Both the position numbers and the translations under genes were made by a program. Source: Diospyros lotus (lineage: Eukaryota > Streptophyta > Magnoliopsida > Ericales > Ebenaceae). From it: a stretch of DNA of 64,000 bases. Shown one piece after another: positions 1 to 64,000 of the stretch. The stretch covers positions 34,729,316 to 34,793,315 of the forward strand of contig NC_068339.1 of the NCBI RefSeq assembly GCF_014633365.1, read 5' to 3'. Each line of letters opens with the position of its first letter. The first letter of the stretch is position 1. The notes beneath the pieces were generated by a model. It saw nothing but the letters and a program-made list of their open reading frames with translations, was not told the DNA's origin and ran no database searches.

Positions 1-2353
1 AACCTGTCGGGTGGTAACTAAGGGATGGATCCCCAATGTGATGGGCAACTATATTGACCTTGTCACTAGGATTGCCTCTCCAGTAAAGCTATATAGAGGG
101 GATGACATGACTTCAATCCATCATGTGCGATGTGTATCTTCTCAAAATAATTCCAATATAGGAAGGTTAATAGAGCTCCCACTGCCTACCAAAATTCACT
201 TGATCGAGTGCTTTGTAGTCACGATTGAGATTACCAAGGGCTCGTCATGGGGCATCATCACATTTTCCTGGTTTTTCGGGGTGAATATGATTAGATCTTC
301 ATCTTCTTCAATTTTTGCCACAGAATCTAAGTGTAATGCTTGGTGGGTGAATGCTTTTTGCGCTGCTGAGGAGTCCCTTGCTAAGTTTTTTCCCCCAAAT
401 ATAATGTGGATCCTTTCCATAGTGGGCTTGTTGTCATTTCCCTTAGGCCCCGGCGTTTCCTTATTTTGCCTTTGGTTTCTTTCCTATTCCCTTTGCTTAG
501 GCTGTGGGCCATTTCTCATTTTTTGGTTGTCTTTCCTAGGGCAAGTAGGTCACCAGCGATTTTCTTGTCTCGCTTTATCCCCTGCTAGACTGCGGTTTGG
601 GGTTGTCAAGCAAAAACCTATCCAACTTCCCCTGTTTAATTAATTGTTCAATCTGATTATGCAACTCTCAACATTGCTCAGTAGTGTGACTTGTGCACTC
701 ATGGAACTTATAAAAAGCATCCATGTTTCTTCCTAGGGGTTGGTTTGAGCATGGAGGGAAGCTTATCAAACCAATGTGGGCTATAGATGAGAGAATGGTG
801 ACCCTTGGCTCCTTAAGAGGAGTGAAGTTTCAGAAATGCACTTACGGGGGCTCTTCCCATCTTGACATTTTTTCTATTTTACTAGACCTTGTGTCACTTT
901 GCCTCATCTTTTTCTTGACTTCATATGATCCCAAAATTTCCATCTACACCACAAAATGATCTTCCTAGACGAACATTTCTATCATCGAGGTTGGTTGGGG
1001 AAAGGCCAAGGATTCCTTTAAGGGAGCAAAAGTGGCCCCATGAAGCAGGGGAGAAGCCACTAGCTGATTGGGAGATACTTCACTTCTTGGCCGGAACTTA
1101 AAAAATGAACCATATACTGCTACAGGGGCTCGTTTAGCTTTTATTGTAGACTCATCAAATACATAGTGTTTTTTTTGGAATATGAGTGACAAATGCTTCT
1201 AAGAACCCTTTCTTTAATTGCTCAAACAAACCACTGTGGCTAGCGAGTAACTCAGTGAACCACTGATGAGCCTACTCGGCTAGGGAGAGGGGGAAGGCTT
1301 AACACCTTGTAATCTCATTCCATCCATGTAATACGATTACTACCACAAAACACTACACATGCTGCTCTAGGTCCTCCCTTTCGAAATACACTGGTAGCTG
1401 AGGCAAATTTGAACCCTGGCTATAATGGTTGTCTCAAGAGTTTATCAGACAGAGGGAATCCCTTTGAGGGCACCCCCACAGGGCTAGCACCTCCTTGATG
1501 ATTCACTTCACATCCGCAGCCTTGAGTGACTCAAGCTAGGACTTTTCTTTTAGAGGATGAGGTATGTAAAGGGCTCTAGATGGGGTGTTTTTAGTAGTTT
1601 CTTCGTACACGGGTGATTTCCCGAATCGTCAACCATGTTCAGCTTGAGAGTTCGTTTGGTCTGAGCCCCGATTGTTTGGCCGGGTCATCTCCATTCTTGC
1701 CCTATGCCGGGTTACCCTTTAACGACCAATAAGAGAAGGCTACCTTCCTCCTTCCATGAACGAGGATCCCATGCATGGTTGTTGAATATTGGGCATCATC
1801 TCATGTAGGAAGGAGATTATCCCTTGCATCTTTCATGCATTCTCTTCATTGCTTCATTGAAGATCATCATTTCTTCATTTTAGCTCCTTGTAGTTTTGTT
1901 TGAGTTATTCATAATCTGTCAGCAAGATTGTGGGTGGCACCACCCCCAGAGGTCTAGGTCTAGGATAACCTGAAGTAGCCACTGGCTTTCTCCTTGGGAT
2001 CAAAGATTGCCTAAGGGAATTTTGCTCTTGATTATCAGCTCCACATGTGGAATGGGGCATCCATGCATTATGACGTACCCCCCAAGCTCTATGAGGTGCA
2101 CTTCACCTTGATCAAATGGCTCTCTGTCCCCCGTTTCAGCATTCAAGTTCTCCCTATTATGAGGGACATCTTCTGAATGGACTCCTTCATTTATGTTGGC
2201 TTTTAAAGGCCGAGGTGTTGGGGGGTGGACTTGGTTGGGGTTGTTAGTGGCACCAGTCCAGGTTCAGTTGCTTCTTCATGTTTGATCAGGAGGGATGCTT
2301 AGAATGGTCTATCTTGTTGTCCTTACCATTTTGTATTGATTTTCAGTCACTAT
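1..2353 (-). pseudogene. Ty3/gypsy gag-protease remnant (Tat/Athila-like)
   Basis: Decayed gag and start of protease, read on the minus strand; the window edge cuts it. Around 610-725 the translation has a gag C-terminal signature (a CX..HTTEQC knuckle-like motif, then an HNQIEQLIKQGKL stretch with one stop). At 196-420 comes INxIFGG-like text (here IHIIFGGKNLARDSS) and PHDEPLVISI, which precede the protease active site in Tat-type gypsy elements. At 1-190 LYSFTGEA and LPITLG match the segment after the active site. Several stops and frameshifts make it non-functional. The 720-2353 part is more weakly recognisable as gag (an ESLAFPQPTSMIEMF stretch near 965-1020). Lineage is by family resemblance only. 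Confidence 0.7.
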
Positions 2354-2373
2354 TTCTCACAGATGGTGCCAAA
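2354..2373 (-). other. Primer-binding-site-like sequence
   Basis: On the minus strand this reads TTTGGCACCATCTGTGAGAA, close to the TTTGGCGCCGTCTGTGGGAA sequence that commonly follows the 5' LTR in plant Tat-like gypsy elements. It lies upstream of the gag remnant in the right orientation, so it probably marks the LTR/internal boundary. Confidence 0.5.
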
Positions 2374-2800
2374 TTGTTCTAACATGGGAACGATCTCTGG
2401 ATTGACAATGCTTGTTAAGAACATGGGATGAGTCTCTTGAGAGAAACTGTGTCCCAAAAGAAAAGAGTCTCCCAAAAGAAATGATTCTCTTGAAAGAGAT
2501 GAGTGTCCCGAAAGAATGCCTCTCAAGAATGGGTGTGTCTGAGATGTAAGGCTTCCAAGAGGAAATAGTATTCTTTCGGGAAGGATGCGGATGGCTTTCA
2601 GGAAGGATGAAGCTCTTTTGGGAAGGTGTAGATGGCTTTCGTGAAGGATGAAGGTCTTTTGGGAAGGTGTGCCGGCGACTTCTGGAGAATTGGTGAATCT
2701 CTCAGGAAGTTTTGATTTAGCTTTCAGAAAGGATACGATCCTCTTAGGAAGGAATAGTACTTTGATTGGCTCTTTTCGTATCATTGTTAACACCAACAAA
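2374..2800 (-). repeat. LTR 3' end with repeated CTTTCGGGAAGG-type motif
   Basis: Directly upstream (minus strand) of the primer-binding-like site, so probably the U5 end of the LTR. It holds about ten degenerate copies of a 'tcccgaaaga / ctttcgggaagg' motif in both orientations, including a perfect 12-bp inverted pair (TCCCGAAAGAAT and its complement near 2,505 and 2,570). An open frame of about 149 codons here is a product of the repeats, not a gene. The far end of the LTR was not found. Confidence 0.4.
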
Positions 2801-3570
2801 AGGGATTAGAAGGCTCACATCTGATGATTAAGTTAGTACCTAAAGCAAACAATTAATTACCTGAAAGAAAATAGTAAGAATATGATGTGCCCAAAATACC
2901 AAAGAAATACTAACACCCCTTGTTTGATAAGAAAATTCGCCACAAATAAGAAAATACCAGTTTTGATTCACCACACTCTAAGATGGAAGAAGGAAGAGTG
3001 ATAAGAATCAAATAAATTCGCCACTAAACAAATAAATTGCTCAGGTAAGAATTAGGGTAAAAATGCTCTTTGCACTTTCTTCATAAAAATGTTCATGCCA
3101 AAACATTACAAGATCACACAAATAAATGTTAGTCTTGTTGATAAATTACAATTATTAAAGACAAACTTAATAATTAAATATAGACAACATCATTGCCTCT
3201 TTTGACAAAAGAGGGTTGATGATGATAAAAGACACACCAAAAGCATAAAGTAGAAAAAACATCATCATGCCACTTTTGTGAAAGAGAATCATGATTGCCT
3301 CTTTTGATAAAAAGTGACTATTGATGATAAAAGATACACCAAAAACATAAAGTAGAAAACATCATCATGTCACTTTTGACAAAGGGAATCATGATAATAA
3401 AACAAAATGATATATAAAAGACAAAACACCCTCAAACTTAAAGGATAAATGAATGGTGATATCATGCATGATATCAATTATGAGACTTGGACTTGTTGGA
3501 AAGATTTGGTCCTAACAGATGGGCTGATTACTTAGGCTTGATCATGGAGTGCCTAGGTTGCATTTTGGTC
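2801..3570. repeat. Non-coding stretch with ~103-bp tandem repeat
   Basis: AT-rich, no coding signal. Between about 3,190 and 3,400 two adjacent copies of a ~103-bp unit occur (gcctcttttga...gataaaagacacacc...aaagtagaaaa...catcatcatg). It lies between the gag remnant and the C-terminal end of the next gypsy integrase, so it probably holds 3' non-coding or LTR sequence of one or both; no termini could be defined. Confidence 0.4.
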
Positions 3571-4763
3571 CTAGGCTTCCAAGCAAACGAGCAATGTGAT
3601 TAATTTTGGCTTTAACTCATTCACTTTGAATTCTAACTCTTCCAAATGGGTTAGAGTCTTCCCAATAAATAACTCAAGTTCCTTTTGAAATTGTTTAGCC
3701 CTGAAACGAGTAACTAGCCTAAGACTTAGAGTTATATGCTCTTGGATAACCCTTGCCTTTACATCTTTACCATTCACATTATCATCCCCTAGTTGAATAG
3801 GATTTGACCTCAAATCCAACTCTTTGGTGTTCTCCAAATAAGGTGTTAAATCCCTCACATTGAATGTAGTTGATACTTGATAATCACTCGGTAAGTCAAT
3901 CTTGTATGCATTGTCATTCACCATTTCTAATACTTTGAAAGGACCATATGCTTGTAGCATAAGTTTAGACCTCTGCTTGTTTAGAAATCGCTCTTTTCGA
4001 AGATAAATCCACACAAGATCACCTAGAGCAAATCGAACTTGCTTTCTTCCTTTATTTGCTACTTTCTCATAGGTTGCATTTCGCTTCTCTATTTATTGTT
4101 TCAAACTTTCATTCAACTTCTTGATCAAGTTAGCCTTCATTTCTCCATCCAAACATGTCATTAAGTGGAAGTGGTGTTGAATCAATTGGTGTAATGGGAT
4201 TAAATCCATAAACCACTTTTAATGGAGAATGTTTGGTTACACTATGCACACTCCTGTTATATGCAAACTCAACAAAAGCCAAGCACTCATCCCAATTCTT
4301 CAAATTTTTATTAATAATAGCTCTAAGTAAAGAAAAAAGTGTACAATTTACCACTTTGATTTTGTCCATCAGTTTGAGGATGACAAGCGGTACTAAAGAG
4401 CAACATTGTGCCAAGCTTCTTCCACAATGTCTTCCAAAAGTAACTCAAGAATTTCGTGTCCCAATCAAACACTATACTCCTTGGTATTCCATGCAATCTT
4501 ACAATGTCTCAAAAGAATAAGTCCACCACATGAGAAACATCATCAATTTTGTGACAAGGCAAAAAGTGAGACATCTTTGAGAACCTATCAACAACCACCA
4601 TGATTGAATCATTTCCTGCTTGTGTTCATAGCAATCCAAACACAAGATCCATGTTCACATCAATCCAAGGTGGATTCGAAATAGGTAATGGCATGTATAA
4701 CCCATGAGTAGCTTTCTTGCTTTTCTCCTTCTTACAAGTTACACACATTTCTAGCACTCGATG
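3571..4763 (-). pseudogene. Ty3/gypsy integrase, catalytic core to C-terminus (split gene, part 2)
   Basis: C-terminal two thirds of a gypsy integrase on the minus strand, in several frames. From high to low coordinate: the core start ([17 protein letters not shown]), [12 protein letters not shown], the HPQTDGQ region, then [21 protein letters not shown] at about 4,200-4,320, then the C-terminal SH3-like part (MLQAYGPFKVLEMVNDNAYKI, TFNVRDLTPYL, DLRSNPIQ) at 3,571-4,014. At least two frameshifts and several stops are visible. The N-terminal zinc-binding part lies at 8,529-8,700, displaced by the LTR insertion at 4,764. No chromodomain was seen. A relic; the insertion is younger than the integrase. 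Confidence 0.85.
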
Positions 4764-5219
4764 TGAAAGTAAAGTAAGATCGCTACGGGGCAAGCAGCGT
4801 AGTTCAAAATTTTTGAACCTTACCTTGATCCCAGCAATTGGATCAACGTCGAAATCAAATCATTCACATACAAATAAAATAAATCTAACCTTTAGATTTT
4901 TGAGTCGTTCACAAATTTGAGCCGTCCAAGCATCCGACCTCTAACTTGTGATACGCGGCACGCGTCCGTTGGCAAGGAGAGCGGAATAGGAGTGCTAGCT
5001 CCTTCTCCTTTTTCAAGGCTTGTGTATGGATGGAAAAGAATGCTCACATTTCAAATTGATGCCAAAAAGAAACGGGGAAGAGTGAATGGCAATTCATTTT
5101 TCAACTCTTGAAAAACTACATAAACATCCACACCCTTTAGGCAACCCATAAAGGGATATTTATAGAGAAACATTCTAGGGTTTCTTAAACCCTAATGGAT
5201 TGGGTTAGCTCATTAATCC

Positions 5220-5520
5220 TAGTTGAATTAGAATTTTAAGTGGGCTTATCCTAGTCTAAGTAAAAATATAATTAAGTGGCCCAAATCCAATTATATGTTT
5301 AAATAAAATATTTTGGCCCAAATCTAATTCAAGCCCAAATATTTAATTTAATATTTAACCCAAATCTAATTTAGTCCAAATATAATATTTAATATTTAAT
5401 ATTTGACCCAAATCCAATTTAATCCAAATATAATATTTAATTTAATATTTGGCACAAATCCAATTTAGTCAAAATATTAACTTAAGCCCAAATATATATT
5501 TTATTTCCTATTTGTCACTC
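5220..5520 (-). repeat. 'GCCCAAAT-AATTTA' repeat tract in LTR
   Basis: Degenerate ~33-bp repeats built around gCCCAAATc-aATTTA, about ten units here and a matching tract at about 6,180-6,380 in the nested copy. In LTR orientation they read as repeated ATTTGGGC, partly overlapping TGGGCC/T site II-type motifs upstream of the TATA box. Confidence 0.6.
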
Positions 5521-5824
5521 TAATAAATAAAAAATTATTAAATTAGAAACTCATTCCTAATTTAATCAATTGCCATTTTTAGGAAACTCTTTCCTTTATG
5601 ATGACCCCTCGTCATATCGACGTCATTACGTATATTTGTTCTTTTTCTGTGAGAACCTACGATGGCACAACTTCTTGCCGAAGTGTCCCACTTAACCATA
5701 TGTCCGCTCTCTTGGTTTAAGCAAAGATCGTGCCTATTGCATATAACTCATTAGGCTTCCGAATATATTGACAATGTGTCAGTATGAACACATAAGACAA
5801 GATTGGCCTCTAGTAAGGCGTCAT

Positions 5825-7618
5825 TAAAAGTAAAGCAAGATCGCTACGGGGCAAGCAACGTAGTTCAAAATTTTGAACCTTTAGATTATCGAGTCGTTCG
5901 CGGATTCGAGCCGTCCAAGCGTCCGGCCTCTAACTCGTGATACGGGGCACGCGTCCGTTGGCAAGGAGAGCGGAATAGGAGTGCTAGCTCCTTCTCCTTT
6001 GCGCGACTTGTGTATGGACGGTAAAAGAATCGATTTTCAACTCTTGAAAACCAACAAAATAAAAGTGGCTTAATTTGGGCATCCCATAAAGGGCTATATA
6101 TAGGGAGGCAACCTCCTAGGGTTTCCCAAACCCTAATGGACATGGATTGGGTTAGCCCATTAATCCTAGTCCAACTAGAGATTAAAGTGGCCCAAATCCA
6201 TTTATAAAATATTTGGCCAAAATCTAATTTAAGCCCAAATATTTAATATTTAATATTTGGCCCAAATCTAATTTAGCCCAAATATAATATTTATTATTTA
6301 ATATTTGACCCAAATCTAATTTAGCCCAAATATTTAATTTAATTTAATATTTGACCCAAATACTTTATTTAACCCAAGTGTTAAATTAAGCCTAAATTAT
6401 TAAATTAGAAACTTCTTTTCTAATTTAATCATTAAGTTAGAAACTACTTTCTAATTTAATCAATTGTTATTTTAGGAAACCTTTTCCTTTATGACGACCC
6501 CTCGTCATATTTACGTCATTACGTCTGTTTGTTCTTTTCCCGTGAGAACCTACGACAGCACAACTTCTTGCCGAAGTGTCCCACTTAACCATACGTCCGC
6601 TTTCCTGGTTTAAGCCAAGGACCGTGCCTATTGCGTATGACTCATTAGGCTCCCGAATATGTTGGCAATGTGTCGGTACAAACACATAAGACAAGATTGG
6701 CCTCTAGCAGGGCATCATGCCTACCCAATTATTCAGAAGGATTCATAATCCGCAAATAACCTTTCACGAGCATGGTTACCGTGTAATTCGATCCGCTCGT
6801 CAATGTATCTTATGTGATCTCAAGTATGGCGATGTGTTGCTTGATAACGATCACATGAGTTTTCTTCGGTCTTCTAGATATCTTCACTTAATAGAAAGTA
6901 AATCAATAACTCCTTATTGATCTCTTTTACCATGGCCATGGATTTAAAGTGAATATCCACCGAAGGCGCCTTAGATACATCATCCTCTATCAAGGGATAG
7001 ACGAGTCCCATCTTGGTTATGCACCCATCTCCATAAGCCTCACGATATGCCCAACGATCGCCCACGTGCAGCCTTTATCTAGGCCCATCGAAACGATGTC
7101 AAAGCATATCGGTCTTCTTATGAGATGACCGTGACAACCTCAGGTCCAAGGATTAGTTACACCCATCCCGTATGAGAATTCCATCAACATATAACCAAAA
7201 TGGATTCTCATGGCGAGTCATGTCCAGTGACACGTTCTCCAACATTGGTCACCTATGTACTTGTCTAGGCATCCCCATGCCTATGGGTGTGAGACCCCTA
7301 TTGCTATCACATAGCAAAAACATAGCACATACAAGTCTTACCGCAATTGTCAATGTCCATTCTTGACATTGCTACAACTTGGGACGTTTAATGATGTCTA
7401 GAAACTGTGATGCATCATCTCACATCTTTATAGATTATTCACAGTATACATCATATGGACTTCTATCTAGTTTCATTCGGTTATTATAATAATAACAAGA
7501 AACTAATAGAATGACTTCTTGTGAATTTGAATAACTCTTTATTCAAATAATAACATGATTACAATTGTCAGTGTACAACATGTCCAATTTGATTGGGTCT
7601 AGAGCACCTACACTAACA
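5825..7618 (-). mobile_element. Second LTR of the same family nested inside the first
   Basis: A 1.79-kb copy with its own termini (plus-strand left end TAAAAGTAAAGC, right end CACTAACA) interrupts the outer LTR. The flanks share TCAT (5,821-5,824 and 7,619-7,622), an imperfect 5-bp TSD. Both halves resemble the flanking halves of the outer LTR at obviously high identity, which makes the block look like two tandem duplications; nested insertion explains both at once. The promoter region around 6,080-6,160 holds CTATATATAG, telo-box and TGGGCT-type motifs. Confidence 0.65.
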
Positions 7619-8528
7619 TCATGCCTATCCAATTATTCAGAAGGATTCATAATCTGTAAATAATCTTTCATGAGCATGGTTGCCATGTAATTCGATCCTC
7701 TTGTCAATGTATCATATGTGATCTTAAGTCTGGCAATGTGTTGCTTGATTATGATCACATGAGTTTTTCTTCGGTCATTTGGATGTCTTCACTTAATAGA
7801 AAATGAATCAATAACTCCTTATTGATCTCTTTCACCATGGCCATGGATTTAAAGTGAATATCCACCGAAGGTGCCTTAGATACATCATCCTCTATTAAGG
7901 GATAGATGAGTCCCATCTTGGTTATGCACCCATCTCCATAAGCCTCATGATATGCCCAACGATCGGCCACGTGCAACCTTTGTCTAGGCCCATCGAAACG
8001 ATGTCAAAACACATCGGTCTTCTTATGAGATGACCGTGACAACCTCAGGTCCAAGAATTAGTTACACCAATCTCATATGAGAATACCATCAACATATAAC
8101 AAAAATAAATTCTCATGGCGAGTCATGTCCAGTGATACGTTCTCCAACATTGGTCACCTATATACTTGTCTAGGCAGCCCCATGCCTATGGGTGTGAGAT
8201 CCCCATTGCTATCACATAGCAAAAACATAGCACATGCAAGTCTTACGACAATTTTTAATGTCCATTCTTGACATTGCTACGACTTGGGACGTTTAATGAT
8301 GTCTAGAAACTGTGATGCATCATCTCACATCTTTATAGATTAATCACAGTATACATCATATGGACTTCTATCTAGTTTCATTTGGTTATTACAATAATAA
8401 CAAGAAACTAATAGAATGACTTATTGTGAACTTGAATAACTCCTTATTCAATAATAAATATGATTACAATTGTTAATGTATAACATGCTCAATCTAATTG
8501 GGTCTAGAGCACCTACACTAACACGATG

Positions 8529-8700
8529 CACATCTCTAATCATTCCTGGCCAATAGAAGTGTTCTTTAACAAGCTCCAAAGTCTTATTCTCACCAAAATG
8601 ACTAGCTAAGCCTCCCACATGTGCGTCCCTCACCAAGAGTTCCCTTATAGACCTATTAGGAATACAAAGTCTATTGGTTTCACTAATGGAAAATATATCC
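8529..8700 (-). pseudogene. Ty3/gypsy integrase zinc-binding domain (split gene, part 1)
   Basis: Minus-strand translation LLVRDAHVGGLASHFG, then ENKTLELVKEHFYWPGMIRDVHR, is the H..H half of the integrase HHCC domain. The CC half (CVTCKKEKS) continues at about 4,700-4,763 on the far side of the LTR insertion. Upstream RT/RNase H is absent: the sequence changes to a Copia-type LTR fragment near 8,700. Confidence 0.8.
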
Positions 8701-9051
8701 TAAGGGGGGGTGAATTGGGATTCATATAAATTTTTTGATAATTAAAACATTGATTGATGGCAGAACACTATGTTTCAAAATATAGGGTATATGTTTCGAA
8801 ATAAACCTTTCTGTTAAGTAGGTTTCAAAACCTACTATATATGTTTCGAAGTATACCTCACTGTTTTGCTTGTTTCGAAATATAGAATGTATGTTTCAAA
8901 ATATACTTTTTTGTTTTGCTTGATTCGAAATCTTTTAGCATGTATTTCAAAGTAATGATCTTTGGAAAAGATGGTTTACATAAGTAAGAGTATACCAACG
9001 GTGTTTGAGATCAAAGATAGGTACTTATGTGCTGTATCACCCACCCTATAT
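8701..9051. repeat. Copia-type LTR fragment with TTTCGAAA-motif array
   Basis: Begins with 'ctaaggggggggtgaattggg', text typical of Copia LTR ends in plants. From 8,760 to 8,955 about nine copies of a 'tgtttcgaaatata'-like unit follow, centred on the palindrome TTCGAA. No coding sequence and no complete termini. Confidence 0.45.
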
Positions 9052-9539
9052 TGTCACTTTTTATCCTTTTTTTTTTAGTTATAACAAAGATTATTTAGCA
9101 GCTCAAATTATCAAATAAAAGAGTGAGGCGTTTAGACTCGCCAGTGCACGAGTGTAATCATAGTAGAAATTTATAATTTTTGGATAAGTCCAGGTTAGTT
9201 CTCAGGGAGATTACTCATGGAAAAAGGTAATCACACCCTAGGTTGCACGGAAACGGAAACGCGGGGTAAACTGTAAATTTAAAAAATATAGGGGTTTTTT
9301 TATAAATATAATTTTTAATATAAAAAAATAAAAAAATTCAAATATAAACAATAAACATAAGTTCCATAATGTATTCAAACAAACATAAACATAAAGTCCA
9401 CAATGCATTCAAATAACCATCAACAATATTAAGAAAGTTATATTATCCTTACATGACTTAGTAATTAAAAACAAACATAGAATTTAAATAACAGAATCAA
9501 ACATAATCCAGTTTATAAAAGTTCATTCAGTTCATCATG

Positions 9540-11800
9540 CTATGTCTCTATAAACTGGCTAATATCTTCGTCAAAGAGTACAAACTCCAACTCTGGTTCA
9601 TCTAAGGAGAGATTAGCAAATTCGAGAATACCCACATCTTCCATACTTCCAAATTCATCTCCACCTATATCCCACATCTTTGTCTTCTCGTCATAATATT
9701 GGGAGGTGTTTCTCGATAAAAGACGAAGATTGTTATGAACAAAGACCAAATCCTCTGCACGTTTTGGAGTTAATTTATTCCTTCTAAATGAATGAACGAA
9801 AGAATAAGTACTCCAATTCCTTTCAGAACAAGATGAAGAAGTAGGTTGTCCAAGCACCTTAAAAGCTAACCTTTGAAGCAAAGGAGCACGTGAACCATAA
9901 CATGCCCACCATTTCCTAGGTTCCCTGTCATAACTATTCAAGATAGCATCTGGGTCTCCAAATGGCCCACTTTTGAGAGAAAAATAAGCAAACTCATCAT
10001 CAACAATAGCACGCTCATCTGGATTAGGAAAAAGTCTCCTAAAACACTTCATTCTTTATGTGGAGACATCTCCATCCATATGTGGAGGCATTCTACCTTC
10101 TTTTTCTTGAAGCCATTTATCACTATAATACCTTCAAAAGACAAAATCAACAAAAATTTAAAAATAAAAAGAATAATACATAGAGTATTGAATTAGTAAG
10201 AAATAAATATTGAATTTAAAAATTACCTCAGGTTCAAAGAATGAGCTAGGCAATGTAATGGAGTGCTATGTTTTGTCCAACGAGCAAGAAGAATACGATG
10301 AATGACATGAAAAAATGATGAAAAATCACTTGGTAGCTTGCCTTCATGATCATAAATAACCTTCTTCATGTTGAAAATCATAGAATCCCACATCTCATAG
10401 ACCAAATGAAGGCATGGTTTGTTTGTATCACAAACTCTAATCATATCATAAATAGGTGCTGTGAAAGCGAGAATATAATTAATTTTTTCCCAAAAATTCT
10501 CATTCACAACCAATTCATGAACAAATCGAGCTTTTCCTTGGTCGTCATCTCGATATTGTGCCCATTCATCACTCATAACCATTGCTTCAAGTGCACGTCT
10601 AAGAAGTTTAAATCTTTTAAGTATAACAACAATAGAAGCAAATCGAGTGTCAGCAATTGCAAGCAACTTCAAAGAACTAAACCGATTGAACATGGCCAAT
10701 CTCATTGAATGATTCATTATAAATTTTTTTATGACCAAAGCATCTCCATGCACTTCAGTGATCCAATGACACTCATCATATGTCTCTTGATTACTTTCTA
10801 AATTCCTAGCTGCACATATATTCTTCAAAGCAAGATTAAGTGTATGGACAATACAAGGAGTCCAATAAATATGTGGAAACATACCCTCAATGATTTCCCC
10901 AGCTCCCTTGCAATTAGCAGCATTATAGGTAATGATTTGTACAACTTTTTGGTCACCAACTTCATCTATTACCTCTTTCATCAAATTAGCAATAAATTGT
11001 TTATCCTTTACTTCACTTGAACAATTCACAGATTTGATAAACATTGGACCATTTTCAGAAACAACCAAAAAATTAATCAAGAGTCTTCTTTGTGGGTCAC
11101 TCCGACCATCAGTAACAATGCTAACACCTTTTCCCAACCAAGTGCTTTTAATAGGTTCTAGCAATTTTTCAACATTTGCCTTTTCTTGTTGAAGTAATGT
11201 GGTCCTTAACTTATTATAACCCGGAGGCACATAACCACTTAATGGATGATTAGCAGCAAATGAATAAGAACTCAGATAATATGGGTTTCTAGCAAGATTA
11301 AAAGGCAAACCCCCAGTATAAAACATCCTAGCAATCTCAGCATCTAATTGTGCTCTAGTTTGCATGTCAAAAGCTTTCGCAAGAGGTGAATCCATGGATT
11401 TTCTTTTCTTTAAATGTTCTAAAACACTTGGTTCATGTAAAGACAAAGAAGGCCCCAAAGAAACACTACTAGTCGGTAATGGCACTTGCTTATGTTGTAA
11501 ACTTGATAATCTTTCTTCAACTTCTCTTTCAACTTTTTTCATCTCAACTATAATTTCAGGACTTACCTTTGTACAACAAGCAATTCCTTTCCCACTGATA
11601 CTTAATAGATGAACCCTAACTCTTGTGTATGTCCCAAATTTTTGCAAACCACAAAAGTTGCAAGTCCATTTCCAACTACCCCCTCCTTCTCCCATTTTCT
11701 CCATTCTAGTCACATATTTCCATAATGGACTATTTTCCTCATCCTTATTTTTTGATGAAATACTGCTGCTAGATCCTAAACTTGAAGTTGAATCAGCCAT
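9540..11800 (-). pseudogene. hAT transposase (BED finger, DUF659, hAT C-terminal dimerisation)
   Basis: Cut-and-paste transposase, minus strand. Start chosen at 11,800 (MADSTSS), just before a BED zinc finger (SPLWKYVTRMEK...WTCNFCGLQ...HLL). A DUF659-like segment follows (FLVVSENGPMFIKSVNCS, VVQIITYNAANCKGAGE, YWTPCIVHTLNLALK). The C-terminal hAT dimerisation domain is well kept (WWACYGSRAPLLQRLAFKVL, SSCSERNWS, NKLTPKRAEDLVFVHNNLRLL). A clean 95-bp GT-AG intron is predicted at 10,132-10,226; removing it joins LAHSLNLR to YYSDKWLQEKEG, the usual hAT spacing. One TAA stop remains at about 10,056 just after this join, so this copy is probably dead, though only by one codon. Otherwise frames are intact over about 700 codons. 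Confidence 0.85.
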
Positions 11801-13244
11801 ATATGACCTATGAATTAAATTAATAAATAAATATATGATCAAATATAGAGTTCATAATATAAGATTAAATTTCAACAAATTTATAATCCATGTAATAAGC
11901 ATAATGCATATACTTTTCCATTAAGAGGGCATACAAATATTGTCGGGAAAAGTCTTGCAATAAAATCCTACTACCCACAAATCTCATATACTTTTCCCTC
12001 TTTTTGTAAGATAGTTGATTCACTTCTTTTTCTTGAAGACTCAAAACTTGCAATAATTTTTCACTTAACAGGAGAACGAGGAACTTAGGTGATCCATAAT
12101 TGCCTTGGAAAGATATTGTGTCTAGTTAACATCTCTTGGTTTGAAGCTGGGTATATTATGGAAAGACACTGCAGCAAGTTATGCATAATTTCCATTATGA
12201 AACATTAGGCCCCAACATTTGTGGAAACTAATTCTACACTTACTAATCAGGAGATAACCAATTAACCATGGACTAAGATTTCTGTGATGATGGTAGTCTT
12301 TGCTTTGGTGTGTTTCTTTTATTAAGATTTTTAACTGATGATAATTGTCTAACGTAGTTCCTTTAGGAAGATATTGGAAAGGTTAGAAATCTTCTAGAAT
12401 GAATATTATGATAATTTGAGCACAAATTGCATTGATCAGTGATCACCCAGAACCTTAATAATTTTATAAGAGTTCAATTTTCCCTTAACAAAACACTGTC
12501 TTTCCATTAAGAGGGCATTAATTGTCATTTGTTGCTTTATATATTTGCATTCCATCCATTTCCATAGCTATCCTAAACAAGGAGACAGAATTTTACATTA
12601 CAATATTTTACATCATTTACGCCCAAGCAAGGAGAAAATATATACAACTATTAAACTATACAAGCAACACTGTAAATGTAATTGCATTTGCACATACAAA
12701 CAACAAAGAGGGACTATCCAGTGAGATTACTTACAAGAGGAAAGCAAACACCGAGCAAATGGCGACGAAGCAGAAGACGACGGCGAGGGCGACGACGAAG
12801 GCGATGAAGCGAGGCGCTGGAAGTAGACGAGGAGGGCTGGAAGCAGACGACAAGGAGCACCGAAACGAACTAGACGGCGAGTGCGACGAAGATGACGGCG
12901 ATGCGACGAACTAGACAGCGGTGAGAACGACAAAGCAATAGGACTGGAAGCAGATGGCGGCGAGGGTAAGGGCGAGGGCAATCGAACCCGACTGGAAGAA
13001 GAAAAAGAAGAAAAGGAGGAAGAGTAGAGGAACTAATTTTGGGGTTAGGGCTTTTCTTCAAGCCGTTGAAATTGGCTGAAACACGTTTCCAAAAATTTTT
13101 ATTATTTGCTGAAAAGGCCTAGAAATTTCTAAATATTACACAAGTGGCCCGAAAACGTTTCGGGCCATTTTTTCCCATTTTTGAAACGGGAAACGGTTTG
13201 GAAACGCCGAAACGGCACCTCCGAGCCGTTTCTGTGCATCATTG
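11801..13244 (-). other. hAT 5' non-coding region with GC-rich block and direct repeat
   Basis: Upstream (minus) of the transposase. 12,750-13,020 is a GC-rich GACGACGGCGA-like block giving fortuitous open frames on both strands; it probably corresponds to the transposase promoter or 5' UTR. An exact 18-bp direct repeat, TTTCCATTAAGAGGGCAT, lies at 11,915-11,932 and 12,501-12,518, bracketing 568 bp. No coding sequence recognised. Confidence 0.5.
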
Positions 13245-13440
13245 ATCACACCAAATCACTTAGCGTAAAGAATATGAGAATGGTTTACACTGATGATGTT
13301 TATCTGTTGTCTAGATATAAAGAAATCTTGGGTCAAGACAATTCAAGTGTCAAGCTCAACCTATTCCCATATAGCTTACTTAAGTATAACAGAATATTCA
13401 GATTGCTTGAGGTTTAATCATTAAATACACTACCGAGATG

Positions 13441-13506
13441 ATGATAACTCTGGTTCTAGCAATCCCTATACATGACATGTAGGACTCTACGTTAAGCAAC
13501 TATCAT
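13441..13506 (-). other. 66-nt LTR hairpin module (degraded copy)
   Basis: Same 9-11-6-14-6-11-9 layout as the other copies: outer arms ATGATAACT/AACTATCAT pair 7 of 9 and the inner stem AATCCC/AGGACT pairs 4 of 6 (plus-strand reading). The most decayed copy, in the LTR split by hAT. Confidence 0.55.
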
Positions 13507-13549
13507 AAGTTAGTGTGTAAATAACATTTGACAAAGATGATCGTTCGGG

Positions 13550-13634
13550 CTTGGGTATGAGAACGTTTCCAGGTTAAGTAACCTCCATACATGACATAGA
13601 GACTCTAGGTTAGGCATACGAACCAATCCAAGCC
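13550..13634 (-). other. LTR hairpin module I
   Basis: Outer arms GGCTTGG (13,550-13,556) and CCAAGCC (13,628-13,634) are perfectly complementary. The corresponding arms in the other LTRs read GTTTGG/CCAAAC, a compensatory C-G for T-A change. The inner stem CTCCAT/ATAGAG surrounds ACATGAC. Confidence 0.5.
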
Positions 13635-14159
13635 TAAAGTTTTTAAATGAAGAACAACTTTCAAGCTCTCTTAGTTTTTGTTATTGAACATATGAAATTT
13701 GGCTACCTTGGGTAATCAGATGCATTGGACACTGTCCTTGCCTTGCCCTAAGTTTAGAGTTAGCCACTCATCTTCATGGAAAATAAATAACTTGAATTAA
13801 ACTCAATTGATAAGTAATGAACATAATGCAAACAAACAATAACGATAACCATAAGATGAACTACTGTTGTATTGAACACTGAACAAAGATACAACTGGTA
13901 TTGAACTTGTAGTGAACTAAAAGAACAAAACAAAGAATGAGAACTGAAGTGTTTAAAAAGGTACAGACAACATGTAGGATGTAAAGACTACTCTACTGAT
14001 TCCTATCTGATTCTAAGCATAAAAAGAGATTTTTATTGTTGTCCCCACTGTCTTGATTCTGAGGAGGATAATCTCTTTTTAAACTTGTCGCACATGGAAG
14101 AGGGGGACCACTCGGTGAAAATTTATCCAAAAAATTGAATGGATCTACCACTTGTGCCA

Positions 14160-14665
14160 TCGCGTTCATTTGCGCATCTGAACACTTTCTTTAGGGGGAT
14201 CATTTGAATGAGTGGCCGAGACATTCAAATGACCAGCTTGATTTCCTTTAGTCGCTTGCATCATTCGAATGAATGTAAGGCTCATTCGAATGAATTTCCC
14301 TTGCACTGCTCATTTGCATGTTGATTTCCTCTTTCATTCGAATGCAATAGTAACTTCATCCAAATGAATTTTTGATTTTTTCTCTCTGATTCCTTCAATG
14401 CATTCAAATAATCTTGCCACATTCGAATGGGGCGTTTTTCATCCGAATGGACTTGGCTTATTCGAATGACCTTGACTTCACTGCTTCTCATCTGAATTTC
14501 TCTATCCTCATTCAAATGAGTACTTGGTGGTCTTCTCATTCGAATGACTACAAGGTTCATTCGAATGTCTTTGATTTTCTTGATTCACCGCCTTCATCCG
14601 ATTTGGGCTGACCTTATTCGAATGATCCTCTCATTCGAATGAATGCAGAGTTCATTCGAATGACT
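14160..14665. repeat. Array of CATTCGAATG palindromes in LTR
   Basis: Ten exact ATTCGAATG sites and about nine near-variants (ATTCAAATG, ATCCGAATG, ATCTGAAT) within about 500 bp, irregularly spaced by 20-60 bp. The 10-mer CATTCGAATG is a perfect palindrome. A sparser set recurs at 21,250-21,640. Frames opened by the repeats on either strand are not considered genes. Confidence 0.8.
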
Positions 14666-14874
14666 TGTCTTGGCTACTGCTCTTTCTTTTCTTCTTGGGT
14701 CACTCATATTCCTTTGATTATGCTCGATCACGCCCCGAATGAATTATATTTTATCATTAATCCATATCTCCCATTGAATCCTACAAACAAGTATTTTTTA
14801 CATTTTAGCTCATTAAATTGATTATGGATCAATAAAAATTATGACAAAATTTTGATGTTTTTTATTATGAATCA

Positions 14875-16376
14875 CACCCCTAACTTAAATGTTGCTAGTC
14901 CCTTAGCAATGAGATTCAATACTTGATTCCAATTTTCACTTTCTCACAACTGAATATATATAGAGATTTCATGTGTGAAGTAAAAATGCATAAGTGAGAA
15001 CAAATCAATTTTAAACATACAATGGGATGCCTTATTAAGCAGCATGCGATCTCAGAGATGTAATTAAACCAATCAAGGCTCACATTCTATTCTCTAAGTT
15101 TTAACTTCAAATCTCACAGTGGATAGATACCCTCTCAAAGGAAATAATCGCACTTGGCTACACTCAAGGATGCACCTTAATAAGAGTAAGTGAAAATCAA
15201 GAGCAAATTGGTGTTATCCCAAATATGAAAAACTAAATTGATAACATAAGGGATTTTGACATAGCTTCATGGTTGGAAATGCATTCATGATCAATATCCA
15301 AATTTCAATCAAAATCTCTTCTTCTAAATGTTAAGCTTGAGTGTCAACTTGCCTAAGGATCAAGTGAGATCATAAAATGGTTGTAATGGGGCCAGGGGTA
15401 ATAAAATGGCTATGAAAGAAAAGGGAGTAGGGATTCAAAGAGTGTCTTGTGATCCTTATTTGGGTACTTCCTCCTACTTGATATCTCTAATATATATATA
15501 TTTTTCTTTTTTATTTATTTTTCTTTTTTTTCCAGCAAGAACGGATAAAATTCTTCTAGCATTTTACTAGAGAAAGAAGGAACCTTTTTTCTATTGATCT
15601 GGATTATTTTCTTCTTCTCCTCTTTTGTTTCTTTTCTTCTCCTTTTTTTTTTCTTAACTAGGAATAATAAAAATATTAAAAATAGTACCCTAGATAATAA
15701 GAGGGTTCACAACACACCTAAAGGGTAAGGGCATGATTTAAAAGGGGCAATGGATAGAGTGAGGGTTACCAAAGAAATTTATTTTCTATGTAAGATGAAA
15801 AGGGCTAAACAAAAGATGAAGTTATAGGAAAACAAATTAGGTTTAAGGCTCAATCATCAAGAAAATAATCTCACTCTCATCTCCTATAAGACAAATCTAC
15901 CAAGCATAGCATTCAAAATAGGAAACCTGACTAGAATTCTTTTATTGTCATGTTTAGCATTCAAAGCAATGTAGGGAATTGAAGCTATTGGAAGAAAATT
16001 CAGAGAAAATAAAAGTATGTTCAAAGTAAATTTTTGTTCACTCAGAATCAACAACAATAGGCTCAAATGCTCACAATGGTCAATAGTCTCCACCTTTATT
16101 GAGAATTCATGTAATGCATCAATTAACTTATCAGAACCTCTTTTGATCTCATGCCACACAGACAAATGGAACATCCAATGCATGCAAAATCCTTATTCTC
16201 AACTCATACAGTTCTATTTTCAAATAAGAAATGAAGACATTTATATGTGCATATTGTGAATTTAGTTTAATATATCTAGAATCGAAATCTAATGCATAGA
16301 ACATGCATTTGAATTGCTTCAAAGGAAAAGTGCATTTAAAATTTTTATAGTTCATAGGTTTCCCAACAAAGATTAA
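14875..16376 (-). other. 3' non-coding domain of Athila-like element
   Basis: Between the gag remnant and the LTR. The minus strand ends in a polypurine-like tract beside the LTR (about 14,875-14,885). It matches, by eye, 43,680-45,136 of the LOG-carrying element (for example gattctgagtgaa at about 16,045 against 44,110) and 20,238-21,640. Poly-T/A runs are frequent. No pol domains. Open frames near 15,884-16,355 do not look like known proteins and the stretch appears non-coding in its relatives. Confidence 0.6.
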
Positions 16377-17756
16377 TCATGAAAATAAAACTCTATGACT
16401 ACTCCGTGCCATCAGTGGCATCATCAGAAATGGTGTTCTCCTTAGTGGATTCACCAGAGGTGGTTTTTGTCTTGGGATTGGCATGATGAGGATCAGTGGA
16501 GGTGGATGGAATGTCAGTATGTGGAGGGGCAGTATGCTCGGGCTAAGGTCATGTCCCTGATGTGAAAGGTGCATCCCCTGCATCTCGCCACATATTAATG
16601 GTCTTATACATGCAGGTCTCAGCCTCGCCCATCTTAGTCTCTATAGTCTTCTATGGTGGCTCTTCAACTGATGAGTCTAGAAGCTAACCCACCTTTTGGT
16701 CCAAGGCCTTGTAATGGTCGTACATGGTCATCACACCTGAATAAATAACCCTCTACCTAGTCTTCAATTCCTCAAAAATAGTCTCCTGCCTCTCTTGCAT
16801 CTTCTTTAGTGATTTTTCCAATAAGGTCTCATGCCTCTCTTGCCTCTCTTGAATGCCCTTCACTAATTCATACAAACCCCTCAGTGAATAGTTTTCCTTA
16901 TTCTTCAACTGGCCCGCTTGATGCTTCTCCTCTTTCCAATGGAGTGGCCTCTAGCTTCTTTAACTACCCCTTACTCCTACATGTGGATACTGGGCTAATC
17001 CTATCTATGGGGTTAATGACTTCAAAGGTTGCTTTCTCCTTTACCCCATTCTTCAACACATAATAAGTAATTAGCCCTCCAAGTGGTAATCCTCCCCCTC
17101 CTTGTGCATTTTTGGCCACATAATCAATAGTATTAAAAATGTGCTTGGCCAAATCGTTATGCACCCTTAAGATCATCTTCCCCATGAATGTGGCTTTCTT
17201 TACAGAGATAGTGCCAATAAATGCGTGAGGCATAAATTGTGAGCAAAACAGTCTATGTAGGATGATGCATCTAGGGGACAAACTCTTCTTTGGGAGGGTA
17301 TGACCTAACCATACGGCATCATTCTTTCCTGTCAAAATCCTAATCAAGTTCTCCTTCCCCAAATCCACACTTGACTCCTTAGGGTCTCTATGTGATGCCT
17401 CTCTTGGAATTTGAAATGTGTCAGCAATATCTGAGGGCCTTAACTCAATTTTCACCTTCCTCACTTTAGAAATTAAACATCTATTCCCCAAGTCATCTCT
17501 GCTACTAATCACATTTGCTTAGAACTCTTTAACTAGGGGAATAATAGCCTTATGATGGAATCTCACCCAAGTTTTCCATCCTTTTGCTGTGATCAATGGG
17601 AATAAATCACATGGAGGCTCCTCAAATTGTTTTAACACAATCCCTCTGTAATACCCCGAGAGCCCAAAGAAGGGTAGTATATATCGAGAATAAGTAAGGA
17701 AGGAAACAACACCAGCTAGATACCTTTTGGGTTGAATGTAGGCAAATAACTTCGGG

Positions 17757-17810
17757 GTTAAGCGTGCTTGAGCTGGGGAAGCTCAAGGATGGGTGACCCC
17801 CTCGGAAGTT
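17757..17810 (+). promoter_or_regulatory. 5S rRNA-like segment of Cassandra LTR1
   Basis: GTTAAGCGTGCTTGAGC, a short spacer, then GGATGGGTGACC and CTCGGAAGTT match the internal promoter half of plant 5S rRNA in order and spacing. It may recruit TFIIIA/RNA polymerase III. Not a 5S gene: the flanking 5S sequence is absent. Confidence 0.85.
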
Positions 17811-18137
17811 GGCGCAGGCCCATTAAGGTAAGTTATTTCGGTCTTTCCTATCACTCGATGCGGGATGTTAAAAGTGGTATTAGAGCCAACCCCCGAGCCT
17901 GTGAGTAAGGTGGGGGGGTGCGTGTAGGCACCTTAGGCAATTCCCACATCGGCCATGCAATAGGGGGAGATCTGGGACCAATTGTAAGGTCGCATGATGA
18001 GGACATCATGTGCTCAAGGGGGGATAATGTAATACCCCGAGAGCTTAGAGAAGGGTAGTATATATCGAGGATAAGTAAGAAAGGAAACAACACTAGCTGG
18101 ATACCTTTTGGGCTGAATGTAGGCAAAGAACTCTGAG

Positions 18138-18191
18138 GTTAAGCGTGCTTGAGCTGGGGAAGCTCAAGGATGGGTGACCCCCTCGGAAGTT
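18138..18191 (+). promoter_or_regulatory. 5S rRNA-like segment of Cassandra LTR2
   Basis: Same segment as in LTR1, essentially unchanged: GTTAAGCGTGCTTGAGC, then GGATGGGTGACC, then CTCGGAAGTT. Identity between the copies indicates that the internal promoter was intact when the element inserted. Confidence 0.85.
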
Positions 18192-18896
18192 GTTCTGGTC
18201 CTTCTTATCGCTTAATGCGAGATGTTACACCCTCTCTCACACAAAATAGGCCTCTTAGCATATCCCTCCTTGTAATTTTGTTCAGCATTCGGGCTAATGA
18301 ACTGTGTGCTTGTAAAGGGTGGGGGTTGTTCTATGGGCTCACTGATAGGAGGATCTTCCCTTCTTCTTTGCCTCTTTGGTGCTCTAGAACTTTCCCATAC
18401 AACTTTGGATCATTTTTTCTTTGGGGACATGGCTAAGTTTTGGGTGTTAAGCCTAGGGAGTTGGTTGAACACTTTTGTCGAACACTTGGTGGGTAGAATT
18501 GGCTGCGCTTAACCTTGTGCATTTATTTCAAACAAACACATACAAAATAAACAAAGAAGAAACAAGCATGCAGGCACAGAGTGTTTATACTCGCCAGTGT
18601 ACGAGTGTGCGTTGTAGCACAATTTAATTTTCTAGGTAAGTCCAGGTTGATTCACTGGGAGATCAAAATGGAAATGAAATGCGGCGAAAAATTTTTATGC
18701 GTTGAACAGGTTTGTCAGACCAGTCCAGCTGAACGATTTATTTTTTCAAGATTAAAAAGATGATGTTTGTGTATGGAAGGCAATCTTGGGACAAAGCAAT
18801 TTATGTGCTAGCCCACTGATTTACCAAAGAGATATCAAAATACTTAACATCAACGGATTAAAATTGAGGCTATGCAGTTAACTATATTCCAAAATG

Positions 18897-18962
18897 ATGA
18901 TAGCTCTAAATTAAGCACTTTCCATATATGGCATGAGAAAGTCTGGATTAAGTAACTATCAT
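18897..18962 (-). other. 66-nt LTR hairpin module II
   Basis: Plus-strand reading: outer arms ATGATAGCT/AACTATCAT (8 of 9 pair), internal-loop strands CTAAATTAAGC and CTGGATTAAGT, inner stem ACTTTC/GAAAGT (6 of 6), loop CATATATGGCATGA. Confidence 0.6.
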
Positions 18963-19019
18963 AAATCAAAATACACTTAACATACCTTGAGATTATACCA
19001 ATAATCACAACTCAAGATA

Positions 19020-19085
19020 ATGATAATTCTAAGTTAAGCACTCTCCATACATGGCATGAGAGAGTTTAGATTAAGTAATTACCAT
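19020..19085 (-). other. 66-nt LTR hairpin module II, second copy
   Basis: Outer arms ATGATAATT/AATTACCAT (8 of 9), inner stem ACTCTC/GAGAGT (6 of 6), loop CATACATGGCATGA. Relative to the neighbour at 18,897 the inner stem has a compensatory T-A to C-G change and the outer stem a G-C to A-T change. Confidence 0.6.
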
Positions 19086-19137
19086 AAATTGGATTGCAAT
19101 TAGTGAACATAGATCAATAATTCAGATTAATCAAATG

Positions 19138-19223
19138 AGTTTGGGTATGAAAACATTTCCAATTTAAGTAACCTCCATACATGGCATGGAGACTCTAATT
19201 TAGGATCATGCTTAAATCCAAAC
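19138..19223 (-). other. LTR hairpin module I
   Basis: Outer arms GTTTGG/CCAAAC, inner perfect stem CTCCAT/ATGGAG around loop ACATGGC (19,173-19,191). Confidence 0.5.
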
Positions 19224-20237
19224 CCATAGATTCAATTTACACTCTGCTCAATTAAAATCAACCTACTGTTAATTCATTAGGAGTCCAGCTCTCTTGGGCA
19301 AGCAGTGGGACTGGACACAGTCCTTGCCTTGGCCCAAGTTTAAGCTTAGCTACACATTTCCATTATTCAATACATAAACAGAGGTTATATTACGATATTT
19401 AAATAACTGAAATTAAAGTGCAAGAAATTAAAGTTGCATAATTTAAATATGTGAGCAAAAATGTAAATGCAAATAACTGAAATGAAATAGAATAGTGTAT
19501 TGGAAGAACAAAATGAAAAGAACAAAACAGTGCGTTAAACGGAAACAAAAAGAATAAATCAAAGAAAAACAAGAAGAATAGTGCTGGTCGCCCCCTTATT
19601 CTTATAGAAACGGCAGATAGGGGTCTTCCCTTTTCTGAAGTCGACGATGGATATATATATATGTATATATTCTGCAAATGGCCCTTGTCAAAGAAGAAAT
19701 TAGGTCGCATGCCACCACGTTCATTTGCGCATGCTCTGACAAAATATCGTGTGCTGAAGCTGCCGTGTGCCTGCTGCTCCACGAGCTGGGCTTCTTCAAT
19801 TCTTCACTTGCAATTGGGCTTTAATTGATCATGAATTGGGTTGCGCTTGGCACTTAAAAAAATTAATGGCTGGGTCTTTAATTGCATATATGGGCCTTCC
19901 TTTGCTTTGGACCTTGATGAGCCTCCAAGTCCATGCATGCTGCATCCATGAACATATGTTATTATATTATATATTATATATATGTATTACACATGCAATT
20001 GTATCATAGTATATATATATATTTATATAGCATGGCACATATATGTATTGAATGTATATATGTATTATATTTATATATATTATATATTATATTTATTTTT
20101 ATATTATTATTATTATATATATTTGAGAAATTAACATATAACTATGAAAGGCATATAAATATTCAATTAAATCTAATTTCAAGGTCAAAATAGGGGTGAA
20201 AATATAATAAAATTTTGACATTTTTGAGCATCAATCA

Positions 20238-21645
20238 CACCCCCCAACTTAAGCATTGCTAGTCCCATAGCAATCGGATTTTATACTGGCCAATTTTCAT
20301 TCACAGCATCAACATTAATGTTTAAATTTCAAATCTAAAACCAAAATGTATAAAACAAGAATAAGCTACTCTAACACGCAATTGACCATTCTTTGTCAGA
20401 TTTTCGTCATGGGACACTCAATCATAGAAAAAGCAATAAAATAAATTAGCACACCTGCATTACAACCTCTAGGTTTTGACTTCAAACCCTCTCAGGTACA
20501 CTCCAAGAAAAATGATGCCTCATGGCTACTCTCTGTGATGCACCGTAATAAGAGTAAATGTAAAACAAATTCAAATCGGTGTCATCCTAAAATGAAAAAT
20601 GGACTTTAAGGAAAGAAGAGGGATTTTGACATAGCTTCATGATCGGAAAAATGCACAAATGCACAACTTCAGAAATTAAACAAAATTTTAACTCTAAAAT
20701 TCAAATCTCAAGCTTCCATGTGTCATAGGATCTAGAGGGATTGCATATCGGGTTGTAAGGGGTTTAGGGGTAAATGGGTTAACAAAGATCGAAGGACTAT
20801 ATCCTAGGAAATAATTCTATTTAAGTAGATTCTCATTTTCATTTTTTTTCCTTTTTTTTCTTTCTTTTTTTTGTTTTTTTTTTTGAATTTGAATTTGACA
20901 AAAAAAAAAAAAAAATGAATCAACATAATGAAAGCATAAATCTTCTCATCAGCTTTTTATTATATAACTGCGAGTTTTTTTTTCATCATTTCTTTTCTTT
21001 TCAATTTTCAATACTAAGATAGACTATTTCCCAAACACATTAGGTAGGGTAATATTTACAGGGTTTCGGATCAAATAAGGGTAATAAGAAAAGAAATAAT
21101 TTAATTGTCTTAATGGGACTAATAAAGCAAAATAATAGAAAACGAAATTGATGCATTCAAATGCTATAGAAAATAATTTCATCATTTTTTTTCTTTTTAT
21201 TATTTTTTTAACTAATTTTTTTAATTTTTATTATTTTTTTATTTTTAATTGATGCATTCAGATGCTATAGGAAGCTCATCCGAATTGATTCTTCATTTTT
21301 TTTCTCTTTTTAAATATTTTTTATTTAATTTTTTAAATAATTCATTCGAATGTTACAAGAATAACATTCAGATTGATTTTTTTAGATTTTTTTAAAAATT
21401 TATTTATTTATTTCATTTTTTTTAATATTTTACTTTTAAGTGATGCATTCGAATGGTAAGAGACAACATTCAAATGCATTTGACTAACATTTTTTTATTT
21501 TATTATTATTTTGATTATTATCTTAATTTATTTTTTTTTTTAATTTTTAAGATCATTTGAATGAGTGCGAAATTCATTCGAATGAATTTCAAGTAGGAAC
21601 TCAATTTGTGAAGAGTTTGTACAAGTCATTTGAATGAATTGTTTA
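20238..21645 (-). other. 3' internal domain of a second, truncated Athila-like copy
   Basis: Matches 14,875-16,000 by eye: the same polypurine-like start, 'cctctagg/aagttttgacttcaa' text, 'gatgcaccgtaataagagtaa' and 'gggattttgacatagcttcatg'. It sits upstream (minus) of the LTR at 18,500-20,237, so that LTR is shared by two internal domains. From 20,840 it is dominated by poly-T/A tracts and, at 21,250-21,640, scattered ATTCGAATG motifs. Truncated near 21,645 where a gypsy LTR end begins. No coding sequence. Confidence 0.6.
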
Positions 21646-21649
21646 GGTT

Positions 21650-24286
21650 TTAATAGTATTTGTAATATTATGTTAGGTGAACGATGTGTATGCATCGACA
21701 TAAGTTATGTTTCTGAGGTTTCTTGTTGGTTCAGATCTTGCTTCCACTTATGTTTAAAATGTATCATTCCTTCGCTATGATTGGGAGTGTTAATTTATAA
21801 AGGTTATGTTGAGGATTTATCTTTGGTTTATGTTTGATGTATATATATAAAAAAATCCTAGCTATATTAATGCCCTGGAAGGCGGGGTGTTATAGTTTTC
21901 CTCAGTTACTTGATTGGTCAGATGCAAATTTCGAGGACGAAATTTCTTTAAGGAGGGGTGAATATAATACCTAAAATTTTCTAAAAGGATTCAAGCGTAA
22001 TTTAGCTTGGGCTATAAGAAGAATTATCAAAAGATTAGGGGTTATAGTGTAATTTTTCACAAAAATGAGTGATCGAATTAACTACAGGGAATGCTCTAGA
22101 GCTTAGATGTCTAAGGAAAAAAGTATGTCACTGATGAGCATCTTGAGGCATGATTTATAAAGTTGAAAGAAATCAAATCAGAGACATTTTTTGGTATAAC
22201 TATGGTTCAGGTTGAAAAACCAAATTGTCATAAGGGAATTTTGAAAATTCAACAAAACCTTGAATGGATTCAAGTTTTGTATAAGGAACAACCTTGAAGT
22301 GATTTCAGGATGAAACAAGAGGGATTCACGATCAAAGAATACTTTTGGGCCTAAGTGTAATTTATGAAACTTGGCCAAAAGCGGTAAAACAAAACTTTGG
22401 GGTTAAAATGTGAAAGAGGAAAGTCAGGGGTTCATTATGGAATTTTTAGAAACTCAAGGGGTTGCTTAGAAAGGTCAAAATGCAATTTTTAGAAAATTGG
22501 CAATGTGAACACTACCAGCCGTCAGCCACCTCTCTTATTACTAATTGCGGTTGTTGGGGGCTCCTAAGAAGGGATCAGAGGGTTCAGGGCTAGGGGTAGC
22601 CTCATTGGGACCTGTCTATAGCCAAGGATAGGCCACGTTGATGACTGATTTGATCAAAATTTCAACCGTGACATGACCAAAAAATTGAGGCTATGAGAAG
22701 TCAGTTTGGGGGCTAATGATGATAGTTTTGGGTTGATAAAGACCTCGAATGTGATGGCTAAAGGCGTTTGAGGGCTCGATTTCAAGTATAAATAGAGGTC
22801 GAGGGCTAAGGGTTTTTCTTCAAGTTAAAGCTTAAATTCGAGGCTTTAGAGTGTGAATCAAGGGCTAAGGATAAGGAGCTTTTGTTCCTTGTATTTTGTA
22901 GAGCTTTTTTGGAGCTTTTGGTAAGGTTTCATGTGAGTTTTAGAGGGTTTCAAGGGGTCATTAGAAAGCTAGGCGAAAGATTTGGTCAGATCTTTAAACA
23001 TTCGGTTGAGCCACTTTTGGTGGTTGTTTCAGGCCCAAAGTGGTACCATTTTGATTGACTTGGGGTGTAGATTGAGGTAGGAGCAAAAACCAGAGATCAC
23101 CGGTGGCCAGAGCCGGAGAAGACGACCGGAGTGTGAGATGCACACGCTAGTCTTCACAAGCAATACACGCGCAGGGCACGTGACCAATAGGTATTTTCTG
23201 ATTTCTATTTTAATATTTTATGAATTATGGTGTTGGAAAATTTGAAAAAAAAAAATTGAGGAGGTATTTTTTTGGAAATTATTGAGGTAAAAATAGGAAG
23301 AAAATAAAGGAAAATATGAAGAAATTATGGAAAGATAGGTGTTGATATTTCTTTGAATAAATATGATGGCTAGGGTACATTAAGGTTCAAGATTGAGTGA
23401 TTTTGCAAATTTTAAGGCTTGGCACAAAAATCGAGGGTGGTCATGTTATTCGAGAAATGATGAGTTTTGTTTGAAATGTGAGTGATTTTCCCCAAAAAAA
23501 CTTATACGTGATATGTTTGCCTATATTATGCATGATATTCATGAAGGTTGCTAAATCATATGTAATTTATGAACATTTTGTCATATCTGTACATGTATTG
23601 TTGCATTGATAGTCGTAATGTTTCACATGGCATGATATTGTTGGTATATTGATACTTGTGAATGGGATGGGATGTTGCGTTGATAGTATAGTTGTAATTT
23701 CCCAAGGGTGTTGCCAAAACAAGGTATGGGAGTATCCTAATGCCTTGTGTGTATGCTGGGATGACTGCCTACGGTTCTGTGCCAGGCTAGATTACCAAGG
23801 AAGTTACACTAGGGTACTTGTTTATACATGTCCATGCATCATTCATTCATGTTATTTTAACCCTCTCTTAGAAGATTCATCTTCTAATGTTAGACATTTG
23901 TCCCTAGAATATTCTATGTTCCAGGCAAGACGAGCGGTCAGAAGGGAAAATGGGTGATTGAAGCATGAGGGTGGTGGAGGTTGTGCTAGGTCCTGAGCCA
24001 AGGCTAGGACCAGTTATCCAGTTAGTTCTTGTTTATTTTCATTTACGATTATTGTAATGTTATGATGGACGAGCAATATGTATGAACTTATTTATGTAAT
24101 GATTTACGAGATTTCATGAGGTTTTGATTTTGCTTTCGTTTATGAATAAGTTTACTATTCCTTAGTTCTGTTTTGGGAATGTTATTCTTATATGAGAACG
24201 TTGAGGAATTGAGTATGAACTGTGAATGTATGTAAGAAAAAAAAATCTTAGTATAATAACATGCCCTGAAAAGGTGGGGTGTTACA
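21650..24286 (+). mobile_element. Collapsed Tekay-like gypsy: 5' LTR end + 68 bp + 3' LTR
   Basis: 21,650-21,894 resembles the last ~240 bp of the LTR that ends at 24,286 (both finish TGCCCTG.AA.GG.GGGGTGTTA.A). Between them only 68 bp of internal sequence remain, ending in the 'ttcgaggacgaaat...aaggaggggtgaa' polypurine text. The whole gag-pol is missing. The LTR at 21,963-24,286 is of the same lineage as that at 54,556-56,723. Confidence 0.75.
21963..24286 (+). repeat. Tekay-like gypsy 3' LTR (2.3 kb)
   Basis: Starts TATAATACCTAAAA after the polypurine tract and ends GGGGTGTTACA. Shared with the LTR at 54,556: 'ctagagcttagat..ctaagg' near the start, 'aaagaaatcaaatca' and a GAAGATTCATCTTCTAAT block near the end (23,870-23,890). 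A probable TATA box TATAAATAG is at about 22,786. No coding sequence. Confidence 0.75.
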
Positions 24287-24780
24287 TGGGTCCCACCATT
24301 TTACCTATAAATAGGTGCCTCCTTGAAGGCAAAAAGACTCTCTTGGGATAAACAGATCTCACTAAACTCTCATAACTTTTAGGACAGAGCTTTTCGGATT
24401 CTCTCCTCAGATTATTATCCCAACTCTCTCAAGCCATTCGACTGTCACTTTGTAGAACCCATCCGAGAACTTGAACATAACACGAATACCCCATCGAGAC
24501 ACTGATCATATACATACGCTTGCATCATCTCTATGACATTGGACATACATTTGGGCATTTCTCTCAAACTATTGTCTGACTTAGATATCGTAGGGCCCAT
24601 GTGGGGGAGTCCCCTATGTGCCTTTTTGACTTTCATCTATGCCCATAGGATAAGTTCTAGCCTAGCTCATGGGAGAGACTAGAAGCCCCTTTTCCCGAAG
24701 GACAATTGAGGCCCCTTCCTACTGACGCCCTGAAGACCCATTCAGGTGAAAGACAGCGACCAAAGACGTGCAAAAACACT
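24287..24780. other. Unassigned LTR-like sequence with TATA box
   Basis: Contains CCTATAAATAGG at about 24,305 followed by CT-rich leader-like sequence and 'gggcccatgtgggggagtcccc', which looks like an LTR promoter and U5. No termini, TSD or coding sequence recognised. Confidence 0.3.
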
Positions 24781-26260
24781 AGCCCTATGTGGATCTATGC
24801 AAGGGTTTTATTTTCAAAGTATTTTTCAACATAAAATAGCACAATGGAAGCATAAAACATGTAGTAGAAACCAAAATCAACCTTGCAAGACCTCATTTCT
24901 ATCACCCACATGCAAAAAAGAAAAGCCCATGCCATAAGGGGTTTTTTGGTATACCTTTCAAATGGAATTTGGTGTCGGTTGCCTATGCGTTGCTCTTCTC
25001 CATTTTTTTTAAGCTAGCTCCACCGTCTCTACAAGCACTTGGGTGACCAGCCCTCCTCCACAAGCGTAGAGGTCCTAGTTAGCCCAAGCTGTCATGAAAC
25101 CCTCCAATGGAGTTGTGCTAGGACCTTCTCCATGGAGGTGATCTGAAGCTATGTGTGGTCCCTTCTTGGTTGCCTCTTGGATATCCAACAACCACTCGTT
25201 AGTGAGAAGAAGAAGAAAGGAGTTATGCTAGCTTATCTTGGAGTAAGAACAAGAAGAAGTTGCATCTCTAGAGGAAGAAAAAGAAACGAACAAGAAGTAG
25301 AAAGAAGAAGCAAAACAAAGGAAGAATAAAAGAGGTGGAGAACAACTCAAACGATCGGGGCTGATTCTCTACTCCACCAAACCCCTTCAAATCCCCTTCG
25401 CTTTTGTCAACCAAACACTCACACCTCTTCCTTCCCATTCCCTTTCTCATGATTTGCATTAGAGCATTAAATGCTCTGATGCGACAAAGTTGCATCTCAT
25501 TTAATGGTAGAAATGGTTGACAACTTGAGGAAATCAATCGACAGTTTCAAGACGATTGACATTATCTCAAGCACCAGTCGATAAATCACGAACAATCGAC
25601 AACATACGAGCACCGGTCGACCGTTACTTATCGACCGGTTTCATCTGCCAACACCAACTTCATTCAATTACCTCTAAGGCCCTACTATCCAATAGCAATC
25701 TCCCATACAAAAAATACAACAACCAACACCACTGTCCCATAGTGATGAGGAACACACTAATAACAATGGATCACTAATCCACTACATTACTTGGTATGCA
25801 TGTAACTTTTTAGGTTCACAGCCATGTAACAATCAAGACACCTCAACTCCCTGACGTCAACTGATTCCATCGGTCTACTAAGAGGATCTCTCCAAATCCC
25901 CAAAGCACCTTGAAAGATCCTGAGTATCCTCTAGCCAAGACTCAAGACGATCCTAATGGCAACAAAGTCTAACTTTATATGAACCTATTAAGGCTCCTCG
26001 ATTACTGTGCACTATAGTCCTTCCACTGATTAACGTCTTGACTGAGTTAGATTCATGGACTGATTAAGCTCACATATCTCAAAAACTATGATAGATCTAG
26101 TACGATGTGTGATATAGGTAGCATGTTAGATCTAATTTGACATTAGAACTTTTTCCAATCTCATGCTCACCCTGGCTAGGGGATTTCCAATAACAGTCAC
26201 CTACATGGATTATATAGGATTAGCATATGCCCATGCCTAAAGGCACGGTGTAAATAATAT
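24781..26260 (-). repeat. Angela/BARE-type Copia LTR fragment
   Basis: Minus-oriented. The U5 end at about 24,820-24,890 (gcacaatggaagcataaaac) resembles the 'aacggaagcggtttaaaa' end of the LTR at 51,983. The opposite part (cccatgcctaaaggcac, about 26,230) resembles 'cccatgcctatgggtg' at 7,270 and 8,180. 25,530-25,640 carries a TCGAC-motif cluster. No intact termini. 25,200-25,340 is AAGAAG-rich simple sequence. Confidence 0.4.
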
Positions 26261-27940
26261 TAAGATTAAAATGCAATTATAATTTTATGTATTATGTTGT
26301 AATAATTTTGCTTGTATTAAATGCTCTACAAAACTCAAATAAGAAACAAATATATAAGATTTATAATGTTCACTAATATTGCAAATCAAAATATAAGAGT
26401 AAGTAAAAAGAAACTTATACACTGAACAAAAAACAGAAATTAAAGTTATTATATACTTGTTAACGTTTTATAATAAAAAGAAAAAAAAATTACTAAATCT
26501 ATATAATAAAACATATTAGTAAGTGCTCTATAATCTGAACAAATTAAATTAAAAATTTAACATCAAACAATACATACTAGTCGTTGCTCGCCGCCATTGT
26601 TGAGACCATCAACCGGGGGGGGGGGGGGAACCCGGTTCGGGGTCGGAGAACGTTGGGTTCCCGAACGTGATGCGTGGTCGGGAACTCTTTTATTTTTATA
26701 TTATTTTAATTTAAAAAAGATTTTATTGTGCCTAAAATAAAAAAAATGAAATTAATAAAATAAAAATAGAATTAAAAAAATAAATAAATTCTTTTTAAAT
26801 ATTTGCATCTTTAAGTAACTCAATGGGATAGATTAACCAATTTCACATTTCTTTCAGTATCAAATATTCAACACCTAAAGATAAAAATATTAAATTTCAA
26901 ATTAAGCTTCCTACTTTGATATCTTTAATTCAATAAAGTTTTACACTAAAAACAAGATTTGATCATTAATAATTTAAAAAAGAGATTTTTATTTCTTTTA
27001 GAATTGAATTATCCATGTCAAATTTTAAATATCAAATTCTTATACATTAAAACTTACACTGTTGGTATTTTTATATTTAAAAAATTTCAAAAATTAAGTA
27101 TTAAAACTTACATGATATTTCAAAAACTTTCATTGTTGATATTTATAATACTTAAAAATTAAGTATTAAATGTTTTAAAAATAAATTTAAAAAAATTGAA
27201 AAAGAGTCCATGGCCTTGTACATTATTTTTTTTAAATTAAATTTTAAAAAAAATAAAAATTTAAAAAAAATGGAGTCCCCAACCGTCGCTGGTCCCTCAG
27301 TTTTATAGCATAATTATTCAATGCGAAAGATGTATTATTCAGAAATTAAACAATTGGAGTAACACTATAACTACTAAACTAAAATCAATTTCAAATAACC
27401 CAGAACTTGGAGCCTAATGATCTCAGAAGGCATCAATCACAAATAAATTGAAAAATACTGAACCTAATAGATGAGATGAAAATAGAAAGAGTAGAGAAAT
27501 CAAAGAATTTAACACTTATAGGAAGTGAATTACAGAGGCTAATTCAATCACTAGAACTTCATTTTTCGGCATTCTCCCTCTGAGGCTGTAAGCATACAAA
27601 ATTATTCAATAGCCAGGTCTTGTGATTCTCACCTTGTTCAAAGAGACCCAGATTCTCTGTCGAGCACCATTCGCCATGCCCCTTCCACTACCACACGCAC
27701 TACCTCACCCGGTCACTCTCTCCATTGTCCACAGATAGTCGTCGCCCCCCCCCCCACTGCCTCTCGGACCACCAATAGTGTATAGGTTGAGCCAAAACAA
27801 AAAGTCAAAAGGGTTTTAGTAAGGAGAAACGCATTCAACAGATTAACTTTCATTGAGGCAATAGTGCTAAGAAATTTTGCGTCCAAAAAGGAAAAAACCC
27901 CAAATCAACTTCTAAAAGCAAGCAAAAGAAGAAACTTTAC
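26261..27940. other. AT-rich sequence with G14 tract; no gene
   Basis: 26,261-27,300 is very AT-rich apart from a GC-rich patch at 26,580-26,690 containing G14 followed by 'aacccggttcgggg' and 'ggttcccgaacg' inverted motifs. 27,300-27,940 includes a C12 tract at about 27,748. Neither resembles a coding sequence. The stretch lies downstream (minus) of the H+-ATPase exons, where exon 3 would be expected, and no exon 3 is seen. Confidence 0.4.
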
Positions 27941-28212
27941 CTTCTTCTCTTCAAACTTGTTCTTCCCAAAAAGCTGTAACCTCTGCTCATTAGCCTTAGT
28001 GGAGAGGCCTTTTTTGCTCCATCTCAAATTCTCAAAAACCTCTTCAATGGGTATGTTTTCCTGCATTAACAGAACTCAATTCCATCAAACAAAAATCAAA
28101 TAAACCAAACACAGTTCACATTCAAGAAGTGAAGAACATCAAATCTCATATCCATTACCAAATCCACAGTTTCCTTTAACACCGCCTCCAGAACTTCAGA
28201 CTTCTCCCCCAT
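27941..28212 (-). pseudogene. Plasma-membrane H+-ATPase gene fragment (exons 1-2)
   Basis: 5' end of a P-type proton pump gene, minus strand. Exon 1 (28,159-28,212) encodes MGEKSEVLEAVLKETVDL, then GT; intron 28,062-28,158 ends in TGCAG; exon 2 (27,941-28,061) encodes [12 protein letters not shown]...[23 protein letters not shown] and is followed by GT. This is the cytosolic N-terminus of plant AHA-type pumps, closest in memory to AHA4/AHA11-like members, and the exon break within EEKK|E is where these genes split. Exon 3, which should carry the first membrane segments, is absent downstream. A Trp occupies the usual Cys position in LRC(S/T). The reading frame is intact but the fragment cannot encode a pump. 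It adjoins Copia sequence at about 28,558. Confidence 0.85.
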
Positions 28213-28558
28213 CTTTTTCTTATTCTTCTGCGTCTTTTTCTCTCCCTCCCTCTCTCTCTAGTTTTCTCTCTCTATAACACCAAATTTAGATCAGTAGTCA
28301 TAGAAACCCCAGTGAACAGAGCACCCTGCCAGCCACTTACAACACCTCACCCCCACCCGCTATCATCCTTCCCGCCCCCCTCACCGCCGTTGCACCCGCC
28401 GTTGTCCCTCCCACCCCCCTTACCGCCGATCCCCCTACTCGCCATCAACCCTCCCTTCCCCCCCACTATCGTCGCACCCGCTAATAGCGTGGGTGGGTGG
28501 GTTTGTGAGAGAGAGAAAGAGAGAGGAAGAGAAAGAGGCAGTGAGTGGGCGAGAACAT
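28213..28558 (-). promoter_or_regulatory. 5' UTR/upstream region of the H+-ATPase fragment
   Basis: On the minus strand the 80 bases before the ATG are GA-rich (gagagagaggg...agaataagaaaaag), like a plant 5' UTR. Further up, 28,330-28,500 is strongly C-rich on the plus strand and opens a fortuitous proline-rich frame. It ends abruptly at the Copia RNase H junction. Confidence 0.4.
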
Positions 28559-31066
28559 TTCACTTTTAAAGAATTCAAATTTTTCTTTCTCTAAGGGTTT
28601 TGTGAAGATATTGGCAACTTGATGATTTGTATCAACAAACTCCAATTTAATGTCTTCTTTTTGAACATGATCTCTAATAAAGTGATGCTTGACCTTAATG
28701 TGTTTAGTTCGTGCATGAAATATGGGATTTTTGGTCAAGGCTATTGCACTTGTATTGTCACACTTTATTGGAGTATTTTGAAGTTTTATGCCATAATCTT
28801 CTAGTTGATGTTTCATCCATAAGATTTGAGCACAACAATTTCCAGCTGCTACATATTCAGCTTCAGTTGAAGAGAGTGCGATGGTATTTTGCGTTCTATT
28901 AGACCATGATACTAATGAGTTTCCTAGAAATTGGCATGAGCCACTAGTTATTTTTCTATCAATTTTGCACCCATCAGAATTAGACTCTGTATAAGCTTTA
29001 AGATTAAATTCATTTGTTTTGGGATAGAATAATTCCATATTAGATGATCCTTTTAAGTATCTAAAAATTCGTTCGACTGCTTTTAGGTGAGACTCCTTAG
29101 GATCGGATTGAAAACTAGCATATAGGTAAACACTAAACATAATATCCGGTCTACTTGTTGTTAGATATAATAATTATCCAATCATGCTTCTAAACAACTT
29201 ATTGTCCACCTTTTATCCTATCTCATCTTTATCCAAGTATGATGAACTACTCATAGGAGTAGCTATGGGTTTGCTATCTTGAACATTGAATTTCTTAAGA
29301 AGATCCTTAATTTATTTTTGTTGAGATATATAGATTCCTTCATCTTCTTACCTAATTTGTCATTCTAGAAAATATTTCAATTCTCCCATCATACTTATTT
29401 CAAACTCCCCTTACATTAGATTTGCAAAATCATCACATAGGGATGTATTTTTAGATCCAAAAATAATATCGTCAACATATATTTGAACTAATAGAATGTC
29501 TTTCCCTTAGAGTTTTTATAAACAATGTTGTATCTATTTGTCCTCTTTTGAATCCTTTTTCTAGAAGAAATTTGTAAGTCTCTCATACCAAGCCCTAGGG
29601 GCTTGTTTTAAGCCATATAGAGCTTTAGAAAGTTTGAATACATGATCCTCACATTTTGGATCCTCAATACCAGGTGGTTGTTCTACATATACTTCCTCAT
29701 TTATGTAACCATTTAAGAATTCACTGTTGACATCCATTTGATATAGTTTAAAATCTTTGTGGCATGCAAATGACAATAGCATTCTCTTGGCTTCAAGTCT
29801 AGCTATAGGGGCATAAGTTTCATCATAATCTATTCCTTCTTCTTAGTTATACCCTTGAGCCACTAACCTAGCTTTGTTTCTTGTAACAATTCCGTTTTCA
29901 TCCATTTTGTTCCTAAGCACCCATTTGGTTCCTATGGTTGGGTGATATTTAAGTCTTGGAACCAATTTCCACACTTCATTGTTTTCAAATTGATTCAATT
30001 CCTCTTGCATGGCAATGATCCAATTTTCATCATTTAAGGCATCCTTGATGTTTTTAGGCTTTATTTGAGATATAAAGGCAGCATATTGACATTCGTTTCT
30101 AATAAATGCTCTTGTTCTAATTCCTTTAGAAGGATCTCCTATAATATCATTATTTTCTACATATTTTCTTTCTCTTGGGAATGATGATTCTTTTTCTTCT
30201 TGAGTAATGATTTCTTCATTTTGACTTTTGCTACATGAGGATTGATTGTCTTGATGATCTAATGAGAGGTTCTAAAGGTTCTTACTTAGTTCATTTTCAT
30301 CTTCTTCTTGAGACTCAGGGATGATAGGATTTGTATCATAGACTTTTACTTGAATAGATTCTTCTACTGCTAATGTTTTCTTATTGAATAGTCTATATGT
30401 CTTACTTAGTAATGAGTATCGTAAAAATATACCTTCATCAAATTTGGAATCAAATTTACCTAAGGCATCCTTATTATTTAGAATAAAGCATTTGTTATGA
30501 AAGATGTGAAAGTAAGCAACATTATGTTTTCTTCCTTTATATAGTTCATATGGGGTTTTCTTTAAGATAGGTCTTATAGAAACTCTATTTAGAATATAAT
30601 ATGTTGTATTCACGGCTTTAGCCCAAAGATTTTTAGGGAGATTTTTGTCACACAACATGGTCCTAGTCATTTCTTGTAGTGACCTATTTTTTCTTTCAAC
30701 TACTCCATTTTGTTGAGGAGTTCTAGCACAAGAAAAATTATGTTCAATACCATTATCTTCACAAAAATCTTAAAAATGTTCATTTTCAAATTCTCCTCCG
30801 TGATCACTTCTTATCTTTGAAATGCATATGCCTTTATCGTTTTGAACTCTTTTGCAAAATACTTTGAATTGTTTGTATGTTTCATTTTTAAAGGCAAGGA
30901 ATATTACCCAAGTAAATCTAGAGTAGTCATCTACAATGACAAAGTATAATGTTTTCTTCCTATGCTTTGGGTTCTCATAAGTCCACTTGAGCTTGTAACA
31001 CTTACGACAAGTTTGGCATTCTGCCCACTCGAGCTTGTAACACTTACCACTAGTCCGACATTTCAC
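28559..31066 (-). pseudogene. Copia pol remnant: integrase, RT, RNase H
   Basis: Minus strand, high to low coordinate: integrase core (IVDDYSRFTWVIF, IRSDHGGEFENEHF) at 30,770-30,960; KNLPKNLWAKAVNTTYYILNR and the C-terminal GRKHNVAYFHIF at 30,272-30,670; RT fragments with DVNSEFLNGYINEEVYVEQP and LSKALYGLKQAPRAWYERL at 29,561-29,782; RNase H (SSTEAEYVAAGNC, KCDNTSAIALTKNPIFHARTKHI) at 28,559-29,140. Stops and frameshifts separate the parts. Closely related to the Copia element at 59-64 kb, in the opposite orientation. Gag, protease and both LTRs are missing: one side adjoins H+-ATPase sequence, the other a 42-bp repeat array. Confidence 0.88.
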
Positions 31067-31115
31067 CCACTTGAGCTTGTAACATTTACCACGAGTATGA
31101 CATTCTGCCTACTAT
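30985..31115 (-). repeat. 42-bp tandem repeat fused to Copia integrase
   Basis: Three copies of a 42-bp unit (GAGCTTGTAACACTTAC at 30,989, 31,031 and 31,073 on the plus strand). The period is a multiple of three, and the minus-strand frame reads a 14-residue unit of the type GKCYKLEW-ECQT directly into the integrase core, in place of the expected GAG-pre-integrase sequence. Confidence 0.75.
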
Positions 31116-32357
31116 AGCTTGATAGGATATATCATCGCAGATCCCATCAGCTGCGCGCAATGGAACCATGTAATGCACAAATAGAAATGAAATGGCGTAG
31201 TAAGGATAAGCACGATACGAAGGCCTCTATAAGCCATGCATCTAGCGTAATGCTCGTATTTGACACACATACATAGAACGTTAAACTTATATACAATTAA
31301 CTTATCATTTCACAGGCTTGCCCATAACTTTTCATGCACAAATAAATATAACAATCAAAATACCATTCTTATCGCTTCTCATACACAAGAGACCATCTCC
31401 ACATACGTATTAATAAATATTCCCCTTACGGGTGACTAGGGGTACCAGCTTCCTTGGATTGTCTGCCATTTGTCATTACAACTGATATCTGGTGCCCATG
31501 CATTCAGCCATCGACTGCCATGACTCAACGATTGACAGCCTGTAGCTTTGTACCCCTCACCCTTAGACACACATAACAATCCCTTCGCAAGGAGATACAA
31601 ATCCTTGCATAATCTGAACCTAACAATAATGTATCATTCCCTAGAAACTCAAGGGCAATTCAAGACCCTCGTTGAGATTACGAGCATGACTAAACCATAA
31701 TTTACATTATAGTCCAAGTAAAAAAATCGGATCAGTTTATTCACTATCAAGGAGGATAGTGTAAGAAGGACTTGCGATGGAAACTCGCATCCGTAATCAA
31801 GAGAAATAATAACTCAAAACTTGCAAGAGAGTTAGGAGCTTTCTTTTTTGTAGAATATATCAATTGTTCTGGTCACACGTTGCGAATGCATATTTTTACC
31901 CAAAATAATCAAGTTACAGCTCAACAATTAAATCCAACCATACTGGAATCCAAACAAATATTTTTTCCACTTACCTGACTGCTTTAAACTTCAATTACAT
32001 AATGTTTCTTCAATATTTTCCCATTTTTCTTCCTATTTTTCCTCTTCTTCTAGTTGTTTCTCTCCACCTTTTTCTCCCTCAATTTCTCCTCTGCTAGCTA
32101 CTCGAAGAATGCTCAAAACATGCTAGAAATAAGGGTTTTAAAGGGAAAAAATGAGTGGCTGAGCATGAGCTACGTGGCAGCAACAACAACACCGCCTCCC
32201 CGAAATGACATCGTTTCAGGGAGGGCTTTGCTAATAAAAATCAGCATTTTTCCTCCCTATCGCACGTGCACCAAACCCAACTTGAACCCGTGACTTGCCG
32301 ATAGCCCCCCAGTGCACGTGCCGCTTGCATCACCAGCTCCCTCAACTATAATAGGCA
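31116..32357 (-). repeat. Probable gypsy LTR remnant (continues at 34,426)
   Basis: No coding sequence. The minus strand contains 'cagtcaggtaagtgg' at about 31,970 and a Pu-rich leader (32,040-32,120), resembling the CAGTCAG...GGTAAGTCC part of the Tekay-like LTR at 55,320. The sequence resumes after the solo LTR at about 34,426-34,680. Termini not identified. Confidence 0.4.
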
Positions 32358-33140
32358 TGATTAGTGGTTAATTTTGTAAAATTTTGTTATAATTATAACC
32401 CCCATTTTGATTTTAAAATTGGTTTAATTGAATAGTTATGTGTAATATATATATAATATATAATATATTATAATAAACATGTAAATATAATATATATATA
32501 TTATAACATAATACATATACTCAATTGAGTGCATGCATGGAGCATCCATATAATATATAAGTATATAATATACCATATAATATATCATATAAATATATAC
32601 ATAATATATAATTTAATAACACTCAATTGTTTGCTTATAGGCATGAAGAAGGTGGGCTTGGAGACTCAAATTGGATTGAAGAATGAAGAATTCAAACCCA
32701 ACTCATGAAGAATTAAAATCCAACACATGTCCATTAAATTGAAGGCCCAAGGCCCAACACATATTTAAGGCCCAATTTGAGCAAGCTCATAGAAGACATC
32801 ATTTGGAGAAGGCCCAATCATTTTTTAATTCTAATGAAGACCAAAAACCCAATTGTAGAAATTTATTTTTTATTTTTAATTTTATTTTTTTTATTTATTT
32901 TATGAGTGCTTTATTAGGTGTGTTTTTTTAGCTAAAGTCCATTTAACTTTAGGTGTGTATTATAGCTAAAATCCATTTAACTTTATGAGTGCTTTATTAG
33001 GTGTGTATTTTAGCTAAAATCCATTTAATTTTAGGTGTGTATTATATCTAAAATCCATTTAACTTTAAGTGTGTGAGTGCCCATTAGATATAATGATGTC
33101 TAGTTGAATAATTGAAATTGTGTGGTTTATATTGCATCTT

Positions 33141-33160
33141 GTGGGCTATAAATAGCTCAC
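33141..33160 (+). promoter_or_regulatory. LTR TATA box inside a palindrome
   Basis: GTGGGCTATAAATAGCTCAC: TATAAATAG flanked by arms that pair at all nine positions (one G-T). Confidence 0.6.
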
Positions 33161-33707
33161 TTGATTGCATTTGTAAGGTGTGATTATTATTCTTGAATAA
33201 AAGCTTAGTTGTTTTCTTAGAATTCTCTCTTTGAGAATTGCTTTTGTTCTTTCTTATTTTCTCTTGTGATCTTATTTTCTTTCTTTAGTCTCTTGAATTC
33301 TTATGTCATTTATTGTTACTTTATTATCCATCGCCTAAATGGCCGGTTAATTTCTACTATTTTAATTCCTGTCATTTAAATTCTGTTATTTAAATTACAC
33401 CATTTAAATTCCTATCAATTAACTTTTAAATAGAGATGAGTAGCTAAATCCAATCTTGGGTTAATGCAAGGATAGTGTCCAACACCAATGATTCCCAAAG
33501 AAAGCTGCGCTTTAAATGAGTGACATTAATTTAAATTTCAGTATGGGTGTATAGTAATTATTGAGAAATCACTAGGTTTGGATTGGAGCGTAAGCCTAAC
33601 TTAGAGCTTTCATGCCATATATGGGAGTTACTAGAACTGGAAACGCTATTATACCCAAATTCGGATAATTAATTTAGTTGTTTTGTGTATTAATTGCAAT
33701 CTGATTT

Positions 33708-33773
33708 ATGGTAGTTGCTTAAACTAGAATCCCGCATATCATGTATGGGGATTGCTTAAACTATAACTATCAT
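33708..33773 (+). other. 66-nt LTR hairpin module II (best copy)
   Basis: Outer arms ATGGTAGTT/AACTATCAT (9 of 9 with one G-T), internal-loop strands GCTTAAACTAG and GCTTAAACTAT (direct repeats, 10 of 11), inner stem AATCCC/GGGATT (6 of 6), loop GCATATCATGTATG. Confidence 0.65.
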
Positions 33774-33800
33774 CATCTCTAATTACATTTAATAACAAAC

Positions 33801-34256
33801 CCTCATATCTGAAATTAAATTAATGTTGCTAATCTTTTCTGCTAAAATTGTCTTAACTCAAGTGTTATCCAATTTCATATTCTCAAGTCTAGTATTTATT
33901 TCAACCTCTGCCTTGCTTTATTTCCTAGTATTTGTTGTCTAAAAAATCATAAAAAAATCTTGTTACCAATTCATCTAAATGCTTGTGCGTGTGTGTGACA
34001 TTCTTTTTTTTTTTGCCATAAATAAATCCCTCATATCTGAAATTAAATTAATGTTGCTAATCTTTTCTGTTAAAATTGTCTTAACTCAAGTGCTATCCAA
34101 TTTCATATTCTCAAGTCCAGTATTTATTTCAACCTCTGCCTTGCTTTATTTCCTAGTATCTATTGTCTAAAAAACCATAAAAAAATCTTGTTACCAATTC
34201 ATCTAAATGCTTGTGCGTGTGTGTGACATTCTTTTTCTTTTTTCATAAATAAATCT
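33801..34256 (+). repeat. 228-bp tandem duplication in solo LTR
   Basis: Two copies beginning CCTCATATCTGAAATTAAAT at 33,801 and 34,029, about 97% alike by eye. The LTRs at 37,796 and 45,137 have one copy, so the duplication arose in this LTR. Confidence 0.85.
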
Positions 34257-34425
34257 CTCCATGGACAACCTGGACTCATCCAAAAAATATAAATTTAAAT
34301 TTGGACTATAACTGCACTTGTACACTAACGAGTATAAACCTCTCACCAAAATAAAGAAAAAAATATAAAAGTTTTAATGTGTTTTTATTGTGTTTTAATT
34401 GCAGGGTGAGAGTGCAGCCAAAGCA

Positions 34426-34585
34426 TGTCTTTAATTTTAAGGGGACTCACCGCCCATTTTCTAAAATTACAGCAAAACCCCAGAATTTTTGATGACTAAC
34501 ACTTATGCCCCACATTACAAATACTGTTTATTCCACTTATATCCCCAAAAATCCATAAATCAATTAATTTAGTTTATTCATTTAG

Positions 34586-34617
<32 letters not shown>

Positions 34618-36106
34618 AATGAAATGAACTAGTGCTACTCAACTTCCATACCCACATGGATCTCATTCATTTGGGGCTCTTTATAACACATTAAATACTA
34701 TGAGCATTTATATTGCTTACGTTTCAAAATATAACGTGTAGAAATTAATGTCAAATAAACTAGACCATTTATCAGGTCATTACAATTCCAAATATCCATA
34801 TTGCATCAGTATCTTATAGATCTTATGGTGTTTATGGTTCTTATGGAAAACTTAGGATTAAGCTTGTTGTCCTAAGTGATCAATTTTTCCATTGCGATTC
34901 AAAGAGTGTGGGTCACATCAAGTTCTTGTAGTAAATGATCTTATACTCATGAGATAGTTCTTGAGTTTTGATCCAATGATCTTAGATTGTCTATTTGATA
35001 TTTTAGTATCAAATTCCTAAGGTTCCCAATGTTTTGAAATTTAATTAAAGAACACTTGAAGAACTTATAATGTTGAATGTTTGTTGAAGAACTCAAATGC
35101 ATTGAAACAAAACTTGATTCCCAAACTAGACAAGCAACACTTGAATGCATTGCTAGGTAAACATTCAGGATTTAAATTCTTTCAAATTCTGAGGGTTCTA
35201 TCTCTCAAGAATTACTCAAAATATGCATTAGTAGTATATGTGTATAATGGCTTAGAGCTTATAGAATAAAAATCATATATGCTTTGTTTAACTTATATGT
35301 GTTCTTATTTTGGTAAGTATGATTGAAAAATCATGATGCTCAAGTTAGTACATCTTTGTGTTATATGTTGTGCTTTGTTGTTGAGTAATATATATTGTGC
35401 TCAACATATTTGCAATATTCTATATGTTTTTTCTTAGTCAAGTAGAAGTAAGTTATTTGATTGATGTGTGTTTCATGTGTGTATATGTTTGATAAAGTAT
35501 ATGTGAATGAATGTTTATTCGAGTGTTTATATTTCTATGAAATATGTTGTGTTAAGAAGGATAATCTTTCCTTGATCTAGAAATGAATAATTTTTTTGTG
35601 AGTAACATTTAGTGTAGTTAACTTATTATTCTTCGAGAATCTAGTGAAATTTCATGATATGATAATATCTCATTACCTTGACCCATTAAGGCTTTCTATG
35701 TAATCAAGTGAATGTCATTCGAAAGTTAGTTTTAACCAACTTTCACAAACATCACTTGTATTTTAAATATTTTGTCTTAATGTGTTATGTTAAGTTATAT
35801 ATTAAGTGTTGATGTTATTGAGAAAATTATTTTCATGATGATATTCAAAACAATGTATTAAAATAATTTTTGATAGAGTTTTAATTGAGTAAGTCATAGA
35901 ATTAATCAAGTGCATCAAAGTATTAATCAAGTAAATATTCTATGTTACTCGAGTAAAATGTTAATCTAGGTATTTGAGTCATGATTTCATCTTTTTAATC
36001 GAGTATAAGATTCTATTTGCATTCTAGTAAGCCAATTTTGTATAGCATATAATCGATTACAAGTTATAACATATTCAAGTATATAAGAGGTTGCACTCAA
36101 CTAAAT
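34426..36106. other. LTR-like sequence without genes
   Basis: 34,426-34,680 continues the gypsy LTR remnant interrupted at 32,357 and includes an (ATT)n microsatellite at 34,587-34,616. From about 34,690 the text looks like a different, AT-rich LTR with scattered TCGA-core words (ATTCGAGTG, CTCGAGTAA, AATCGAGTA, about 35,515-36,010). No termini or coding sequence. Confidence 0.35.
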
Positions 36107-37430
36107 TGTTAGTGTTAGTGCCCTAATGTTAATTTTAGATGGCATCTAACAATTGTAATTATGGGAGTAATGATGTAATTCTTGCAAATATAATAAAATA
36201 TGTTTTCATATTTTAAGGTCATCATACCTCTCCAATCAACCATATGAATAAGCCCTTAGATTTATTATCGAAGTCTTATTCTTAAGTGTTAAGAATGTGT
36301 GACTAAGACTTTCAGATTAAGGATTTCTTAATATAGTTTCTACTCCTTCGATTTCTCAAAAGAGGGCTACGAGTCATTAATTACGAACTGTCACATGGGT
36401 TACTACTTTTGATTAGTATGAGATACTATTGATAAAGGATGATGAGTCACATGCCACAATCCATGAGATGAACATAGTAGACATGTGGGTAGAAGTTAGT
36501 TAAACATTTACCGAATGTGACGCACATGATAGATCACATAACTGAGAGAATCTATGATCTGCCACTGGCTTCAATTGTGTTACTGGTCCTTAGATCAGAG
36601 GTAACATAGTCGTCTTGTATGTCGATGCTAGAGATTTACCGTTACTAAGAACTATCTAGCTATCAGGTGGGAGATGCACTGTGTGGTCTTTGTGCAGTGG
36701 CATATGAAGGCAGGTGATTGCTAATAGGATCCATTGACCTTTGACATGAGGTAAACATTCTATGCAATCTGTGGTTGTTTTGATTAAAGAAACCCCTAGC
36801 CAAGGTACACTTGATTGGAAAGTGTTTCAAATGTCGGAAAGAGTTCCAATGTGTCATCTCAATCACACCACACTGATCTTGGCATAGCTATTGAGTTAGT
36901 AAGTTTGATCACTGCATGACTCTCACTCAATCAGGATGTTATTCAATGGAGGGATTATAGTACATGAGAATCAAAAGCCCAAATAGGTTATCTTTGAAGT
37001 ATAACTCCATTCTTGGTACGATCACCCAGACATAATGCTAGTTGTCACTTAGGGTCTTTTGGGGTACATCGAGGAGATTGAGAGATTCTAGTTGTAGATT
37101 AAAATATTTGGTCAGCATTAAAGAGTTTGATGTGTCCTGATTGCTGCTTAGTAGTAAACCTAAAAGGTCACATGCATATCCGGGTGTAGTGGTTGACTAA
37201 GCGAGTAATGTTGTAATCATTATCAAGAATTAATGATGTCACCATTAAGAGTTAATGAATTGGGTTTAAAGGTACAAATTAATTAGAGTAACTATTAAGA
37301 GTTGATAAGCATGCTATTAAGAATTAACAGGGGGCCTCGGTTTCATCATGTGATGATGAAAAGGTTATTAAGAGTTAATGACGAACGTATATGCAATTTC
37401 TAGAAATAGGGACAAAAGCGATAAAACTAA
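36107..37430 (+). repeat. Angela/BARE-type Copia LTR, 5' part
   Basis: Begins TGTTAGTGTTAGTGCCCTAATG, matching the TGTTAGTGTAGGTGCTCTAG start of the LTR at 8,523 (minus). It continues with the same type of sequence but no 3' terminus could be fixed; a TCGAC cluster is at 37,440-37,510. No coding sequence. Confidence 0.5.
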
Positions 37431-37795
37431 TCAGTAGGCCTTGGCGATTGTCGACCTGATTAAAGGCCAGAACTGGTCGATAGGTTCAAAACTTGTCAAC
37501 CGGCTTGTGCCAAACGATTAACAGTTTCTTAGTGATATTTTACTCTTGGAAGATAAAATAGTTTTGATAATGACTATATGAAAATCAATCTTTAAATCTA
37601 TATGAATGAGTTTGAAGCAAAGTTATGAAAATCAATCTTGAATTCTTGTTGATAATCTCAACTTGCTTTCAAAAGAAACAAAGTAGGAAATGTTAAGTGT
37701 TCAATTTTTTCTAAATGGATAGTAGACTATAGGTTTATGCTCTGTTGACTATGCCTTTGAATAGTCGACTATGTGTTTATGTTCTGTCGACTATT
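37431..37795 (+). repeat. Copia LTR part 1, split by the LOG-carrying element
   Basis: From about 37,720 a TGTCGACTATG-type repeat begins; it resumes unchanged at 47,052 on the far side of the 9.25-kb insertion. The last five bases, ACTAT, are the TSD. Upstream, 37,440-37,510, is a separate TCGAC-rich patch. Confidence 0.6.
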
Positions 37796-38581
37796 GATTA
37801 GTGATTAATTTTGTAAAAAATTTGTTATAATTACAACCTTCTTTTGATTTTAAAAATGGCTTAAATTAGATATTAATATATATTTTAGGGTTATATGCAA
37901 GTTTAAATCGAAAAATGAATGAAATGAAGTTCTAAAGTAAAATTTAAAAATAATAATAATAAGAATAATATATCAAATTATATATAATACATATACATTA
38001 TTATATGCATGCATGTAATATATATAATATAATCTAATATATATATATGTGCCATGTGTAATATATATATATAATATATAATTTATTAATAACATTAAAT
38101 TATTATTACTTTTTTTTAGAAATGAAGAATTCAAGTCCATGAAGAATTCAAGCCCATGAAGAATTCAAACTCATGAAGAATTCAAAACCCATGAAGAATT
38201 CAAGTCCATAAAGAATTCAAGCCCATGAAGAATTAAAGTCCATGAAGAATTAAAGTCCATGAAGAATTAAGGCCCAAGGATTATTTTTAATCTTAATGAA
38301 GATTAAAAAACCAATTTATAGAAATCTATTTTTATTTTTAATGTGAGTGCTTTATTAGGTGTGTTTTTTAGCTAAAATCCATTTATCTATTAGGTGTGTA
38401 TTATAGCTAAAATCCATTTAACTTTATGAGTGCTTTATTAGGTATGTATTTTAGCTAAAATCCATTTAATATTAGGTGTGTATTACAGTTAAAATCCATT
38501 TAACTTTAAGTGTGTGAGTGCCCATTAGATATAATTATGTCTAGTTGAATAATTGAAATTGTGTGATTTGTATTGCATCTT

Positions 38582-38601
38582 GTGGTCTATAAATAGGTCA
38601 C
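38582..38601 (+). promoter_or_regulatory. LTR TATA box inside a palindrome
   Basis: GTGGTCTATAAATAGGTCAC. TATAAATAG in near-palindromic arms; probable polymerase II promoter for the element, about 1.15 kb before the LTR end. Confidence 0.6.
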
Positions 38602-39095
38602 TTGATTGCATTTGTAAGTGTGATTATTATTTTTGAATCAAAGTTTAGTTGTTTCTTTATAATTCTCTCTTTGAGAATTGTTCTTGTTCTTTCTCATTTT
38701 TTGTAGTATTTTCTCTTGTGATCTTACTTCCTTTCTTTCTTCTTTTAAATTCTTATGTCATTTATTGTTACTTTATTATTCACCGCTTAAATGGACAGTT
38801 AGTTTATGCCTTTAAATTTCTGTAATTTTAATTCTTGTCATTTAATTGTTCACCACCTAAATGGATGGTTAGTTTCTACTATTTTAATTCCCGTCATTTA
38901 AATTCTGTTATTCAAATTATGTCATTTAAATTCTTGTCAATTAATTTTCAAATGGAGATGAGTAGCTAAATCTAAACTTGGGTTAAGGAAAGGACAGTGT
39001 CCAACGCCAATGATTCCTAAAGAAAGCTGCGCTTTAAATGAGTAACATGAATTTAAATTTCAGTATGAGTGTGTCTTAATTATTAAGAAATCACT

Positions 39096-39295
39096 AGGTT
39101 TGGATTGAAGCGTAAGCCTAACTTAGAGCTTTCATGCCATGTATGAGAGTTACTAGAATTGGAAATGCTATCATACCCAAACCCGGATGATTAATTTAGT
39201 TGTTTTGTATATTAATTGTAATTGGATTTATGGTAGTTGCTTAAATTAGAATTTCGCATATCATGTATGGGGATTGCTTAAAGTAGAACTATCAT
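39096..39295 (+). other. Hairpin modules I and II in 5' LTR (transcribed part)
   Basis: Module I (about 39,097-39,182): GGTTTGG...CCCAAACC outer arms, inner CTTTCAT/ATGAGAG around GCCATGT. Module II (39,230-39,295): outer ATGGTAGTT/AACTATCAT, loop strands GCTTAAATTAG and GCTTAAAGTAG, inner AATTTC/GGGATT (two G-T pairs), loop GCATATCATGTATG. Both lie 500-700 bp past the TATA box, so in the RNA leader if transcription starts there. Confidence 0.6.
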
Positions 39296-39751
39296 CATCT
39301 CTAATTGCATTTAATAACAAACTCTCATATCTGAAATTAAATTAATGTTGCTAATCTTTTATGCTAAAATTTGGGAATCAACGGGTTGGTACTGAAATTA
39401 TCTTAACTCAAGCACTATCCAAATTCATATTTTTATGTTTAATGTTTATTTCAATTCCTGCCTTACTTTATTTTCTAGTATCTGTTGTCTAAAAAAAACC
39501 ATAAAAAACCTTGTTGCCAATTTGTCCAAATGCGTGTGCATGTGTGTGACATTCTTTTTCTTTTGCCATAAATAAATCTCTCAGTGGACGACCTGGATTC
39601 ATCTAGAAAATATAAATTTAAATTTGGACTACAACTGCACTCGTACACTGGCGAGTATAAACCTCTCACTAAAATAAAAAAAAATATAAAAGTTTTATTA
39701 TGATTTATTTTTATTGTGTTTTAATTGCAGGGTGAGAGTGCAGCCAAATTT

Positions 39752-39769
39752 TGGCGCCGTTGCTGGGGA
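39752..39769 (+). other. Primer binding site, tRNA-Asp type
   Basis: TGGCGCCGTTGCTGGGGA, five bases after the LTR end; differs in one base from the TGGCGCCGTTGCCGGGGA site used by Athila-like elements. Confidence 0.9.
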
Positions 39770-39975
39770 GATTAAGGCAAAAACAAAAAGAACAAAAAAA
39801 AAAAAGAAAAGAAAAAAGAATAAGCATCTCCTAATAAAATCGGTAACTCTGTTTCTCTTTTACTTTATTTTTGTTTGTGCATTGTATATGAGACTGAGAT
39901 CAGGTAGAATTCTTAAACAGCATTTTCATATCATTTTGATTCTTTACCTACAATTTGATTGTCAACTTTACACTC

Positions 39976-41211
39976 ATGTCTCAATACTACTACAATCTGT
40001 CTGGATAAGATACTTATCATGATGAAAATAATCATTTTGAATCCGATTTGTCTAAACCTCTTAAGGATTATCTATACCCTCCTAGGAAAACCACTTTTAA
40101 TTTGCAACCAGACACTATCCATTTGTTACCCACTTACCATGAGATTGAGGTTTGGTGTGTTGTGTGTGAAACTTCAACTCATTCGACGGATGACTGCCCT
40201 ATAATACCTGCTTTTAAGGAGGTATTGTATGGTCAATCCAGTTACACACACACACACAACTATGAGGGAATGTATTACCAGAACCATGAGGAAAACTACC
40301 ATTCGGACTTTGATGCATATCACCTTAATTCACACTTTCATCCAAATTTCTCATGGGAAAATGATTTTGTAGCCCAACCACATGAGCACTTCCTTTCCCA
40401 GCCTCAATCATTTCAAACGAATGAAGGGTCTACATTCGATGCATATCAACCCCCTCATGGGAGTTCATTAAAAGATACCTTCAATCTATTTATGCAAGGC
40501 CAAATGGAAATTTTTACACAAATGTCCAAATGTCAAGAACATACCATTAGAGTTACAGAGGACATTAGGAACCAATTGACACAGCTAACACAGACTTTGA
40601 GCATGTCAGAGCCTGTCAATCCCAACTCACTCCAAATCCCATTAATAAAACCCATCATCAAAAGTGAAAGTCAGGAGCAGGACATAGGAGTGACTGTCTT
40701 AAGGAATGGAGAAATAATTGAGAAACTTGATGCCCCTAGGATAGTACACCATTTGGTGCAAAAAGAGAGAGTGGTTGATCATAGTGAGGTAGATGTCAAT
40801 GAAGCCTTGGAGGAAGAAAAAGACCAAAATGATGTGAGAAAAGAAGAAACCTGGGAGGAAGAAGAGGATAAAATCCAAGAGCCAAAATGTGAAGATGTCA
40901 TAAGTTTATCCACATTTAAGCCTAAATTTCTATCTTTTAGGCTAGTCGATATTATTGGGGATCAAATTAAACTAAACATGTGTAAGGTGTTTATGCAAAT
41001 TAATGTATCGTACTCTGATGTAATAAAACCAACACCGCCAGATGATATATTTTCAAAATATGTATGTGCATTCATGAGAAAAATCAATTTACATAATTTT
41101 GAAAATAACTTTAAAAGTGGTGTAGTGAATGGAAGATATTATACGATTAGGTGGGCAACCACTCATTTGATCCTTAACTGGAAAAAAAAAAAAAAAACTC
41201 TAAAAAAATAA
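39976..41211 (+). pseudogene. Gag-like protein of the LOG-carrying element
   Basis: Structural-protein remnant of about 410 codons. An ATG at 39,976 (MSQYYYNLSG) is followed by TAA at 40,006-40,008; the same frame is then open to 41,211 with no early ATG. It has a CX2CX4HX4C zinc knuckle (CVVCETSTHSTDDC, about 40,159-40,200), then a His/Gln-rich part, a helical stretch (LKDTFNLFMQGQMEIFTQM) and VTVLRNGEIIEKL, the counterpart of the TLRSGK motif that follows the knuckle in Athila gag. An acidic Glu-rich region follows (EEEKDQND, EEEEDKI). The N-terminal capsid domain expected before the knuckle is missing, and the end runs into a Lys-rich poly-A region. Packaging function is doubtful for this copy. 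Confidence 0.7.
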
Positions 41212-41969
41212 TAAAATAAAAATATAATAATTTTTTTTAAAGAAGTATATATACACATATAAGTTGTTCCTTTTCTGCATTACTTAAATAGTGTTTCTTT
41301 GTGTGCAGTCTAAATAAAATTCTTGCATACGAGTTCATGCATTGAAGACCGCCAAGTATGCCTATCTTTTATCCTTTTATTGTCAATTGAGGATAATGCT
41401 CAATTCAAGTTGAGGGATAAGGTGTACTTAAGAATTAATTTATTGGTGTTTGAAATTGATCCATTGTGCAAATAATTTTGGTTGACTTGATAATATTGTC
41501 TTGTGTGGTATATATGATTTCATAGGGCCCCTAAAAAATAATAATAATAATAATAAAATTAAAAAATTAAAAAAAAAAATAGAGAGAAGAGGGAGATAGA
41601 ATTGATGCTGGTAGTTGTCATTTTTCTCGGGCAGTGCAATCACATTGCCCTAAAGAAAAAGGCACACTGCCAAATGTTGAAAAAAGAGGCGTAGCGTTGA
41701 AAAAAAAGGCACACTGCCAAATGTTGAAAAATGAGACGCTAGAGGACGCCAAACCTGACGGTGCAATTATGGCATACCTCGAGCCGTGTGTACAATAGTG
41801 ATGCCCATTGCTCTATAAGAAACTCCATATCTGTATGAGGTAAGCCACCCTTCTTGAGCTCAGCCTTCTCTCATTTGTGTTATTCTCCGATTAGATACTC
41901 TCATCCCTTTTATAAAGTTTATAGTTCTTTACTTTCTTCTTAGTATAGTTTTTTTTTTTAAAAAAATAA
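41212..41969 (+). promoter_or_regulatory. Region between gag and cargo, with TATA-like box and candidate intron
   Basis: Non-coding. It holds a polypurine-like copy (caagttgagggataagg, 41,405-41,421), AT-rich simple sequence (41,530-41,580), and a 47-bp direct repeat containing GGCACACTGCCAAATGTTGA at 41,661 and 41,708. CTCTATAAGAAA at about 41,811 could be a TATA box for the cargo, about 160 bp before the next ORF. A GTAAGC...CTTCTTAG candidate intron of 104 bp spans 41,840-41,943. An independent cargo promoter is possible but unproven. Confidence 0.4.
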
Positions 41970-42515
41970 ATGGATCTTTATCTCTCAAAAATTCACAAGT
42001 ACTATCCATCTCTCCCTCAGAATGATTTGAAAAAAAATTATGTTGCTAGGTGTGAAAGACTTAGGCTGTTGATGCGTAATAACATCCCTGAAGATATTCG
42101 TTGGATGATCGAAGCAAAAGTTCGATTAGCTGGTGAAACTTCACCTAGTTTTAAGCATTTTCCAGGCTTAGGGAAGAGTAGTTTTGAGAAGAAAAGAAGA
42201 GCGAAAAAAGTGAATGGTTGTTACAAATGTGCTCGATGGACCTGTAACACACGATGCAAATCTGTGGGGTTTACGTCTATAAATCGAGAGGATAAAATTA
42301 GTTTCATAAAGGATGGACTGAGTAAGGAGTCTTTGGATGATATTCAATTGACTCTTGAGACGCATCCATGTGGAATAGTGCAAAGAGAACTTCTTGCTTT
42401 ATGGACCCAGTTCAGAAGTGACCACCAAAGCTATAGTCTTGGGAATCTGACTAAAAACGACCATGTTTGCCAATCTATAAGAAAATTAGATGGGAAGCTT
42501 ATCCCCGCTTCATAG
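41970..42515 (+). CDS. 181-aa basic Cys-rich protein, Carla_C4-like (tentative)
   Basis: Function unknown. Start ATG at 41,970 in a good context (aaATGG). Residues 73-80 are EKKRRAKK, preceded by GLGKSSF and followed by four cysteines C84-X2-C87-X4-C92-X3-C96 and, about 14 residues on, ISFIKDG. This order (G.G+S.(F/Y)..+RRA, C2-C2 knuckle, hydrophobic-FI.(D/E)G) is what I know from the small nucleic-acid-binding, often silencing-suppressor proteins at the 3' end of carlavirus and vitivirus genomes (Pfam Carla_C4 and relatives). The cysteine spacing is shorter, and the N-terminal 70 and C-terminal 70 residues match nothing I recognise. After the TAG stop the frame stays open another 61 codons to overlap the LOG start. 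It could instead be an uncharacterised plant protein. Intact, 167 bp before LOG. Confidence 0.55.
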   Translation: MDLYLSKIHKYYPSLPQNDLKKNYVARCERLRLLMRNNIPEDIRWMIEAKVRLAGETSPSFKHFPGLGKSSFEKKRRAKKVNGCYKCARWTCNTRCKSVGFTSINREDKISFIKDGLSKESLDDIQLTLETHPCGIVQRELLALWTQFRSDHQSYSLGNLTKNDHVCQSIRKLDGKLIPAS

Positions 42516-42557
42516 AAAGTGTTTAAGCCGTTTCTGGACGTAAAACCAGAGGAAGAT

Positions 42558-42662
42558 GTGAGCCACAATCACAACTACTTATACATACGCATGATTTTTG
42601 TTTGTATTTATTTCTTGTTGAATTGTTGTATAGCTACTTTTGATCGCCAAACTTCTTTCCAG
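42558..42662 (+). other. Candidate intron before the LOG start
   Basis: GTGAGC...TTCTTTCCAG, 105 bp, T-rich with a good acceptor, ending 20 bp before the LOG ATG. If spliced it would bring the LOG ORF close to the 3' end of the Cys-rich ORF in one transcript; the acceptor alone could serve splicing from the LTR leader. Confidence 0.35.
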
Positions 42663-42682
42663 GGCATACAAAAGGAACAAAC

Positions 42683-43342
42683 ATGGAAGGCCAGTTAGTT
42701 TGTCGAATTAAAACCATATGTGTACTTTGTGGCTCTCAACTTGGGAGTGATATTTGTTACGCATTTGCAGCAAGCGAACTAGGCCAAAAATTAGGAGGAA
42801 AAAAAATTAATTTGGTATATGGAGGGGGAAGTCGTGGATTGAATGATTATGTTTCACAAGCTGCACATCTTGAAAAATCATCTGTGATAGGTGTAATGCC
42901 AATCCCTTTGGCTGAACCACATATTTTCGGGATTACATGCGGTCAACTTATAGAAACGACTTCTATGTCTGAGCGCATGGCTTGTAAGATTTATCAGTCA
43001 GATGCCTTCATTACTTTACCAGGAGGTTTTGGAACACTTGAAGAAATCTTTTGTATAATCTCCTGGGCCAAGAGTAATCTCCATACCAAACCCATTAGAC
43101 TTTTAAATGTTAACCATTTTTTTGATGGGTTACTCTCTTTTCTTGATCAGGCTGTGGAGCAAAAGTTCATTTCTCTTTCAGCAAGAAAGATTCTCATTTC
43201 TGCATCCTCTATTGATGAGCTGCTAGAGAAATTACACGCTTATGTTCCACAGCACGATCCTTATGAGCCTCGGATAGACTGGTCTAAGGCAATCAGCAAC
43301 AAGCGCCAAAGGGGTCCGATTAATTTAGATTTATCACTGTGA
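42683..43342 (+). CDS. LOG-like: LONELY GUY-type cytokinin riboside 5'-monophosphate phosphoribohydrolase
   Basis: Predicted to release free cytokinin bases from their riboside monophosphates in the cytosol. 219 aa, full family length, one exon. Seen: nucleotide-fold start ICVLCGSQLG (12-21), LVYGGGSRGL (44-53), ERMACK with the expected catalytic Arg98, PGGFGTLEE (113-121) with catalytic Glu121, and LLNVNHFFDGLLSFLDQAVE (140-159). Arg98 and Glu121 fall at the canonical plant LOG positions. Departures: YGGGS-R-GL-ND where I and MG are usual, M instead of K after Arg98, and a divergent C-terminus. Normal plant LOG genes have several introns, so this is a reverse-transcribed copy. The absence of any stop or frameshift, while gag is broken, suggests recent capture or retained use. 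Activity is likely but not certain. Confidence 0.93.
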   Translation: MEGQLVCRIKTICVLCGSQLGSDICYAFAASELGQKLGGKKINLVYGGGSRGLNDYVSQAAHLEKSSVIGVMPIPLAEPHIFGITCGQLIETTSMSERMACKIYQSDAFITLPGGFGTLEEIFCIISWAKSNLHTKPIRLLNVNHFFDGLLSFLDQAVEQKFISLSARKILISASSIDELLEKLHAYVPQHDPYEPRIDWSKAISNKRQRGPINLDLSL

Positions 43343-43357
43343 GAAATGCTCTTTATT

Positions 43358-43538
43358 AAGATGGCTGAGTAAGGAGTACTTTTTGTACTCTTGAGACGCA
43401 TCTAGTTATTGTACAACTTGCAGGATTTTTCTTGGTTGTGTTCTTAAAAAAAAAAAAAAAAAAACTATGGAATGTTGTTAGCAAAGTCTTTGATAAGATG
43501 GCTGAGTAAGGAGTACTTTTTGTACTCTTGAGACGCAT
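43358..43538 (+). repeat. Two 44-bp direct repeats echoing the Cys-rich ORF, each with a hairpin
   Basis: Perfect 44-bp copies at 43,358-43,401 and 43,495-43,538. Each contains GAGTACTTTTTGTACTC, a 6-bp stem with a T5 loop. Their ends match two parts of the Cys-rich ORF: ctgagtaaggagt (42,318-42,330) and actcttgagacgcat (42,351-42,365), with about 20 bp between these replaced by the hairpin. So pieces of that ORF were duplicated downstream of LOG. Confidence 0.8.
43446..43464 (+). other. A19 tract 103 bp after LOG stop
   Basis: A pure run of 19 A, placed where the poly(A) tail of a captured LOG mRNA would be. No AATAAA is seen just upstream, and other A-runs occur nearby (43,819; 44,455-44,560), so the reading as a fossil tail is only suggestive. 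Confidence 0.4.
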
Positions 43539-45136
43539 TTTGCTTATCTTATGACTTGCATGAAATTTTTATTTTGGTGTGAAAATATAAATATATATCT
43601 ATATGGTATGCTCATTTGTTGTTTAAGTTTTAGCAGTTCACAGCAAATCTATGGACTTGTGGAGTTACAGGTATTCCTAACAACCCTAATTTATTACTGC
43701 AATTCAAGTTAGGGGGTGTAAGGTTTAGTTATGAATTATCTGGTACATATTTAACTGTGAGTTTGCTATTGCTAGTTTGTAGTCTTGTGTGAATTGATTA
43801 TCTTTATCTGCTCTTATTAAAAAAAAAAAATTATGTGTTTTAAATAATGCTATTCCTAAAGCTTTGAAGTTATGCACTGATAGCAGGTTAAGTTTGCAAT
43901 ACGAAACATGAATGCATTGATTTCTTATTTGAAAATGTATATGCATTAGAATAAGTAATTTGCATTCATCGGGGATTCAAAATTTAAAAATTGGTTATCG
44001 GTCATAAAGTCAAAGGTAATAGTAATTAGCTGATTAGTACACTGTATGATCCCTCAACAGAAGTGGAGACTATTACCCAAGTAAGTGTTTGAGCCTAATA
44101 ACTGTTAATTCTGAGTGAAATAACACTTACTCTAAATATGCTCTCTTGTTTATCTTATCTTTTCAATGGCTTCAAAATATCAATTCGCTTTGAATGTCTA
44201 GTATGATAGCGGATGAATTTGACTGGTTTCAAACTTCGAATTAGATGACTGAGAAGCATGATAGGGGGATCAATTTCTTTCATTTTGAGCCTATTAAACC
44301 TTTTTCTTTCTTTAAATCAACCTCTCTTGTTAGCCCATTTGAGTCATTTGTAGTACAACTTCTTTCGTTACCCTTGTTTAACCCATAACCATATGAATTT
44401 TATCCAACCTGGTGTGATTTTGGGAATTAGTTTGTCTAGCTATTTTCATATTAAAACAAAAAAAAGAAAGAAAAAAAATAAAAAAAAGAGAAATTCTCTT
44501 AGCTATTCAGCACAATTGTTTCAAAATAAATTCTGAAAAAAAAAGAAAAAAAAAAAATCCCGACACACCATTTACACACTCTACCTTTTCTTTGACAACC
44601 CGTATTAATCTCATAGCCCCATTACAACCCAATCTGGTCCCTCTTGATGCTATAAATCATGTGATCTCAGCATTCGAGTTTGGAGTAAGGAATCATGTTT
44701 AAATTCAGAAGTTACTCGTCTAGAGCATTATTCCAATCATGAAGCTATGTCAATTTCCCTGTTCTTTCATGAAAATACGTTCCTTGTATTTGGGATGACA
44801 CCTAGTTTTGAACTTGTTCTGTATTTACTCTTATAACGGTGCACCCCCTTGTGTGTACACCTGAGGAATTCTTTTTATTGGAGGGAAAATCCATACTAAG
44901 GTTTGAAGTCAAAACTTCAAGGGAGTAAGTCTGTGTGTTGGTTATCCTAATTGCTATTCCTGAGATTGTATGACCTTTAACCAAAAATCTGATTTAGAAT
45001 GCTAAATTATTTATTCGATTTTATGCATTTCAGTTTCGAATTTGAAATTTTTACATTCATACAGTTATTGTAAATAAAGCTTGGTAGGTGTATAGTCTGA
45101 TTGCTAAGGGACTAGCAATGTTTAAGTTGGGGGGTA
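43539..45136 (+). other. 3' non-coding domain and polypurine tract
   Basis: Matches 14,875-16,360 and 20,238-21,640 on the minus strand. Includes an earlier polypurine-like copy (caagttagggggtg, about 43,706) and ends with AAGTTGGGGGGTA (45,124-45,136) directly before the 3' LTR, the functional polypurine tract. Poly-A runs at 43,819 and 44,455-44,560. No coding sequence. Confidence 0.75.
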
Positions 45137-47046
45137 TGATTAGTGGTTAATTTTGTAAAAATTTTGTTATAATTACAACCTTCTTTTGATCTTAAAAATG
45201 GCTTAAATTAGATATTAATATATATTTTAGGGTTATATGCAAGTTTAAATCGAAAAATGAATGAAATGAAGTTCTAAAGTAAAATTTAAAAATAATAATA
45301 ATAAGAATAATATATCAAATTATATATAATACATATACATCATTATATGCATGCATGTAATATATATATATAATATAATCTAATATATATATATATATGT
45401 GCCATGTGTAATATATATATAATATATATAATTTATTAATAACATTAAATTATTATTAATTTTTTTTTAGGAATGAAGAATTCAAGCTCATGAAGAATTC
45501 AAAGCCCATGAAGAATTCAAGTCCATAAAGAATTCAAGCCCATGAAGAATTAAAGTCCATGAAGAATTAAAGCCCATGAAGAATTAAAGTCCATGAAGAA
45601 TTAAGGCCCAAGGATTATTTTTAATCCTAATGAAGATTAAAAAATCAATTTATAGAAATCTATTTTTATTTTTAATGTGAGTGCTTTATTAGGTGTGTTT
45701 TTTAGCTAAAATCTATTTAACTTTATGAGTGCTTTATTAGGTATGTATTTTAGCTAAAATCTATTTAATATTAGGTGTGTATTATAGCTAAAATCCATTT
45801 AACTTTAAGTGTGTGAGTGCCTATTATATATAATTATGTCTAGTTGAATAATTGAAATTGTGTGGTTTGTATTGCATCTTGTGGCCTATAAATAGGTCAC
45901 TTGATTGCATTTGTAAGTGTGATTATTATTCTTGAATCAAAGTTTAGTTGTTTTCTTATAATTCTCTCTTTGAGAATTGTTCTTGTTCTTTCTCATTTTT
46001 TTTAGTATTTTCTCTTGTGATCTTACTTCCTTTCTTTCTTCTTTTAAATTCTTATGTCATTTATTGTTACTTTATTATTCACCGCCTAAATGGACGGTTA
46101 GTTTATGCCTTTAAATTTCTGTAATTTTAATTCTTGTCATTTAATTGTTCACCGCCTAAATGGACGGTTAGTTTCTACTATTTTAATTCCCGTCATTTAA
46201 ATTCTGTTATTCAAATTATGTCATTTAAATTCTTGTCAATTAATTTTCAAATGGAGAAGAGTAGCTAAATCTAATCTTGGGTTAAGGCAAGGACAGTGTC
46301 CAACGCCAATGATTCCTAAAGAAAGCTGTGCTTTAAATGAGTAACATTAATTTAAATTTCAGTATGAGTGTGTCTTAATTATTAAGAAATCACTAGGTTT
46401 GGATTGGAGCGTAAGCCTAACTTAGAGCTTTCATGCCATGTATGAGAGTTACTAGAACTGGAAACGCTATCATACCCAAACCCGGATGATTAATTTAGTT
46501 GTTTTGTATATTAATTGTAATTGGATTTATGGTACTTGCTTAAATTAGAATCCCGCATATCATGTATGGGGATTGCTTAAAGTAGAACTATCATCATCTC
46601 TAATTGCATTTAATAACAAACTCTCATATCTGAAATTAAATTAATGTTGCTAATCTTTTATGCTAAAATTTGGGAATCAACGGGTTGGTACTGAAATTAT
46701 CTTAACTCAAGCACTATCCAAATTCATATTTTTACGTTTAATGTTTATTTCAATTTCTGCCTTACTTTATTTTCTAGTATCTGTTATCTAAAAAAACCCA
46801 TAAAAAACCTTGTTGCCAATTTGTCCAAATGCATGTGCGTGTGTGCGACATTCTTTTTCTTTTTCCATAAATAAATCTCTCAGTGGACGACCTGGATTCA
46901 TCTAGAAAATATAAATTTAAATTTGGACTACAACTGCACTCGTACACTGGCGAGTATAAACCTCTCACTAAAATAAAAAAAATATATAAAAGTTTTATTA
47001 TGATTTGTTTTTATTGTGTTTTAATTGCAGGATGAGAGTGCAACCA
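45137..47046 (+). repeat. 3' LTR of the LOG-carrying element
   Basis: 1,910 bp, TGATTAGTGGTTAATTTTG...GAGTGCAACCA. Same internal order as the 5' LTR with fewer units in the 17-bp and 45-bp arrays. TATA palindrome GTGGCCTATAAATAGGTCAC at 45,881-45,900; hairpin module II at 46,529-46,594 (one outer mismatch). High similarity to the 5' LTR implies a fairly young insertion. Confidence 0.93.
46529..46594 (+). other. 66-nt LTR hairpin module II
   Basis: Outer arms ATGGTACTT/AACTATCAT (8 of 9), inner stem AATCCC/GGGATT (6 of 6), loop GCATATCATGTATG, loop strands GCTTAAATTAG and GCTTAAAGTAG. Confidence 0.6.
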
Positions 47047-47051
47047 ACTAT

Positions 47052-48013
47052 GCCTGTTAATAGTTGACTATGTTTTGTTTTGTTGACTATTGTGCAGGTT
47101 CTGTCGACTATGAAATTTCTTCTGTCAACTATGCCCAAGCTTCTGTAGACTATTGTGCAGGTTCTGTCAGCTATGAAATTTCTTCTATCGACTATGTAAG
47201 TGTATGATGTTATAAATTTTCTTCATATTTTGGATGTATTGACTATGTGAAAGTGTTTGTTAACTACCAGTAGTTTTGGTTGGACATCTGTCGACTATGC
47301 TTTCTTGTCTATCGACTATGCCTTAGTTTTATTTGAAAATATAGTCGACTAACCTCTTTTGTCTGTCAACAGTTTGTTTCTCATAAATTTATAACTGCCA
47401 GTTTTTGGCGCATTTAATGATCGTCCAACCACCATAACGGTTGAATTTTTGTATTATCTACCATCAACTATAAATATGAGTTGGGAGAATTGATCGAGGG
47501 CTATTGGAAACATTTAATATCTTCAACTGCCAAGCTTTCATTTTTACATCGAAGCGATTAATTTCTTCTCTCTCTATATTTACATTTCTGAGGCTTTACA
47601 TATACTGTTACATTCATTGTAAGCCTAAATTTTTCAGTTGGAGAGAGCTTGTAACTATACTCTTAGACTCTTATTCTCACGATTACTGTATTTGACCTAG
47701 CGTAAGCTAGAGGGCCCATTATATTGGGAGGTTTGTAAGTTTTCCTAGTCACGGACTAGAGGACCTACTCAAGTTGAGTAGAGGGTTGATAGTGAACTTG
47801 CTTCAAAATCCTTAGTGGTAGCTAAGGTAATGGACTAGGCTTGGAAAGCCGAACCATTATAAATCATTGTCTCCTGTGCTTTCTATTTTGCTTGTTTTTG
47901 TTAGCATTTTTATCCTACTTAATTTGTTCTTTCATCCATAGGATTTCATATTCATTTATCTCAAAATGAGATTATCTTTACACGATTGATACCTCATCGT
48001 GCCATTTTAAGGT
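47052..48013 (+). repeat. Copia LTR part 2, with GTCGACTATG array
   Basis: 47,052-47,370 holds about 13 variants of tGTCGACTATG. Downstream come leader-like sequence and 'gggaggtttgtaag', 'ggactaggcttggaaagccgaacc', 'tataaatcattgt', wording typical of the 3' part of Copia LTRs. No primer site follows. No coding sequence. Confidence 0.55.
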
Positions 48014-48445
48014 TGTAACGACCTGTTAGGGGGTCTAGATGTTTCAAGTATTTTATTTTGGGTTCAAAAATTTTTGCTTTAATTAATTGAGGGTTGAAAA
48101 TATTCTTCTTTGCTTATTGGAGTAAAGAGTAAGTGGAAATAAGAATTTTGTAGCCTATTCAAATGGGATCAAAAAATATGGGGAAAGTCCAAATAAATTT
48201 GACCATTGAGATGTGTTTGAAATTTTAATTATATTATGAATGGGCTTGGATTATGATAATTTATTTGGGTTAGTGAGTTGGGCCATGGAATGGCCCACAG
48301 CATGGGCTGAGCCCAATTGAGAAATGAGATTTGAAATTCTTAAAGGAAAATCATAATAAAATAAATTGGCCATCAAATGTCAATAGTGCCCTTAGTCTTC
48401 CATTTGACCATTGTAAAGGTGAAGGGCAATCGGGTCATTTCAACT
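48014..48445 (+). other. Gypsy LTR-start-like sequence fused to gag
   Basis: Begins TGTAACGACCTGTTAGG, like a gypsy LTR start, but does not match the 3' LTR at 54,556 and lacks a primer site. It runs into the gag frame with no leader, so the 5' LTR of the following element was lost or replaced by recombination. Confidence 0.4.
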
Positions 48446-49881
48446 AAGTTGCAGATGCACGAGCTGACCTCGGTGAAGGTCGGATTGATAGGATCGAGAG
48501 AATCCTAGAAGGCATGGCTGGGCGAATTTTGGAGTTGCAGCCCGAGCAAAGAAGAGTAGATTCCTTGGAGAGGTATCTACGACAAAACCCGCCAGTGTTT
48601 CGAGGAAAACCGGCAGATGCAATCAGTGAATACTGGTTGGACCAGACCGAAAAGATCCTACAAAGATTGAGAATCCTGAATGAAGACAAGGTCGAGTGTG
48701 CGACCTATATGCTGGAAGAGGAAGCTGCCCAATGGTGGAGGTCTATGCAGCGAGCGATACCTAATCGGACAGGATCTCAAGGGTCAGCAACAGATGTAGA
48801 ATTGGGGGAGGCACCCCAGATGTCGTGGGAACGGTTTAAGGAACTGTTCAACGGGAAATTCTTTCCCACTTGCTGGAAGTTGGCTAGAGCTCGAGAGTTT
48901 ATGAACTTACGCCAAGGGCCAAATATGTCTGTAGCTCAATACGAGGCTGAATTTTTGCGGTTAATCAAGTATATGCCGCTGTACGGGATGGACGATGTGG
49001 AGAAGGGACGAAAATTCTTACAAGGCTTGCAAATTGAATTTCAACAGCTGATAAGCCTGGTCCATGTGGAGTCTTATGCAGACATAGTTTTCAAGGCTAT
49101 GACTGCCGAGGAGAATATGATGCGGGTGGCAGAACTAAAGGCCACGACGATTCAAGCTGGAGGACAATCAGAGAAATCCCACTCGACTGTGGGACCTCGG
49201 GATGGGAAGATCGTAAAAAAGGGCAAGGCGTGCTTTAAATGTAAGAAGAGGCACCCGGGCAAGAGGTGCGATGGCCAAAGTATTGTCTGTTACACCCTTG
49301 GACAACCCGGGCATACTTTTAGAAATTGCTCGAAGGGAATGGTCCAAGAAGGTAAAGCTATAGCAGCAACACCAGTAAGCGTGATCTGCTACAATTGCAA
49401 CCAGCACGGGCACATCTCGAGGAATTGCCCGAAGAAGAAAGAGCAGCCGCTAAAGATTGAAGAAGGAAAATGGACCAGACAGGGCCGAGTCTATAACTTG
49501 ACCAAGGAGGACGTAGAGGCGAATCCTGCAGTTATCCAAGGTACTCTCTTCATTTTGGATACTCCTGTGCATGCATTGATAGATCCAGGGTCTACTCATT
49601 CTTTTATATCGCATGCTTTGGCTGGGAGTTTGAGAGTAGAAACCGAGTTTATGGGGTGTCTTATGGTGATTTCGACACCTATGGGAAAAAGTATGAAGTC
49701 CTTAGAAATGGTGAGGGGATGTGAAATTAGCTTGAGTAATGTTTGGTTCCAGGCTGATCTGATTCTGTTAGAAGTATATGACTTCGATATAATCTTGGGG
49801 ATGGACTTCTTATCCAAGTACGACGCCAATATAGACTATCGTAGGAAGATAATGACCATAAGAAAACCCGAGGGAGGGTAG
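48446..49881 (+). pseudogene. Tekay/Del-like gypsy gag and protease
   Basis: Frame open from 48,446, first ATG at 48,514; the true N-terminus is lost. Retrotransposon gag domain (VFRGKPADAISEYWLDQTEKI, EEEAAQWWRSM, LFNGKFFPTCWKLARAREF, FLRLIKYMP), then two zinc knuckles. The first, CYTLGQPGHTFRNC, has Leu for its second Cys; the second, CYNCNQHGHISRNC, is intact. The protease active site is LIDPGSTHSFIS (about 49,577), the DPG(S/A)T form usual for this lineage. A TAG at 49,879-49,881 stops the frame, and RT continues in the same frame, so gag-pol was one polyprotein. Confidence 0.88.
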
Positions 49882-51982
49882 GTTAAATTTCGGGGACAAG
49901 GCAACCCTAAGGTCATAAAGATGATTTCGACAATGAAGGCAGCTAAGCTGTTGAGCCGAGGAGCTCATGGATTCATAGCTTATGCTCAGTTAGAAGAAAG
50001 AGAGGTACCGAAACTCAATGAGGTGCGAGTAGTACGAGAATATGATGACGTGTTTCCAGAAGAGTTACCGGGACTACCTCCACTTCGGGAAATTGAGTTC
50101 TCAATTGAGTTAGTGCTAGGAACCCAACCGATATCAATTCCGCCATACCGAATGGCTCCGGCGGAGATGAAAGAATTAAAGAGTCAGCTACAGGAGTTGA
50201 CTGATAAGGGGTTCATTAGGCCAAGCACGTCACCATGGGGTGCACCAGTACTATTTGTGAAGAAGAAAGACGGGAGTCTAAGGATGTGCATTGACTACCG
50301 TCAGCTAAATAAGGCCACAGTAAAGAACAAGTATCCACTCCCAAGGATAGATGAGTTGTTTGATCAACTGCAGGGAGCAAAAGTGTTCTCGAAGATCGAT
50401 TTGAGATCCGAATATTATCAGCTAAGAATTAAACCAGATGATGTTCGGAAGACGGCATTTCGGTCGAGGTATGGCCATTTTGAGTACTTTGTAATGCCAT
50501 TCGGATTAACTAACGCTCCAGCAGCATTTATGGATCTTATGAATAGGGTATTCAAGCCCTACCTGGATCGATTTGTGATTGTCTTCATAGATGATATATT
50601 GGTGTATTCTTCGAATGAAAGTGACCACGAAGAGCACTTGAGAATAGTACTAGGAACCCTCAGGAAACACCAATTATATGCCAAGTTCTCGAAGTGCGAG
50701 TTCTGGCTATCCCAAGTGGCGTTTATTGGGTATGTGATCTCAGCCGAAGGAATCTCAGTGGATCCAGCTAAGATTGAGGCTATTCAAGGATGGAAGCAAC
50801 CGACATGTGTGACCGAAGTACGAAGCTTTTTGGGATTGGCAGGCTACTATCGAAGATTTGTGGAAGGGTTTTCGAAGATAGCTGCACCTATGACAAAGCT
50901 CATACGGAAGGAGGTCAAGTTCGAATGGACTGCAAAGTGTGAGGAAAGCTTTCAAGAGCTCAAGGACAGACTGACCTCAGCACCTATGCTGGCAATGCCT
51001 AGTGGGCCTGGTGGATATGTTGTATACACCAATGTCTCAAAGGTGGGTTTGGGTTGTGTATTGATGCAGCATGGTCGGGTGATCGCATATGGATCACGCC
51101 AATTGAAGAGACACGAAGTAAACTACCCAAGACATGACTTGGAGCTGGCAACGGTGGTATATGCTCTGAAGCTATGGAGGCACTACCTATATGGAGAGAC
51201 GTTCGATGTATTCACAGACCACAAAAGTCTAAGGTATGTGTTCTCGCAGAAAGAGTTGAACATGAGGCAGCGACGCTGGATGGAGTTCCTGAAGAACTAT
51301 GACTGCACCATCTTGTATCACCCGGGGCGTGCCAATGTGGTAGCTGATGCTTTGAGTAGGACTGTGCCTACTGTTATGGCCGGGTTGATGGCCCAAGAGT
51401 GGCTGTTGATTGAGGCTTTTAGCCTGATGACGGTGAGTGTAGTACCGAAGGGATCTTCTGTCCTAGTAGTTGGCCTGGCGGTTCAACTGGATCTGGAGAC
51501 CGAAATACGGGAGGCTAGTGGGAGTGACCGGCGTATACGTCTATGGGTAGACGAGCAAGGCCAGCCCAAGAGTTCAGATTTTGAGATGCGAAATGGCATT
51601 CTCAGGTTTCAAGGTAGAGTGTACGTGCCAAACCTTCGGGAGTTGAGGCAGAAAATTTTGGATGAAGCCCATAGAGCTAAGTATACCGTGCATCCAGGAG
51701 CCACGAAGATGTATCGAGATCTTCGAGAAATCTACTGGTGGCCTGGGATGAAGGCCAGCGTGGCTAGGAGGGTGGCACAATGTGATATATGCCAAAGGGT
51801 AAAGATTGAGCACCAGAAACCTGCAGGGTTGATGAGACCCTTGGAAGTTCCTGAGTGGAAATGGGAACATATCACGATGGATTTCGTGACAGGATTTCCG
51901 AAGAGTGGAAGGGGCTATGATGCCATTTGGGTGGTGGTAGACAGGTTGACAAAGTCAGCGCATTTCCTGCCTACGAGGATGG
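49882..51982 (+). pseudogene. Tekay/Del-like gypsy RT, RNase H and integrase N-terminal half
   Basis: Continues gag in frame 1. [40 protein letters not shown] (catalytic D-D at about 50,590). RNase [18 protein letters not shown], where the first catalytic Asp (YTDAS) is Asn, then [11 protein letters not shown] and NVVADALSR. Integrase: HHCC domain ([11 protein letters not shown]...CDICQRVK) and core start ([27 protein letters not shown]). The frame is open for about 690 codons, then hits the solo LTR at 51,983 and reads 25 codons into it. The D-to-N change alone should disable RNase H. Confidence 0.9.
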
Positions 51983-53492
51983 TGAAGGATCATGAACGAG
52001 GATACAAAAGCATGCAACGGAAGCGGTTTAAAATCAAAACCGTTCCTCGTATTGATTAGAATCTAGGAGACTTACTTTTACGATGGATTACCGGTCGGAA
52101 TGGAGCGACAGGAGCAGGATGAGCGGGAGCTACGGCGCGTGGTGGAGACGACGGCTGTCCTGCGATCCTTCGGCTCCTTCGCATCAGAACTTCGAGGCTC
52201 TCTTTCGATCTTCTGGAGTATGACTAGAACTCGTGGCCTCTCTTCGGTGAAGAAGAATGAAAAACGACTTGGATGAAAAAACAAATAATGAGAGAATATA
52301 TAGGGAGAAACCTAGGGTTAAAACCCTAGTGGGCCAAACCCTAATGGGCCAAGATCATTTAATTAATTTTCTAATTGGGTTAGCCCAATTAATTAATTAA
52401 AAACCCTAATGAACTATTATTTTATTCTAGCCCAATTAATTATGGACCATTCTGAATAAAATAATTCTCTCTCAATATAATTCATCTAACAAGCCAAATG
52501 TATTAAAAAATACATGAGTTACATCGAGCTACCCCGGGGACCAAAAGACAAATTATTCACGGCTACTAAAATGACCAAAATATCCTTGCTACCTAGTAGC
52601 TATATTTTGTCATTCTAAGTGTTCCAACTATCACCATATGGTAACACTGACCCCATGAATAATTCTGCATATGCCATGTCTTTGACCTACTAGTGTAATG
52701 ACGAAAATACCCCTCTGCGTAACACCCATCATTTAGAAAGGAATAATGTACTAACACCTTTCTAAATGACTTCTACCATCCTTAGATCACTAGTCCAATA
52801 ATCTGTGACTACTCGAATGTACTTGCTTATCACTGGGAGCTACCCAGAAGCACACACTCTTAAGTCACGTTCCCAGGGCCCTGGATTATTCGATTATTCT
52901 TGGACAATCACAAGGGGGTGAATCACAGAAACTATCTTGTATTAGTCTGTCTTAGCTAATTAGAAACCATACTCCCAACTCAAAAGGATATTGATCTTTG
53001 ATAGACCTCACCTACAATGAATCTAAGAATATAGCTCTAGGTTCACTAGACCACCAACTAATACTCAAGTATTAGAGTACTCGTCCACGTAGTAGCAGTG
53101 ATAGACTAGCTCCATGATAATTAGTACTTTGTCATTAGCTTCTATCACAGGTCCACTCTACGCATTCCAAATGCGCTTGTACAATTAGAGTAAACTGACT
53201 GTCTACTGGCTAAGGCAAGCCATCCTCCATTAGGATCTATTGCACAATGATCTTATCATGATAGAATGCCCAGTTCTATCAAAAGATCAAGAGTAATATT
53301 TTCTTGCTTATTAAGTACCCATGATTCATGCCTAACTGTGAAGAACGACCCATCACATGAATCACTTACTTAATAGCATGGACACATTTCCAACAATTAA
53401 ATGCAAATAATATATGTGCCATAAACTGAATAAAAGAAACATCATTACCATAAATTAAACAAAACGTGTCTTTAGGGCATACATTTCCAACA
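51983..53492 (-). mobile_element. Angela/BARE-type Copia solo LTR inside gypsy integrase
   Basis: 1,510 bp with perfect TSD GATGG (51,978-51,982 and 53,493-53,497). The minus strand begins TGTTGGAAATGTATGCCC, very close to the start of Angela/BARE LTRs, and ends CATGATCCTTCA. Its promoter (minus, about 52,290-52,350) has GGCCCA, AGGGTTT and AACCCTAG motifs upstream of CTATATATTC. Insertion plus TSD is 1,515 bp, so the split integrase halves stay in the same frame. Confidence 0.88.
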
Positions 53493-53497
53493 GATGG

Positions 53498-54447
53498 ATC
53501 AACCGGTACGAAAATTTGCAGAGCAATACGTAAAGGAAATCGTACGACTCCATGGTGCACTGGTAAGTATAGTTTCAGATCGGGACCCGAGGTTCACCTC
53601 GAGATTTTAGGAGAGTTTACAGGAATGCATGGGGACCCAGCTAAAATTGAGTACGGCTTATCACCCCCAGACTGACGGGCAATCAAAGAGGACAATTCAA
53701 ACTCTTGAAGATATGTTGAGATCCTGTGTCCTTGATTTTGGAGGAAATTGGGAGGAGCATCTGCCATTGGTAGAATTCACGTACAACAATAGTTACCACG
53801 ACAGCATTGGGATGGCTCCTTATGAGGCTTTGTATGAAAGAAAGTGTCGATCGCCCATCTGTTGGACCGAAGTAGGGGAACGACAGATGTTAGGGCCCGA
53901 ACTTGTGCAGCAGACTACCGATAAGATTCGAATAATCCAAGAGAGGATCCGAGCTGCATAAAGCCGACAAAAATCCTATGCTGATCAAAGAAGAAGGGAT
54001 CTAGAGTTCGAGGTCGGGGATCTAGTGTATCTCAAGGTATCACCCCAGCATTTGGTGACGCGTGGAAGTGGTAAAGGAAAGCTGAAGCCAAGGTATATAG
54101 GACCATATCCGATTGTGGAAAGAGTCAGACCTTTGGCCTATCGATTGGAGCTTCTGCCTAATTTATCCGGGATTCATAATGTGTTCCACGTCTCCCAACT
54201 TCGAAGGCATGTGCCAGATCCAACTCTCGGAGTTCGGGTGGAGACAATTGAGCTAAGGAATGACTTGACCTACCCGGAGTCACCTGGAGCAATTTTAGAT
54301 CATCAAACTCAAGTGTTGAGAAATAAAGAGATACCGTTAGTGAAGGTTCAGTGGGGAAAGCACTCGGATGATGACGCAACGTGGGAACTTGAAGAAACAA
54401 TTAGGAAGAAATATCCTCATCTGTTCGAGGAAATGGGAATAGAGTAG
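53498..54447 (+). pseudogene. Tekay-like integrase C-terminal half and chromodomain
   Basis: Resumes integrase after the solo [30 protein letters not shown], then TAG where Trp is expected (about 53,608), [20 protein letters not shown] with the catalytic Glu side, [17 protein letters not shown] at about 53,959 replaces a Gln codon before SRQKSYADQRRRDLEF. C-terminal HNVFHVSQLRRHVPDP and a chromodomain (EIPLVKVQWGKHSDDDATWE, ending KKYPHLFEEM) complete the chromovirus structure. Both stops are one transition from the expected codon. Confidence 0.9.
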
Positions 54448-54540
54448 GGAATTTTTATATTTTCTTCCAGAAATTGTATGCAATAATTATTTAACCTTCA
54501 ATAATGTTGAGATGTTTCAAATTTCGAGGACGAAATTCTT

Positions 54541-54555
54541 TTAAGGAGGGGAGAA
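54541..54555 (+). other. Polypurine tract of Tekay-like gypsy
   Basis: TTAAGGAGGGGAGAA immediately before the 3' LTR, after the characteristic 'tttcgaggacgaaat'. Confidence 0.85.
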
Positions 54556-56723
54556 TATAATACCCCATATTTTTGTGAAGATGCCACGTATTTTAAGTGA
54601 GTTTAAAATACCGAAAATATGTTTGAATTGGCAACGAATGACCAAATCAGTCGTAGGGAGTACCCTAGAGCTTAGATACCTAAGGTTAAAGGTATACTTT
54701 TGATGAGAGTCTCGAGGCGAGATTTATGACGCTGAAAGAAATCAAATCAAAAATGGTTTTCGGTTAAGCTAAGTTGTAGCCTAAAAAGACCGAATGATGG
54801 TAAGGGGCTTCCGAAAAATTGTATATATTGAGTAATTTTGAGTTATTAATTTTGGGATTTTAAGTATCTCGATAAATTTGATGTTTGAGGGTGTAATTGT
54901 AATTAGAAAATTATCCAAACGAAATAAGGATGAAATTAAGAGCTTATGTAGTAAAAGATTGAAGTTGAGGACTTGAAATAAGGGCCAAAGTGTTATTTGA
55001 AAGAAGTTTGGGGTTTTAGCTTGGATTCCAAAAGTTCAATTCATTCTAGTTTTGGATTTCAAAAGCCACTCAATTATGGCTTTGAGTCTTTGGAGTCCAT
55101 GGCTAAGATTTTGACAAGTGGCATAATGTGATTGGTTGGAGAAATCTATAAAAAGGCACCATGGGTTCTTCACAAATCATTCCAACCAAGTTTGAGGAGT
55201 GAAGCACTCTAAGAGGAGGAGCTTGCTCTAGAGAGAGAGAAGGGAGTTCGGCAAGAAGGCGGGAAGAAAGCGACAGAGAATGAGCCTTGTCGGAGTTGCA
55301 GGTCTTCGTCGGAATTCGCCCAAATCAGTCAGTAAAAAAGCGAGGTAAGTCCAATTTTTTTTGATAATCTTGTAGAGGGGGAATAGAGGGTCACGTAGGT
55401 TCAAACGGGGGTCGAATCGGAGTTAAAACGAGGGAGATATGGCCGAAATACCAAACCGAGGCGTTGCTGTCCGAAATCTGCTGCCTGTGCGTGAGTTACA
55501 CGCGCTGGAAAACGCCTGCGCGTGAGGGCACGTGGCCCGACTTTCTAGGGCACGTGAGGGGTTTATTTTTCTCCAAATTTTCTAGTTATATCCCTAATTT
55601 AATACCCTTCAACCTTATGTAAAAATATTTGAGTTTAGGTTTACCAAAACATGTGTTTTCTGCAGAAACCTAGGCCGTTTGCAGTGAAACCGTACCGTTT
55701 AAGAGATAAACTAACAAGGTGAGACTCCTATACTCCAAATTCTATTTTTTATTCTCTTATGAGAGACTTCTATTGCATGAGACGTGTTTCGTGAAGTTCT
55801 TACACATAAACGCTTGTTATTCTCTTACGTGAAATTATGTTGCATATATGAACTGTACTTTTCTGAAAAATATATGCTGTTGGCTTTTTTTAACTGTTGC
55901 ATTTATAAAATTCGTGTGGCCATACTGTTGTACCTATTTGTTGTTGGCCGAGGGCAAAAGTCGGATATCCCCCGAGAGGCGCTATGCGTGCGCCATCGAG
56001 AAAGCTCTCGTGGGGAAGACCGTGAGCCTAAGAGACAACGGATGTGGTGCTTGCATGAGTGCTATGAGGTCGGGCCGAAGTGACATGGTTAGGGACCTCC
56101 CGAGAGGCGCTATGCGTGCGCCATTGAGAAAGCTCTCGTTAGAGGAGGCTAACGTGTTCACGAGGCACTTTAGAGTAGTCCTCGTTGTCTTCTCATACAT
56201 TTTATACCTGATCATGCATCGATATAAACTGTTTTTGGAGTTTCTCACTAGAAGATTCATCTTCTAATTGGACTATGTCCCTGGAATATTCAAACGTTCC
56301 AGGTTCGACGAGCGGCTCTAAGGAAAAAGAGATAGCTGAAGAATAAGTTTAATTTGTTGTCTATAGCATGTTTAGAATATTTTCATTTATATGCAAACCT
56401 ATGTATGTCTTGGATATGTTTAAGATGTTCAGTTATATCCTGCGAGAGATGATGTCCATGTAATTCATTTTGTAAACGTCTTGAACAATTTTATGATAAA
56501 TAAAGTATTATGGTTGTGAACCATATCAGGTTCAATCTAACTTTCGCACTAGAGATTTTAACGCCTATTTTAGCTATTCGATTATTGGGTTTGTTAAGCT
56601 GAGAAGGTGTAAATTTGGATTTTTGGGATATTGTGCGATGTATGACAGCTATTGTGATATGAAAACTTTTTATATTCCCGAAATCCTAAGTTATAACACG
56701 CTCAAGAAATTTAGGGTGTTACA
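54556..56723 (+). repeat. Tekay-like gypsy 3' LTR (2.17 kb)
   Basis: TATAATACCCC...GGGTGTTACA, TA replacing the usual TG start. TATA box CTATAAAAAGGC at about 55,147. A 128-bp direct repeat starts with CCGAGAGGCGCTATGCGTGC at 55,972 and 56,100. AGAAGATTCATCTTCT, a near-perfect palindrome, lies at about 56,250 before the likely polyadenylation region. Related to the LTR at 21,963. No real ORF. Confidence 0.85.
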
Positions 56724-59031
56724 ATGTATATATATATATTTGCGTGTATATCACATTTGAATGAGCTAGTTGTTCCAAATGCCTCTTATAGTTGTATATG
56801 CTATGTCGGAATGTAAAATGCTAAGTCATCTGCCACTTATTCGGATGATTTCATTGAGGTATTCAGAGGTCTCGCATCAAACAACAAAAGGTCAACTGAA
56901 AATATATATACTGTTCGCCCATATATGAGACCCACTTATAAATACACATATACATACATGCGTAACGAGCTGATACCCCTCACTGATTTGAAAAACTTAC
57001 CCGAGCCATGCCCTGCCTAGCCAATCCACCATATACTCATGCTTAAACAGTCGTTCGAATGCCCCTATTCTATTCGACAAACCCAGTTATATATATATAT
57101 ACACGTTCAGCTTCATTGATGTTCCAGCGAGCTCTTTCCACTTGTATTTTCCACGAGCTCATTTCTTAAGCTCTTGGCCATGAGCTCTTGCCACATGCCT
57201 GACCTCAAACTCTTGGCACGAGCTCGTCCAGCGAGCGCTAGCCCAACCCCTTAACCATGAGCTCGTTCAGCGAACTCCTGTGCACCTCCTAACCTCGAGC
57301 TTTCTCTCCGTTAACTGCTAATGACCTCGAGCTCGTCCCATAAGCCTTGACCGTAAGCTCTCCCGAGCTCTTTTTATGAGCCTTTTCCAACGAGCTCGTC
57401 CCATAAGCCTTTGAATGGGAGTTATCTGCTCACACCCTATCTATTTAACTTTCCTTAACTTAAGTAAATGTTTGCATTTTCTTTATATTTTACCTTTCAT
57501 TTACTTTAATACATAAATGTAAATAAGAAAGTACCCCCCCATTTGCATTCAATAAAAATATCAAAAAAATCAAAATCTATAACAATAAAAAGATAGAATT
57601 TAGTTTTAGTACAAATTCACGAATTTGCAATTTTACCACCATCGAAATACATAGTTTTTGTTTCTTGAAAAATTCATTAAAAATCATTTTTACAACAATG
57701 AATGCTAGTTATCAAAAAACTGAGAGTTAGTTTTTCAAAATAAACACATTTTCAAAATATGTTCTAATTAGTCCTTTGCCTTAGAAAAATTTTACGTTTA
57801 TGTTTGTCCAGCAATTTCGCGTGGTGTGGTCATTTGACTGCATGGGGACTAATCATGAATTTGAGCTATGAGCGCAAATGCAAGTAAATGCATCTATCAC
57901 TAGTTAAATGAAATCAACAATCATATGATGGGAAAAATAGTTATTAAATTTATAGTACTCCTCAGCTAGTGAATCGAGATTTAATATTAAATAACATCTC
58001 TCAAAAATTATTCCTGTGTTATGAATTACATCAAACATTTCTGTGTCATAAATTATATCTTGAATGTGGTAAACGTTATGAAGTAAGATATGTTGAATTT
58101 ATCTGATGATGGAAAAATACCCAGTAAGGGTAAGTGATGTTGAAAGTATGAATATCGCAGAAACAAGAATTTAAATACATGTGGTTGGAAAATGCATACA
58201 TGGTGTGTACATGTACATGTTACATATATATATATATATATATTTTACGCACCTATTATTTTGCGCGGAGGGAGAAAGAGTACCCTAGAGCACCTGACAC
58301 GGGACGAGGTGGCCATAACCCGGCAGGTTGGCTTCATATTTATTTGTGAGGTTTTATGGAACTTATGCACTTTTGAATGCATCAATTTATGGCTTGTGAG
58401 CCAGGAAAGTTGATAATGAAATGATGTACTCTTGCATGTATTGATTGATGGCTTGTGAGCCTGTGAGAATTGATAGCGATATTGAAATTTTATGCACATT
58501 TGCATAGTGATACATGGTGACATAATATATTAAGTTGAATTGATAAATTCATGAATTATGACTCTTGTATATAATTGTGGAGTCCTTGATTACTCTTCTT
58601 GGTGTCATCGTGTTCTTGAATCCTATATATTGTTTATTGTTTCTCGAACTTGCTGAGCTTTGTGGCTCACTTGATCTTCTTTGCCATTCCAAGTAAAGGA
58701 ACGATTGTTATTGGGGGCGAGTCCAGTAGGACTGCAGCCAAGGGATAGTGGTGTACGGAGATGCATCCTAACTTCAAATATCCTAGTTAGTGATTTGGTG
58801 AGGTTTATAATGATGAGGATTTGTTATGTTTATTGGCATTTGAGCCTCTTATTATTTTGTATAGCCATCGAGTCTTGAGTCACGAGATTTGAAAATGTAG
58901 TTAAATCTTATTTAAATTTTCGCTGCTAGAAATGAAATGAGTTGAGTTCAGTTTTATTCTATATCATATTTGTAATGACCTCCCTTCGAATACCCTATGC
59001 TAAGCGGGAATATTCGAAAGCGGGCCTTACA
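56724..59031 (+). repeat. Unassigned gypsy-type LTR with GAGCTC array
   Basis: 57,115-57,420 contains about eight GAGCTC palindromes plus variants (gagctcgtccagcgag). 58,640-58,665 has TGAGCTTTGTGGCTCA, a hairpin seen near the polyadenylation part of gypsy LTRs. The end, TTCGAATA...TATTCGAA...GCCTTACA at 58,980-59,031, looks like an LTR terminus. The start is not defined. No coding sequence. Confidence 0.45.
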
Positions 59032-59156
59032 AAGGTCTTGAGATTTAACGAATCCATGGTCTTAACATATGACATCTCTGCTTCTTAAAAGAATTATTTT
59101 TATTGTACCAATTCACCCACCCTCTTGGTGTGTGCCATAGCATTTCAATTCTATCA
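59032..59156 (+). repeat. Truncated 5' LTR of Copia element
   Basis: Only the last ~125 bp are present, ending CTATCA two bases before the primer site; 'caattcacccaccctcttggtg' is typical of Copia LTR ends. The rest is missing, cut at the gypsy LTR terminus at 59,031. Confidence 0.55.
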
Positions 59157-59158
59157 AT

Positions 59159-59171
59159 TGGTATCAGAGCC
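59159..59171 (+). other. Copia primer binding site (initiator tRNA-Met)
   Basis: TGGTATCAGAGCC, the standard complement of the initiator tRNA-Met 3' end, 53 bp before the gag start. Confidence 0.92.
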
Positions 59172-59223
59172 AAGTTCCCTTGTTTTTATCGGTCTAACAA
59201 CCTAGGGAAAAAGATCTTGTCAG

Positions 59224-60845
59224 ATGGCACATTTTGCTTCCTCATCCCAATCCGAGGGTCTAAGCACCACTTGTCCCCCATTCTTTGATGGAACTAATTA
59301 TAACTACTAGAAAAGAAGAATGCAGATTTATTTGATGCAGGACTCAAGCTTAATGCAAGCAGTGTTTAAGGATATCAAGCTAGCTGACATGGAGAATATT
59401 GAGACCTAGACAACAGAAGAAAGAAGAAACATGGAGATAAATGCAAAAGCTATGAATACACTAATTTGTGCACTGAGCTCAGAGGAATTCAATCGAGTGT
59501 CAACGTGTAAGACAGCTAAGAAGATTTGGGAAAAATTAAAGGTAACACATAAAGGAACCAATCAGGTAAAAGAAACAAAAATCAATCTTCTTGTCCATGA
59601 TTATGAGTTATTTTTAATGAAAGAATATGAGTCTATAAAAGATATGTATACTAGATTCAATGATATTGTTACTACCTTAGAAGCTTTAGGTAAGACTTAT
59701 GCAAATGGAGAAAGAGTTAGAAAAATTCTAAGAAGTTTACCTAGATCGTGGGAATCCAAGGTCACTGCCATAACAGAGGACAAAGATTTAGATACACTTA
59801 CATTTGGAAACTTGCCAGGTTCATTAATGACACATGAAATTATGATGAAAAGAAATGAAGTTGATGACTCTAAGAAAAACAAACATGTAGCATTTAAAAT
59901 TGAGGATGAAGATAAAGACTCTCAAAGTGAAGAGGATGATTTTGCACTGTTAGCTAGAAGATTTAGGAAATTTATGAAGAAAGGTAAATTTAATCAAAGG
60001 AGAAACTTTCGGAAAGAGAAAGATCAAAAAGAGACTAACCCATCTAATGAGCTTCGATGTTTTGAATGAAAGAAGCTAGGTCACATTAGAAGTGACTGCC
60101 CTCAGTAGAAAAGAAAGGACCGTAAGGAAAAGAAAGTAAAGAAAAAGGCATTAGTTGCTTGGAGTGAAGAGGAGCTGTCCTCAAGTGAGGATTCTCAAGA
60201 TGAAGAAGTGGCAAACGTGTGCTTCATGACAAAACTTGATAATAAGGTAACTTCCAAACTTTCAAATTCAATTTTTGAATTTACATTTGAAGAGCTACAT
60301 GATGCATTTAATGAATTATAAGAAGAATGTGAGAAAATGAATTTGAAAAATGTTGATTTAAAGAAGAAGAATTATTTGTTGGAAGGTGAAGTTAAAATCT
60401 TGAAATCTGAAAAAGAATGCCTAGAGAATGAAAGAAACAGTATGGCTAATGAAAAAGAAAGTCTCCTAAAAAAGAACAAAGATTTAAAGGAATCCCTAGA
60501 AAAATTAGTTGAAGGGAAGAAAAAGTTAGAGATGATACTTGGAGCTTAAAGAAATTTTGGAGATAAGTAAGGAGTTGGCTTTGATCCATGCAATGCAAGT
60601 TCTAGTAAAACAGTTTTCATAAGAGCTTCAAATCAGAAGTTTATTCAAAGAAAACCATTCTACAAACAAAAATTTTCAACGAAAGAAATTTCATGTCATT
60701 ACTGTGGAAGGAATGGACATTCAATTAATAAGTGCTTTGTGAGAAACAATCCACATAAATTCAAACAAGTGTGGGTTTCTAAGGGAGTAGTGTCAGCTAA
60801 CAAAAATGGACCCAAAATGATGTGGGTACCAAAGGGTATAATGTG
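59224..60845 (+). pseudogene. Copia gag (UBN2 type), several stops
   Basis: Start at 59,224 (MAHFASSSQSEGL, FFDGTNYNY). In-frame TAG codons at about 59,308 and 59,407 stand where Trp is expected (NYNYWKRRM and ETWTTEE contexts). The UBN2 gag domain follows: LSSEEFNRVSTCKTAKKIWE, TRFNDIVTTLEALG, ILRSLPRSWESKV. A first zinc knuckle at about 60,055 is broken by TGA at its second Cys; a second, CHYCGRNGHSINKC (about 60,694), is intact. A Lys/Glu-rich coiled coil lies between (60,337-60,545). Not translatable. Confidence 0.88.
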
Positions 60846-62290
60846 AGTAATTCATTTTGTAGGTTGTATTGGTATCAAGTAATTCAAGGAGCAAGTGGTT
60901 CCTTGATAGTGGGTACTCTAAGCACATGACGAGAGATCAAGAGCTTCTCAACAATGTCATCTTCTAAGAAGGAGGTAAGGTCTTCTATGGTGACAATTCT
61001 CAAGGTAAAATCGTAGGTATGGGTTCCATCTCTTTTGAAAATGTCACATTAGAAAATGTATTTCTTGTTGATGGACTTAAAACATAATTTGATTAGTATT
61101 AGCTAGTTGTGTGACATAAATTATGAAGTTTTCTTTGATGCTAGTTCTTGTAAAGTTATATGCTCTAAGACAAAAGAAATGAAATTAAAAAGAAATAGAG
61201 TAGGAAACATCTATCTCACATTTTTAGAATCATCTAAGAAGGAAAACTGCTTAGTTGCAAATTCTTCTCAAAACACTTGGTTGTGGCATAATGGGTTAGG
61301 GCATGCTAGTATGAACTTAATCAACAAGTTAGTCAAGCATGATCTTGTAAATGGGTTGTCAAGGCTTAAGTTTGAAAGAGATCATATTTGTGGTACATGC
61401 ATGAAAGGTAAACAAATCAGTGTTTCATTCAAGCCTACTAATGAAGTGTCAACATCAAGACCCTTGAAATTACTTCACTTAGACTTATTTGGTCCTATGA
61501 GAACATTAGGTTTAGGAGGAAAACCATATGTTTTTGTAATAGTATATGATTATTCTAGATTCACATAGGTAATCTTCCTTACATCCAAAAATGAAACTTT
61601 TAAGTCATTTGAAATATTTAGTAAAAGAATTCAAAAAGAAAAAGAATTCTGCATTTCAAAAATGAGAAGTGATCATGGAGAAGAATTTGAAAATGAATCT
61701 TTCAAGCTATTTTGTGAAGAAAATGGAATAGATCATAACTTGTCTTGTGCTAGGACTCCCCAACAAAATGGTGTAGTAGAAAGAAAGAATAGATCCTTAC
61801 AAGAAATGGCTAGAACAATGCTTTGTGAAAAAAATATTCCTAAGTATTTTTGGGCAGAGGCTATTCATACTGCTTGTCACATACTAAGTAGAGTCTCAAT
61901 AAGACCAATATTGAAAAAGACTCCCTATGAACTATTCAAAGGAAGGAAGACTAACATAAGTCATTTTCATGGTTTTTGTAACACTTGCTATATTCTCAAT
62001 AATGGAAAAGAATCTCTAGGTAAATTTGATGCTAAAAGTGATGAAGGTATATTTTTAGGTTACTCATCTCAAAGTAAAGGCTATAGGGTATTCAACAAAA
62101 GAACCCTAGTAGTAGAAGAAACAATTCAAGTAATAGTTGATGATATAAGCATTGAAGTTCCAAAACCTAGAGTAGATGGTGAAAATGAAGTAACCTAAAA
62201 TCTTGAAAGACTTTCAATAGAGCAAAATGAATCCAATACTCAAGATAATGATCCTTTTGAAGGAGAACAAGAGCATCAAGTAGAAAAAGA
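60846..62290 (+). pseudogene. Copia protease, GAG-pre-integrase and integrase
   Basis: Protease remnant WFLDSGYSKHMT (about 60,898), with the DSG active site and Tyr for the usual Cys. GAG-pre-integrase: WLWHNGLGHASMNLI (H..H) and ICGTCMKGKQ (C..C). Integrase core: LHLDLFGPMRT, YDYSRFT then TAG for Trp (61,567), MRSDHGEEFENESF, ARTPQQNGVVERKNRSLQEM. The C-terminal part ends in an acidic linker. Frame breaks and several stops make it inactive. Confidence 0.9.
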
Positions 62291-63941
62291 ACCAACATTT
62301 CCAAGAGAAAGGAAATATGTCAAAGAAAATGAAATCATAGGAGATCCATCCAAAGGCATTAGAACTAGATCATCCATTAGAAATGAATGTCAATATGCTT
62401 CCTTCTTGTCTCAAGTAGAACCTAAAAATGTCAAAGAAACTTTAGAAGATGAAAATTGGATTATTGCCATGCAAGAAGAGTTAAATCAATTTGAAAGGAG
62501 TGGAGTTTGGAAACTAGTGCCAAGACCAAAAGATTATCCAGTTATAGGCACAAAATGGGTATTTAGAAATAAGATGGATGAAAATGGTGTAGTGACTAGA
62601 AACAAGGCAAGGCTAGTGGCTCAAGGTTATAGTCAAGAAGAGGGCATTGACTATGATGAAACTTATGCCCCTGTTGCTAGATTAGAAGCTATAAGGATGT
62701 TATTAGCATTTTCTTGTTACAAAAACTTCAAGCTATGTCAAATGGATGTTAAGAGTGCTTTCTTAAATGGATATATCAATAAAGAAGTTTATGTGGAACA
62801 ACCTCCCAGTTTTGAAAATCATAAGTATGAAGACCATGTGTTCAAGTTGTCCAAAGCATTATATGGTTTAAAACAAGCCCCTAGGGTATGGTATGAAAGG
62901 CTTAGTAAATTTCTCTTAGATAAAGGATTCAAAAGATGTCAAATAGATATAACCTCATTTATAAGAAGCCATGATAAGGATATACTATTAGTTTAAATTT
63001 ATGTGGATGACATCATATTTGGATCCACAAATACATCTCTATGTTATCAATTTTCAAATCTTATGTAAGGAGAATTTGAGATGAGCATGATGGGTGAGCT
63101 AAAATACTTTCTAGGACTACAAATAAAACAAGAGAATGAGGGAATTTTCATTTCTCAACAAAAATACATAAGAGACCTTCTTAAGAGGTTTGATATTCAA
63201 GATTGTAAACCTATGGCTACATGTATGAGTAGTTCTCCAAGCCTAGATAAAGATGAATTAGGCAAGACTGTAGATAACAAGCTTTATAGAAGTATGATTG
63301 GCTTATTGCTTTATTTAACAACTAGTAGACCTGGCATCATGTTTAGTGTGTGCTTGTGTGCTAGGTTCCAATCTAATCCTAAAGAATCACACTTAAAAGC
63401 AGTTAAGAGGATCTTGAGATATCTAAAAGGAACTACAAGTCTAGAACTATTTTATGCAAAATCAAACAACTTTGATCTAATAGACTATACTGATGCTAAT
63501 TATGATGGATGTAAAATAGATAGAAAAAGTACAAGTGGTTCATGTCAATTCTTAGGAAATTGCTTGGTATCTTGGTCAAGTAGGAAGCAAAACACAGTAG
63601 CTCTATTATCTATTAAGGCTGAATATGTTGTAACTAGTAATTGTTGTGCTCTAATATTATAGATGAAGTATCGGGTAGAAGATTATGGCATAAGACTTCA
63701 AAACATCCCAATAAAATGTGACAATACTAGTGTAATAGCTTTAATAAAAAATTCAGTGTTTCATGTAAGAACTAAGCACATAGAAGTAAAACATCACTTC
63801 ATTAGAGACCATGTTCAAAAAGGAGACATAAACCTTGAATTCATAGATACTAATCATCAAATACTAGATATCTTTACAAAGCCTCTTGATAGAGAAAAGT
63901 TTGAATATTTTAGGAGTGAGCTAGGATTAATTATATCATGA
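62291..63941 (+). pseudogene. Copia reverse transcriptase and RNase H
   Basis: RT: WIIAMQEELNQFERSGVW, GTKWVFRNKMDENG, DVKSAFLNGYI, ALYGLKQAPRVWYERL, a TAA, then YVDDIIFGSTN (about 62,999); GELKYFLGLQI. RNase H: DYTDANYDGCKIDRKSTSGS, SIKAEYV where STEAEYV is usual, then TAG for Trp at 63,661, KCDNTSVIALIKNSVFHVRT, NLEFIDTNHQ, FTKPL. Same family as the minus-strand remnant at 28,559-31,066. The 3' LTR lies beyond the window. Confidence 0.9.
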
Positions 63942-64000
63942 CTAACTATGTGTTATTTAAATTTTTGTTTTATTAATTTCTTTTAGTATATTTGTGATAA

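Follow-up and report, generated by a model that had tools for sequence, protein, structure and literature searches.

Steinbauerova et al. (2011) reportedly described a pair of Athila-like elements that resemble LOGL4. LTR elements bearing a LOG/YgdH domain are known from Citrus and Populus (PMC9289625, citing Steinbauerova et al. 2011), and the occurrence of LOG in LTR elements is already in print there. The window, the 64,000-nucleotide stretch of Diospyros lotus DNA analysed here, holds a member of a Ty3/gypsy LTR family that likewise carries an additional domain of LOG type. For the Citrus and Populus elements, the available part of PMC9289625 reports no partner gene of the type here called NABP, no pocket change and no basic-LxLxL tail. 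The window's family adds to them a derivative lacking pol, and its copies were counted in one genome.

AlkB domains, found in flexiviruses, occur in retrotransposons too. In orchids, Ty3/gypsy elements bearing an AlkB-type m6A RNA demethylase domain have likewise acquired an accessory enzyme (PMC9289625, in the part available), whereas the domain, the element and the plants are all different from those of the window's family. Plant LOG cytokinin riboside 5'-monophosphate phosphoribohydrolases such as AtLOG3 (2a33) share with the window's LOG the predicted fold, the PGGxGTxxE motif and Arg98/Glu121; the retrotransposon-type LOGs differ in the replacement of Lys99 and Glu124, a variable His96 position, and an added basic patch with a terminal LxLxL. 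The cysteine-rich proteins of carlaviruses, allexiviruses and mandariviruses (PF05515, PF01623) have in common with NABP the Pfam basic and cysteine region; they are silencing suppressors, one of which doubles as a transcription factor causing hyperplasia (PMC12172455, in the part available). In contrast, NABP is plant-genomic, 181 aa long, retrotransposon-borne and paired with LOG, and silencing suppression by it is putative. We found nothing in the open-licence literature on an NABP partner, a pocket change or a tail of a retrotransposon LOG, and the examined parts of PMC11963269 and PMC7264820 name neither LOG nor NABP.

Results

LTR and target-site analysis confirmed that the window contains a real LTR retrotransposon, as a preliminary description had held, with paired TG...CA LTRs, a 5-bp target-site duplication (ACTAT) and a primer site. 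The end of the element at 47046 stands, whereas its start lies 1 bp from the position first given (37795, not 37796), and the polypurine tract is a purine-rich tract that is present but weak. The features are the following.

37790..37794, strand., target-site duplication, left, ACTAT
37795..39746, strand +, 5' LTR, 1952 bp, TG...CA
39752..39769, strand +, primer-binding site TGGCGCCGTTGCTGGGGA, differing by one base from the site at L036:3996
40048..41211, strand +, gag-like remnant frame with CX2CX4HX4C knuckle
41942..41943, strand +, putative splice acceptor ahead of NABP (pyrimidine tract and AG, judged from sequence only)
41970..42515, strand +, NABP ORF, 181 aa, Viral_NABP match, zinc-finger-like CX2CX4CX3C
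42318..42365, strand +, 48-nt motif within NABP, both ends of which recur twice downstream of LOG
42516..42682, strand +, NABP-LOG intergenic stretch, 167 bp
42660-42662, strand +, CAG resembling a splice acceptor in the intergenic stretch (putative, from the letters)
42683..43342, strand +, LOG-type ORF, 219 aa; basic patch and LDLSL at the C-terminus
43365..43401, strand +, hairpin-capable 37-nt repeat, copy 1
43502..43538, strand +, hairpin-capable 37-nt repeat, copy 2
45124..45136, strand +, purine-rich tract ahead of 3' LTR, weak
45137..47046, strand +, 3' LTR, 1910 bp, TG...CA
47047..47051, strand., target-site duplication, right, ACTAT

Over 1899 aligned sites the two LTRs are 96.9% identical (K2P 0.031), with 45 transitions and 13 transversions; a related LTR, overlooked in the preliminary description, lies outside the element at 32358-34420. 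RNA hairpin z scores were -1.05 and -3.08 for the two post-LOG repeats and -2.58 for the NABP-internal motif, all suggestive only, and +0.64 for the intergenic stretch. The element had been called complete; pol is absent from it by the ORF list and the element anatomy, and the intact NABP ORF had been overlooked. The gag remnant, described earlier as carrying a stop, exists in a worse state: a Pfam scan of its 387-aa frame gave no match to a gag family. This structure is common to copy L035 (94.5% over 1473 bp).

The NABP ORF lies 167 bp upstream of LOG on the same strand. The window copy scored 30.1 bits against Viral_NABP (PF05515), above the gathering score of 23, and 18.3 bits against Carla_C4 (PF01623), below the cut-off of 20.9. 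Viral_NABP was matched by 27 of 30 NABP family members (best 1.2e-8), the match spanning the basic and cysteine region. By these profile matches NABP is a relative of the carlavirus cysteine-rich silencing-suppressor family, in which it would be a putative suppressor. Its AlphaFold2 model was poor (pLDDT 54.4, pTM 0.30). The resemblance of the window copy to viral proteins, as measured by its 30.1 bits, is modest.

The LOG ORF is intronless and unbroken over its 219 codons, as previously described. It passed TIGR00730 (142.5 bits, cut-off 96.35) and Pfam Lysine_decarbox (110.4 bits, cut-off 27) and fell below NF058542 (83.6, cut-off 300). The profile match, the PGGxGTxxE motif and the retained catalytic Arg98 and Glu121, the last two also recognized before, place the predicted protein in the LOG family with chance excluded. 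Among solved proteins the module's LOG is nearest to AtLOG3, with a TM-score of the predicted model against 2a33 of 0.97 by target length and 0.77 by query length.

The preliminary description regarded this ORF as cytokinin-activating, an assignment of which the family and the catalytic pair hold and the pocket does not. Such an enzyme would make active cytokinin from iP or tZ riboside monophosphates and drive the division of cells that transcribe the element; the model match and the retention of Arg98 (103/117) and Glu121 (111/117) in retrotransposon-type LOGs are consistent with it. Against this, Lys99 is replaced in 116 and Glu124 in all 117 of these proteins, whereas both are invariant in the host LOGs (123/123). 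The cytokinin-specific set comprises Met95, His96, Lys99, Glu124 and Trp128; the window LOG keeps Met95 and Trp128 and has Ser96, Met99 and Cys124 at the other positions, the His96 position being variable among retrotransposon-type LOGs in general. The counterparts of Lys99 and Glu124 in CgLOG, matched to the window numbering in this analysis through shared motifs, are adenine/prenyl pocket residues, and alanine changes of residues described as crucial nearly abolished CgLOG activity, S19A being named as an exception; this is not decisive, as the prenyl site of MmLOG differs as well (PMC4979012, in the part available). With the two pocket residues replaced, it is not safe to call the window LOG a cytokinin-activating enzyme, and we consider the canonical function rather doubtful.

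At the C-terminal end, 67 of 110 retrotransposon-type LOGs have a basic patch followed by LxLxL. The terminal LxLxL is present in 68 of the 78 non-Orobanche proteins that extend to the tail, and the strict motif is missing in all 22 Orobanche proteins that do so. LDLSL forms the C-terminus at all 31 places read in this genome (35 rows, including 4 repeated places). The EAR motif is defined as LxLxL (PMC8126959, in the part available), a pattern that the LOG-type protein carries. Binding to TOPLESS/TPR and nuclear entry are short-motif predictions and putative.

The LOG ORF has indeed spread, as had been suggested: the first look at the genome returned 1124 candidates, and all of the best 150 scored were full length, 140 of them without and 10 with an internal stop. 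For NABP there were 995 candidates, and 147 of the best-scored 150 had no internal stop. All 31 places read had both LOG and NABP, LOG being intact at 31 and NABP at 28; these places (35 rows, of which 4 repeat a place already covered) were chosen as top LOG matches, and because the copies scored and read are best hits they are biased towards intact frames. NABP-LOG spacing was 167 bp in 35/35 rows, and the intergenic stretch was 98% identical to the window across 11 aligned copies. The proposed search for further LOG-bearing copies recovered an LTR-bounded copy, C14, with paired TG...CA LTRs, a 5-bp target-site duplication and a primer site, and L035, which has LTRs and a target-site duplication and a primer site that did not fit the pattern tried. 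Across 2091 positions the C14 LTRs show 1 mismatch and 2 gaps (target-site duplication CCTAC/CCTAC). The family has been active recently, at least one of its insertions being very young.

An open pol frame precedes the NABP-LOG pair in 3 of 5 copies read long, one of the three also having gag and near-identical LTRs; in copies with pol, the pair takes the place of env, downstream of pol and ahead of the 3' LTR. The C14 copy, as pieced together, has gag and then PR-RT-RH-INT, the Ty3/gypsy order. Elements of the Athila lineage typically lack a chromodomain and a second RNase H and carry additional ORFs downstream of pol, ahead of the 3' LTR. Here the extra ORFs precede the 3' LTR, and neither a chromodomain nor a second RNase H was reported in the L034 pieces scanned (Pfam, E up to 0.01). 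From this anatomy and the literature we infer a high-copy, Athila-type Ty3/gypsy family.

Relatives of both genes are numerous in other plants, and NABP and LOG domains occur together in three Orobanche gracilis gene models; LTRs flanking the pair were observed only in this genome. In databases that list called frames only, full-length LOG relatives beyond the nearest three show 43-59% identity and full-length NABP relatives 58-71%, with one at 90%. In the LOG phylogeny, the retrotransposon-type LOGs of several eudicots group in a single clade next to the seed-plant LOGs sampled (support 94.7/99). The preliminary description had the element itself capturing a LOG mRNA. An intronless ORF inside LTRs would suit acquisition of a host transcript by this element or a recent parent, which is nevertheless highly improbable given the same NABP partner at 31/31 places, copies with an open pol frame included, and the eudicot clade. 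The copy in the window is related to the pol-bearing copies, lacks pol itself and is not the product of its own mRNA capture; a single old capture of LOG is the simpler reading of the same facts and is likely. Alternatively, a flexivirus-group RNA virus already bearing both genes may have delivered them, in keeping with the fixed order and spacing and the virus-like NABP. We consider such a joint delivery improbable: no virus bearing both genes was found in viral contigs or the open-licence literature, no NABP relative was confirmed in the viral contig collection, in which plant RNA viruses may be scarce, and the module's LOG is nearest to a plant protein.

Between the window and other copies, dN/dS was 0.25 for NABP and 0.41 for LOG; for LOG compared with copy L035 alone the value was not significant (p 0.066). 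A first comparison with the window gave 95-98% identity for NABP, intergenic stretch and LOG, mostly 72-77% for the gag-side flank and 85-92% for the 3' flank. The idea that genes are more conserved than flanks was dropped, as a window-by-window comparison put the 3' noncoding stretch to ~44300 at ~95% in 11 copies, about equal to the genes. Within this genome, support for constraint therefore comes from dN/dS only. The equal conservation of noncoding DNA is what inert cargo hitchhiking on an active element would show; dN/dS below 1, full-length relatives persisting at the identities above, the recurrent terminal LxLxL and the retention of both genes in a pol-less lineage make mere passengers quite unlikely.

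The closest of 7 rows compared shares 209/219 residues with the Diospyros lotus protein P0001 (LOGL10), and no copy identical to it was among those read.

Discussion

We favour, at a probability of roughly one half, the reading that the window holds a pol-less nonautonomous Athila-type element whose NABP and LOG form a virus-like accessory module making cells permissive for transposition. Both genes are still intact in the window copy despite the loss of pol, and they suggest that the element, like a virus, carries its own tools for managing the host. NABP and LOG would be translated from spliced subgenomic RNAs. NABP would bind RNA and dampen the silencing aimed at the element, while the LOG-derived protein, with its nucleotide-cleaving residues kept, its base pocket changed and its basic patch and LxLxL tail, would enter the nucleus and reprogram the cell, through a change in cytokinin or a related nucleotide pool, through recruitment of TOPLESS-type co-repressors, or through both. 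Jointly they would render cells permissive for transposition. In geminivirus AC2/C2, suppression of silencing goes together with heightened cytokinin responses (PMC8062710, in the part available). A eudicot-wide counter-defence module of long standing in a retrotransposon lineage, pairing a carlavirus-type suppressor with a pocket-changed LOG whose tail is nuclear and co-repressor-recruiting, is possible and tentative, with the balance against it.

These findings bear on the escape of plant LTR elements from silencing and on the role of their extra ORFs (for the ORFs, PMC7264820, in the part available). In the present elements these ORFs can be related to known proteins, one to a family of silencing suppressors and the other to one of hormone-activating enzymes, and with the pair kept together in a recently active family the question becomes testable by standard assays. 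Some plant genes annotated as LOG, P0001 among them, may belong to transposons and have altered pockets. If the tentative, eudicot-wide reading is true, the LOG-type protein would be a transposon-encoded factor of a new kind that reprograms the host, rather than an ordinary cytokinin enzyme or junk.

Anatomy of the window element and its two genes

The LTR retrotransposon with an intact LOG ORF put forward in the preliminary description was borne out with small corrections, as were its primer site and the target site duplication (TSD) ACTAT on each side.

Features of the window element (window positions)
37795-39746 and 45137-47046: the two LTRs
39752: primer site
41970-42515: NABP ORF, 181 aa, intact
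42683-43342: LOG ORF, 219 aa, unbroken
43365-43401 and 43502-43538: 37-nt hairpin-capable repeat, matching the two ends of the NABP motif at 42318-42365

The two LTRs differ by a K2P of 0.031; at a substitution rate of ~1.3e-8 per site per year, which may be slower in trees, the insertion is therefore roughly one million years old, as an order of magnitude only. The interior (39747-45136, 5390 bp) lacks pol. The LOG protein belongs to TIGR00730 and Lysine_decarbox, and the solved proteins that it matches best are At2g37210 (LOG3) and At5g11950 (LOG8) of Arabidopsis. Its predicted model has a mean pLDDT of 87, dropping under 50 at the tail (residues 206-212 and 214-219), and aligns to 2a33, the solved AtLOG3 structure, with a TM score of 0.97 by target and 0.77 by query.

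The second ORF, overlooked in the preliminary description, lies 167 bp upstream of LOG. It matches Viral_NABP (PF05515; 6e-7, 30.1 bits against a cut-off of 23); its match to Carla_C4 (PF01623) stays below cut-off. In a scan of 30 members, the window copy plus 29 taken from the 120 relatives listed, 27 matched PF05515 and 26 PF01623 (E up to 0.01). The NABP alignment contains a basic stretch and a conserved CX2CX4CX3C motif, in which the first and third cysteines are invariant and the others present in at least 90%.

Both ends of a 48-nt NABP-coding motif (42318-42365) recur twice downstream of LOG as the 37-nt repeat; three matches were reached in 0 of 100 shuffles. A 20-nt A run (43446-43465) follows the first hairpin repeat; it could conceivably be a poly(A)-tail trace of a captured RNA, though more A runs exist within the element.

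The element flanks (37740-37800 and 47040-47360) are, by eye, rich in degenerate GTCGACTATG-like short repeats, and the target region looks satellite-like. Another LTR of this family (32358-34420) shares 84-85% of aligned positions with the LTRs of the element; it is apparently solo or truncated and has no matching TSD (flanks AGGCA/AAGCA).

Other elements in the window
9540-11842, minus: hAT-type transposase pieces, Dimer_Tnp_hAT and DUF659 (Pfam)
28481-29140, minus, and 59431-63662, plus: Ty1/copia-like frames; Pfam, applied to 62406-62993, gives RVT_2
48514-52059, plus: another Ty3/gypsy element, with gag-protease and RT-RNase H-integrase zinc-binding frames

The gene pair recurs across the genome and takes the env position in a recent copy

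Spread of the LOG ORF, suspected earlier, was evident in the 630-Mb assembly containing the window: a LOG query gave 1124 first-look candidates, the best 150 of which all span residues 1-219 at 89-100% identity. Copies are not all stop-ridden, 140 of these 150 lacking an internal stop; the NABP query gave 995 candidates, the best 150 all spanning 1-181 and 147 of them stop-free, and scoring only the best copies biases both intact fractions upward. We examined 31 distinct places, 30 from the LOG candidate list (window included) plus L035, a further pol-less copy. All 31 carry both genes at a spacing of 167 bp, with LOG intact at 31 and NABP at 28 (broken at L003, L005 and L035).

At the five places examined over 9.9 kb (L031-L035), a 3' LTR follows LOG by 1.8-1.9 kb. 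Upstream of NABP, the pol side is one open frame of 1209-1214 aa in L032, L033 and L034 and is split into two frames (596 and 592 aa) in L031; L035, like the window copy, has no pol. In the copy on C14, piece L034 encodes protease, reverse transcriptase, RNase H and integrase and piece L036 Retrotrans_gag; the open frames reach the boundary between the pieces in the same phase, with one boundary codon unread. The LTRs of this copy show 1 difference in 2091 sites plus 2 gap positions, and its TSD is CCTAC. Thus, a very recently inserted copy whose gag and pol frames are open has the NABP-LOG module in its env position.

The gag remnant of the window copy is common to L035 (94.5% over 1473 bp). 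Between the C14 copy and the window copy's 5' interior, matches are limited to 163 bp (88%) and 635 bp (64%), apart from an 823-bp match at 75% immediately before NABP. The TSD of L035, ATTAG, is unlike the window's, which indicates that the pol-less form has itself moved. LOG copies are also spaced 7.2-7.5 kb apart at C14:18448121-18471026 and C11:16479278-16494645 of the assembly; this spacing corresponds to the LTR-to-LTR period of pol-less copies, 7342 bp for the window element and 7491 bp for L035, and is what arrays with shared LTRs would show.

Relatives in other plants and selective constraint

Among the matches listed (the best 120 of 821 for LOG and of 422 for NABP), named ones include Diospyros, Rehmannia, Primulina, Orobanche, Reevesia, Diplodiscus, Populus, Xanthoceras, Melia, Parasponia, Acer and Rhamnella; many clusters have one or few members, and others range from dozens to hundreds. 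NABP and LOG domains are both present in three gene models of Orobanche gracilis (P0159, P0189 and P0224). In a midpoint-rooted tree of the window copy, the 120 LOG matches and 120 matches to AtLOG3, the window and 116 of the 120 LOG matches formed one clade (support 0.995), with P0066, P0071, P0101 and P0105 outside. Placed in a smaller tree with a bacterial outgroup, the window LOG and 30 of the 116 again formed one clade (94.7/99), next to a clade of 13 hosts plus AtLOG8 (96.5/99; monocots and gymnosperms included), a split that long branches could exaggerate.

Location within LTR elements was observed here in this genome only; judging by clade membership, the LOGs of the remaining plants, beyond this genome, Citrus and Populus, probably also lie in such elements. 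Steinbauerova et al. 2011 reportedly named two Athila-like elements resembling LOGL4. PMC9289625, which cites that study, describes LOG-like (YgdH) domains within the LTR consensus sequences of Citrus sinensis, C. clementina and, under a relaxed filter, Populus trichocarpa. We found no report in the open-licence literature of the NABP partner, the pocket pattern or the tail of retrotransposon LOGs.

Against the window copy, dN/dS was 0.41 for LOG (mean dS 0.096, dN 0.039; 34 rows) and 0.25 for NABP (0.095 and 0.024; 31 rows with intact NABP), the rows being related to each other, four repeating a place, and neutral time since insertion being included. Among the remaining rows, mean dS was 0.028 and mean dN 0.0067 for LOG (561 pairs); for NABP (465 pairs) they were 0.049 and 0.0068. 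Fisher tests on rounded counts gave p 0.017 (LOG) and 0.0018 (NABP) for the window versus L032, and 0.066 for LOG versus L035. Conservation of the 3' noncoding part roughly equals that of the two genes, so nucleotide identity alone is a poor sign of selection. Between species, full-length LOG relatives share 43-59% identity (nearest three excluded) and NABP relatives 58-71% (one at 90%); this is stronger evidence of constraint than the within-genome figures, although databases list called frames only.

Replaced pocket residues and a distinct tail

Most of the 117 retrotransposon-type LOGs retain the catalytic residues Arg98 (103) and Glu121 (111). Lys99 is kept in one (Ile, Met or Leu in 113). 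Glu124 is always replaced, by His in 63, Gln in 41, Cys in 8 and other residues in 5. His96 persists in 31, Met95 in 103 and Trp128 in 91, and residue 123 is Phe in all. Every one of 123 host LOGs (the 120 listed matches to AtLOG3 plus P0071, P0101 and P0105; P0066 is in neither set) has Met95, His96, Lys99, Glu124 and Trp128. The two sets were picked by similarity to different queries, which favours the contrast, but selection bias alone would hardly explain invariance versus replacement in the same columns. The equivalents in CgLOG are Met96, His97, Lys100, Glu125 and Trp129, the proposed prenyl-site lining, likewise in AtLOG3 and OsLOG; Met96, Lys100 and Glu121 bind adenine, and MmLOG differs at some prenyl-site positions (PMC4979012, as excerpted).

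In retrotransposon-type proteins of at least 190 aa, an LxLxL end occurs in 68 of 110, a basic patch within the last 24 residues in 97 and both in 67, versus 0, 1 and 0 in the 123 hosts; LxLxL anywhere after Trp200 occurs in 1 of 120 hosts. Proteins extending at least 12 residues past Trp200 have the LxLxL end in 68 of 100; without Orobanche, 68 of 78 have it, 75 the relaxed pattern and all 78 a basic pair. Strict LxLxL is absent from the 22 Orobanche proteins of this length. The EAR motif has two consensus forms; LxLxL, one of them, is present in the effectors XopD and PopP2 (PMC8126959, in part).

Proposed mechanism

The anatomy, pairing, copy number, one very recent insertion and the pocket and tail differences are established here. 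In the mechanism we propose, splicing would occur at pyrimidine-AG sites before NABP and before LOG, whose start context is AACATGG in 35 of 35 rows (31 places). NABP would suppress silencing; viral cysteine-rich proteins of its group are described as RNA-silencing suppressors and pathogenicity factors, and the Chrysanthemum virus B protein as suppressing silencing weakly while also acting as a transcription factor that causes hyperplasia (PMC12172455, in part). The LOG-type protein may act in the nucleus. A precedent for joining silencing suppression with a cytokinin effect, as NABP and LOG may do, is geminivirus AC2/C2: it inactivates adenosine kinase, and it both suppresses silencing and heightens cytokinin responses (PMC8062710).
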